Of a stretch of 64,000 nt of DNA, positions 1 to 64,000 are shown piece after piece. The notes below the pieces were generated by a model, which was not told the DNA's origin, made no database searches, and saw nothing but the letters and a program-made list of their open reading frames with translations. The position numbers and the translations under genes were made by a program. The DNA comes from Mucor racemosus (Eukaryota > Mucoromycota > Mucoromycetes > Mucorales > Mucoraceae), in the NCBI GenBank assembly GCA_027405735.1, contig JAPEHQ010000002.1, forward strand, positions 3,546,501-3,610,500. The letters run 5' to 3'. Positions within the stretch are counted from its first letter, which is position 1. Every line of letters starts with the position of its first letter.

Positions 1-1157
1 TCTTTAGGAGGTGATGTTGCTACTGGCTTCTTTTCTTGTTTGATGGGGGATTCAATTATTGGTTTTGGAGGAGCAATTGGTTGTACTGATGCTGGTTTCG
101 TTGATTCATTAATTGATGGTTGTGATGGCAATGCTGTTTTTTCCACAACTGGTTTTGATTTAGGAATCATTGCTTCGAGTTTGTCTTCCTTATCCATATT
201 CATATCTTTAAGCATCATCATTGTTTCAAACAATGCATCAGGATCTTCGGGATTAACATCTTCTGTTTCTGCTCCTGCTTCTGCTTCTTCCTCTTCCTTT
301 TGCTGCTGTTGCTTTGACTCTTGTTCTTTTTGAATATCTTCCTCCTTCTTTTTCTTCAATATCATAGTAGTAGGTGACTTTCCATTTTTCTTGACTTCAA
401 TTCGATAACCTTCAATGGTATCATAAACACTTGCTTGTGAATTTAAAGGGGCAGTTGGTGGTGGCACAGTTGATTTTTCTACAATTTGAAATTTGTCGTT
501 TGCATCTTTTGGAATATTGCCTAACAAATGATGTAAATATTCATCTCGAACTTCTTGACTAGTCTTTTGCAATTGAGTCTTTTTTCTTTCTTGCTGTACA
601 GCAGTTCTAATAAGATGTCAGATTTTGACATTTCGTAATAAAAACAACAAAACTTACTGAAAATCTTCATCTTTCAAGACAATATGAGATATAGGTATTT
701 GATTTAAATCACGAAACCAAACAGGTTCATCTGACAATTGCAATGTATAATATTTTGATTTATGATAACAAGCATTTGAACAATAGTTGGCAAGTTCAGA
801 TTGATCGTAAACTTTACGTCTAGATAATGAAATTTTGTATTTTTGAAGTTCTTGTAATTTAGGTGCATCATCACAAAGTGGATAACCACACCATTCTTGA
901 ACCACACGTTCTTCCACAATTTCCTCGTATGTCTTTGGCTGAAGATAGGTTACTGCACGCTGTAAAGTGTGGGCTGAAATTTTGGGTTGCGAAAATAGTT
1001 TTTCTTGCCATACAAATACAAGCTTTTCGATTTTAAAGCGTTGCTCGGCACTTTCTTTTACGAGCTTTTGCTTGGGAGTAAGTAGCTTCTTTCTGCGACG
1101 AACAACTCGCTTTTTAGGAGGTGCTGTTGCTGTGGAATTGCTTGTGGAAGTATTCAT
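1..1157 (-). CDS. RTR1: Rtr1/RPAP2-type RNA polymerase II CTD phosphatase (3' end cut by window)
   Basis: Exon 1 is 1157-658. A 51-nt intron (657-607, GTAAGT...TTATTAG) follows, and exon 2 (606-1) stays open to the window edge, so the C-terminus is missing. Family knowledge: Rtr1/RPAP2 proteins act on phosphorylated Ser5 of the Rpb1 C-terminal domain and help Pol II import. Seen: the zinc-finger pattern CGYPLC (C90, C95) followed by YCSNACYHKSKYY (C126, C130) and then QLSDEPVW, the family hallmark. The N-terminus is Lys/Arg-rich (PPKKRVVRRRKK). Exon 2 encodes an acidic, Glu/Gln-rich low-complexity tail. The start at 1157 is preferred over upstream in-frame ATGs (to 1271) because conserved sequence begins after it. 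Identity is strong; start and C-terminus are uncertain. Confidence 0.88.
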
Positions 1158-2064
1158 TTTTGGATAGAATAAAGGATACTCTTTTTTTTCTGCTACGAAT
1201 CTATTACAAATTATACTCATTTGCGAGTGACTGGGCATTAGAGAGATTTGGTGGTACTTTTTGAAGGTCAAATTCGATATTCACTGATGTTTCAGAGATT
1301 ATTTAATACATATAAAACGGGTTTATTTCACACAACTTTACGGATTTTGATGCATGATTTTCTGTTGTTTATTCTCATATTTTTTATTTTAAAAGTTAAT
1401 TATGTATAAGTTTGAAAAAAATAAGCTTTTGGGGATGGTATAGTATATGGATTTGTGACACTCATTCAAGTCGAATGTGATTTCGAATATCAAATGCTGA
1501 TGAATTTAAGGTTAAAAAAGTAATGGACGATAGCTTTCTGTATACCAATGAATGATTCATCAAGTAGTTTATGTTATTAATTGTATTTAACAGAGCGAAA
1601 AATCTTTAAATTATGGTAAAGCTACAAAACGTTGTATGTGTCAGTAACAACAATCCAAATTCGAAGGATTTATGGCAGAAATCTTGATTTATCGTAGCAT
1701 GAATAATATAAATAATGCTTCTATCGACACTATTTTATCTGGTAGCATCAATATGCATCAATTGAAGTAATTTGTTTCGCGAAATCAATGACAGAACAAG
1801 ACATTCAAGAATTTTACATAGGATAACAGCATATCTTATTCATGTTTGTGCTTCTGCCACACTGTATATTTATGGTCTCTCTCCTTGGAAGTAATCTATG
1901 ATGAACATTAGGTTTAATAATACCTAAAAACAAACCTTTGTTAAGCAGAAACATGGCTGACAGGAATGCGAGATATTCCCAATGTTCCCTCCCGGGGTGG
2001 GCATTTAATTTAATTTTTTTTTATAATTTTGTTTTTCATTCTTCTCTAAACTGAACATTTCATT
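1158..2064. other. intergenic, divergent promoter region
   Basis: This lies between the divergent RTR1-like gene (minus) and COQ4 (plus). It is AT-rich with no supported ORF. The last 100 bp before COQ4 are T-rich, as is common upstream of genes in this window. Confidence 0.6.
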
Positions 2065-3011
2065 ATGCAAAGAACAATACGCCCTCTCACATTATTAAAA
2101 AAGCAGTTTTTACAAACATCCAACGTTCGTGTTTTATCTCGATCATTAGCTACAGCAGGAACAACCGAGCAAAGTAACTATAACGTTTGAATGCTATCCT
2201 ATACACAAACTAACAATAAAAGTTATATAGATTGTCGTTCTTCTCCTCCTACGGGCAAAAAACTCTATGAGACACACGTTCCCATCTCCAAAATTGAAAG
2301 AACTGTTTTGACAGCTGCTTCTGCTGTTGCTGCATTGAATAATCCATTACGTGGTGGTAAAATATCATCCAAAAGGAAATGAATAAACTACTAACAACCT
2401 TTTTTTTTTCAGATATGGTTGCTACTTTGGGAGAGGCTACTGGCCGTGTATTTTTAACTAGAATGAGGGATCAAATGTTATCTTCTGATGTTGGTCGTCG
2501 TATTTTACGTGAGCGTCCCATTATCAGTACCAAAACCTTAGATTTCGATGAATTAAAAAAGACATGTGCACCCGGGACTTTTGGTCAGACCTATATCAGT
2601 TGGTTAGAAGCGGAAGGGGTTACTCCTGACACTCGTTGTGATGTCAAATACGTAGATGACGAAGAATTAGCCTATGTTATCAAACGCTATCGAGAAATTC
2701 ATGACTTTTTCCACACACTCACTGGTTTGGGTGTTACTGTAGAAGAGGAAATTGCTCTCAAATGGTTTGAATGGGCTCAAACAGGTCTTCCCATGACAAT
2801 GCTTGCATCTGTATTTGGTCCCTTGAGAATGACATGGCCTGAACGTAAGCGTCTCTATACTGGGTATGTGCCATGGGCTTTACAATGCGGTGCCTCTTGT
2901 ACTCCGTTGATGAATGTATACTTTGAAGACCACTTCCATACACCTTTAGATGAGCTCCGTAAACAATTGGGTATCACTATGCCTCCTCAGTTCCTTATTC
3001 ATGAAAAATAA
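2065..3011 (+). CDS. COQ4: COQ4, ubiquinone biosynthesis protein
   Basis: Three exons: 2065-2173, 2231-2356 and 2413-3011, with introns of 57 and 56 nt. They join in frame to 277 aa. COQ4 is a matrix-side inner-membrane protein of the CoQ synthome, needed for ubiquinone assembly and recently linked to oxidative decarboxylation of the ring. Seen: the zinc-ligand motif HDxxHx11E (HDFFHTLTGLGVTVEEE) near residue 173, NPLRGDMVATLGE across the second splice junction, and GPLRMTWPERK. The N-terminus (MQRTIRPLTLLKKQF...) is basic and hydroxylated, fitting a mitochondrial presequence. The ATG at 2065 is chosen because it supplies that presequence and the exon 1 frame stops soon after the donor. Length matches the family. 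Confidence 0.95.
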
Positions 3012-4949
3012 ATAAACAGAGTAACAGCAAACAGCACACTCATACATGCATATTGCATTTGCATTTTTGACTTTTTATAGTCTAAAAAAAAAGTTTAAAT
3101 GCTTGATTTAATTGAAAATTTTGCAGTTATATCATCTACAATGATGAGGAAACTTTGTGGGTAGTTGTTGATTCATTTTGAGCACGTTGAAAAATCATTG
3201 ATTTTTTCGTCATTTTTGTCGAGGGGTACCTCATGGTCGACACCTCAAAATCACTTTATCGCATTTTTCACCACAAAAGTTCAATATTTTACTAATACAT
3301 ATTATAATTGAAAATGTTCAGAAAACTTTAAGCTATTGCATAAAAACTTTAGGTTTGCGGTTGATTATCAAGAAATTGGACATTTCGTAGAAAAACGGTT
3401 TTCACGTATTTTCAATATAACTCAATTTAGTTAGTAAAAAATTGTCAAACAAAAAATGCTCTTATATACTTCGCAAAACTTTCTGTAATTTCACTTAATA
3501 ATCCCTAAAAGATTTATCAGTAGTATTTTGCATAAAAATCCCTTAACCAATTTGTGGGATCCGAATGATGGATTCTGGACGCTTTTTGAGAAATACAATT
3601 CAATGCCCGCTAATGAACATTTTGTAGCTAATTATTGCCAATTTTGCCTGATAAACCTTATTTAAAGTACTTGTTAATTATTATGTACCAATATATACAT
3701 GTAATTTACTTTTTAGTTACATATAAATGTGTTTTAATTGGTAAATACGAGCATTGTATATAAATGCTACGCTATAAGCAAAGTTCAGTACCACCTTGAT
3801 CCGTGAAAAATAAGTATATTTTGACCTTTGGTCTCATCTTCCGTTCAATCTCACCAATTACTTGAATAACTAATGTTCCAGGAAGATTATTCAAGCTGAT
3901 TTTCCCATATAATTGTAGATGGGGTCTGATTCTATCAGGATCCAGTGAACCTTCTCCTAGAGATTACTGAATAAGAGCTCTATGCAATAGTTTTTTTAAT
4001 GGCTTGGTTTCATGTTTTTGTGCCTGAATCAGAGCTAAACCCCACTCTTTGTTAAAATGGGGATAATAATGATGAAAAAGTGCGCATTGATCTCCCCCCC
4101 CCGCATATTCGAATGTCTACAAATTGCCTCTATCGTACAGTTATATTATGATACAACTACGTATATAAACGTTAAATTTATTCGTAGACCTGCTACACAA
4201 AAAGTACTTGGTTGCTTTGGAAATATTAATAATAATCCAAGGATAAATCAAATTTATTTAATCAGGAGGCATTGCATTATTGATCATTTCACATCATTTT
4301 ATTCCAGGCATTCTTCGAAAAAGCTGGTGTCATGCACTGTATTACAAAAAAAAAAAAAAAAAAAATTCTTTTCAATCAGATAATACATAACCTTTAATCT
4401 TGTACGTTATGTTAATTCCATGTGCTACCCTAGATTAAGATGGGTCGACACATAAAAACCTTATTAGGTACTTATTTTAACTATGACAATATGTTCCATA
4501 TCAAAAAGACAAGCATGTAAATAGATGTAATTTAAGGTCAATTTAACATTCTTTTATTTTTATAGCAAATTTGTTTTCTAATTATAAAGATCTACTAGTT
4601 GGAAATATTTTTTAGCGCTATTATTATATATAATGTGTAACCATTTTAAATATATTCACAAATTGAACAATAAATCGTATATTTGGGAAACCACGGTTGT
4701 ACAGACATTTATTCAAGAACACCACCAAATTTGTTTGATTGGTTTGATCCCATACACAACCCAAAAGAAATCCATTCTTTAAATTATATAATTAAATGTG
4801 CTTCTCGCCTCCCCCCCCCCCTCTCCTCTTTTCCCCTTCTTCTTCTTCTCCCTTATTTTATCATTCTGTTAAAATTTATAATTTGATAAAGCAAAAAAGG
4901 CCCCCTTTCTTTTCTTTTTTCTTTCCCCCTCATTTTACATATTTCAATA
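3012..4949. other. intergenic, AT-rich, homopolymer tracts
   Basis: I see no convincing gene in these 1.9 kb. Features are an A-run near 4345-4363, a C-run near 4094-4102, and a C-run near 4811-4820 inside a CT-rich stretch (4800-4945) just upstream of the next gene, probably its core promoter and leader. The 108-codon ORF at 4057-4383 runs through the A-run and has low-complexity composition, so I do not call it. Confidence 0.55.
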
Positions 4950-6078
4950 ATGTCAAATTATTATCAACATCAACAACAACAGCAACCGTATTATGATTAC
5001 GAACCACAGCAACAACAATATCATAACAATTATCAGCATGATGCATATGCTATGTCCGACATGACTCATTCACAACAACATCAAAATTCAGATTATTATC
5101 CACAATATGATGCGAAACCACAACTAGCTACAGCAGATGGATATTATAATAAAGAGCCCCAGCCGTTATTGACAAAGCAACAACGATTAAGTCAAGTTGC
5201 AGCAGAATTCAATGCCAATGAAAAATACTCTAGAGCAAATAATCAACACAGATCTTGTTGTGATAAAATTTGTTGTGGATGTTGTACTTGTTGCCCACGT
5301 TGGTGCCGTTGGATTTCATGTATTTTGTTATTGATTATTATAGCCATTGGTATTGTTATAGGTGTATTGGCTGCTTTATTCAAGACACCCTCTGTTGATT
5401 TCAAAGGTGTACAAGGTGAACCTGCATTTAGTTTAGCAGGTACAACAGCCAATTTGAATGTCTCACTAGGATTCACTGTAAACAACCCAAATATCGAAAG
5501 CGTTACCTTTAAATCACTAGTAGCAACGGTAAAAATAGAGAGAGGAAGAAAAATTGATAGAAACTATCGAAACTAATTCTTTTATACAGGCTAAATATCA
5601 CGGTGATAGTACAGAACTGGGCGGCGGTACATTGAATGATCTACATATTGGCTCTAATTCTGTAACAAATATTTCTTTCCCATTTACCATTTCTATGAAT
5701 TTGATGGCTGATACTACCAAGGCAGTTGTAACTAAACTCATGTCAGACTGTGGCATTGATGGAAGTCCTGCAAAAGATATAAACTTAGATTATAAAGTCG
5801 TGGCAACAGTGAGTATTATCGGTATTCCGATAAGTGTACCTTTCTCAAGCTCTGTCTCGTTTGCATGTCCAATTGATGGCCAATCTTCTGCAGCACTAAG
5901 TGAAATTTCAACCCTATTATCTGCTTTGTCGGGTACAGGTGATCTCTCGAATATTCCTAGTAGTGTGAGTAGTATCATTGGTAATTTACCTTCAGATGTA
6001 GCTTCTTCTATACCTGCCGAAGTTACAAATTTAATACCGTCTGGATATTCTTCTGCTTTAGCTGGTCTAGCAGGCTAA
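4950..6078 (+). CDS. LEA-2 (late embryogenesis abundant)-like single-pass membrane protein
   Basis: Two exons, 4950-5528 and 5590-6078, with a 61-nt intron; 355 aa. Seen in order: a Gln/Tyr/Asn-rich cytosolic N-terminus (residues 1-100); a striking Cys cluster at about 102-120 (CCDKICCGCCTCC, then PRWC); one transmembrane helix at about 122-144 (ISCILLLIIIAIGIVIGVL); and a globular domain with LNVSLGFTVNNPNIESVTF and ISFPFTISMNL, typical of LEA-2/WHy-type domains. The C-terminal 70 residues are Ser/Ala/Gly-rich. The Cys cluster is likely palmitoylated at the membrane face (inference). Fungal members of this family are mostly uncharacterised, and no substrate or partner is evident. The gene follows a CT-rich leader with long C and T tracts. 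Confidence 0.75.
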
Positions 6079-7482
6079 AACTGTAAAACTATTATAATAA
6101 AAATTTCTCGCTTTTCAAATTGACTTTTGCTATTGCTTAAATTATCTATCAATTTCATTAAACATTAAAAGTCGAGACCTGTCGCCAATTCAATTCTAAA
6201 ATAGCATTAATATGCATATATCCATCTCCCCTCCCCTCCCCCCAATTCAATTAAAAAGCAATTTGGTAAAAGTACATTACAATGGTTTTCAATGACCATG
6301 ACCATCAATTTCCAAGAATCTCTAGTATATATTTCAAATGATTGTGTAGTAAATCCACTTTTTTATTGCAATTTATCAGTGGTACTCGTATATAGCTCGC
6401 ATTTTCTAGATTTTGTACACGTGATTTCACCATAATTATAAAAAGATATATTGCCTCTCATCATTTACAAGTAGCTTATAAATCAGGAGTATATCTCTAA
6501 TGTCCTAAAACCAAAGTTATTGAAAGAATAATAATGGTCCGCGAAGTTTTAGGTCTAGCTGAGGGTGTTGCCTGTTATTAAATAATTTGAACATAATTCA
6601 AAATTTTGCTACATTAATCAGATAGAAATAGACGATTGATTAAAGGTCTACAATTTATCGGGATATCTTTTAATTTCATCAGAAATTTCAAAGCATCTGT
6701 ATTGATATATAGCTCGTTTGGTATAGGGTTAGCTGGGAAATAGAATGTTATTTTTAAACAATTCGCAAGTTCGGCTATATATTTCAGGAAGCAATATTTC
6801 AACGAAATAGCGTTCCTTTAATGGGCACTATACATGCGCAATCTTGAGTGCCATCCATCAACATGTCTTACTATTTATCAAAACTTATCGTTGCTTGACT
6901 ACACATCTAATTCAAGCAAAATTTCCCTTGAATCACATCGGTAACATGCAATCCTTGTTTAAGTGGTATGTGATTGTAGTTAATTCTATATAGATAACTT
7001 ACTTGCCTGCTTCCTAGTGCAACCTTTGAAAAAAGTATTGACCCCCCCCCCCAAAAAAAAAGGAAACTAAAGGTTCTGATTTAGGTTTATGGGTCACCAT
7101 ATGTTAAACCATCCCCCACCCATTTACATCAAACTTCAATATAATATATTGTAGAACATTCAAGAAGAAGCAAACTTTACGGTATGTATGGAAGCTTAAA
7201 TCAACATGAGATAACATTTTTAGACTGATTTTTAAGCGGGAAAACCAGTATCACTACTTTGGCATATTTATATATGTACTCAATGAATGTATATTTACCC
7301 ATAAATATAAAACAAAAAATGTATATGTACACAAACAATTTATTTATTAATAAAACAGTTGCTGCAACTATAGCACTCCATAAGCTTATTTGAGAAACGT
7401 TGAATTTAAACAATGTTAATCTTTTAATCGAAGCGTCTCACTTTTTCTAATAATTAGCCTCATGCTTACACCTTCTGGGATA
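6079..7482. other. intergenic, no gene seen
   Basis: AT-rich, with short spurious ORFs only. There are C-rich runs near 6230-6243 and a C11-A9 tract at about 7042-7061. It ends at the outer edge of the giant inverted repeat. Confidence 0.55.
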
Positions 7483-10400
7483 ACCTCGGACACTGTTAAA
7501 CATGCATAAGTTGGTCTCATTATGCTACCTATTTCTAAGTTTATTTATACCTCACGAAAAAACTCAAAAACATGTAAAATTTACTACTTTTTCCTTAAAA
7601 AACTGAGTCTCACTTTCCATCTCGGCTCAACTCAACTTTTTTTTCTCACTATATAATAACAAAAATAAAATAAGTGTCAATGTACCTGAGATGTTCAAGT
7701 TTAATCCAAAAATGAGTATCCGGAAATATCCTATTTTTTGCAGTTGATATAACTTTTTTAATGCTAATGTTTCAGTTTTTACGCGTAGTATTTCACTGCT
7801 AAAAATTAAAAACTTTGATGTTTCATATCTCTACAAAAAATTAAGCTATACTAAACCTTTCTAATAATAAAACTTACTTGTTTTGAAGTACTCTATAAAG
7901 TATTAAAGTATAAAAAAATTCTGAATACCTTTTTTTTAAAAAAACCTTTTTACGGCAGATTTCAAAATGTTCGATAAAGTGAGTAGCATTTTTTTTACAT
8001 TTATGTTATTGCCCTCGTTGATCTCTCTTGGATCCAATTTAGAGTTTTTCAAAATATTGAATTTTCGTGGAGATATCCTCAAAAATGTGTACAAAGGGAT
8101 ATCTTCGCTTCTTGCTTCAATTTTTCCCCTGTATACCCTCATCCCAAATTCTGAATTTGAAAAAAAAATTGACAAAAATCTCATTTTTTCTACTAAAAAT
8201 GCAGATAGAAGATTTAGCAATGGCTCAATCAATAGATAATTATTTTGAACATTATTTCTATTACTTATATTTAACATATGTTTATAGAAAATGTTGTGTA
8301 TCTTCAAAAAACCTCCAAAATTTTAATTGCATTTCACGTAAGATTTAATGCGAAAAATTTGTCTGAATTTTATTTTGATGGATGCAAAATTCGAAACTGT
8401 ACAAAAAACATTTAATACGCTAGTTTAACTAAAGTTGCAGTTCATGAACTATTAAACGATTTGTTTTTTGAATCATTTTTCGATCATTTTGATCAAATCA
8501 ATTTTAAAGCCCAGTTACCATAGGTTTAACCTGTAATGTAAACTATTATTTTGATTATCTCCACGAAAAATCAATATTTTTCGCTGAAATAAAAAATTTG
8601 GAGTAGCTTTCAGTTGGATCTATCTTGTGAACACAAAAAATTAAATTAACATCTTAATTTAAATTTTAAATTTCTACTGAAATGTCAAAAGAGCCCTTAT
8701 AAAAATAATCTTGCTAGAATATTACACTCTTTATTAACAATACATGCAGAGAATGTATTTATACATACTAATTGTAACTACTACTAGGGTTTTACTATCT
8801 AAAAGCATGATGTCAGTTAGAGAGGACACATGTAAATCAACGTGGACGCATGTTGATTTACTATCACACCAAATATGGACCGAGAGAAATGCACAAGATT
8901 TAGAATAAATGTTGTTGCAAGGAAAATGTATAATTTAATAAAGGAACTTGTTAAATTAAATCAAACAAAAAACCTGAAGAGAGTCTTTATGTAATGATTC
9001 ACATTACATGATGTTTCAACAATAATTGCATGAATTAGTTTCAGTTGTATAACTCATATAAATATGTAAATGTTGAATCAGATATTGAACATTAGTGAAA
9101 ATATCTGTTTCTTTTCTTTATTAATAATTTTAATCAAATAAACTTATTATCATAACCATAACCGATCTATTACTTAATACTACTTGTCAAATATTAATCA
9201 CACTTAATACATAGTAAGTATTGACCAAAGTAATAGTCAACTACAATTAGTAACACCAACAACGTCCACCTCTAGTACTTCTTTCTTAATAGACTCAATC
9301 TATTACAAGATGATAGTACTTATTACACTTTATTTAATATTAATAATTTGTTCTATTTATATACAAATTCTAAATTACATTTATCCATTAGATCAGTATT
9401 GTATCAATTATATCTTTCTGACATTCCATGTCGGATCAATCCATTTGCATTAGCAACGCAGCACATTTAAGATTTTAAGTTGAGCTTACTTTATATAGCT
9501 AAATCCAACAAGTAGATATGCCTCACTTATCCCGTTTCCTGGATCTTACTTTAGAACAATAAGAGAAATCAAAAATGTTACCACAGATTAGTTAGCTGAC
9601 TTCCTATCAATAAGGATTACAAAGCAAAAGCTTTATTATTATTATCATACAAATAACCGGAGAATACAACACCGAGATCTTGGATGTGCTACCGAAGATA
9701 TAATAATATTAATTACGGCCGAACTATGTTTCTCATGGGCATAGTGATATGCACAGATGGGCAGAATAAAATTTTTTATGCAGAACAGGCAGCCCAGATG
9801 AACAGAGTAATGAGATCAAGGTTTTTTAGTCAATTTACTAAAGTATATCAATCATAATATAATTAATAACGAAGATAATTTGAATGCTTTAAAGCAGATG
9901 TGAGTTACTCTGATTCAACAGAATTGCCTTATTGACGAGATATATCAATTTAAAATTTGGGGTTTGAAAGAGTTCTGACCATGTTCTTCTTTCGGAGACC
10001 AAATGGGAACAACAACAACAACTTGTTTGGCAACACTAAATGTATTTATGCATTTGTAAATTTCTGTTTGTAACGCACAAAATCGACTAATTTAGGATTA
10101 TTTTTCTTTCTTCTTCCCCACTTTCCTCAGCTTTTATTTATGTTTAAAACTACAATGAAAAGACCAATATTTTTTATAAACTGAAATCAAGTGCAAGTAC
10201 AAGCACATGTTTTTCTTATTGTTTATTTAGAAATAAATTATTAACTGTAAATTTTAGGGTGCGTTATAATATATTTCTCGAACAAAAAAAAAGCATACAA
10301 GACTTAGTTATTTTGTTCCATCATCTACATTATAATCGATGCTTTTTTGGTCTAAAGTCGATATCTGCCTTCAGAAAAAGTGGTGATTATAAAAGTATGT

Positions 10401-13141
10401 ATAGTATTGACTTAATTTGAATAAATAAATGAATAATAAACTCTTGTTCATTGATTTTACTAATAAATCAATTTTTATAGGTCAAAAGTAAAGGCGTATT
10501 CAGTTCAAAACGCTTGAAGCAATTCAATCATGCTAATTTACATGATTTATCATCTCTTGCTCATTCAATTGCTATCTTTGATTTCAATATTCAATTGATA
10601 CTGCTAATCGACTCGTTCGCCCTTTAGAGTTAACTCACCATCCTTGATTAGCGTATCTATAATAACGGTCTATTATTAGCTCATGGTATGCAAAATTATT
10701 AAAGCGGGTCGTCTAATCTCAAATTTATCTGATTCAACTGCTGATCCTAAACTAGCATCAAATTACTTGTGTTGACTCGCCATAAAGTAAGGCGTTTTAT
10801 AAAGTAGGATGTTGGCGTTCAATGTATTTCAGTTAATAAATTGAACATATAGAGATATGGTTCATTCAGAGATTTATGAATGTGTGAGAGGGCTCAGATC
10901 AATATGGGCACAAAAAATGGCCCAAACTGTGATGCTTCGTCAACCTGTACGAGAATTTTTTGTGGCGATACCTGGTGGCCCAAGTATAATGTAGGCATTT
11001 ATATGTCAAATGTATTGAATCAAGATAAAGTTGGTTGATTGATGTAACGCATAATAAATGGAATGCCATTTATTGAATATGTAAATGTAAATGTATAAAG
11101 CAAAGCTTACTTTCGAATGAAAGTACTACTACTAATTATTCTGATTAACATCGACAGGTTCAAAAAGCATAATAGTTAAATGCAATCATTGCTACTGTAC
11201 TAAATCGCATAATTTGATATGCAGAAAACTCTTGAAGCATTGATGCTTTTTTTTTTTTTTTGGCAATGCTACAAATCATCGTTCAATAAGACTGAACAAT
11301 AATGAATTAGAGAAAATACAACTGGTAAAAAACTGATATCTAACAATGTAAATCGAGGTCAAGATAGATAAAATGTGCATACATTGTGTAGTAGTGGAAA
11401 GCGCAACATTTTGATAGATAGAAATTACAGGACCAAGATGTTGTGTTTGCCTCAGGATTTTTAAAAGGGTTTAAAAACATACTTCGTCAAACTTAGATGC
11501 TGAATACGTATTATATACTATTAGCATTATCTTGTTTTTTATTTAATTACTGTATTATTAAAAATCAAGCTTTTCATAGCTTATAACAATGACAATGGGA
11601 TGTTTCTAATTTTAGGTTGACATTTATCATAAGGCGGGCTGATGATACGTTTCACGTTTGATACTATTGTAAATGGAACTAGCCAATTTAATTTATGGAA
11701 TTTGAATGCAAATACCCATGAACCATTTTTAAGTACTTAATAAGTTGGTTCTAACAAAGTACTGAATAAATTGGCTTAGGAAAAAGAGGGTAAAAAGGTG
11801 GCAAGAGGTTTCAGTGATGGCCATCATGTTTATGTTTATGGTTTATGATATTGAAGAGATAAGACTAAAACTTAATGTAAAATCGCCTCTAGCGCATTAA
11901 TTATCACGTACGGCTATATTATCATGAAATAAACTGCCACACAATATTAACATGTATAAATATTTACAGTAATAAGTTTCAATCAAGTGGGTACAGCACC
12001 TTAAATTCTTGAAAAAGTTCTCAAGTATTATGAAATCTCTTATTTTTAAGACTTACAAGGCTTATAAGCGGAATATTAATTAAAAAATCATTCTTGTCCA
12101 GATCATCAATTTTGACATTTTCTGAATTTTTTTTCTGATTTTGCAAATCTAGAGTTAATTATACTACCAATTGTAAAAACAAAAAATATACACATATGCA
12201 GAATTTGGCGCTCTATTTTTTCAATAAAAAACAACAAACATTTTCATTGTAAAATATTACATGAAAATCCTTTAACCAAAATTCCGTTTTTGGGGCAAAA
12301 GTACAAAGTTTCATTAATTAACATTTAATATTAAGCTTTTATAAAATATGTATTGACTATGGCTACAATTTTCTCTCACAATGTAGTACATTTAAACGTT
12401 GATTTTGGTATCAAAATTTGATTTTTCTGTTTTTTGATCAAAATCATGAGTGCTGGTAAGGATAAAATGAGCCCCGAAAATGTCCGCTACAAAAACTGAA
12501 TTTTCAAACCGTACGTGGTTAAATATAAGAAAATTAAAAAAAAAAACACATTTTTTTATTCAAAAATTAGATATACGATAGGATAAGAGATTTAGTCGTT
12601 CAACCTTGCTATGCTCAATTACAGCGTCGCTCTGTGGGCTCGCTTTTGCAACTTTTGTAACTTTTTAATGAATGTATGATATGACAGACGGTTTTTCTAG
12701 TAGAAAAATGTATATTTTTATGGTAACAGATATTCCCTCCTGCTTTGTTTAGTTTATGGTTCAGGCGCTATAATGCTGCTTTTACATTGGCTAAAATGTG
12801 CAATTTAGCAGCGTTTTAATTGCGCTAAAGTATGTAAAGCCTTGAAAATCCTTTAATACGTGTGTTGTTTCTCTCTTTTTGTTTTTATATTATTTCAAGG
12901 ATACTGTATATTCACCGTTTGATAAGGCATATCAGACTATCAAGTTGATGTTCTTTTCTTGTATCTGAATAAGCATGTTAACATAAGGGACTAATATTTT
13001 TAATATTGGTAGCAGCCTATATTAGAGACTGATATTATTTTCATTTAACCGCATTCTAAGATTAAATATCATTATTTACCACTGTATTGTTGGGCGTACT
13101 GTATTTCTTGGTTACCAGATTAAATTGAAGTCAATGATATT
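7483..13141 (+). repeat. left arm of giant inverted repeat (5,659 bp)
   Basis: Each base x in this arm pairs with base 28896-x of the right arm (15755-21413). The pairing sum is the same at the outer edge, at several internal checks and at the inner edge, so there is no net length difference. By eye only two differences were found, both near the outer end (positions 7501 and 7517). Similarity stops abruptly at 7483 (ACCTCGGACACTG...) and 13141. No credible protein gene is present; the small ORFs appear in both arms only because the arms are copies. The arm contains a nested 338-bp solo LTR (8990-9327) and segments also found, diverged, at 43-45 kb and 52.8-53.2 kb. Confidence 0.95.
8990..9327. 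mobile_element. solo LTR nested in left arm (copy of 19569-19906)
   Basis: This is the reverse-complement copy of the 338-bp LTR-like unit described at 19569-19906, present at the mirrored position in this arm with the same 5-bp flanking duplication. The element therefore inserted before the two arms became identical, or was copied by conversion. Confidence 0.75.
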
Positions 13142-15754
13142 GAAAGTTCAAAAAGTACTATCAACATCTGATTTTAATTTGGAATGCATCGTTTCTCATA
13201 TGCTTTATTTATTTATTTTTAGCTCAATTTGGTATATCTGGTCTTGTCTCTCTGGTTTGGTTTCTTTGATTTTACTTTAGGTACTATATTTCAAATTTCA
13301 TTCAGAAGTTAAAGCATTTTTTGTTATCTAATTTTTGATTTACCCTACACGGGTTTAAGAATCAAAATGATTTGATAAAAAAAAGCGATAACTTTTACCA
13401 CCTTTATTGGAATGGCATCTGTATTGATGCTTTCCCGATAAATTTGGTTACTATACTCAGTTGTTTGTCTTTGTACAATCGGTAATCCTGGGTCAATTTA
13501 ACCTGGTTGCTCTCCATTCGTGGACTTGCGACCTCTCCCCCTTTTAGGGTCTTGTAGTCTTCTTTCACGTTAACCGGCTAGAAACTATAGCCCTTTCTGG
13601 CAATCGGAGTCGTACTGTTTTCATGGCACCTGCTTGATTTCAGTATCACTTTATAGTATGGTGGTAAAAAAGCTATAAAGTCAAATGGCAACATGTAGAT
13701 AGACCTCCTCGTGGTGTTGCTGGAAACGTTCTTTTAAACGGCTAACTATCTACTCCAGTAAAACATGTATATTACAAGATACTTTTCCTTTATCTTAGAG
13801 TATTTCATTGCTTATGATTTCAATCCATAATTTTTTACTTTATCTGTTTTTTCTTCCATCCTTTATATTGTAGAATTAAAATTACAAGGCTGAAATTCAT
13901 TGTTTTATCAACTTATTTATTATTTCCTATTTCTTGTTCTTATATAAGGTATTGAATGATACAACTGAACACTTGTATAACCATTATTGCCAGTATTAAA
14001 AAACGTATACTGCATAAAATATAGATGTATTGATGATGCATTTTCTATAAACCCACAACATTTTAACAAAAGCAAAATTACGTAAATTTGCTTGATTTTT
14101 ATATATATACAAGAGAACTATTTACAAATAGTATATATATATATATATATATCCGAGAGCGTTTTAATGTTACGCCACGATATTATATCAATCTAAAAGC
14201 TAAAACTTGTACTAAATTATTTAATAAAAATAAAGGAAATCTGTTACAAAATGAAAGACCACATTAAAACTAGAGAACTTTATTATAAGGTCAAAACATC
14301 TTCTTTTATATTTACATTCTGTAACTATATGACTAGCCTAAAATGAGTCTATTTATATCTTATATATCCAATCAAGTATAGGTGACACACACCAGTTCCA
14401 CATTCCTCAATACTTAAAGTAATAAACTGAGCTTTATAACATAATACACAGCAATATATAATTTATCATTGCAATGAAATGACACCTTTTATAGACCAAA
14501 GTCGCCATTGTCATTTTAGAAAAATAACTGATCTCAATTCGTACCTGAATCTCGCTCCATAAGGACTGAGTTCCAATCAGATCCCAATAAGCATAACGAG
14601 GAAACTCTATATTGCTGGTGCCTGTAAAAGGAAGTATTCCTGATCAAAATACAACCTTCTACAACACGACACCTATGATATAAAGCTGTACTTATTTTGC
14701 ATTCATAATATATTCCAAAACTCCTGCTCATAAAATCGCAGTTGCAGTAATTCTAGATGAGGAATCACATCCCATAAAAATAAGCTCAGTTGCATTTTAA
14801 ATTATAACTGGAATGTTGAAAAGATCAACATCCATCTAATGATATTCTATCATATCAAACAAAGTATCAACATCTCAACCAAGTATCTTATAAAAGAATG
14901 CCAATAAAAGACATAATGATTGAACACCTGTAAAATAGGCATCAACACACAAACATCCACTATTTTACAATTCCTATAAATATAGCATACTTTATGAAGA
15001 TATCATTCTTTTTCTTCAGATTTCTTTTAATCACAATAAAACCGTGGAAAGACTATAATTGTATTTATCAACGCTTTTATTTTTTTATTTTATTTTCTTA
15101 TTTTATTTTTTATTTTTTATTTTTATAAAATTACTTCAATTTTATTGCAATCATTATCAATCTATGTCATAATCTTAACCAAGGAATATACACAGACTTG
15201 TGGATGCAAAAATCTAATTTTAACTTTGCCTTATATTTTTAGGTTTGAAAAATGACACTTAAAAAAAGAATACAATTAAAAAAAAATGAGTAATGAATCA
15301 GTTTTTTAACTGTACAATAAAAACAAGATATCGTTTATTTAGATATAAAAGTATGGCTTATTATATTAATTTGACATTGAGATCGTGAGATGTAATTTAA
15401 GACAATATTGAACCATTAGATCTGTTTGCACTACGGTCGACCTGTGCTGCACAAGATAGTTTCGTTGTGCCCAGATGGGCTGTATATTATAGCCTGAGCT
15501 GTTGCGCCCACTGAATATGGCTAAAAAGATAACACAATGCACATGGGCACAACAAAAGGAACTGCACACGAGCACAACGCTACTAACCCTGTACTGTATG
15601 TGCAGGATTATAGATTCTGTCCGTGGGCATAACATTAATCCCATGTGTGCATAATAGTAGAATTGCCCATAAGCATATCATTTGAAATTATATCACTTTT
15701 CTGGAATATTTCGTGGGTTCATAGCCAGTTCTAGCTTTTCATTGAGTAAATATA
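13142..15754. other. spacer (loop) of the giant inverted repeat
   Basis: 2,613 bp of unique, gene-free sequence between the arms. It contains a TA microsatellite at about 14129-14152, a T/A-rich low-complexity stretch at about 15065-15130, and a cluster of ATGGGCA-like motifs at 15465-15680. The 92-codon minus ORF at 15366-15644 overlaps that motif cluster and shows no recognisable domain. I see no rRNA or tRNA gene here. Confidence 0.7.
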
Positions 15755-18700
15755 AATATCATTGACTTCAATTTAATCTGGTAACCAAGAAATACAGTAC
15801 GCCCAACAATACAGTGGTAAATAATGATATTTAATCTTAGAATGCGGTTAAATGAAAATAATATCAGTCTCTAATATAGGCTGCTACCAATATTAAAAAT
15901 ATTAGTCCCTTATGTTAACATGCTTATTCAGATACAAGAAAAGAACATCAACTTGATAGTCTGATATGCCTTATCAAACGGTGAATATACAGTATCCTTG
16001 AAATAATATAAAAACAAAAAGAGAGAAACAACACACGTATTAAAGGATTTTCAAGGCTTTACATACTTTAGCGCAATTAAAACGCTGCTAAATTGCACAT
16101 TTTAGCCAATGTAAAAGCAGCATTATAGCGCCTGAACCATAAACTAAACAAAGCAGGAGGGAATATCTGTTACCATAAAAATATACATTTTTCTACTAGA
16201 AAAACCGTCTGTCATATCATACATTCATTAAAAAGTTACAAAAGTTGCAAAAGCGAGCCCACAGAGCGACGCTGTAATTGAGCATAGCAAGGTTGAACGA
16301 CTAAATCTCTTATCCTATCGTATATCTAATTTTTGAATAAAAAAATGTGTTTTTTTTTTTAATTTTCTTATATTTAACCACGTACGGTTTGAAAATTCAG
16401 TTTTTGTAGCGGACATTTTCGGGGCTCATTTTATCCTTACCAGCACTCATGATTTTGATCAAAAAACAGAAAAATCAAATTTTGATACCAAAATCAACGT
16501 TTAAATGTACTACATTGTGAGAGAAAATTGTAGCCATAGTCAATACATATTTTATAAAAGCTTAATATTAAATGTTAATTAATGAAACTTTGTACTTTTG
16601 CCCCAAAAACGGAATTTTGGTTAAAGGATTTTCATGTAATATTTTACAATGAAAATGTTTGTTGTTTTTTATTGAAAAAATAGAGCGCCAAATTCTGCAT
16701 ATGTGTATATTTTTTGTTTTTACAATTGGTAGTATAATTAACTCTAGATTTGCAAAATCAGAAAAAAAATTCAGAAAATGTCAAAATTGATGATCTGGAC
16801 AAGAATGATTTTTTAATTAATATTCCGCTTATAAGCCTTGTAAGTCTTAAAAATAAGAGATTTCATAATACTTGAGAACTTTTTCAAGAATTTAAGGTGC
16901 TGTACCCACTTGATTGAAACTTATTACTGTAAATATTTATACATGTTAATATTGTGTGGCAGTTTATTTCATGATAATATAGCCGTACGTGATAATTAAT
17001 GCGCTAGAGGCGATTTTACATTAAGTTTTAGTCTTATCTCTTCAATATCATAAACCATAAACATAAACATGATGGCCATCACTGAAACCTCTTGCCACCT
17101 TTTTACCCTCTTTTTCCTAAGCCAATTTATTCAGTACTTTGTTAGAACCAACTTATTAAGTACTTAAAAATGGTTCATGGGTATTTGCATTCAAATTCCA
17201 TAAATTAAATTGGCTAGTTCCATTTACAATAGTATCAAACGTGAAACGTATCATCAGCCCGCCTTATGATAAATGTCAACCTAAAATTAGAAACATCCCA
17301 TTGTCATTGTTATAAGCTATGAAAAGCTTGATTTTTAATAATACAGTAATTAAATAAAAAACAAGATAATGCTAATAGTATATAATACGTATTCAGCATC
17401 TAAGTTTGACGAAGTATGTTTTTAAACCCTTTTAAAAATCCTGAGGCAAACACAACATCTTGGTCCTGTAATTTCTATCTATCAAAATGTTGCGCTTTCC
17501 ACTACTACACAATGTATGCACATTTTATCTATCTTGACCTCGATTTACATTGTTAGATATCAGTTTTTTACCAGTTGTATTTTCTCTAATTCATTATTGT
17601 TCAGTCTTATTGAACGATGATTTGTAGCATTGCCAAAAAAAAAAAAAAAGCATCAATGCTTCAAGAGTTTTCTGCATATCAAATTATGCGATTTAGTACA
17701 GTAGCAATGATTGCATTTAACTATTATGCTTTTTGAACCTGTCGATGTTAATCAGAATAATTAGTAGTAGTACTTTCATTCGAAAGTAAGCTTTGCTTTA
17801 TACATTTACATTTACATATTCAATAAATGGCATTCCATTTATTATGCGTTACATCAATCAACCAACTTTATCTTGATTCAATACATTTGACATATAAATG
17901 CCTACATTATACTTGGGCCACCAGGTATCGCCACAAAAAATTCTCGTACAGGTTGACGAAGCATCACAGTTTGGGCCATTTTTTGTGCCCATATTGATCT
18001 GAGCCCTCTCACACATTCATAAATCTCTGAATGAACCATATCTCTATATGTTCAATTTATTAACTGAAATACATTGAACGCCAACATCCTACTTTATAAA
18101 ACGCCTTACTTTATGGCGAGTCAACACAAGTAATTTGATGCTAGTTTAGGATCAGCAGTTGAATCAGATAAATTTGAGATTAGACGACCCGCTTTAATAA
18201 TTTTGCATACCATGAGCTAATAATAGACCGTTATTATAGATACGCTAATCAAGGATGGTGAGTTAACTCTAAAGGGCGAACGAGTCGATTAGCAGTATCA
18301 ATTGAATATTGAAATCAAAGATAGCAATTGAATGAGCAAGAGATGATAAATCATGTAAATTAGCATGATTGAATTGCTTCAAGCGTTTTGAACTGAATAC
18401 GCCTTTACTTTTGACCTATAAAAATTGATTTATTAGTAAAATCAATGAACAAGAGTTTATTATTCATTTATTTATTCAAATTAAGTCAATACTATACATA
18501 CTTTTATAATCACCACTTTTTCTGAAGGCAGATATCGACTTTAGACCAAAAAAGCATCGATTATAATGTAGATGATGGAACAAAATAACTAAGTCTTGTA
18601 TGCTTTTTTTTTGTTCGAGAAATATATTATAACGCACCCTAAAATTTACAGTTAATAATTTATTTCTAAATAAACAATAAGAAAAACATGTGCTTGTACT

Positions 18701-21413
18701 TGCACTTGATTTCAGTTTATAAAAAATATTGGTCTTTTCATTGTAGTTTTAAACATAAATAAAAGCTGAGGAAAGTGGGGAAGAAGAAAGAAAAATAATC
18801 CTAAATTAGTCGATTTTGTGCGTTACAAACAGAAATTTACAAATGCATAAATACATTTAGTGTTGCCAAACAAGTTGTTGTTGTTGTTCCCATTTGGTCT
18901 CCGAAAGAAGAACATGGTCAGAACTCTTTCAAACCCCAAATTTTAAATTGATATATCTCGTCAATAAGGCAATTCTGTTGAATCAGAGTAACTCACATCT
19001 GCTTTAAAGCATTCAAATTATCTTCGTTATTAATTATATTATGATTGATATACTTTAGTAAATTGACTAAAAAACCTTGATCTCATTACTCTGTTCATCT
19101 GGGCTGCCTGTTCTGCATAAAAAATTTTATTCTGCCCATCTGTGCATATCACTATGCCCATGAGAAACATAGTTCGGCCGTAATTAATATTATTATATCT
19201 TCGGTAGCACATCCAAGATCTCGGTGTTGTATTCTCCGGTTATTTGTATGATAATAATAATAAAGCTTTTGCTTTGTAATCCTTATTGATAGGAAGTCAG
19301 CTAACTAATCTGTGGTAACATTTTTGATTTCTCTTATTGTTCTAAAGTAAGATCCAGGAAACGGGATAAGTGAGGCATATCTACTTGTTGGATTTAGCTA
19401 TATAAAGTAAGCTCAACTTAAAATCTTAAATGTGCTGCGTTGCTAATGCAAATGGATTGATCCGACATGGAATGTCAGAAAGATATAATTGATACAATAC
19501 TGATCTAATGGATAAATGTAATTTAGAATTTGTATATAAATAGAACAAATTATTAATATTAAATAAAGTGTAATAAGTACTATCATCTTGTAATAGATTG
19601 AGTCTATTAAGAAAGAAGTACTAGAGGTGGACGTTGTTGGTGTTACTAATTGTAGTTGACTATTACTTTGGTCAATACTTACTATGTATTAAGTGTGATT
19701 AATATTTGACAAGTAGTATTAAGTAATAGATCGGTTATGGTTATGATAATAAGTTTATTTGATTAAAATTATTAATAAAGAAAAGAAACAGATATTTTCA
19801 CTAATGTTCAATATCTGATTCAACATTTACATATTTATATGAGTTATACAACTGAAACTAATTCATGCAATTATTGTTGAAACATCATGTAATGTGAATC
19901 ATTACATAAAGACTCTCTTCAGGTTTTTTGTTTGATTTAATTTAACAAGTTCCTTTATTAAATTATACATTTTCCTTGCAACAACATTTATTCTAAATCT
20001 TGTGCATTTCTCTCGGTCCATATTTGGTGTGATAGTAAATCAACATGCGTCCACGTTGATTTACATGTGTCCTCTCTAACTGACATCATGCTTTTAGATA
20101 GTAAAACCCTAGTAGTAGTTACAATTAGTATGTATAAATACATTCTCTGCATGTATTGTTAATAAAGAGTGTAATATTCTAGCAAGATTATTTTTATAAG
20201 GGCTCTTTTGACATTTCAGTAGAAATTTAAAATTTAAATTAAGATGTTAATTTAATTTTTTGTGTTCACAAGATAGATCCAACTGAAAGCTACTCCAAAT
20301 TTTTTATTTCAGCGAAAAATATTGATTTTTCGTGGAGATAATCAAAATAATAGTTTACATTACAGGTTAAACCTATGGTAACTGGGCTTTAAAATTGATT
20401 TGATCAAAATGATCGAAAAATGATTCAAAAAACAAATCGTTTAATAGTTCATGAACTGCAACTTTAGTTAAACTAGCGTATTAAATGTTTTTTGTACAGT
20501 TTCGAATTTTGCATCCATCAAAATAAAATTCAGACAAATTTTTCGCATTAAATCTTACGTGAAATGCAATTAAAATTTTGGAGGTTTTTTGAAGATACAC
20601 AACATTTTCTATAAACATATGTTAAATATAAGTAATAGAAATAATGTTCAAAATAATTATCTATTGATTGAGCCATTGCTAAATCTTCTATCTGCATTTT
20701 TAGTAGAAAAAATGAGATTTTTGTCAATTTTTTTTTCAAATTCAGAATTTGGGATGAGGGTATACAGGGGAAAAATTGAAGCAAGAAGCGAAGATATCCC
20801 TTTGTACACATTTTTGAGGATATCTCCACGAAAATTCAATATTTTGAAAAACTCTAAATTGGATCCAAGAGAGATCAACGAGGGCAATAACATAAATGTA
20901 AAAAAAATGCTACTCACTTTATCGAACATTTTGAAATCTGCCGTAAAAAGGTTTTTTTAAAAAAAAGGTATTCAGAATTTTTTTATACTTTAATACTTTA
21001 TAGAGTACTTCAAAACAAGTAAGTTTTATTATTAGAAAGGTTTAGTATAGCTTAATTTTTTGTAGAGATATGAAACATCAAAGTTTTTAATTTTTAGCAG
21101 TGAAATACTACGCGTAAAAACTGAAACATTAGCATTAAAAAAGTTATATCAACTGCAAAAAATAGGATATTTCCGGATACTCATTTTTGGATTAAACTTG
21201 AACATCTCAGGTACATTGACACTTATTTTATTTTTGTTATTATATAGTGAGAAAAAAAAGTTGAGTTGAGCCGAGATGGAAAGTGAGACTCAGTTTTTTA
21301 AGGAAAAAGTAGTAAATTTTACATGTTTTTGAGTTTTTTCGTGAGGTATAAATAAACTTAGAAATAGGTAGCATAATGCGACCAACTTATGCATATTTAA
21401 CAGTGTCCGAGGT
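15755..21413 (-). repeat. right arm of giant inverted repeat (5,659 bp)
   Basis: Near-perfect reverse complement of 7483-13141. The inner edge is at 15755, where CAGATTAAATTG pairing ends, and the outer edge is at 21413 (...GTGTCCGAGGT). The bases directly outside both ends are ATA (7480-7482 and 21414-21416), a possible 3-bp target duplication that could also be chance. Only 383 bp separate this edge from the HIT-family gene. Confidence 0.95.
19569..19906. mobile_element. solo LTR, 338 bp, 5-bp TSD TAAAG
   Basis: The unit begins TGTAATAAGT and ends GAATCATTACA, a TG...CA end pair with a longer TGTAAT/ATTACA inverted terminus. It is flanked by TAAAG on both sides (19564-19568 and 19907-19911). 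A diverged copy of the surrounding sequence at about 52770-53205 runs straight across this point (near 53095) without the 338 bp, so it preserves the empty site. This fits a solo LTR left by recombination. No internal coding part is present. Confidence 0.82.
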
Positions 21414-21796
21414 ATAACCTAAAAAGCGCATCGTGTGAGTTTAGCTATAAAAAACATGACATGCTTCGATTTCTAAGATCGAAAACTGAAGATTATATTC
21501 CTCGACCTCAAGTCAATATGTGATTTCCAAAAACTCAATTAGGATGTTTGTATTTGAAGATGACTATATTTAACTGCATAATTACGGAATATGCATTTGT
21601 GGAGAATATATTTGCATTAATGTATACTACTACACACATGTATATTTTTTTATCGTTGAGCATACTGCTGTAGTTATGGAGTGCCACCTTTTGGACTGAC
21701 ATTTGCAAGAATTAAAGTGACTTCATCTATGATTAAATAAGTTTCATTCATGGATTAAATTGACAGAAGATTTCACACACTCAAACAAAATAAATA
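21414..21796. other. intergenic between giant repeat and HIT gene
   Basis: 383 bp of AT-rich sequence with no ORF; it must contain the promoter of the HIT-family gene. Confidence 0.6.
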
Positions 21797-22571
21797 ATGA
21801 CGCATCTGTTCCGTTTAGCAGCACCTTTCTTGAGGCCTACAACTTTGAACATTCCTAAGCAACGTATCATGTCTACTTCAGCAACCCATAACCACCTCAC
21901 TGATGATTGTATTTTCTGTAAAATCATAAGGTAATCAACCAGAATATAAGGTTTAATGAAATTTCAATAAGCCAACATTTATGCAGAAAGGAGATTCCTT
22001 CATTTAAGCTTATTGAAACAGATAAGACGTAAGTTAATACAGTATTAAAAAGCGACCAGTTTGTATAACCTTGTATCTAGTTATGCATTTGTGGACATTG
22101 AGCCTCTTAGTGAAGGCCATTCTGTAAGTATAATATATGTAAAACTTACTTCATAGGGACTAAATTTTATTATATGTAGTTAGTTATCCCCAAATGTACG
22201 AGAATTTTAAATATAAAGTGCTTATGTAGTTCTAATACATGTTTCATATAGACCATGCAAAGTTTATGCATCAAGTACCCGATGAATATCTAGCTGATAT
22301 AATGCCTATTGCTAAAAAGATTGCAGCAGCTGGTGGTTTCGCACAGTACAATGTTTTACAGGTAAATCCGTTTTTATTCTTTTAAATATCTCGTTATTTA
22401 ATCCAATATTAGAATAATGGGCCTCTTGCTAATCAAGCTGTTCCCCATGTTCATTTCCATGTCATTCCCAAGCCTGATAAGGAAAGTGGTTTAGGTGTTC
22501 GTTGGAATGCACAAAAAAAGTCTATGGATGAGATTAAAGCCATCTACGAACGCATCATGGAAAAGTTGTAA
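21797..22571 (+). CDS. HIT-family (HINT-like) nucleotide hydrolase
   Basis: Six exons: 21797-21930, 21987-22028, 22081-22123, 22180-22195, 22252-22361 and 22413-22571, giving 167 aa. The fourth exon is a 16-nt micro-exon that restores LVIPKYHAK, so it is required by homology. Seen: DDCIFCKII near the N-terminus, the GHSLVIPKYHAK strand, NNGPLANQAVPHVHFHVIPK with the histidine triad HxHxH, and a C-terminal helix. HIT proteins hydrolyse nucleoside phosphoramidates or AMP-linked compounds. The first 25 residues (MTHLFRLAAPFLRPTT...) are basic and look like a mitochondrial presequence; an internal Met (MSTSATHNH) could give a cytosolic form, as in dual-targeted HINT proteins (inference). Confidence 0.92.
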
Positions 22572-22670
22572 ATCACATTGATTGGGTGTAAAATAGGATG
22601 TCTCCGTCCGAAATAAATAAATAAAATGCCTTTTTGATTTTTGCATTACATCGTTTGTTCTTTCGTCATT

Positions 22671-23438
22671 ATGCTCGTCATTAAAAGAAGCCTACAATTA
22701 AGTCAAAAAAGAAATTTTCCTCTTGCTATCAATCAATTGAAGCAAAGAAATAATAACCGATCATTGAGTGCAATTAATTTGTATCAAAACAGTACTGTCC
22801 AGAGACGTCAATTGTCGATTTGGACAATTCCAAAGATCATATTAGCCACATCTGGTAAAAAGAACCGAGGCCTCATTTTGGGCACATTGGGTGCTGCTAC
22901 TTTTCTCAGCTCTTTCTTGGGTCCTGTCGTCTGGGTAACTGTTGGTGGTGCTGCCTCATTAGTTTCTTGGAGATTGTTTAGAAAAGCTAAAAGTTGGTGG
23001 AATTATTTGACTCCATCTAAACTCGATGCAAGTAGTAGTAATCAAGCAGAACCAACTGTTACTCAGGCTTTGCTTTCTCGAATTGGTACACATCATGCTG
23101 AGGAACTGGTTAGAATGGAAGCTATCAAGAATTTGAAGAATTATTTTGAAAAATCAACTAAAGGAAAAAAGATATTGGAAGAGTTTGGATTAGATCATCC
23201 CCATGATTTGGTATGGGAAGATGTGCATAAATCAGAAACTGTCAGATTGGAAAACGGAAAGAAACACAGAGTATCTGTCAATTTTTGGCTAGAGGATCTG
23301 ACATCAAGTGGACCCAAAGGTGGTAGTTGTGAGGTTACTGCAAGTGCTTTGGTGAGTGGGCAAGGCAATATTGATTTAGAACAAGTAAAGTTGAGCTCAC
23401 CCGATTGGCATGAAGATGAAGTTATTTCTCTCGCGTAG
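22671..23438 (+). CDS. probable mitochondrial inner-membrane protein, function unknown
   Basis: Single exon, 255 aa from the ATG at 22671; an upstream in-frame ATG at 22641 would add ten hydrophobic residues. The first 60 residues are Arg/Gln/Ser-rich with almost no acid, typical of a matrix-targeting presequence. Two closely spaced hydrophobic stretches follow at about 70-105 (LILGTLGAATFLSSFLGP and VVWVTVGGAASLVSWRLF). The rest is soluble, with ALLSRIGTHHAEELVRMEAI, a helical segment and a beta-rich C-terminus (HRVSVNFWLEDL). I do not recognise the family. It starts 99 bp after the HIT gene stop on the same strand. Confidence 0.7.
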   Translation: MLVIKRSLQLSQKRNFPLAINQLKQRNNNRSLSAINLYQNSTVQRRQLSIWTIPKIILATSGKKNRGLILGTLGAATFLSSFLGPVVWVTVGGAASLVSWRLFRKAKSWWNYLTPSKLDASSSNQAEPTVTQALLSRIGTHHAEELVRMEAIKNLKNYFEKSTKGKKILEEFGLDHPHDLVWEDVHKSETVRLENGKKHRVSVNFWLEDLTSSGPKGGSCEVTASALVSGQGNIDLEQVKLSSPDWHEDEVISLA

Positions 23439-24543
23439 TATAGTGTATATATAAACTTTGACCTCGTATCATAAAGAATAAAAACTGATCTTGAATAATT
23501 TATGAAATGATGTCAATTACTACGTTTAGTTTATTTTTTCGAGTAGTACGGAAATATACTGTAGCTTGGATGAACTATAAAGCGCAATAATTAGCTCAGA
23601 GATTGAAAAATGTTCAGATCAAGTCTATTGATTGATATTGGTTTTTTCCAAACGACTTGCGCATCTGTTTTTTTTTTCTAGTTTGCATATGAAAAAAACA
23701 CCGTCTTTTTTTCAACATGCATTTGAAAGGTAGATATGGTCGCAAACTATTAAAATTTAAGTTGCGGACTGAGATAGGCTCATCTTGCTACATTGTTGGC
23801 CATTGCTACGCATTATATATACTTTTGATTGATTTCACATGCATTTGTAGATTTTATTTCTGGATTTTTTGACATTTCACGTCTAGCAATTGTCAAAAAA
23901 AAAGAGGGGCGAAAGCTATTGTATCCGCCCTTGAACTTTAAAAGATAATATACTTTTTCAGCAATGATCAACATATTCGAAAAAATACAAGAGTTGCGCT
24001 TGGAATTCGTGTATATGCAACAATTCATAAAACAACCTATCAAGTGACAATTCTCATTTTCGCTGTGAAAAATCGTTACTAATGATGAATTTATGCCATA
24101 ATTAATGCCATCACTTGAAAAAGGTTCATTACTCTGTCGTGGTGGATAACAGCATTTACGTAAACTCAAGAAGAATGTTTTATATATGGTATCATAAAAC
24201 TGTTTATATATTCAATGCTTTGCAACTATATGGATGCATGACAAGAGAACGTGAGACAATAATGGAAGAATTATACCAAATCTCTAGAAAAAGAACCGCT
24301 TTGAAGCTTGGGGAAAAAACTGCCATAAAACAAATTCACACTGACTAATCTATTTATTTCTGCGTGTTTTGTGTTCACAAGTAGCTCAATGTAAAGCAGC
24401 GATTGGTAACTGTTATTGAAATATGTTTGCAGTTACACATTATTAAAGACAAGCATAAAGAATATAAAATCAGGCATCAAGATGCAAATGCTCAATTTGT
24501 TTTCCCCACACACATTCTCTCTATCTCTTTTTTTTTTTTTTGA
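23439..24543. other. intergenic, no gene seen
   Basis: 1.1 kb, AT-rich. ORFs of 77-118 codons on both strands have no recognisable domains or splice-supported extensions. A T13 run directly precedes the acyl-CoA synthetase start. Confidence 0.5.
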
Positions 24544-26532
24544 ATGGTTTATACATCTAAACTTCCTGCTATTGAAGAGCCTAAAACTGGTATTATTCAG
24601 TTCATTTTCGCAAATGTCAATAAAACACCAGAGGACAAACCTCTTTTAATCGATGCCCTGAATGATCGCTTTATTACTTATTCTCAATTGAAGGATTCTG
24701 TTCTAAGATTTGGGGCTGGTTTGCAGGATGTTTGCGGTTTTAATAGCACTGATGTGCTTGCTTTGTATGCCCCTAACCAGGTAAGATAATTTTTTTGCTT
24801 ATGTTTAATATGCATGCTCATATCACATTTCCTATTCTAGTACAACTATTCAATCCCTCTTCTCGGTGCTGTTGCTGCCAGTAAAGTTTGAAATAAAATA
24901 TGTGTAGATAATTTAATTAATATGCTTTTTTAGATGGCGCAACTACAACTGCTAATCCCAACTACAACGTTGAGGAATTGACTTATCAATTAGAAATGAC
25001 CAAAGCTAAGGTCCTTATTTGTCATGAAGAGAATATCGATATAGCTTTGCAGGCTTCAGAGCGTGTTGGTATCCTCAAGAATAATATCTTTATCTTTGGT
25101 GAGAAGGCTGTTAAGGGCATTCAACCTTTCCAAACTGCACTTATTCGAGAACGTAAGGCTGTTCCTGCAGAACTCACTCATGAAGAAGCCAAGGATAAGG
25201 TTGCTTATCTTTGTTTCTCATCTGGTACTACTGGTAAAAGTAAAGGTGTCATGACAACGTAAGACGGTTATAGATTAATGGGAGTTTTATGATTAATAAA
25301 TTAACGTTATATATATAGCCATGCCAACATTACTGCTAATACTTGTCAATACACTGCTTTGGACAATGCCTTTATTGATCCCAATGTTGACCGTATGATT
25401 GGTGTTCTCCCTCTTTTCCACATCTTTGGTCTCACTGCCATCTTGCACACTGCTTTATATTGGGGTATTCCAGTGTATATTTTACCTCGTTTTGATCTCG
25501 TAAAGTTTTGTGAAACCGTTGAATCTCGCAAGATTACCTTTGCTTGCCTTGTGCCACCTATTTATTTACTATTAGCAAAGAATGAGATTATTCCCAAATA
25601 TGATTTGTCTTCTTTAAGAATTGGTATCTCTGGTGCCGCTCCTCTCAGTGCTGATCTGGGTAGAGAAGTTAAAGCACGTTTACCAAATTTGACAATCAAG
25701 CAAGGTTATGGTTTGACAGAGACATCTCCTTCTGCTATTGTTGAGCCTACTGATCGTACAATTGATGGTTCTACTGGTATTCTTCTTCCTAATATGCTTG
25801 CAAAGGTTGTTGATGAAAATGGCAAAGGTAATTTATATTTTCAAATACTATAAAAAGTATATTTATTGATTTTGTTATAAAATAGAGGTTCCTCAAGGTG
25901 AACGTGGTGAACTCTGGCTTAAGGGTCCCAATATTATGAAGGGTTATATCAATAATCCTGAAGCAACAGCAGATTGTATTGATAAGGAGGGTTATTTCCA
26001 CACTGGAGATGTTGTAGTAGTTGATAAAGATCAACACTTTTATGTTGTTGACCGTATCAAGGAATTGATCAAATATAAAGGTTTTCAGGTAATTTGAATC
26101 TATAGGGTACATGTTTGTATATATACTAAAATTGGAAATATTGAAATTTAGGTTCCTCCTGCCGAATTGGAAGGTATTTTGGTTAGTGTTCAAAATAATA
26201 AAACAACTTTTTTTAGTAAAATTAACCTATTATTTTAGCTCACATCACCTATTATTGCTGATTGTGCTGTTATTGGTGTTTACGATGCTAATCAAGCTTC
26301 TGAAATCCCTCGTGCTTATATTACATTGAAGCCTAATGTCATTCCATCTGATAAAGTGGCCAAAGAAATTATGAAATTTGTTGCAGATCAAGTTGTTCCT
26401 TATAAGCAAGTTCGTACTGTGAGATTCGTGGATGTTATTCCCAAGAGTCCTGCTGGCAAGATTCTTCGTCGTTTGTTGCGTGATGCAGCTCTTGAAGAAG
26501 AAAAGAATAATACTAATAAACCTAGATTGTAA
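24544..26532 (+). CDS. 4-coumarate:CoA-ligase-like acyl-CoA synthetase (AMP-binding), PTS1-like end
   Basis: Seven exons: 24544-24780, 24841-24880, 24934-25258, 25319-25827, 25886-26088, 26152-26181 and 26239-26532, giving 545 aa. ANL-superfamily enzymes activate a carboxylic acid with ATP and pass it to CoA. Seen: P-loop-like motif [11 protein letters not shown] near residue 187; [10 protein letters not shown] near 329; [22 protein letters not shown] near 409; [20 protein letters not shown]; and the catalytic-Lys segment [15 protein letters not shown] near 515. The substrate cannot be told from sequence: fungal 4CL-like proteins usually act on medium/long-chain or aromatic acids. The C-terminal tripeptide PRL resembles a PTS1 peroxisome signal. 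Intron 6 uses GTTAGT, chosen because it alone keeps the frame through [16 protein letters not shown]. Confidence 0.93.
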
Positions 26533-27111
26533 AAACCTACATATAACGTATATACTAAATAAAAGAAAGTTTTTTTATTTTTCTTTAAAGAGTTTCATTG
26601 GATATTTAAAAACAAACAATTTGATTATTTAACTTGATTGCACATTTCCCAATAGTTGAAGCGCTCTTCAGTGTTTTTCATTTTCGGGTATATAGCTGCT
26701 TTCAACGTTCGTAATCATAATCAGTGTCAAATGGTGTCAAATTATTCGCCAGTCAAATTTTTTTTTTTTTTTATAGGGAAATTTCTTCCGGTTTTATTTA
26801 AATCCTTATATAGCGACCTTGTCAAAAGGGAGCAGATAAAAAGACTTCCCAGCCAAAAATGCATTTGATGCACCTTCTCAAAGTATCTGGCAAGCAATAT
26901 GCTTTCAATCGGATCAATTATCTGAACAAACATCGGTATTTTAGTTTTTACATTTTTTTATCCAATAAAAAGCGATACTATTATTATTTTATTTAATTGC
27001 TCTGATTGGCTTTCCGTATATAATATCTGTGTAACACGTCTAAAAGTTCCAAAAAGAGTAAAAAAGTATTTAAACCACCGAATTACTTCCGGGATAGTAA
27101 CTTCTCCCTGA
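26533..27111. other. intergenic
   Basis: AT-rich sequence downstream of the acyl-CoA synthetase, up to the TIR element. A T15 run lies near 26758-26772. No gene seen. Confidence 0.5.
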
Positions 27112-27938
27112 TACCGGACAGCCGGAAAATGCCCGGCGATTATGTAATAAGTATGATAATATTTCTGTAGTATAGGATATCCATCAGAATTTGTGCTATA
27201 ATGGCAAATAAAAAATAATATACGCTTAATATTAGATATATACCAAATTTTAATTTGCTTTGCCTATTTAGTTATTATAAATATAACATTAAAATACTTT
27301 AATAAAGTACCATAAACTTGAAGATCAGGAAAATGATTTTGGTATAACATCATATTCAAAATCGATGTCTGCCCAAAGGAAACATAAAAATCACTTCTCA
27401 TTTCAATCCTGTTATAAACTTTAGAATTTTTTTTCGCATTGAGGAAACAAATACCAGCGTAGGTCAATGATTCAGCGCTTCTCAATGCGTTTGGTTGGCT
27501 GCTTGTACATTCAACAGATCAATTGCAATCTACGACGACTCCAACAGTGCTATTACTTGAATTCGTGCCAAACACAGCCAACGCATTTTAACTTTCTTTA
27601 TAAATTCTGCAATTATTTAATAGTTTTTTTTTTCAATTTGAAAATTGATAATAGAATATGTGATATCATATATTTTTATGTGTATAAAATTTTCTTTACA
27701 TTTAAAATTTATGGCCTCATTTTTTAAAGGCTATCCATGGTACACTTATGGTCGATAACCAGGCAAAACGAACTGAATCTATTTATTTACATATTAGTAA
27801 ATGTATGAATGTTTTCTATTTGTTATTATACTATGTATTTTATAACGTTACAGTACATATTCTAAAGGGTATCCTATATGATAGAAAAAGTACCATAATT
27901 ATCACCTAATCGCCAGACACCTGTCCGGTAGTCCGGTA
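27112..27938. mobile_element. non-autonomous TIR DNA transposon remnant, TA-flanked
   Basis: The two ends are long imperfect inverted repeats of about 90 bp. The left reads TA-CCGGACAGCCGGA...GGCGATTATGTAATAAG. The reverse complement of the right reads TA-CCGGACTACCGGA...GGCGATTAGGTGATAAT. Similarity continues through TTTCT..TATAGGATA.CC and AGAAT.TGT.CT.TAA. Both ends abut TA (27112-27113 and 27937-27938), the target duplication of Tc1/mariner-type elements. No transposase motif is visible in the interior, so it would be a non-autonomous or internally deleted copy. A similar end (TA-CCGGACAGTCCGGA in reverse complement) occurs near 53685-53700. Confidence 0.65.
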
Positions 27939-28594
27939 ATGGCTACACTGACCTCCGTGAGTGTGTATTTTGTCTTCGAAAAACACATTTGGATTTATGG
28001 ATAATTCGTTCAAAGAGAGATTTTTACCGCAGCATTCTTTTTTTTGAAAATCAAAAGCAAGGGTTAAAACATTTCATGATTAAAAAGACAAACCGAATTT
28101 GCGCGCTTGTGTGCTGTTTGTTTTGATTTCTGATCACCCCCCAAAAATCAACTGATTAGATCAAATCAAAAAAAAACAGGCAAACCAAAATAATGCAAAT
28201 CGGTTTGCGTAGTATGATTTTGTTTCAATGGCAACAAATTTAGGCTCTGAAATTGATTTGTTACTATCACTTATTTTTTAAATGAGTACATATTGCCTAT
28301 TTCTATGTTTGAATTTCTTGTTTGTAGGTTGCGTTTGAGTTTCTTGATCTAGACATTGAGCAAAAAGTTCGCGTTCTGTTACTCCACAAAGGGCCTAAAT
28401 TATTCCGTGTGATACAATCTATAACTGGCACTTTCTTGTCAAACAACAGTAGCATTGTAATTGGATCGTTTCTAAATGGAGACAAGTAAATCAAAAACAA
28501 CGATTTATTATAAAAAGGGTGGGTAGACCAAACCATATTTCCATTGTGAGACTTTCATCTTTCTCTCTCTTTTTTTTTCACCAAATTCTACATT
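27939..28594. other. intergenic upstream of MFS exporter
   Basis: No gene seen. The last 60 bp before 28595 are pyrimidine-rich (CTTTCTCTCTC then a T-run), the same leader style as other genes here. Confidence 0.5.
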
Positions 28595-31079
28595 ATGGAG
28601 GAAAAGAATCAACAACCTGTAGTATCACCAACAGAAAACTCGGGCATTATTGAAGCGCCAGTTGCTACGACAACAAATGGATCTTCGATCTCTACTACTA
28701 CAGCAGCACCTGAATATCTTGAAGAATCATCATCTACATTATCGACCGAGAAGCCGGACAATAAAAAAATTGAATCAAAAACAGATATTGTAGATGATAA
28801 AGCAGAAAAAAAGGGATTGAAAAAGGAGAAAATTGGTAGAATTTTGACATTTATTGGTTTGCAGGTCTCTCTTTTTTTGGCAGCTTTAGACAAGTAAAAT
28901 CATTATATAATCACTTGCTATTTTATGAATCTTATACTTATAGTTATATAGTACAATTGTAGCTACTTCTTTACCTAAAATCGGTTCTGATTTTGAACAA
29001 ATGGCTATTGTAGCATGGGTTGCTACAGCGTATATCTTGACATTTGATGCATTTCGTAAGTTTCCATGCATATGTGCATGTATAACTGTCAATACGTAGA
29101 TCTTTGGTAAAACTGACGTATATTTCTTTCTGTATAGAACCTTTATTTTCTAAGTTTTCTGACATTTTCGGCCGTAAATGGATCTTGATGATTGGCATTA
29201 CAGTGTTTCTTTTTGGTTCAGTTTTGTGTGGTGCTTCCAAAGTAAGTTCGTGAGAAAAACACAATAAATATTAATAGGTTTTAATAACTCCAAATAGACT
29301 ATGATTATGCTGATCGTTGGAAGAGCTATAGCCGGTATTGGAAGCGCCGCTATCTTTTCGATGGTAAGATTTCTATAGGTTATTACGCTATACTCTAGTT
29401 TTCTAAATCAAAGAATAGGTTTTTGTTATCTTCTCCGATTTGGTGCCACTTGAGCAGAGAGGCACATATCAAGGGTAAAAGTTTTAATAGTGTAACCATG
29501 CACAAAATCATTTATATTGATCTTTTTCTTATAATATTAGTATTATAAATGCTGTGTTTGCTATGTCTAGTGTATGTGGTCCATTAATCGGTGTAAAGTA
29601 TTTTTATTTATTTATTAAGGATTGAAATATTGACAGATTTTGATAGGGTTCTCTAACTGATTATGTATCTTGGAGATGGAATTTCTATATCAAGTAAGAT
29701 GAATGTTTAAATTATACATGTGCATGGTAATAATGAGTTACGTTATAGCCTTCCTATCGGTGCAGTTGCTATGATTATATTATTTTTTTTCTTGAGATTA
29801 CCAACACCTCAAGGAAAACTTATTGACAAATTGAAGCGTGTGGATTATGCTGGTAAATCAAGTTATCTATATATATTGACATTATTTATTTACGTTTTAT
29901 CATTTTTGTGCTACCAGGAACTATTATTGTTTTGGCTTTTGCCACACTCTTCTTACTAGCACTCAACTTTGGTGGTCAAGAATTCCCTTGGAAGTCAGCT
30001 GCAGTTATTGTACCTCTTGTTTTATCGATTTTGTTGCTTGGTTTATTAGTTGTTGTAGAAAGGAAGTTTGCCAAAGAACCTATTATGCCGCCTAGATTAT
30101 TCACAAACAGATCTGTTGTTAGTGTTATTTTAACTAATTGGTTTTTTGGTATGACATTCTTTTCTGCTGTTTATTATCTTCCAGTTTACTTTCAAGTCGT
30201 GAGAAATGATTCTGCCATGTGGTCAGGTATTCGATTGATTCCAATGCAACTGGTTCTGACGGTTCTTTCTACTATTGTTGGTGTTACAATCTCAAAAACT
30301 GGTGTCTATAGACCTTTGATCTGTGTTGGTATGGCATTATTAACTGTGTGGATTGGTCTCGTTAGTTTGTTCAAGGAAGATACTCCATTTTCTCGTAAGT
30401 TTCATGGCATTTAAAAGCTAGTTGAGTCGTATTAATGAGTATAATCAATTAGAAATTTATGGTATTACTATTGTTGGTGGCGCTGGTCTAGCTTGTTTAT
30501 TCTCATCTACAATCATTGCACTTCAAGCCTCTGTAGAACCCAAGGATATTGGTATGTTTGTGGCATGAGGAATTATTGATTTATTAATATATTTACGTTT
30601 TGTATATAGCTGTTGTTACTGGTTTGGGTAACTTTTCACGTATCTTAGGCGGTGCATTAGGCGTTGCGATCTCATCAGCAGTTTTAAACTCTCAATTGAC
30701 TCAAGAACTTCCTAAAGTCTTGCCTTTGGAACAAGCTACAATGGTGATACAGTCATCTGAGTATGTTAACCATGGTCTTCCAGTTGAATATTTGACAATC
30801 ACATTGAGAGTTTATGTTGAATCGCTTCAATTGATTTGGTATGTCCTCACTCCCATGTCTGGATTGGGCTTTATTGCTTCACTTTTTGTCAAACATCATT
30901 CTATTCATAGCCACAGAAAGGCAGCAGAAAAGAAGGAAAAAGAAAAGCAAGAAAATGCAGTTGTTGTTGATATGCCTGCCAACATTGCTACAACTATAAC
31001 AACAACTACTGAGAAAGAAGTAAAGGAAAATTATTCAGTTGATCAAATAGAAGTTCAACAAATTGATGAAAAAAAGTAA
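28595..31079 (+). CDS. MFS drug:H+ antiporter, DHA2 (14-TM) type
   Basis: Eleven exons: 28595-28893, 28952-29055, 29138-29241, 29298-29363, 29419-29474, 29541-29592, 29647-29693, 29749-29852, 29918-30394, 30453-30551 and 30610-31079, giving 625 aa. Seen: an 80-residue charged Ser/Thr-rich cytosolic N-terminus; TM1 with LDNTIVATSLPKI (DHA2 motif D1-like); the loop motif FSDIFGRKW (motif A-like); then VGRAIAGIGSA; NFYINLPIGAVA (typical DHA2 TM6 motif); SAMWSGIRLIP; and a long Lys/Glu-rich cytosolic tail. Related fungal proteins export toxins, azoles, amino acids or siderophores; this substrate is not predictable. All introns are short, and the frame closes exactly with the boundaries given. Confidence 0.9.
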
Positions 31080-33789
31080 CAGGATAATATCAAAAATTAC
31101 GAGGAGGCTATTGCCTTATAATCTATACTATATTACATTCATTCATTCATCTTACTTTTTTTTTCCTACAATGTATAATAATACCATTTAAATTGTATAA
31201 TAAAAGAATTACACAATGCATGTTTAATTAAAAATACTATTACTCTACAAAAATTATGTAATTTATCATCTTGTTCCCGTATATCCGCGCCTTGAATTCT
31301 TGTATAACTAAATATATTAAACTGAAACTTTAGATCCAAAAGTTATTTTTTAAAATAAAGTTACATACATGTTGTCATCCTTTGAAGATCACTAAATGAA
31401 CAAGCTAAACAGGTAAAAATCTGTATTATATTGTATTGTATTGCAGCTTTACATATGCTCAGATTTATATATAATTTGTTGCTTTTATAATGAGATACAT
31501 AAAATACAGTATGTACCTTTACATAAAGATAGTACATATGGCTCTTTATCAGTCGATGAACATATGAAATGTCTCTATATATAGTCTACTGCTAAAGCGC
31601 ACGTGAAAAAAAGCATGTAAATGAGATTAGGGAAGGTTGAAGATTGTTCTCGGAGTTTTAAACATTTTTGATCCGCCATGTCGATTCTGAATCGATTTGA
31701 CAATATTTTTTCGTTTTTCGTCAATATCTATACCAAAATTGCCTCAACCTAAAAGTTGCTCTAAGCTTGGTAAAAGATATTTAATTTCTCTATCGAATGG
31801 TATAAATTTTATTTGAATTAATTGCGTCTATGAACCCCTATTTTTAGAAATTAAAAATTGCGTTTTTTGAAAAAAAAGTCAATTTTTTGAAACTAAACTA
31901 TACAAACAAACAATTGCATATGATAGAGCAACATTTTTCATATAGAGTTGATTTATAAATACTTTATAAAAAGTTGCCATTTTTGAGGTGAAAAAGTCCC
32001 TGAAAGGAAATTTGAGATTTTTTGCCTATGAATATAAGGGAAAAATCGATGGATTCAGGTTAATTTTCATCGAAAAAAAAAATTGCTGGAAAATCGATGA
32101 AAATTACTTTTCTAAATGCATTTTGATCCCTGATGATGATTTAGCATGTTTTTGGGCCCAAAAAAGTAATAAAATTCGTCTTAAAATGAGCGATTTAGAT
32201 GAATTTACAGCAATTTTCTAACATGAATGAACAATAAATGGGCAAGCGTTTGGTTTATACGTACTTTTTTGAGCCTGTTGATTGTTAAATGCATACTTTA
32301 AAGCATTTCTTCAATGCAACGTAGTAATATTATTTTCAAGTGCCTCTCCATCATAAATCCAATTGGTTTTGTTGAACTTTCACGAAAATCTGAACCATGA
32401 CTTGAAAATACACTATATTAACGCTAAAACTGTCCATAAGCTTTGTATTATTAGTTACTGGAATAATATATTGTCTCTACTTTAATTCGTTTTTTGAGAT
32501 CAGATACTGCAGAAAGAAATATCTGCTTTTGTACTAGTTTTCGCTAAAGATACGTGGATATCAATGCATTTTCATTGGCCGAGAGAAAATTGAGAATTTC
32601 ATCATTTCTATCAATGTTATCATGAAAAAAAAAATATAATAGTAAAATCAACATGCTAGTTGTATATGATCTGCATTAAAAATAATTTTATTAAAATTTT
32701 TTGTTGCTTAAAAACTCTTTAAAGGCGAAATTGCAGTTGATAATCACTTTTTTTTTTTTTTTTTACATTGTGACTCAGGCTTAATTTGCAAATGCACACT
32801 AAGAAATGCTTGAATCACAACAATATCGTTATACAATTCAATCAAGGAAACAATAGACAATGCTATGAAGCTTTATTAGGAATCTACACGTGTACCTGAA
32901 GGCAATAACACATTATTTGTGATACCTTACTAGAGGGGGAGAGTATAGTAGAACGAAGAGGAGGAGAGGGAAACAATGAATCTAGGCTGATTTTGTGATC
33001 TTGAGCTTTGTTTTATTTACAATGCTTTTCGCTCTCAATTTACCAGTTTTCTGAATAAATTTGATCAGATATTCGAGTAATTTAGCAGTGATTTTGATCA
33101 AATATAGTCAAATAAGGTTAGAACTTCTGGGCAACTTATTTTTGCGATAGTTTTCTAACACCTGGTAAATTGAGAGCGGAAGCACTGTACTAACTGTTCC
33201 CCATCCTTTTCATCCAAATCAAGTAAAACGCATCAATTAGTGATTTAATATCAGCTTGAGTATGTGACTGAATCAATGGGAGAGATGTTAAGAAAGAAGT
33301 GTTTCCATTGACCCGACCCGAGAGAAAAAGAGGATATTGTTTAAATAGAAGTGTGTGTGTAATAGACTCTTTTTTTAAATCAACCTCGTGCTTTTTCCTT
33401 TATATTTGATTTTATTCTTCTTTTTTGCTTTTACAACTCTTTTTTTCTTTCTTTTTTCTAATATATTTTATAACTTTATTATACCAAAAGGTAATTATTT
33501 TTTTATTTTTTTTCTTAATAATGAAGAAAATTGGCCTGTAACGAAAAAAAACACCCGCCACTACTGGACTCTATTAAAGCAATACGAGATTCATACAGAA
33601 ATGGTTCAAATATTGGTTGTCAACTAATATTTTTCCATGTTAAACCGGGGTTATTTTTTTTTTTTTTTTGCTATTTTTAACATTTGACATTTTATTCATT
33701 AATATTTTTGAATATAAAAATACGATAATAACCATATTAACCTCTTTTTCTTCTTTTTTTATTTTCGTATTTTTTTCTCTCCTAATAGG
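31080..33789. other. intergenic; probable 5'-UTR intron of RHO1 at its right end
   Basis: 2.7 kb, AT-rich, with no supported ORF up to about 33380. The 77-codon ORF at 31988-32221 lies in low-complexity sequence. From 33360 on the sequence is strongly T-rich. The RHO1 ATG directly follows CTAATAG-G, a good acceptor, and a GTAATT donor follows ACCAAAAG near 33491. A roughly 300-nt intron in the leader is therefore plausible (inference). Confidence 0.45.
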
Positions 33790-34661
33790 ATGGCTGAAAT
33801 TAGAAGAAAACTCGTGATCGTGGGCGATGGTGCATGCGGTAAAACATGTCTTTTAATTGTGTTTTCAAGGGGAACTTTCCCAGAGGTAATAAGAAATACA
33901 CATTTAGATCAAACAATGTAAACTGACAATCCACCAAATAGTTATATGTCCCTACTGTCTTTGAGAATTATGTGGCAGATGTTGAAGTTGATGGTAAAAA
34001 TGTTGAATTGGCTCTTTGGGATACAGCAGGTAATGTTTTACATTTTGAATTAAAAAAAAAAAAAAAAAAAAAAAATTATCCATAAACTGACAATCTCTAT
34101 GTTCAATAGGTCAAGAAGATTATGATCGCCTTCGTCCTCTTTCTTATCCTGATTCTCATGTTATTCTCATCTGTTTCTCTATTGATTCTCCTGATTCATT
34201 GGATAACGTTCAAGAAAAGGTAAAAGAAAAATAAAACTATTCATAGAAATCATATGCTAAAAAAGATGCAAAAAAAAATTATAGTGGATCTCTGAAGTAC
34301 TTCATTTCTGTCAAGGTCTTCCCATCTTGCTTGTTGCCTGTAAAAAAGATTTAAGAAATGATGCTGGAAAGATTGAAGAATTAAGAAAGACATCTCAAAG
34401 ACCTGTTACTGCTGAAGAGGTTTGTAGTTTTTACATATTTGAAAAGGAACCATTGAATCAAAGAATAGGGAACTAAAAATAGATTTAATAATTATTTAGG
34501 GCTTGGGTGTTGCACAAAAAATTGGTGCTTACAAGTATCTTGAATGCTCTGCAAAGACAGGAGAAGGTGTACGTGAAGTTTTCGAAAATGCTACCCGTGC
34601 TGCTTTAATGATGAATAAGCCTTCGGGTAAGGGTAAGAAGAAGAAGTGTTGTATTTTGTAA
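33790..34661 (+). CDS. RHO1: Rho1-type small GTPase
   Basis: Five exons: 33790-33885, 33942-34029, 34110-34219, 34285-34419 and 34500-34661, giving 196 aa, the usual Rho length. Seen: P-loop [11 protein letters not shown]; switch [17 protein letters not shown]; switch [27 protein letters not shown] (in place of the usual NKKDLR, with Cys at the first position); SAKTGEGV; and a polybasic tail [10 protein letters not shown] whose CAAX box ends in Leu, predicting geranylgeranylation. Fungal Rho1 activates Pkc1 and beta-1,3-glucan synthase in cell-wall integrity signalling. Intron 2 contains a 24-base A-run (34052-34075), and a second A-rich run follows the stop. The residue after the switch-I exon junction is Leu-Tyr-Val. 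Confidence 0.95.
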
Positions 34662-34712
34662 AAAAAGAAAAAAAAAAAAAAAAAAAAAAAACTTTATTAT
34701 AAATTATTATTA

Positions 34713-35592
34713 TTATAAATCAATGGATGGCTTTGGTTTAAACTTTTTTGATGCTCTTTCTGCTGGACGTGCAACAAATTGTGGTCCATATAATGTATAA
34801 TTCTTTTTTGTTTCTTGAATATAAACGTTGAAATTACTGCTATTTTTGGGTATTTCTATAATACAGATATGGTTATTGAGGTATTTTGTCAATTGAGTGA
34901 AATTCCTTACGTTTAAGTTTATTGTCTTTGGTAATGATTTTAAACATGGATAATGTTTCTTGAATCACAATACCAGATACACCAATATAGCTAGGATTTG
35001 TAGTTTGAACAACTATAATTTCGATCTGATCAATATCTCTGGTTGCCATGGTAACAGAGATCCCAATTCTTACCTGTCATTGTAGCGCCATGAAAATCTG
35101 CTTTAATCAATTTTTGTTCAAAATTAACTAATCCTTGAGACAATAATTTACTCATATAACCTTGCCAAAGCTGTGAAAGGGGTTCAAATAATTTATATTG
35201 ATGTGCTTCTTTGGGTATATCATATACTTTCAATCGTCGTTTTTCTTTTGCTGTTAATTTGCCATCCTTCTTATTCTTCAATTTCTTTGCAATTTCCTTT
35301 TTATCTTGTTCTTTTACGAATGTATGTGATCTATCAATATAAACAGGTCTCATTTGATCTAAAACTTTGTCAACGTCTGATGTGGGCCGAATAAAGTCAT
35401 TGACAAATTCTTTCACTGCTTTCTGTATCAAAATGTTAATTTTTTGTTATTGATTCATCTGTTTTAAACATACTTGGCCTAATTTATTACTGGTGCTTCC
35501 CGGTAAAGGTTGATAAACACTTTCTCCTAATATAATGTTATTTAACTCGAGTGTATAATTAGCAATTCTCCAACTTATATACCTTTGTCCAT
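34713..35592 (-). CDS. POP4: RNase P/MRP protein subunit POP4 (Rpp29)
   Basis: Five exons on the minus strand: 35592-35583, 35526-35474, 35422-35074, 35036-34911 and 34855-34713, giving 226 aa. POP4/Rpp29 is an RNA-binding core subunit of RNase P (tRNA 5' maturation) and RNase MRP (rRNA processing). Seen: a basic helix region (KKLKNKKDGKLTAKEKRRLK); LWQGYMSKLL; KLIKADFHGA; the Sm-like core NPSYIGVSGIVIQET; and the C-terminal LYGPQFVARPAERASKKFK, all typical of the UPF0086/Rpp29 family. Exon 1 is only 10 nt (MDK), chosen because its GTATAT donor joins in frame to the next exon; this start is the weakest part of the model. The third intron is only 37 nt. It runs tail to tail with RHO1, 51 bp apart. 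Confidence 0.9.
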
Positions 35593-36175
35593 TTTGTATG
35601 TTTGATTTAAAGAAGCCTTTTATCAAAATTGAAGAAAATTTTGGTAGCAAGGAATATGAAAAAAGTGACTGTAATGAATGAGGCATATAGAGGAACACAA
35701 CAACCTGTCATTAGGACCCACAAGAATCCTGCTGTCTGCCCATTTGTATGCGGAGTCAAAGATTCATTCTAAAACAAGTAAGATGAAAGTACCATCACAA
35801 ATATGGAATGATTTTGCTGTTTTTGAAAATAAAACAACAAAATAAAAATACAAAAGTATATCTGAGATGTTTATCAAGCGTTTCATACTAAGAACTATAA
35901 TACAAAATGTATTTTAGTGCAAGAAACAATCCTTTAAAATAGCATAGTACATTACATTTTAAACAAAGTTAAACTCAGCTTTTTGCATGTGGTAATGCTT
36001 TGAGAATCCTGTATAAAAATGGGATAAGAAAGGCATAAAATCATGAAACACATTTCATCAAAAGACTAAATACTTGTATTACTAATGGAGCCAAAAAATC
36101 TCAATCTAAACGTTAAATATCGATTCAGTATAATTATTTTCATCCCTTTTTTACTCGGATATTTTATTCTTTAAA
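35593..36175. other. divergent promoter region POP4 / MFS transporter
   Basis: 583 bp between divergently transcribed genes, AT-rich, no ORF supported. A minus-strand ORF (35698-35447) reads through POP4 exon 2 and its first intron; part of this region could instead be POP4 leader. Confidence 0.5.
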
Positions 36176-38035
36176 ATGAATTATTACACTGACAATTCTT
36201 CAATATCGACATTATCAACATCAGGAACAACGTCTTCTTTCGGCAATAACAATAAGACTTTATGTTGGCAAAGGGCTCGTAAATCAAATATTAGTATAGC
36301 ATGTCTTGTAGCATTGGTTCTCTTTACGTATGTATAAATGAAAATTATGGAGCATTAGAATTAACTATTTGGTATATAGAGATATGTTGGTATATGGTGC
36401 CGTAATTCCATGTCTACCTGCTTTGGTTATTGATAAATTTCATGGTACACCTAAAGATATTGGATATTTATTCGGATGTTTTGGTATAATATGCTTGAAT
36501 GCTATTAAAATAATGCTAATTTATATACAACATGTGTAGCTTTTGGTTATCTAGTTGCCACACCTCTATTTGCCATATTATCCGATAAATATCAAAATAG
36601 ACGATATGGACTAATGCTCGGTACACTTTGTATAATCATTTCAACATTATGTTTTGCATGGTCAAATAGCTATGCAGTTCTAGCAATAGCAAGAGTGTGT
36701 CAGGGTGCATCGGCTGGTGCTTCATGGTAAGAAATAATGTTAATTTAACTCTTAAAAGCGTTTAATTTTATTTGTTATTTTTTTCTTTATATTGTAAAGG
36801 ACAATTGGATTAGGCATGTTGGCTGATGCATTTCCAGTGGATCGATTGGGTAGAGTAATGGGTACAGTGATTATATCACATACAGTTGGATTCTTATTAG
36901 GCCCTGTGATGGGTGGATTCCTTTACGATTACGGAGGCACCTTGGCACCATTTTACTTTTGTAGCGTATTTGGATTGCTTGCATTTATTGGAACAATTTG
37001 TATTGCTGAACCCAATAATAGTCAGGAACAACATGTTGATATTATTAATAAACCGATTGAAATAGACGAATCAGCACCATTATTATCTTCAACATCATCT
37101 TCCTCTTCATCAACAACAACAACAACAACAACAATAAATAATCAAAAACAACAACAAAAACAAGAGCAACAACTATTAAAATTGATATCAAATCCTCGGA
37201 TCACAGCTTGTTTAATATGCTGTTTCGTTACCTCGGCTGCATTAGCAGGAATTGAGCCTGCACTACCCATTCATCTTGAGAATAAATATCATGTTTCAAC
37301 ATCTACTATAGGAGGTAAATAAGGTTTTTTTATTAAAAAGTAATACAATTAAATATGCTAAACAACAACAAATATCAGCTATATTCATTGCGCTTGTTAT
37401 ACCTTCATTTTTGGGTCCAATTACAGGTTATTTGTCTGACAAGGTATATAACAGCATATTACGCACGCTGTATGAATATGTTTAATTTACTATTTTTATT
37501 TATAGTTTGGAAGACCACTGTTTATAAGTATTGGTATGGTCGTCATGTCAATTGCTGCTGTTTTGGTTGGTTTACCTGTTTCTTCTTATAAATATATGCT
37601 TCCTTCATTGTTTCTATTTGGCCTCTCAAATCCACTTATTCATACACCACTCATGCCGGAAATGGGAGCTGCGGTTAGCGACATGGTAACAACAAACAAA
37701 TAAGCATGTGAATAATAAGTGTATTAATGTTTTTTTTTTCTGTATTTAGGGTAGTAATGCGTTTGCACAAGGTATTGTACTAGTCGATTAACATTTACAA
37801 AATATTAACATCTACTATAGTATATGCTCTTTACAATATGGCATACTCTCTCGGTATATTTGTAGGCCCACTTTTAGCAGGAATAATCATGTCCTGTACT
37901 TCAATTGAAGAAGGGAAGCGATTTCAAATATTAATGCTGATATGTTCAGGAGCCATTATTATATCAAGCCCAATTATAATGATAAATCATCATAAAGGGC
38001 TTCTTGCAAGAAGAAAGGTCAAACCAAGCTTTTAA
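36176..38035 (+). CDS. MFS transporter, DHA1 / vesicular-amine-transporter-like
   Basis: Eight exons: 36176-36327, 36380-36483, 36540-36726, 36800-37314, 37379-37443, 37506-37685, 37750-37771 and 37821-38035, giving 479 aa, normal for 12-TM MFS proteins. Seen: TM1 with DMLVYGAVIPCLPALV; the loop LSDKYQNRRYGLMLG (motif A-like); RVCQGASAGASW; TVGFLLGPVMGGFLYDYGG (motif C-like, as in antiporters); a central cytosolic loop with Ser/Thr and Gln runs between TM6 and TM7; and PLFISIGMVV. The layout resembles SLC18/DHA1 proteins that move amines or drugs against protons. Exon 7 is only 22 nt. It sits between POP4 (divergent) and protein kinase C (convergent, 51 bp between stops). Confidence 0.88.
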
Positions 38036-38086
38036 CCGGAATTATAATATATTATTATTAAATGAATTTGATAAAAAAAAAGCTTT

Positions 38087-41000
38087 TCATGTAGAACCAT
38101 TAATGGCCCAATTTGCTACATAAGAGAAACTAGAAAACTCTTGTTGTTCGTTAGCTGTCAGCATTGCATTAACAGGTGTTAAAATGGGGATTTCTCTAGT
38201 AAATTCTTCATCAAAATTGGAAGTATCTGCTCTACCATTGATAGTAGGTAAAAATGGCGGCTGCACTCGTTTAGCCAACATATCTTCCCAATTAATACCA
38301 GCAAAGAATGGATGATTCTTTACTTCTTGAGCGTCTCCTTTGCCTCCACCAAGACGCTTTTCGGGATTACGTTCGAGAAGCTATATAAAAATAAGGTCAA
38401 GATATATCTTGTCTACATAGAGTTAAACTTACAGCTTCACAAATGGAAACAGAATGTTTTGACATATTGATGGGATATAAAATGTTGTCTTCTAATACAG
38501 CATCAAAAATTTCGTCTTCATCTTCACCCTTGAATGGGGACTATATCATGTAGAAATGTTAGAATTTACCTAGTACGATACAATGAAACCAAAAACTTTA
38601 CCTGTCCAAGTAACATTTCATACAACAATACACCAAATGCCCACCAATCTACTGCTCTTCCATATCTGTGCTCCAACAAAATTTCAGGGGCCATAAATTC
38701 AGGAGTACCACAAAAAGTGTTTGTAGTGTTATTTGCCCCCATATTTTCCTTACAAAGACCATAATCAGCCAATTTAATATGACCATCCAAGCATAACATG
38801 ATGTTATCTAATTTGAGATCACGATAAATGATACCATGTTTATGGAAATAATCCAATGCCAACAAAACTTCACATGCATAAAAACGAGCACGAGCTTCAG
38901 AGAATTGTTCTCTTTGAATTTGTAGCATGAGATCGCCACCACTCACATATTCCATAACATAATAAATACGAGTTTCTGTTTGGAATGTGCTGTGTAAATT
39001 AACCAAGAAAGGGTGTCTTTCTTCATTAGCAGCTAAAAATACACGTTTCTCGGATCGAGTACTATATTTAAAATGTTGGGTATGAAATGTTGTATACATT
39101 GTAAAGAGTCTATTCTTACCTTTCAACTTCATCATTATCCAGAACAAATCTCTTTTTCAGGATCTTGATGGCATATAGCTCATTTGTGTATTTCTCTTCA
39201 GCAAGCATTACTTTACCGAAATTACCTTTGCCCAATACAGCCAATAAATTGAAATCATCCAAACCAACCTTACGATTAACTTGAACTGGAGTAGTCATTT
39301 GATGAGTTCCAGCTCTAGATAACGTTTCACTAATTGAATTCTGTTGACTGAAAAGATGCGTTAATGATTGAAACGATGATGTATCATGATTCATTGATAA
39401 AGGTCGAGATGAAGTTGGATTTAATTTAGGAGAAATAGGTGTAGAGAAAGATGATTGAGGCGAAATAATGGAAGCATTTGCAGATTCTTGTTTGTATGGT
39501 TTAACTGTTTGTGATTGTTGTTGTTGTTGTTGTTGGGTATTACTAGATGTTGATGCAAATAATGGTCTTTGATGATTATCGGATGAAAATTGTGGTAAAC
39601 TATCAGAATGAAATGTTCGACGACGACTATTTGCTGCCTTCATTTCACTCAACATCAAATTAGCTTTCTCCATTGACATGCCACAAAAATCAGGTACACG
39701 TCCAGCACATTTTGTATGACAAACCACACCACATTCTATCAAATTTTTAGTATTTTTGAGGTTTTAACTATAATGTATTTCTATTACCAGCGCATTTTTG
39801 TGCTCCCCTAAATCCTAATGGCAACATAAAGCCACAATGACAACACCAATTAGCACCAATAATAGTCAGTGGTTCAAACCGATGAGGAATACGATGCTTG
39901 AGTTCATCCTCATCATGATCCAGTTTGGAATCTGCTCTAGATATGCACCGAGTAACCACACGAGTGTAGCATTTCTTGTGGCATGCTAAACCACAATCTA
40001 AGCACAATATCATTTTTAATGAATATATCAAGATTTGCTTGGTTTTTAGTATTTACCTTCACATTGAAATGTTAATTTAGCCATAAAATCACCACATAAA
40101 GCGCATTTCATAATATGATAAAATCTTCTTGCAACAAATTGATGTCCGTTCATTTCATGCACTTCGCCTTTTCTTTCACGAACAGCGCCAGCTCTTCCCA
40201 ATTTATCCATAGGTCTTCTCTTTACATTTTCTCTTACAAAATTGATTTCTAAATAGATTCTACCAAGTGGCTCAACATCAAACCAAGCACTGATACCATT
40301 TTCTGATGAAACAGGATGTTTTCTCTTATTTCCGGCACTCACACTTTGATTTCTTTGTACATCTAAAGGAGCATCATGATGTTGTTGTGCTACTTGAGCA
40401 GATACCCAATTTAATTCGTGTTGTTCCAATTCCAATTTTTGCTTACGCAAATTCTCTGCAATGTCCGAGATTTTCAGCCAAAGTAAACCTATAGGTAAGG
40501 TACGATCACCTGATTGATCATAGATTAATAATTCAACTTCGGTTGCTTTATCAACATGCATCTCAAAGCTATCTGTCCATTTATCGTTTTTAGATGGACG
40601 TGTGCGGAATTGAATATTGCCATCAATTTTAACCATGACAGCTGTTAAAGGATCACGAAACATACGAGTTGGTGCATGGGCCAATTCATGCGCTTCTACA
40701 ATTTTTAGTTGTAATTTACCGGTAACTGGACGTCGTGCACCTGGCATGCCTCGTAATACAGGCCTGGCTTCAATCTGTTCCAATTTTTCTACCTCTTCTG
40801 CGGCTGCTGCTGCTGCTGATTTAGCTGCTGCTTCTGCTTCGTCAATCCCATTATCATCTTTATCGTTCTCGTTGTCTTCTTCATCTTCTTCGCCTAGATA
40901 CAAGTCTTTGTATTTCTTGACAGAATTGTTTAAAAGTGTCATTTTTTCAGAACATTCCAATTGCTTTTCATGAAGTTCGGCTTTTCGGCGACGATCAGCT

Positions 41001-41753
41001 GCAGATGATGAAGAAGTACGGTCCAAAATAGTATACAAATTGCGAATACCTTCTTGCACTTTCTTTTCTACATCAACTTTATATTCCAATTCATGAAGTT
41101 TAAGAGAAACTTTGGCTCGGTTGATAGGTGTATCTGCCTCCAAAAGGTCTAATGGTCATTTAGTTTTAATAACTACACAAGTTCTATATATTGGTAATTT
41201 ACCTAAATTGGTATATCTCCTTTTTGGATCTTCTTCTTCGGAAGTGGGTGTTGAGGCGGTTGTAATAGTAGTGGCTGGGAAATAAGATTGCAATGATGTT
41301 TGTGTAGGCGAATCTACAATAAGTCGTTCAAGAATAGCCCCTTCTTCTGCTCCATTACTACCAGGTGTGGTAGAGCTTGTTGTTGTACTAGTAGTTGTAG
41401 ATTTTAAAACAGGATCAGCAGTACTGTTAGATGGTTCGTTGCTTTGTTGTTGATGAAATGAATGAAGCGACATAAAAGAGGCACGACTACCTTTGGTTTG
41501 AAGTCTACGTAATTCCTCTGTAAAGTAGTCAATGTACCTTTGTGATTCCCTAATTTGCGTATCACATTGTAGTTGAGCATTTCTATCTTTGAGAATTTGA
41601 CGAAGCTCGATAGCTTTCTTTCTCAAATGAGAATTTTGATCTATTTTGGCTTGAACTTCTTTGATACGCGCCTCTAGTTCCTACATTACGATATATAAAA
41701 AGGATGAATCTTTGCTTTACAGTTATTTCCTACGTTCAATTTCTAACCTCCAT
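38087..41753 (-). CDS. PKC1: Protein kinase C (fungal Pkc1 type)
   Basis: Eight exons: 41753-41748, 41680-41203, 41148-40057, 39997-39788, 39735-39120, 39061-38602, 38540-38433 and 38380-38087, giving 1087 aa. Domains in order: HR1a ([11 protein letters not shown]..., residues 1-70), HR1b (about 160-230), C2 (about 305-420), C1A (about 490-540; [20 protein letters not shown]), C1B (about 560-610; [18 protein letters not shown]), Ser/Gln-rich linker, and kinase (about 763-1025; [23 protein letters not shown]). The DFG motif is DYG, as in yeast Pkc1. The AGC tail has turn motif LTPVN and hydrophobic motif FSSFSY. Pkc1 is activated by Rho1 through HR1/C1 domains and starts the cell-wall MAPK cascade; RHO1 lies 3.4 kb away. 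Exon 1 encodes only Met-Glu. An acidic Ala-rich insert precedes C2. Confidence 0.95.
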
Positions 41754-42805
41754 TTGTTTTTTATGAGAGAGAAAAGAGATAAAGGGTGTTTAGTTAGTTT
41801 AAGAACAAAAGATAAAGTTGAGAAAGAGAGAAAGAGAATGATTCGGCGTTTCAACGCAACATGATAATAGTGGGGTTTGTTGGCGGTGTAATAGTGAGCA
41901 TGGTTTGATAATTGTTGCTGCAATCATTGAACGGGTAATAGTATTTACAATTAACTGACTCCTTAAAAAAGTTGTTTTATAGTAGCCTTAGATATTCATG
42001 TACATTGTCATCATTTCTTTAAACTCATGATTCTATAGCATGCTCAATTATAGATTATTTTTTATTATCTAAATCCTTTTATTTGTTTTTCTTTTTTTTT
42101 TTTTTTTTTTTTTTGTTTCCTTTTCACAGAAGAAATCTGGTGTAACTCATATTGTTGTTTCACAAAATCGATGTTATGTTTTCTAGTCGTTTTGCGAGAA
42201 CTGCATTTATTTGAAAACAAATCAGGGGCTTTTATGTGCTAATGAAATACAAAAGCTTGATTTTCTGCATCATAACTGCTGTAAACTCATCAAATGCAAA
42301 TCAAATAAACTGCATTTATTTTTTCTTTGAGTAATTGCGCTACAGATTGCTCCATAAAAAGCCAATATTATATCAAGAATTTTATTGCTTTCTATTGCTA
42401 CAATATCCCTAATAAATGTTATATACTTGAATATATTGCAAACGCTGTCGCTAGATCAAAATTTCGTCATATTATAAACTGATTTTGTATGAATACGCGA
42501 ATACATAATCATTGTCATAGATTATCCAAACTATGAAAGCGGATATATGATGTGCAAGGTAAAAAATTGCTGCATACTTGTTCTTGGGTTATGAAGAAAA
42601 TTAGAGATAAATTAAAGTGATGATGTGCATAGTAGATCATTTATTGACTTCCCTACATTTAAAAAAAAAAGTACATAACTTGTTGAAATAAACACAAGCA
42701 TCATATTCCCAAAATTTATGCGAATAATTTATCAACAAGCTTGGTTATTTTTGGTGTTGCGCAGTTGTATCGAACTTAATTCTTGATAAAATTCTTCAAT
42801 ACTAC
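41754..42805. other. intergenic upstream of PKC1
   Basis: PKC1 promoter side. There is a 23-base T-run at 42092-42114, and the rest is AT-rich with no ORF of note. It ends at the left 272-bp LTR. Confidence 0.5.
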
Positions 42806-43077
42806 TGTAATGAGTCAAACATTTCAGTTTCATTTATGCAAAACCTTGCCTCATTCCTTATATAAATACTACAAGGAAAGCATTACATGATCCCTTGTAG
42901 ATTTATCTGTCTTGTTACACTCCCTTTACTTTTATTTATTCACCAATAAACATCTAAATTACAAATAAGAACACCAACCTTTATCAATCCAATGATCACC
43001 AATTTATAATAACAAGAATAATACCTATAAGCATACTATCCACCTTTGTTGTTAGTCCAAAATTACAGATCATTACA
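42806..43077 (+). mobile_element. LTR, 272 bp (left of an inverted pair)
   Basis: Begins TGTAATGAGTCAAACATTTC and ends CAGATCATTACA. It contains TATATAAATACT and later CACCAATAAACATC, plausible TATA and poly(A) signals for plus orientation. It is nearly identical, in reverse complement, to 44662-44933. Flanks (ACTAC / GGAAT) do not match, so one side was rearranged after insertion or it inserted by another route. Confidence 0.75.
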
Positions 43078-44220
43078 GGAATATGAAAACAAAAAGAGAG
43101 AAAGAACACACGTAGAAAAGGGTTTTCAAGGCTTTACATTATTTAGCGCATTTAAAGCCCTGCTAAATTGCACATTTCAGCTAATGTAAAAGCAGCATTA
43201 CTGCGCACGAAACATAAACTAAACAAAATATACAAATCTATTACCATAGAAACATACATTTTTCTACCAGAAAAACCGTCTGTCATATCATATATTCATT
43301 AAAAAATTGCAAAAGCGAGCCCTTAGAACGACGCCGTAATTTAGCATAGCAAGATCAAACGGCTGCTAAATCTCTTATACTATGGTATAAAGTTTTAAAT
43401 AAAAATGCGTTTTTTTTTTTTACTTTTTTTATATTTAACCACGTACGGTCTGAAAATTCAGTTTTTGTAGCGGACGTTTTTGGGGACTCATTTTATCCTT
43501 ACCAACACTCATGATTTTGATCAAAAAACAGAAAAATCAAATTTTGATACCAAAATCAACGTTTAAATATACTACATTGTGAGAGAAAATTGTAGCCATA
43601 GCTAATACACATTTTATAAAAGCTTAATATTAAATGTTAAGTAATAAAAATTTGTACTTTTGTCCAAAAAACGGATTTTTGATTAAAGGATTTTCATACA
43701 ATATTTTATAATAAAAAGGTTTGTTATTTTTTATTGAAAAAATAGAGCGCTAAATTCTTTATTTGTGTATATTTTTTGTTTTTATAATTGGTAGTATAAT
43801 TAACTCTAGATTTGCAAAATCAGAAAAAAAAATTCAGAAAATGTCAAAATTGATGATCTGGACAAGAATAATTTTTGAAATTAATATTCCGCTTATAAGC
43901 CTTGTAGGTCTTAAAAATAAGAGATTTTATAATATTTGAGAACTTTTTCAAGAATTTACGATGTTGTACCCACTTAATTCAATGTTATTGCTGAAAATCT
44001 TTATACAAGTTAATATTATGTAGTAGTTTATTTGATGATAATATAGCCTTACTTTATCATCATTGCGTTGGAGGTGATTTACTGTACATTTAGTTTTAGT
44101 ATTATCTCCCCAATATCATAAGCATAAACATGGCCATCACCGGAACCTATTGCCGCCTTTTTACCCTCTTTGTCCCAAGCCAACTTGTTCAATGATTCAA
44201 TCCTTTACCAGAACCAAATA
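43078..44220 (+). repeat. diverged copy of giant-repeat arm segment
   Basis: Collinear with about 16003-17155 of the right arm (plus orientation) at roughly 85-90% identity by eye. Shared blocks include AACAAAAAGAGAGAAA, TTTTTCTACYAGAAAAACCG, ACCACGTACGGT, TGATTTTGATCAAAAAACAG and AAAATGTCAAAATTGATGAT. No ORF is present in either copy. It is a dispersed repeat much older than the two arms are from each other. Confidence 0.82.
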
Positions 44221-44514
44221 TTATATCCATACACATTTATCAATTATTAATAATAATTTGTATTGTTACATCTAATGGACCCCATCCATTAGAAGATTTT
44301 ATCGCACAATCCCAATAATTATAAACCCATATTTAATTCATCCTAATAAACGGTACTTTTTACGTTGATTTTAATTTACGAAGTTGCAATAAATCTTTTT
44401 TAAGCTTTTTTTATAAAAATTACCCCTTTTTACTGCAGACCCTGTTATATTGTATTTATGGTAATTGAATCTGTTGTTCTTTTGGTATGTGTTTCAAAAT
44501 AGAATTGAAGCGTC

Positions 44515-44975
44515 GTCAAAAAAATCTTTATGAATAATCTTGCCAGAGTATTACACTTTATAAGCAATACATCCAAAGGATGTATTTAAACACATTAATT
44601 GTAACTATTACTAGAATTTTACTACTACTTTCTAGGAATAGATAATGCAAATCAATGATCGTGTAATGATCTGTAATTTTGGACTAACAACAAAGGTGGA
44701 TAGTATGCTTATAGGTATTATTCTTGTTATTATAAATTGGTGATCATTGGATTGATGAAGGTTGGTGTTCTTATTTGTAATTTAGATATTTATTGGTGAA
44801 TAAATAAAAGTAAAGGGAGTGTAACAAGACAGATAAATCTACAAGGGATCATGTAATGCTTTCCTTGTAGTATTTATATAAGGAACGAGGCAAGGTTTTG
44901 CATCAATGAAACTGAAATGTTTGACTCATTACAGATCGGCGTTGATTTACTATAGCATCAATTATAGACTGAGGC
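44515..44975 (+). repeat. second diverged arm segment, interrupted by an LTR
   Basis: 44515-44661 and 44934-44975 together match about 8690-8870 of the left arm in plus orientation (AATAATCTTGC.AGA.TATTACACT, ACTAATTGTAACTA.TACTAG, GTTGATTTACTAT), interrupted by the 272-bp LTR. Relative to 43078-44220 the order and strand are rearranged compared with the intact arm. Confidence 0.65.
44662..44933 (-). mobile_element. solo LTR, 272 bp, 5-bp TSD GATCG
   Basis: Reverse complement of the 42806-43077 LTR, differing at only a few sites. It is flanked by a perfect 5-bp duplication GATCG (44657-44661 and 44934-44938). That makes it an independent solo LTR rather than one end of a foldback element. 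A 134-bp fragment of the same family lies at 54794-54927. Confidence 0.85.
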
Positions 44976-45302
44976 CTTGGATGTGAGATCTATGATGAAT
45001 ACTGATATAACAAAAATAATGAGAGAAGATCAAATCAAAATGATATTATACGTTTGGTGAATTTTGTGTATGATTTGTGTTACTTCTGAACTAGAATCTG
45101 GAAGAATAATATAATTTTTGGAATCAAGATTGTTTGTTTATTTTGACAGATAATAATTTATTTTTATGTCGTGATAATAGTAATGTAATGAGACAAATAC
45201 AGTTATAAGTTCAAAGACATTGTTTATTAAGTTTGGCATTTAAGATCTAATATTTATACTATTATTACTGTGTAACAAAAGAGTTAAAACTTCTACGACA
45301 TT
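44976..45302. other. intergenic left of the Gypsy element
   Basis: AT-rich with no ORF. The last bases (ACATT) form the target-site duplication of the Gypsy insertion. Confidence 0.5.
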
Positions 45303-45456
45303 TGTCGTGTGCTGAGATATATGTTTTACAGTAGATTCAAATAAATGTATACAAAAGATTATATATGAGATAAAAGATAATCTTTATTATTATTATATGT
45401 TTTGATATTTTATACTAATTAAAAAGGTTACACACAAAGTCTGTGTGTACCTGACA
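45303..45456 (-). repeat. 3' LTR of Gypsy element
   Basis: 154 bp, TGTCGTGTG...CCTGACA in plus orientation. It differs from the other LTR at one position (AAAGATAATC here, AAAGATGATC there). Confidence 0.92.
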
Positions 45457-45493
45457 TTACCTTCCTCCCAAAAAAAAGTACAGGTAAAAAAAA

Positions 45494-48400
45494 TTATTTT
45501 GCTCTAGCAATACGAGGAATATACCAAGATTTATCCGGTTTTGCACCATCATAATAAACCGAATGTAAACGATCAGTGTGGACCCAGGAATTGTAAGTCT
45601 TTCCTTCGATTTCTTGAATTTGATAAATGTTGTAATCAAGGTTTGTTTTTAAGACCACATATGGACCCATCCAATTAAACTCAAGGCCTTTTTTTGATTC
45701 ATGCCTTAACATCACATAATCGCCTACATTAAATACTTGTGTCTTGTCATTTTTTAATGAAGCATCCCATCTTGCTTTATCTTGCCGAGCTTGTATAATC
45801 ATTTTCTCCTTGGCTTCAAATCTCTTTTCTCGAAGATCGCGCATTCTAGCAAGCACATCTTCCGCTACTAATTCCGGATCCTCTTCAGTCAATGGATCCA
45901 TAAAAGGACGACGAGAATCTCCAGGAAGGACTGGATCTTGACCATAGACTAAATAGAAAGGACTATAACCAGTGGTTGCATGCTTTCTAATGCGACAAGA
46001 GAACAAAGCAGAATCAATATATTCATCCCAACTATGAACTTGCCCTTTGACATATTTTGTGAGCATATGTTTGAACGTTTGGTTCAGTCTTTCACACTTT
46101 GAATTAGTTCTAGGGTGAAATGCTGAGGTAAACATGTGCTTTGATCGAATCTTATGCATATACTGTTTCAAAATTTTGCTCAAAAAATTGGCACCACGGT
46201 CAGAAACCAATTCAATAGGGCAACCAAATTTCATCACAATTTCTTCATATAAAAACTTGACAATTTCATCAGCAGAAGCAGAATTGAGAGCACGAGCAAT
46301 TGGCCAATTTGTACTGTAATCAACAGCCATAATAATCCATCGATTACCATTGATAGTCTTGGGTAATTCCCCAATAAAGTCAATGTGCCACCGAGCAAAA
46401 GGAGCAGGCACCTCTAAAGGTTTCATTGGAGCATGGTGAGTTTTCTTTTCATTACGAGAATGTAATTGACATTCAGGACAAGTTTTAAGCCAATAGTTAA
46501 TATCTTTTTTCATGCTAGGCCACCAAACCCGTTGCTTCATCAAAGGATAAATTGTCAATTGACCAGAATGACCAAAACCACGATGGAAATCTTCAATTAA
46601 GTCCGCACGGCGAGCAAAAGAGATGAATTTCAACCGAGAGGCTGCTTTAGGATTCGATGGATTAGGATTTAAACGCCAAACAACATTATCAACCACTTCA
46701 AAATTTGCTTCCTCCTTTTCCAATTGAGCACGCCATTTATCCGGCCAGTCTTCCTTCTGTTTCTTAAAAAATATAGGCCACTCTTGACAAGGATCAGTCA
46801 ACAAAGAAGTATCCACCGGTTGTAATACCTTATTCAATATCGTAGTAGATATTTCATTCAAGAATTCAGGTTCCATGGATAGTACATCAGGCTCACAATC
46901 AGGCCCCTCTCTACGACTTAGCAGATCCGGAATGATGTTATCAACACCCTTTTTGTATACCAAGGTAGGCTGGTACATTTCCAAATCTTGCATCCACCGT
47001 ACCAAACGAGGAGATACCTTATTGGAAGAATTGTAGAACTGCAACGGTCTATGATCCGTATATACTTCAAAAGGAGATCCTTCCACAAAACAACGCCATG
47101 TTTTACAAGCAAATAAAACAGCCAACAATTCACGCTCCTGAGTAGGATAGTTACGTTCAGCACTAGAAAGTTTCTTCGATATAAATGCTACAGGTTTCCA
47201 ATCATCATTATAATTAGGGTCTTGTTGTAATAAAACAGCACCAACAGCATAATCACTAGCATCATATTCAATACGAAAAGGCTTTGACATATCTGGCATT
47301 ATCAATACAGGCGAAGAAGATATTAATGATTTAATTGAATCAAAAGCTTGTTGACAAGCTTCTGACCAAACAATCTTTCGATTCTTCGGACCAACGCCTT
47401 TTGTTAAATCAGTAATAACAGCCGCCACATCAGCAAAACTGGGCATATACGTAGAATAATATTGACACAGACCCATAAATTTACGCACATCTTGAACTGT
47501 TTGAGGCACAGGCCACGACGTAATAGCTTCCACCTTTTGTTTAGATGGTTTTGTACCCTTACCAGCAACAATATCATGCCCTAAAAAGGTAATTTCCTTA
47601 CGATTGAACTTGCACTTTGCTCTAGAAACTACCAAGCCCGCATCTTCTAGTTTCTTGAATACCATGTGTAAATGCTTCTTGTGCAAATTAATATCATCAC
47701 CTTTAGTATATATCAGACAGTCATCAATATAACAGATCACAAAGTCATCAATATACTCCTTTAACACATCGTTCATTAAAAACATCCACCTGGAACCAGA
47801 GTTTTTCAAGCCCATGGCCATAACAGACCAAGAAAATTGCCCATACCTGGTATTTATAGCACTCTTAAGAGAATCTGAAGATGACAATCTTTGTTGCCAA
47901 AAACTACTCGTAAGATCGATGGAACTCATGTAAGTAACTCCATGCAATTGTTCTAAGCATTCATCAATCCTAGGTAAAGGAACTCGCTGTGCAATAGTTT
48001 TAGCATTTAAAGCCCTATAATCACAAACCATTCTGAGAGAACCATTTGGTTTCTTTACAAACAATACTGGACTACCCCATTCCGACACACAAGGCTCAAT
48101 AAAACCTTTACTCAATAGTTCATCAAGTTGTTTCCTTAATTCCTTTAATTCTAAAGGAGACATCCGATATGGAGCTCTTGAAATAGGTTTTGTTCCCGGT
48201 TCCAGTTCAATCATATTACCATCAGTTGGTCTAATTGGAGGCAATGTATCTAAAGAACCTTTGAATACCTCTGGATACGCTTGAGCAAATTCATTACACC
48301 AATCTTCATTTTCTTTTTCTTGAGTAGATAGATTTGTATCAGAATGATTGACATTAGTTAAATCAAGTATATTATGTAATTCCTTAGATGAGACCAAAAA

Positions 48401-50166
48401 GCATTCTTCCACTTGATTCTTCTTTAATAATTTTTCAAATTGTCTAGCTGTTATAACAAAATTGCAATCATCACATTCATCAATACCCTCTGCGCCCACA
48501 GTACCTTCAGATTTTTCATTTTCATGAATAATATCCTTATTACCCTCAGATTCTACATCTTCCTGCACCGCAACAACATTCCCCATCTGTAACTCCTTTT
48601 GAATTGGTTGAATAATGGCAGTAGTACCATCATAAAGCTTAATGGACCAAGAGCTGTGGAACCAATCAGGTTTAGGTTGAACTTGACGACGCAACCATGC
48701 ATTACCCAAAATCAAATCAAACTTGGTATCAAACACATAAGCTTCCATACCTTCTTGATATTCACCCATTTTTAAAGTAAAAGTAGCAATAGACGAAATT
48801 TTTGATTGTTGTCCATTAGCAGTTTCAACAGCCTGGCCCTTAATATTTCTCAATTGTGTAACAAACGAGACGAATTTAGGATTTATGTAATTAGCCGATG
48901 CTCCAGAATCAATTAATACAGAACAAACTCGACCATTTATCATAGCTTTATATAAAGGTAACCGAATTTGAGTTTCTCCTGCAGTTAAGATAAAATCAAC
49001 ATCCTGTTGTAGTAAGTTATCATTAATTATCAAAGGTTCGACATAGGAAGCTGAATCAGGCAAAACACAGTACAAGTAAGAGGATGAATTAAATTCTTTA
49101 TTTTCAACATTAGGTTCAGAATAATAATTGTCTTCATAATGATAATCTTCTTGATAATTTAGTTGGTGTCTAGCTGAAGCACAGTCTCTTTGAATATGCC
49201 CATAACCACCACAACAATGGCATTGGACCCCCGAGCGAGCGTTTCCATTAGCATTACCACCACCAGCACCACGACGAAAACTCCCTCGAGATCCACCACG
49301 AAAATCACCACGATAACCACCACGATAACCACCACGAGGTCCCCCACGAGAATCACCGCGAAAACCTCCACGAAAACCACCACGACCACGAAAACCACTA
49401 CGATATCCACCTTGATATCCATTATCCCCAGATCCATTAAATGAACGAAGCATTTGATATAGCTCACGGGTCTCTGCAACGGATAAATCCATTGGATCAT
49501 CCAATTGGTGAGTAGCACCACCCGAATTATAGACTTGAGATGGCCGATTCATTGGAATGGCATCCAAACGATTTCCTTCATAAATGTGGGCTGATCGAAT
49601 AGCCTCACTGAGCAATGGGTTTTCCATATCAATATAATCTTTAATATGCACCCTAGCATGATGGTCTTTAAGGCCAGCTAAAAACTTATCAACTGCTTCC
49701 TCATCCGTCATCCTGGGAATGTTCAGTTTGATCGTCATAAAGTCTTGCACGTATTGTGCAATAGTGCCCGATTGTCTTAGGTTACGAATGCGATCTCTCG
49801 CCACCGAGATCGAATTTTCAGGCTTGAAGAAAGCACGCAGTTCAGCCTTAAATTCTACCCAGTCTTGAGGTGCCTTAGATAACATTCGTAAATTTTGATG
49901 CCATATTTGAGCAGCACCTGAAAGTAATGTAACACCTAATTTCGTTTTTTTGACGCCGTCAAAATCCTTCAAGTCTCCATAGTCATCAATAGAATTAATC
50001 CATGATTCAATAGCATGAGGATCTCTAGAACCATTGTATTTTTTAGGTTTCTCCAAGAAATCTAAACTATCATCTTTCTTCTTGGCAGCTGCCGAAATGG
50101 ATACAACTTCCTTCATTAATTCAGCGATTTTAAGCATGTCATTATTGGTGATAGATTGTTGAGACA

Positions 50167-50224
<58 letters not shown>

Positions 50225-50467
50225 GGTGTTGTCTGTTGTTATATTATATAAAAAATATTTATTTAAAAATGTTGTTGCTAACTTGTTCCAATAAATCTCT
50301 CTCTTGTTTGTTGATTTAAGCCTTTCTTCTTGTGTAAATGTATTTGATTTAGTCTTTCTTAATGTATTAAAATAATTGATATCTTCTTGATCTTTCAATG
50401 CTTCAAGAACTCTTTCTTCTATTTCGAATTGGTTCTTTAATTTTTCTATATCACTTGAATTATCCAT
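45494..50467 (-). CDS. Gag-Pol polyprotein of Ty3/Gypsy element
   Basis: Single 1657-codon frame with no frameshift or stop between gag and pol. Domains in order, residue positions approximate: N-terminal segment; poly-Asn run (about 81-100); gag (about 150-290); RGG/GF-rich region (350-410); CCHC zinc knuckle (CHCCGGYGHIQRDC, near 416); aspartic protease (LIDSGASANYI, near 519); reverse transcriptase (catalytic YIDD near 913); RNase H (DASDYAVGAVLL near 1068, TDHRPLQF); integrase with HHCC finger (near 1292), DDE residues in HIDFIG, SDRGANF and ERLNQ (near 1360, 1422, 1459), and a GPY/F module (MGPYVVLK). No chromodomain is visible. A second possible start (MSQQS) follows the poly-Asn run. 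It encodes the element's own replication machinery. Confidence 0.95.
50167..50226 (+). repeat. (GTT)n microsatellite inside gag
   Basis: About 20 GTT units on the plus strand, read as a poly-Asn tract in Gag-Pol. Length is in whole codons, so the frame is kept. It is a likely site of copy-to-copy length variation. Confidence 0.85.
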
Positions 50468-50525
50468 TCACTAGTTCAATGGTTTTATATTTATATAATG
50501 ATCAAATGGTTCTGATGCTACCAAA

Positions 50526-50679
50526 TGTCGTGTGCTGAGATATATGTTTTACAGTAGATTCAAATAAATGTATACAAAAGATTATATATGAGATAAAAGA
50601 TGATCTTTATTATTATTATATGTTTTGATATTTTATACTAATTAAAAAGGTTACACACAAAGTCTGTGTGTACCTGACA
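50526..50679 (-). repeat. 5' LTR of Gypsy element
   Basis: 154 bp, carrying the element promoter for minus-strand transcription. It is near-identical to 45303-45456. Confidence 0.92.
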
Positions 50680-50788
50680 CATTTAAAAGAAGAAAAAAAA
50701 AGGAGAGTTGCTGTTCGATTTGCAACAATATCCATGCCAGACATAAAACACACTACATACACTGCTTTCGTAAAGCAGAGCAAAAAAG

Positions 50789-50859
50789 GGCTTCTCCGGG
50801 AATCGAACCCGGGACCTCTCGCACCCTAAGCGAGAATTATACCACTAAACCAAGAAACC
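50789..50859 (-). tRNA. tRNA-Pro (anticodon AGG)
   Basis: 71 nt. The acceptor stem GGTTTCT pairs with AGAAGCC (one G-T). The anticodon stem CTCGC/GCGAG encloses loop TTAGGGT, giving anticodon AGG. The T-arm CCGGG-TTCGATT-CCCGG is perfect. A box TGGTTTAGTGG and B box GGTTCGATTCC are present. A T6 Pol III terminator follows the 3' end (plus-strand A-run 50782-50787). No intron. Confidence 0.95.
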
Positions 50860-51133
50860 TCAGATATTTTTTAAATTTTAAATATTTTATATAAATATAA
50901 ATACGTATTTTTGCCGCCGCGGCAGCGTGCGCATGAATCACAGCAATTAAAGTCCGGATTACTTTGTTTTCCCTGAATTTGATACGTCCATATTTTTGTA
51001 GTATAAAGAAAATTATATAAACAATGAAAAAAATTTGAAAACATTGTAATATAATAATAATATTTTCAAAATAAGAAAATAAAAAAGATTTAGGAATATG
51101 GAGTAGAGATGCATGCAGTCGAGCCCAGTGTAT

Positions 51134-51206
51134 TAGATCAATTGGTTGTCAAACTGGATATATAATACGGAGGATTATATATCCAGTTTAACAACCAATT
51201 GATCTA
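51134..51206. repeat. 33-bp near-perfect hairpin, 7-nt loop
   Basis: Left arm 51134-51166 and right arm 51174-51206 pair at 32 of 33 positions around loop ACGGAGG. The arm reads TAGATCAATTGGTTGTCAAA and continues to ATATATAAT. It lies about 230 bp upstream of the decayed gag and may belong to that element or be a small foldback. Confidence 0.85.
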
Positions 51207-51437
51207 TTACAGTATAAATTCACTCCTGTGCTGCTCTTAACTGTTTCTGCGTATAATCTTATTATCCCTAAGCTTGCACATCTCAAGACCTACAATTTGA
51301 TTGAAATTATCCATCAAATTTACAAATTTCCGACATCTATTGGCATATTTCCGATTCCTCGTAAATTTATCGACTGAAAAACTCCCTTCTACGCAATCAA
51401 TAAACATTCCTCAAATCAAGAATCTTTATTTCCTAAA

Positions 51438-52185
51438 ATGTCAACCCCACAAGAAAGAGCAAAATCTCTTGCCAATAAAATTGCAAATGGTAGCACCGAA
51501 AATCTATCTCATAGTAATATTACTAGCCTTCAGCAATTATTGCAACAACTAACTTTCAATTTTCCAGCTGACAATACTCCTATCCGAGAACCCAAAGACC
51601 AAAGTCAACGACCCCACTCCTTTCACTGGCGTCAACGTTGAAGGTTCGAACAGTTTGTTTGGAGGATTTCATTACCCAACTAGATATGGTATTCCGTTTA
51701 AAACCTTCTCAATTCTCAGGTGATGTAGCTAAAGTATTCTACGCTGCGTCATACATAAAGGAAATCGCCTTCAAATGGATTCAACCGTATATTTCAGCAG
51801 TTGGAACTAGTACAGAGGGCTCTACACTCGTAGCTATATACTCTTTTGTGATGCTTTGAGAAAGATGTTTTGCGATATAACTCTAGTATCAGATGCAAAA
51901 AATAAGATGATGATGAGGATGAAGCAGGGAAACAAGTCAGCAGCAGAATATACAACTGAATTCAAACGATACACAGTACTTACAAAATTCAACGAACCTG
52001 CCTTGTTTTGGGCTTACCGAAACAACATCAATACACAACTGCAAGACAAATTAATCATTCGTAATACACCTTCAACCTTAGAAGAATACCAAAAAGTTGT
52101 CATCAGCCTAGACCTGTCGATAAGAGAAAAAAGACCAAATTTACCAGATACTGTATTATCAAACCCTCAAAACCATAATAAGTAA
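51438..52185 (+). pseudogene. decayed LTR-retrotransposon gag
   Basis: Three overlapping frames (51438-51641, 51638-51859, 51856-52185) together resemble a retrotransposon gag: MSTPQERAKSLANKIANG, then LEDFITQLDMVFRLKPSQF and AFKWIQPYIS, then MRMKQGNKSAAEYTTEFKRY and TPSTLEEYQKVVISLDLSI. At least two frameshifts and a stop separate them, so it cannot make a full protein. The sequence differs from the gag of the intact Gypsy next door, so it comes from another family. No protease, RT or integrase follows, and a MITE sits 11 bp beyond the end. Confidence 0.78.
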
Positions 52186-52196
52186 CGATGATAATA

Positions 52197-52404
52197 GGGG
52201 GCGTCAATCTCAAAATACTAAATTTATTCGTTTTATGATTGGCTTAAATAACCAATATACTGAAATACATCTACCACTTTTTGTAAGTAGATCCTAAAGT
52301 ATATTCGTTTATTCGTATTATGATTGGAGGACTTCAATATCCATTACTTTTGTTGGCCAGTTTTTTTTTTTCAGAATCTACCAAACTTTGAAATTGACGC
52401 CCCC
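52197..52404. mobile_element. MITE, 208 bp, TA-flanked (Tc1/mariner-like)
   Basis: Terminal inverted repeats GGGGGCGTCAAT[C/T]TCAAA (18 bp, one difference) start at 52197 and end at 52404. Each abuts a TA dinucleotide (52195-52196 and 52405-52406), as expected for a TA target duplication. The interior has no ORF. The GC-rich ends stand out in very AT-rich DNA. Confidence 0.8.
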
Positions 52405-52424
52405 TAATAAGTAAGTAATAATAT

Positions 52425-52769
52425 ATATTTATTTGGATTGTGGTTATAAATATAAAAAGGGAAAACGAAGAACAGATAAATTTACTAATGTGCAATTGAT
52501 CCGTTCTTGATTGTTATTTATATATGCGGTTTGTTTATTATGTAATGTAACTGGATCATTACACCCAGCTTATATTAGTAAATTTGGCTGGTAAAATCCG
52601 GCTCGATACCAATGCTAATATAGAGAGCCCGTAGAAAGTATAAATCTTGAATAAAACGTTGAAGTGTGCATGTAATATGCGAGTTTCACTATTGTAATAT
52701 GAGCGTATTACTATACGTATTCCCTGTGTATTGCCTTGTTTTCCCTGTTAGTAATACGCCCATTGTTGC
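52425..52769. other. repeat-rich intergenic sequence
   Basis: Contains TGTAATGTAACTGGATCATTACA (52541-52563), an inverted TGTAAT/ATTACA motif like the LTR ends in this window. At about 52625-52745 there is a roughly 115-bp segment repeated at 54955-55075. No gene is seen. Confidence 0.5.
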
Positions 52770-53205
52770 ATCCACCAGTTATTTGTAAGATAATGAACCT
52801 TTTGATTTGTAATCCTTATTGATAAGAAGTCAGCTAACTGATCTGTGATAACATTATTCTTGATTATTCTTATTGTTCTAAAGTAAGATCCAGGAAACGG
52901 GATATGTGAGACATATCCACTTGTTCGACTTAGCTGTAGTATGAAATAAGCTCAACTTAAATGTGCTGTGTTACTAATGTAAATAGATTGATCTTCTGGA
53001 ATGTCAGAAAGATATAATCGATCCAAAACTGATCTAACGGATAAATGTAATAAAGAATTTGTATATAAATAGGACAGATTATTGATATTAAATAAAGATG
53101 ATCTTCAGTTTTTGTGTGTGATTTAATTTAACAAGTTCCTTTATTAAACTATACATTTTTTCTTGTTACAATATTTATTCTAAATCTTGGGCATTTCACC
53201 CATAT
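52770..53205 (+). repeat. diverged copy of right-arm segment, empty-site version
   Basis: Collinear with about 19225-20030 of the right arm (shared TAATCCTTATTGATA.GAAGTCAGCTAACT, AAAGTAAGATCCAGGAAACGGGATA and others) but lacking the 338-bp solo LTR; the junction is near 53095. About 85% identity by eye. Confidence 0.82.
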
Positions 53206-54793
53206 TTTTTTCAATGGTAGAGTAAATGCTGCAAGCAGTCAAAGGATAATAAAAAATTTGCTTCTTGCCTCTTCTGGGTAAATTTTTAAAATTGAAACTT
53301 TTTCTGAAATTCCAAAATATCCGTTTTCTTTTTTTAAAAACATGAAAATAGTTTTTAAGGAAATTTTTTTTTGAATAAAAAATATTAGTATGTATTTAAA
53401 TACATACAAAGGATAATATATTTTGAAATTAAACGAATAATATCATAATATATATTTTATATTTATAAATCATCCTTTAAAACTTGTAATTTTGTAGACT
53501 TTTTTTCGAATCCGGTTGTACCATCGTATACTTTCCAATTTAAGCCCCGTTACTAGTGGCTAATGTTATATCTTTTATTTTTTGAATAATTAGTTATGGA
53601 CAGTATAACCTTGATTTTTGTATGAAATTTCGATACCTCCTGCATCTTATCATAGCTGCTTGAGATATTTAAACAGCCGCGTCCGGACTGTCCGGTAATT
53701 TTTTTTTAGAAATTTACAGCCTGAAAATATTATTAGATGGCCGCGTCCGGAAATTGTTCGGCATGTTTTTTTGGAAGAGTGACCATTGGCAAAAATGTGG
53801 ATCACATATTTAATTTATAATAAAAAAAGTATCTTTTTTTTTAAAACCACAATCAGGGGTTTATAAACGAGCCAAAAAAATTCTGTGAACCTAATTTTTT
53901 TCTTTTAATTTGCATATTTTTAATTTTTCCGAGCTGAAAAAAGTAAGTATGATAATAGTTATACTTTTGATTATAATTCTTACACCGTTTTATTAGATTA
54001 TCTTTTTTATCTCATTTATGAAGATCTTTTGTTCATAAAATCCTATTATAATTATAATATATGTTTATTAACAAATTTTTCACTACATTAGAAACTAACA
54101 TGGGATCCTGCTGATTGTTGATTTAATTTCTTCAAAAAATATCCAGTGGGTGAATAATTTGTATAGTTTTATGCGAATAGCAACTGGCTTGATTTGCACT
54201 AGCCAAACCATATAAATGCTATCTACGTAAGCTCGTAAGTTAATAAATATTCTTTTACAGTACCATTTTAATATCGAAATAAAGTAATCTATAATTATTT
54301 AGTTTTTAAGCTTGCTGTATATCTTTCTCGGATACTCTGATAAATATCTTAATTCCCCCAGTTGTTTGAAAATTTGAATGCGGTAAGAGCAAAATAAATC
54401 TTGCAAAAATGTGCTGCTTATCCATCATGTATAAATTTAGATACCTGGTATACATTGGTATTACCCTGAAGAGTCTTTTATTTTAAAGTGTTGCGTTCTT
54501 AATACATATATTATACATGTTTATCCACTCTTAAAGGCTTGTCTGACTACTTCTATATCTAATGATATGCTCTATAATTGTGATATCTGTAGTGTTGTAA
54601 GGGTAAGTATATTGTGCCTCCCTGAGGTCTATCCAGAAGTAGTTAAATCGGTACCAATTTAGTATAACATATGCTATGCATCATTGTATATTTTTTGAAA
54701 TAAATTTTTTACCCCATTATTCTATTAATATTAACCCAAAAAAAGTAATTTTATCGAATGGTCAGAAAGTGTACAGATAATATAAGCCCAATG
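53206..54793. other. AT-rich intergenic, TE-end remnants
   Basis: No gene seen. The GC-rich motif GCCGCGTCCGGA occurs twice, near 53686 and 53740. The first continues to CTGTCCGG-TA, which matches the end of the 27.1-27.9 kb TIR element. The second continues AATTGTTCGG. Confidence 0.5.
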
Positions 54794-54927
54794 AAAGTAA
54801 AGGGAGTGTAACAAAACAGATAAATCTACAAGGGATCATATAATAACTTCCTTATAGTATTTATGTAAGGAATGAGGCAAGATTTTGCATGAATGAAAAA
54901 TGAAACTGAAATGTTTAACTCATTACA
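54794..54927 (-). mobile_element. truncated 272-bp-family LTR
   Basis: Matches the outer 134 bp of the 44662-44933 LTR (AAAGTAAAGGGAGTGTAACA... to ...ACTCATTACA) with several differences and a small insertion. The other half is missing, so it is an older, broken copy. Confidence 0.75.
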
Positions 54928-54954
54928 AGAGAGCGAATAAAAAGATTTAAGAAT

Positions 54955-55075
54955 ATAGAGAGCCAGTAGAAAATATCAAGTTTTGAGTAAAATTTTAAAG
55001 TATGCACGTAATATGCGAGTTTTACCATTGTATTCCGCAAGGTAATATGAGCGTATTATCTGTGTATTCCCTGCA
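54955..55075 (+). repeat. direct repeat of 52625-52745
   Basis: Shared phrases include GTAGAAA.TAT, GTAATATGCGAGTTT, GTAATATGAGCGTATTA and GTGTATTCCCTG. Function unknown; probably another transposon fragment. Confidence 0.65.
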
Positions 55076-55572
55076 TATTCAGAGAATTAGTCGCTGTGCA
55101 GCATAGATCACGTGATCAGATGGCATCTTTATTAGTTTCAGTTACAAGTTACAAGTACTACTGAATAAAAAGACTATTTATCAAGTCAACTCTTATAATA
55201 AAGTTATATCAACAAGGGAATATATAGCCTCCAAATTCTCCAAAATAAAATCACGCGAAAGTATATAATCAATGCCAAAGATATTTAAATACAATGCACA
55301 AGTAATGGTAAATGTACAGAAAAAACTGTATCATACGTTATACGACAACTATTTGAATTTAATGCGTGCCATTATGTCAACCTACTTATACAGACATCTG
55401 ATAGGAGTTACTATATTCAAAACCTCGAGGCATTTTGACAGAAAGATATACAACAACGCTTGAAATTAATGCATTTCTTTACTATACATTTTTATTATAA
55501 TGCTCAATCAAATACGGCATACACAGTCGTAAAAGAGTCAGAAATGTCCTTACTTGAATTTTATGATAGGTA

Positions 55573-57822
55573 TTAGGCATTGAAATTACAGACTACAGCG
55601 TAAGTTTGGTCGTCAATAACAGCTTCAACTCGAAGTTCAACTTCACCAAAATACATCTATTTGAAAATAATTTTAATACAATTTCATCCATATTTTCAAT
55701 CCGACTCAATTTACCTTGATTGTTAAGGGTACTGGATCACCTTGCTTTACATTTGGCAAAGTTGGCATAGGGATTTCAAAATCAAACACTTTTCGTACGC
55801 TTGTTGTTGCCGTTGAGATTGTATATCTAGGTTCAATATCACTATCAGAAGCAAAGAAAGTACATGCTGTATGACTCGGGTAATAAGTAGTGTAGTTACG
55901 AGAAACACAGCTATCAATATCTATCATCGACACATGTTAACAACAAAACCAATCTTGCCGCTCAAAGTAAAGCCGTAAATTTTACTTACCTAAAGGCTTT
56001 CCACGCTCCACATAAGTAGAAAATCTATTATCACAACGCACACTTCCATCAGGTCTTACAACTTTGTATTCAATAGGATCGACATTTGGATCAAATATAT
56101 TGGTAATTTCAATACCATACCAAAATCTGGGTATACGAGTAGCAATTTTCGAAGGATGCATACCAAAGATGACAGCACCTCGAGCAACAGCCATTTCTTG
56201 CAATAAAATTTAGTACGGCATGTGAAAAACAAACTTAAATCAATGTGCTTACCAGGACGATCTGGTTGTACAATTCGAATATTTTCTGGTGAAAACTCTT
56301 TTTCCATTTGACTGTAAAGATAGGCTGAAGATCCAAAACCTCCAACCATGAATATTGCTTTGAGGTTTGTAGTATCTTTTTGTAAATCACGACAAAGTTG
56401 TACAACTTCCGAGATGACAGGATCAAACACATGCTTTTTCAATTCTTGTTTAGTAAATGTCATATTGCCTTCGTCTAATCCAATGGAAGGTTCTGTTTTT
56501 GTAACCAAATCAAAGCCCATTGAAATGTCAGAATAAAGATCATCTGTTCCATCGAATAACGGCTTTAAATTGTCTGTAACGATAGATTGAATAACACTGA
56601 TCACAAAAATAAAGTATTTATATATACTTACCAACAAAAATATCCATCATATGGTCAAGTGGAGCATCTGGGATTTCAATAGCACCGTTAGGAGATCTAC
56701 GAATAACTTTTTTCAACTTTTTTCTAAGGTGCTTTCTGAAGTTTCTATCGATAAAAGTGGAGCCACAGGATTTACCTAAGCCCTTTGTACTCTCTCTAAA
56801 TTTACGATTTCCAGCAGCATCCATTTCCACTCTAAAAACAATTAAATCGACAGTTCCACCACCAGCATCACAGATCATAAATTCATCACCATGCTGCATA
56901 TTAAATTTATCGCAGGTTCTTTCACAATAAAGAGCGGCAGCTTCAGGTTCAGAAATAAGCATCAATCTATCACGATGATCAGAGGAATTGATGATACCAG
57001 ACTGAATAGCAGCGTCTCTCATAATTTGCTTAGATTTATCAGACCACATGGCAGGAACAGTTAAACAAAAACGTGCTTGTTTTTCGAAATTTTGATGAAA
57101 TCCTTTCTTTGTCATGTCAACTTTGACATAGGCAAAGAATTTTTCCAAATAGTCAGAAATGATATCTGTTGCTGTCAGATCAAGCGGTAATTGCCTGACA
57201 ACACCTTCTAAATTGTCATCGAGATATAGTTTGAATTGTTGTAAAATAGTGATATTTGGGTATTTAGATTTGCCAGCTTTAGCAGATCTTCCCCATTGAA
57301 TCAATTTCTTTTTGAGGAGTTTAGACCGAGAAATATTTGGTTTATAGATACAAAACTTACGTTATCATCCCTATTGTAAAGCTATAAAAGAAAAAAAAAA
57401 AAAGCCTTATTAACTAGAGGATTTTTTTTTTTAGAAAATAGAGATTGAATTACTTACACAGATAGTTGGGCACTTTTTATCATCACAAGTAAGTATTCAA
57501 GGTTTAGTATATATTTCCTTTATTCTACAATTTAATTCACTTTTCTACCTTTGGATAACTATAATCTGGTTGACCTGGCCTATTAAATTATTTAGCATAT
57601 GTAATAGCTCTATTTATTTGATATTATATTACCATTTACTAATGTCGGTAATCTCATTATCATTCATGAAGGCATATGAGGCCCCTGAAAAAGTAGTGCC
57701 TGAGTTATTTGTGGTGAATAAAGTCAGCACGTTTTATTATTTTCAACTGGATTTACTGATACTATACCGAAATCAATACCAATGACTATAGGAAAGTCTT
57801 TGTCTGGAAAAGGAGCAACCAT
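55573..57822 (-). CDS. HSPA12-like Hsp70-family protein (10-exon paralogue)
   Basis: Ten exons: 57822-57768, 57699-57633, 57579-57549, 57472-57458, 57381-57361, 57307-56632, 56573-56253, 56196-55990, 55920-55715 and 55656-55573, giving 560 aa. Actin-like ATPase motifs are seen: phosphate-1 GIDFGTTFSGASYAF at the N-terminus, TVPAMWSD, SEPEAAALYC, phosphate-2 CDAGGGTVDLIVF, adenosine motif FMVGGFGSSAYL, then VARGAVIFG and VRPDGSVR. No canonical Hsp70 substrate-binding domain or EEVD is present; the C-terminal 150 residues match the neighbouring paralogue and HSPA12-type proteins instead. Role unknown: such proteins are expanded in Mucoromycota (general knowledge) and may be atypical chaperones. 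A 15-nt micro-exon (57472-57458) is needed to join PK to CPTIC. Confidence 0.88.
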
Positions 57823-58248
57823 TGGAATAACAAATCGAAAAAGAAAAAAAGAAGAAGGATAAATAGAAATGTAATAATTGTTGGCTTATACACATACATA
57901 TTTAAGGTATTACTAAAAGACATTTAGCCACACTGTTTGGTGTAACTTGAATTCAATTGAGATGTACGAAATTTCCAGTGCAAAAATACATCAATTTATA
58001 AGCAAACAGACATAAAAATGAGCACACAATCACATCTTATATTTGCTTCCTTTCGTAGTACATCTTTGCATCTATCAAAACTTGATTTAGTATTTTGAGC
58101 TTTCCATAAACTTCCTCTCTTCTTTTGCTTCTTTGAGTAACATCATGCGGCGCTTCAAGTAAAAGCAGTAGAATAAAGAGTGCGAAACACCTAAAGAAAT
58201 GGATTTCCAATTTTTTTCTTTTTGATTATACACAAACATTTACAAAAA
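57823..58248. promoter_or_regulatory. shared divergent promoter of the HSPA12-like pair
   Basis: 426 bp between the two divergent ATGs. I did not find a clear heat-shock-element array (repeated nGAAn) here. Regulation is unknown, but a shared control region is likely from the arrangement. Confidence 0.5.
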
Positions 58249-60190
58249 ATGATAGGCGCCAAAGATAACTATAAAGTAGTAATTTCTTATGATTTTGGAA
58301 CAACATTTTCAGGTGCTTCCTATGCTTTTACTCATAATACTACACCTGAAGTATTTGATGTACAAAAATGGTAACGAGGCACATTATTTATTTTCTTGTA
58401 TCAATTTATCTCATTATAAACATTCAATTGATTGTAGGCCTCATAAAGGCGGAAGCTTCTATCCAAAGACACCATCTATATCAGCATACAAGCGCTCAGA
58501 TCCTTCAACTATGGTTGAATGGGGCCATGGCGCCAAGAAGTTAATGCTTAAACCACAATCTGCCAAGGAAAACATAATTTTGTCAAACTTCAAACTCAAT
58601 CTAGATGAGTCCCTGCACAGAGGAGTAGCGGAAAATCATAGGTAAATAAAGCATTTATGCAATTCAGTGAGGAAAATATAAATCTTACTACATATTGAAT
58701 AGATCAGCAGTAAGCAACATTGCAGATTATTTAAAAGCACTTCATAAACATGTCTTGGAAGATGTAACAAAAGGCTTCGCCAAGAATTATGATCCTGAGA
58801 CTTTTCGTTATTGTTTAACTGTTCCTGCAATGTGGTCTGATCTAGCAAAATACTCAATGAGAAAAGCAGCTGTAATGGCAGGATTGATTAAAAAAGACGA
58901 TCATCAGGATAGATTGATATTAATTTCAGAACCTGAAGCTGCTGCTTTGTATTGTGAGCGCATGTGCGAGCAAGTGAATTTGAAAAAAGGAGATCGCATG
59001 TTGATTTGCGATGCTGGTGGAGGAACTGTGGATTTGATTGTATTCGAAGTGGTTGATGATAGAATTCAAAGCAATAATCGTTTAAAGGAAGTAACCAAAG
59101 GCATTGGCGAAAGCTGTGGTAGTGTGTTTTTGGATCAGAAATTTAAGATTTTAATGCAAGCGAAACTGGGCGAACAAGTCAAGACCTTACCCGCTGCTGC
59201 TTTGAATAATCTAATGGATCAATTTGTGGACAATATCAAACCAGAATTTGATGGTTTAGATGATCAGTACATAAGCTTGCCTGTGTCTATAAGTTTAGAT
59301 GATTTAAATACAGATGATGATTGCTTAGATGAAGGGACAATGGCTTTGAGAGCAGATGAATTAAAGGAAGAAGTATTTGAGCCTGTAGTTGAGCGTGTAG
59401 TAAGTTTATCCTTCATCTCTAAATTGTCGAGTAGATTATTCAATTCTTTCTTGGTAGATTGCTCTGCTGGAAAAGCAATACAATGCTGTGCCTGACAAAA
59501 AAGTTTCATGCATATTTCTTGTTGGTGGATTTGGTTCCTCTAATTATTTATTTCAAAGAGTACAAGAGGTGTTTGAATCTAGAGTTGATCAAGTATTATG
59601 CCCTCCTAGAGCTGCAATGGCAGTAGTTCGTGGAGCTGTTTACTTTGGATTAAACCCTCGAGTTATTACATCCCGTGTGTCTCGTCGAACTTATGGTATT
59701 AATGCTGGCTTACCTTTTAATGAGAAATTAGATCCTTTATCTTCCCGAGTGCTTCGACCAGATGGTAGCATTCGTTGTACTTCAAGATTCTTGGTGTTTG
59801 TCAAAAAGGGAGATGTGTTGCCAATAGACCATTGTATCCGTGAAAGAATGTTTGTGTATTATGGAACGATGAAGGCTACTGATATAATGCTTTATGCCAC
59901 TGATGAAGATAAAGAACCCCGATATTTTAATGAACCAAATGTCAAACAAGTTGCTGCTATTTCAGTTCCTATACCACATTTACCTGATGTTGCTCATGGA
60001 GAGCGTATTGCTTATACTGTCAGGTAAGTACTTGCATTTTCTTATGACCTGTATAATACTAATATTATGTTTAATGTAAAGGATGTACTTTGGTTTGACT
60101 GAAATTCGAATGGAGGCTGATTTCGGTACCGGTATAATACACAAAATACAATGCAACTTTGATGCTGTCAATAAATACGATGTCGAGTAA
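58249..60190 (+). CDS. HSPA12-like Hsp70-family protein (5-exon paralogue)
   Basis: Five exons: 58249-58370, 58438-58641, 58703-59399, 59458-60023 and 60082-60190, giving 565 aa. Motifs parallel the minus-strand neighbour: SYDFGTTFSGASYAF, TVPAMWSDLAKYSMRKAA, SEPEAAALYCERMC, CDAGGGTVDLIVFEV, GIGESCGSVFLD, IFLVGGFGSSNYLFQ, VVRGAVYFGLNP, RVLRPDGSIRC, and a final MYFGLTEIRMEADFG. It is clearly a duplicate of the other gene, but much diverged. The intron splitting the first Trp codon (TG/G) is shared; several 5' introns of the neighbour are absent here. Function is inferred only as an actin-fold ATPase of the Hsp70 superfamily. Confidence 0.9.
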
Positions 60191-61499
60191 GACACTGCAT
60201 AAAAGAGAAAGAAGAGAAGAACAAACAATACCATACTCCATTAACAAGTCTCCCTGTACACAAATAATCTAGCTTACCTTTTTTACCATAATAATAATGT
60301 GTAAAGCTCGAAAACATACCATAATTTAAAATCATCGCTAAAAAATAAAAACCAAAGCCATACTTTACAATGCCTTCAACTTTATACCAAAAAAACTAAA
60401 ACCTCAAAGCAAAAAATACTAGCGCATAAAGTTACTTCTGCTGAAGCGTATCCCATAAAATGTGTACAATTAGTATAAAAATGAGCGAGAAGAAACTCTT
60501 TAGAGGTTGTTTATCAATAACTTGAATTGTGAGTTTACCACATAAAATGACGAGCTACATGACCCACAGTTTAGTTAAATAATAAAATACACTAGTTTCC
60601 GATAGCTTACAACCAGGAGCAAAAATTACAACAGTTAAGGATATCTTGAATGCCTTATTTCGAGAGAAACGTACGATGAAATGTCGCTGTTGCACCAAAA
60701 GCAGCATAGTTCAGCTAGTTTAAAGAGCGCATACAGATAAATTAAACCTCTTTTCAATACTAAAAATCATACAGAAACATTTCCCTAATCCAACAGATGC
60801 ATTATTATGCATTATTATGAAATTTATAAATTTTTTGTTTTCACCGATTTTAGGCGAGGTACCATAAGGGAAAATGATCAATTTTGACAAAATCTTGATT
60901 TTCATGCGAAAATTGCAACATTTTACTAAGGTGAATGTGAGGATGGATCAACTTTAAGAGCTCCCTACATTGGTTAAGAATGTTCAATTGTATATTTTGT
61001 TAATAAATTTTTGGTTTTTTGTCGAAAAACCATTATTTTTAATTCTAGAAATTGAAAAGAATTTTATGACAAAAAAACAGAAACAAAAAATGCTAAGATA
61101 TGCAACTTTAAAAATAGCACTACTTTACTTATTACAATTTTTGCAGCCATTTAAACGAATTTTGGAGAAAAAATTCTTTTAATCCAAAAAAGATGCGAAA
61201 TCCTTGAAATGATCATCGCTTCGATCAACCGCAAAAATCAATTTCAAGTGCCGCTGAAAACATACCTCGACTTCAAAATATCATGCATTTGCAAACTTTG
61301 AAGGGGTTCATGAAAGCAACACAACCATCAATTAGCCAATTTTACTATATATATTGTAAAGAACCCATGTTGTCCAACTAAATTTTTTATTTTGAATTGT
61401 AATTACAAAATTGTATCAGAAATTGAGGGATATTCAAAAGTAATTCCAAATGGCGTTCAACATGTTCATTAGTAGTAGCTTATTTTATATACATTTCGT
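60191..61499. other. intergenic, no gene seen
   Basis: 1.3 kb, AT-rich. The 70-codon plus ORF at 60970-61182 is Lys/Phe/Leu low complexity and not convincing. The DNAJC17-like gene ends at the right edge on the opposite strand. Confidence 0.5.
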
Positions 61500-62753
61500 C
61501 TATTGAGCGCTTTGCTGCTGCTGCTGTTGTTGTTGTTGCTGATGTTGCTGTTGATGTTGTATCGCTAAAACACGGTCTCTCTCTGCTTGTCTCATCTTCA
61601 TCAAGGTTATAGATTCATAATCATCATCCGACATTTTCGACGACATGGAGCCCTATGAATGTAATGCTTTAATATATGATTGTGAATATTATACTTTTTC
61701 ATGCAAGCTTTTACCTTGAAAGTCGAGGGTATATTTAAAGTTTTGAAAAAAGAAGATTGTGATCCAGTAGTGAATAATGGCGTTCCAGTTGCCGCAGTTG
61801 ATCTATTGTTTGTACTAAATAAAGCAGCACGGGCCTCCTTTTTCAATTCTTCAGCTCTAGTCATCTTTTCAACGATTGAAGGTGGTTTGCCAGTTAACCA
61901 ATCGATACTTTCAAACTTTGATAGTATAGGATGTGCATCTTTCTTTGTCAAAACGTTATACTATAAAAATAAAATGAGTATAAGAACAAAGTTGGATTGT
62001 AATTACAGTTTTTACTTACAGCATCCACTACGGATTTGAATAATACTGATGCGCTACCCTTCTTTTTTCCCGATAATGCAAGCGAATCTACTTCTGCAAT
62101 AGAGTTCAACATGTCTAAAAGATCTTGCTCTGAGAAATCGTACTTTTTGCGTTTCCATTTGATTTTGAGAGCGCCTAATTCTGTTTCTGCATGAGGTACT
62201 ATTTAGCATTAAAAGCGTTAATTACATTCATGTAAAATATATAATGCTCTCAATTTACCTGGCTCTGGAGGAGTAGGTTCTTCAGGAGCAGCCCAATCTT
62301 CTTGTCTTCTCTTTGCGCCTTCTTCACGTAGTTTGGCAAGCTCAGCTTCATATTCTGCTTTGGCTTGATTTTGGTCTGTTTTTGCTCGTTTAGCATCTTG
62401 TTCTCTTTTTTCCAATTCATCTTGTGCGTGTCTTCTTTTAGAATCCATCTCTTGTTTCATCTTTTGTCTTTCTTGACGAGTTCTATGTCTTTGATCATAT
62501 TCGCTTCTTTTTTTTGGATCTAATAACAACTCTTGTGCTTGTGTCAAGGCATGAAAGAGCACAGCTATAATAAAAATCAATCAGTAACATATCAAATGCG
62601 TTGCCATGGTTATGAATTTGTACCTGCATCTGGACTAGGGTTCTTATCTGGATGTACTTTTAATGCTCTTTTATAATAAGCACTTTTTATATCTTTGGCT
62701 GAGGCAGTTATCTCAATGCCCAAGAGTTCGTAATAGTCAACTTCTGTTTCCAT
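61500..62753 (-). CDS. DNAJC17/Cwf23-like J-domain protein
   Basis: Five exons: 62753-62624, 62564-62259, 62186-62020, 61960-61715 and 61652-61500, giving 333 aa. Seen: an N-terminal J domain ([30 protein letters not shown] with the HPD triad, [16 protein letters not shown]), a long charged coiled coil ([20 protein letters not shown]...), an RRM-like segment with [11 protein letters not shown] and [13 protein letters not shown], then [21 protein letters not shown]. The tail is Gln/His-rich. J-RRM proteins of this type (yeast Cwf23, human DNAJC17) work in spliceosome disassembly or assembly. The C-terminal [20 protein letters not shown] motif is conserved in the family (from memory, moderate certainty). 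The start at 62753 gives a clean J-domain N-terminus. Confidence 0.88.
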
Positions 62754-64000
62754 GTTTTTATTTCGCAATATACAAAAAGAAGCGAAAGCATCTGGGTTTG
62801 TAAAACCAAAAGAGTCAATCCAAAGCAACATCCAAGGGACGTCGAAACCTTTCTTACAGGGACTGCCTAAAGTCAAGATTATGAAAATTTTTTTCTAAAA
62901 AGTTATAAAAGGCGAACAATGTTGGCACAGCTTTTAACATGTTCTTCTTTACAATTCATTTTACAAAAAGGTTAGTATCAAATTTATCAAAAAGTTACAT
63001 GTAAAAAGTATGATTTGGTTTGCGCAAAAGATGTTTTTAAGTCAAACAAACTAGAGTTTCTGATCATTGATGTGAATCTTTTATTCCTGATGCTATATCA
63101 AATCATACTTTTGACATTTCTTACTTTAAATGTTTTAATGTATCATTTACTAATACATTGCTCAATTTATGCAGATATCTGTCTCGTTTGTTTAATATTA
63201 TATTTTAATATAAATGAAAAATCTCTTGTTGAGCTTGTGTGGCTTTTTATGGTAAGCATCTTGTCTTCCTTTCTCGAAAGAAAACAAGAAGCAAAAGATT
63301 CAAATGATGATCGAACTTTTTTAAAGTTGGAATTACCGTCTGAACTACATGTAGATACAAATTGGCTGTTTTTCTGATAAATCTTTTGCTTCTCTTTCTT
63401 TTCCTGATCATATTTAACTATAATCATTTTTACTAAATGTCATTTTTTTCATTTAGATTTTCGTAAAGCCATCTCGCTTGATACCTCTGGGTTTCCTTTT
63501 TGATTTTCTTTGATGGTAAATATCTTGTTCTTGTTCTCTTTCCTTTGCAGGCTCTTTCTGTCTTTTTTTTTCAACGGTTTAAATGATGATCCCAATTAGA
63601 TGACGAGTCTGAAGAGTCATTCGATGTCGAAACAACTTTTTTAATACCATTCATGCCTTTCTGAAACTTGAAAAAAAAAGACTGAAATCCTTTTTTTTTA
63701 TTGAATCTTTTGTCATCGATTCGCATGTTTGTAATCAAGTCTAACAAACTTGTTTTTTTCTTTTCCTTTAGATCACTTTACTGTGCTAATCAAATTCTGT
63801 CAAAGGTTCTCCTCTTTTTCTCTTTGGGTAATTATTCTTTTAATCGAATTGGCCCTATGATTGTTGGTCTGAGTGCGAGAAAAAGATCTCCTAATTGATG
63901 ATTTACAAAAAACAAAGACAAGCATATGTCTGATTCTTATGAAGAGTTTTTCCTAGTCTGATATTTTGAACCTTTTCCTGTTTCTTTTTCCAAATGTCAT
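62754..64000. other. unassigned end region, possible degenerate minus-strand exons
   Basis: No gene can be assigned. T-rich plus-strand ORFs (63015-63377 and 63701-63898) look non-coding. On the minus strand two Ser-rich segments resemble each other: FVSTCSSDGNSNFKKVRSSF near 63355-63295 and KKVVSTSNDSSDSSSNW near 63645-63590. They suggest a duplicated exon or decayed gene that may continue beyond the window. Confidence 0.4.

Follow-up and report, generated by a model that had tools for sequence, protein, structure and literature searches.

A 5.66-kb inverted repeat of Mucor racemosus with arms probably made identical by gene conversion

The window analyzed here, a stretch of 64,000 nucleotides (C2:3546501-3610500) within the 53.2-Mb, 54-contig genome of Mucor racemosus, contains a large inverted repeat located between a Coq4 gene on its left (2.4-3.0 kb, identified with Pfam) and, on its right, a 266-aa frame at 22.6 kb that has no Pfam match and is followed by further long frames. 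The Rfam matches of the window, a tRNA and two snoRNAs, all lie outside this repeat. Its arms (Table 1), 5,659 bp each and surrounding a spacer of 2,613 bp (13142-15754), align without gaps and with two mismatches, C vs T at 7501/21395 and T vs G at 7517/21379 (arm 1/arm 2), both in the outermost 35 bp. The 5,624 bp inward of these mismatches are free of any difference, and a chance origin of this identity is excluded. The initial annotation had described a near-perfect inverted repeat of 5.66 kb with a 2.6-kb spacer, no net indel, and no recognizable genes in its arms, and all of this is confirmed. Stop-to-stop frames reach at most 128 aa in the arm and 103 aa in the spacer, and the 128-aa arm frame, the sole frame of the arms or spacer put to Pfam, gave no match at E 0.1.

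Table 1 Features of the inverted repeat and its borders in the window.
Feature	Position	Strand	Basis
Arm 1, likely recipient; ends in a 4-bp microhomology join with repeat X	7483..13141	+	2 mismatches, 0 gaps vs arm 2
Arm 2, likely donor; inner end continuous with native family sequence	15755..21413	-	38/38 other scored places cross 15754/15755
Left flank: diverged remnant of the arm repeat, outer side	7426..7482	+	38/59 columns identical to the right flank
Right flank: diverged remnant of the arm repeat, outer side	21414..21471	-	90 bp beat 200/200 shuffles in 11/11 family comparisons
TATT common to arm 1 and repeat X, inner join	13138..13141	+	X matches elsewhere begin there
Repeat X in the spacer, with younger insert M at about 14470-15149	13142..15428	+	X and M identities to other copies
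Native inner family sequence, on the arm 2 side only	15429..15754	-	Query 75-328 and 321-400 match other copies
MITE B in arm 1	8990..9327	+	Ends TGTAATGA..TTATTACA, 5-bp duplication CTTTA
MITE B, mirrored site of arm 2, same CTTTA duplication	19569..19906	-	Mirrored-site comparison

A search of the genome showed that both arms are members of an abundant repeat family. The outer 718 bp of the arm returned 2,993 first-look candidates, of which the best 40 were scored, the non-self ones being 80-82% alike, and the inner arm is 83-86% like other copies in the main rows of its best 40 scored matches. The spacer is itself composed of other repeats: in the other copies scored, the first part of repeat X is 84-88% alike, against 95-96% for insert M. 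The fetched loci carry the same modules in mixed order, with host-gene-like frames between the repeat blocks, and the spacers of seven palindromes have no common core, just scattered pieces that recur among them. MITE B (338 bp) is bordered by perfect 5-bp duplications at 3/3 loci examined (the window, C3, and C1). As the window copy is 95% like that of C3, this element is probably younger than the family of the arms, and it was most probably carried along when the arm was copied; its duplication is identical in both arms.

A second, smaller inverted pair is found in the window at 42805-44934, where 276-bp arms with five mismatches flank an arm-related piece (43080-44191, 86.7%); no duplication was seen outside this pair. 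At C11, the sequence upstream of repeat X (L034:675-1788) contains internal diverged repeats that are 66-88% alike elsewhere and 100% alike between the C11 arms. A shared autonomous element between the outward-facing A modules was considered and dropped, as the intervening 13-17 kb at C1, C3, and C7 consist, by eye, of host-gene-like frames with little in common; one 1,444-aa frame in C7 resembles, also by eye, a non-LTR retrotransposon. Repeat-induced point mutation was likewise set aside, since the arm has a TpA/ApT of 0.89 and two further stretches of the window have 0.82 each, which is no clear sign of it.

We then compared the sequences on either side of the arm ends. Many of the copies aligned at arm position 1 share sequence further outward, and diverged family sequence was observed past the outer edge on both sides of the window repeat. 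The 90 bp of the left flank beat all 200 shuffles in seven of 11 comparisons with other copies and failed to do so in four, so the homology of this flank to the family is weak, while the same length of the right flank did so in every comparison (Table 1). The flanks also resemble each other (64% identity), with a local score of 35, where 100 shuffles gave at most 30. Since family sequence lies on either side, there were probably two arms before the present ones became identical, and the drop from complete identity to 64% within homologous sequence resembles the edge of a gene-conversion tract. By the same alignments, ACCTCGGACACTG is not a transposon end, as family sequence runs on in both flanks. 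The initial annotation had spoken of an outer terminus, at 7483/21413, which this outward continuation of the repeat on both sides contradicts; the genome search that it proposed, with the arm and the outer terminus, did recover many relatives of the arm but no common terminus. Neither the defined termini nor the target-site duplication of a foldback or long-terminal-inverted-repeat element was found at the arm ends, family homology continuing outside position 1, and ATA, a candidate target-site duplication at 7483/21413, was abandoned once both flanks were recognized as family sequence.

The inner junctions were examined in the same manner. All 38 other places scored for the 15754/15755 junction run through it (best 40 of 3,639 candidates scored), which means that arm 2 is joined to its native neighbor. 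Conversely, none of the 39 non-self rows at 13141/13142 spans the junction (best 40 of 2,022 candidates scored): 33 begin at 13138-13143 in repeat X, and the other six are arm sequence. Repeat X extends further upstream in C11 and C1c, indicating that it is truncated in the window, and the inner edge of the window repeat is a non-homologous join with 4 bp of microhomology (TATT). At arm position 35, the G of arm 2 is the base found in 15/19 other copies and the T of arm 1 in 0/19, position 19 being uninformative (T in five and C in three of eight copies). Mainly because only arm 2 has a native inner junction, and also because of the family base at position 35, arm 2 is likely the template and arm 1 the recipient.

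Exact tracts, from 576 to 3,992 bp, were present in eight further inverted pairs. The arms are nearly identical at C2 (4.1 kb, seven mismatches), C6 (2.3 kb, five), C11 (3.0 kb, one), and C1c (3.4 kb, three), and the mismatches of C2, C6, and C1c lie all or mostly at the tract ends; the alignments of C11, C1c, and C18 extend to the end of the fetched stretch. The C18 arms show 3.0 kb with no mismatch and then 5-12 mismatches per 100 columns, the C7b arms about 1.9 kb with two mismatches flanked by stretches of 10-15 per 100, and the arms of one C1 pair, with an overall identity of 89.9%, an exact tract of 649 bp flanked by stretches of 1-18 per 100. The C3 arm pair is a mosaic. The sharp loss of identity inside homologous sequence seen at the outer edge of the window repeat is thus also found at both edges in C7b and C1 and at the inner edge in C18, where the tracts end within homologous arms (3-18 mismatches per 100 columns). 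A fresh duplication does not readily account for tracts that begin and end within diverged but homologous arms.

No such drop was found at the inner edge of the window repeat, nor past the outer edges of C2, C6, C7b, and C3, where the sequence beyond the aligned arms showed no homology in comparison with shuffles, the window alone being positive among the five testable loci. Beyond the inner edge, shuffles were beaten only at C11, of eight loci. The absence of homology past these edges means that the tract of several palindromes takes up the whole of the available homology, a result that a duplication would give likewise.

Arms of the same locus are 99.68-99.96% alike (the window, C2, C6, C11, and C1c). 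Between loci, the median over 796 matches is 83.7%. The arms are also more alike than any other copy scored: 100% in the window vs 82% for the next best scored copy, and 100% in C18 vs 89% for other copies. The C11 arm matches its own copies at 100% and its best-scoring other place at 69% over the full query, shorter pieces reaching up to 88%. Homogenization is not universal among close inverted pairs, as the C1 7512/9981 pair, 1 kb apart, is 90.3% alike with a longest exact run of 86.

To compare orientations, exact runs were collected over 331 kb from 47 inverted and 30 direct same-locus pairs and from the 796 between-locus matches of at least 300 bp. The longest run was 258 bp in the direct pairs and 205 bp between loci, and the top seven inverted pairs reached 5,624, 3,992, 3,230, 3,040, 2,189, 1,983, and 1,263 bp, six of these seven loci having been fetched because their hits looked paired. 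In one set of five regions (38 inverted and 28 direct pairs), the longest run was 649 bp for inverted and 258 bp for direct pairs, so long tracts are not everywhere. Among pairs within 20 kb, 22/27 are inverted (two-sided binomial 0.0015; six lists of 38 non-self hits each, best 40). Equal bit scores were found in 9/22 of these inverted pairs vs 0/5 of the direct ones, in best-40 lists that favor equal-scoring pairs and with one direct pair (C24) counted twice. Deletion may also remove identical repeats that lie in direct orientation. A retrotransposon was tried as an orientation control and dropped, 17 rows being too few.

Taken with a probability of roughly three in four, our preferred explanation is that the window contains an old inverted repeat pair without coding capacity, whose arms were recently made identical by gene conversion, with arm 2 as the likely template. 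The initial annotation had offered that such arms are recent, homogenized by gene conversion, or selected, and the tract edges and the between-locus divergence favor homogenization. We infer the following course, including its initiating lesion, its direction, and its repair pathway. Arm 1 would have suffered a break or a stalled fork and then invaded the matching arm 2 inside the shared outer repeat sequence near 7483-7518, and copying would have proceeded inward through arm 2 until it ended at the homology limit, where arm 1 meets repeat X at the TATT match. Owing to the inverted arrangement of the arm family, such conversion probably recurs at sites throughout the genome.

The initial annotation had listed a foldback transposon, an inverted duplication, and an assembly error as candidate origins; the first fails at its terminus, and the second survives as a one-step event, which we consider unlikely. 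In that event, a template switch during fork or break-induced replication would have copied arm 2 leftward where no full arm 1 existed before, using the outer repeat similarity at one end and the TATT microhomology at the other. The inner join of the window, with its 4 bp of microhomology and no homology past it, would fit such a switch, as would an inner end that is native in arm 2 and not in arm 1, the C6 outer edge that is non-homologous on one side, and the lack of detectable homology past the outer edge at C2, C7b, and C3. However, family sequence goes on in register past the arm in the left flank of the window, and the edges inside diverged homologous arms, both in C7b and C1 and one in C18, argue against a single duplication. 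That an assembly or polishing error overwrote one arm with the sequence of the other would fit the known assembly risk of long identical inverted repeats, but it looks most improbable because exact tracts adjoin clearly diverged arm sequence, which the assembly kept apart, at C18, C7b, and C1; moreover, the window flanks differ outside the arms, and tract lengths and edges vary from locus to locus. Least credible is the recent insertion of a foldback or long-terminal-inverted-repeat transposon ending in ACCTCGGACACTG, since, despite the two arms, the spacer, the many relatives, and the ATA directly outside each end, family homology extends past the supposed end, on either side of the window repeat as well as in other copies, no common terminus was found, no long frame exists in arm or spacer, and module orders and palindrome ends differ among the other copies.

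Foldback and long-terminal-inverted-repeat transposons are characterized by long inverted arms and a variable middle; unlike these elements, the repeats examined here showed neither defined ends nor duplications nor a common arm length. Plastid repeats are, besides sex-chromosome palindromes, the other well-known site of arm-to-arm conversion. Arm-to-arm conversion is best known from the sex-chromosome palindromes, and in the human Y palindrome P6, the arms are >99.9% alike around a non-duplicated spacer and maintained by conversion, with inferred minimum tracts of up to 9,023 bp and a mean of 2,068 (PMC3723533). The window repeat shares the near-identical arms and the non-duplicated spacer with P6, but its arms belong to an old repeat family that is dispersed through a fungal genome and have no recognizable genes. 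In Candida tropicalis, inverted repeats of 2-5 kb surround the core at the seven centromeres, with a reported average homology of 92% between chromosomes (PMC4741521). Both fungi have inverted repeats more alike within a locus than across loci, but the loci are many here and their median identity is 83.7%. In Saccharomyces, template switching is reported to homogenize short inverted repeats of about 10-20 bp, the arms becoming identical (PMC8604942). One arm serving as template for the other is common to both cases, whereas the exact tracts here measure 0.6-5.6 kb.

No report of dispersed many-locus arm conversion in Mucoromycota was found in the titles and abstract beginnings of the open-licence papers listed. 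Arm-to-arm conversion itself is already known, and within that literature the new part would be its dispersed many-locus setting in this fungal group. More broadly, hundreds of dispersed intergenic inverted repeats in a fungal nucleus might be continually rewritten over kilobases by arm-to-arm conversion, outside sex chromosomes and centromeres, each locus remaining a private palindrome while the surrounding family decays; we put this forward tentatively, and with more doubt than confidence. If it is true at many intergenic fungal repeats, one genome would supply many natural replicates in which tract length, tract edges, and the effect of distance could be measured. It would also be a warning that near-identical inverted arms are not necessarily young insertions.

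Finally, other features were identified in the window. A nearly intact Ty3/gypsy-type retrotransposon (45303-50679) has 154-bp LTRs with one mismatch and a single frame of 1,657 aa that matches gag, protease, RT, RNase H, and integrase; it ends 109 bp from a tRNA gene (50788-50859), and a 1,200-bp piece of it has three other copies that are 99% alike and one that is 95% alike. Two diverged Hsp70-like genes, named by eye, lie in inverted orientation at 56056-60027 and are 72% alike over 248 bp. Matches to the C/D-box snoRNAs Afu_300 and snR75, both fungal families, were found close together at 63300-63666. These matches are in keeping with a Mucoromycota fungus, as is a frame resembling protein kinase C: of its 82 matches, the closest of which are 98% alike, the named ones come from Rhizopus, Endogone, Mucor, Jimgerdemannia, and Gigaspora and, in one case, from the ascomycete Zarea.
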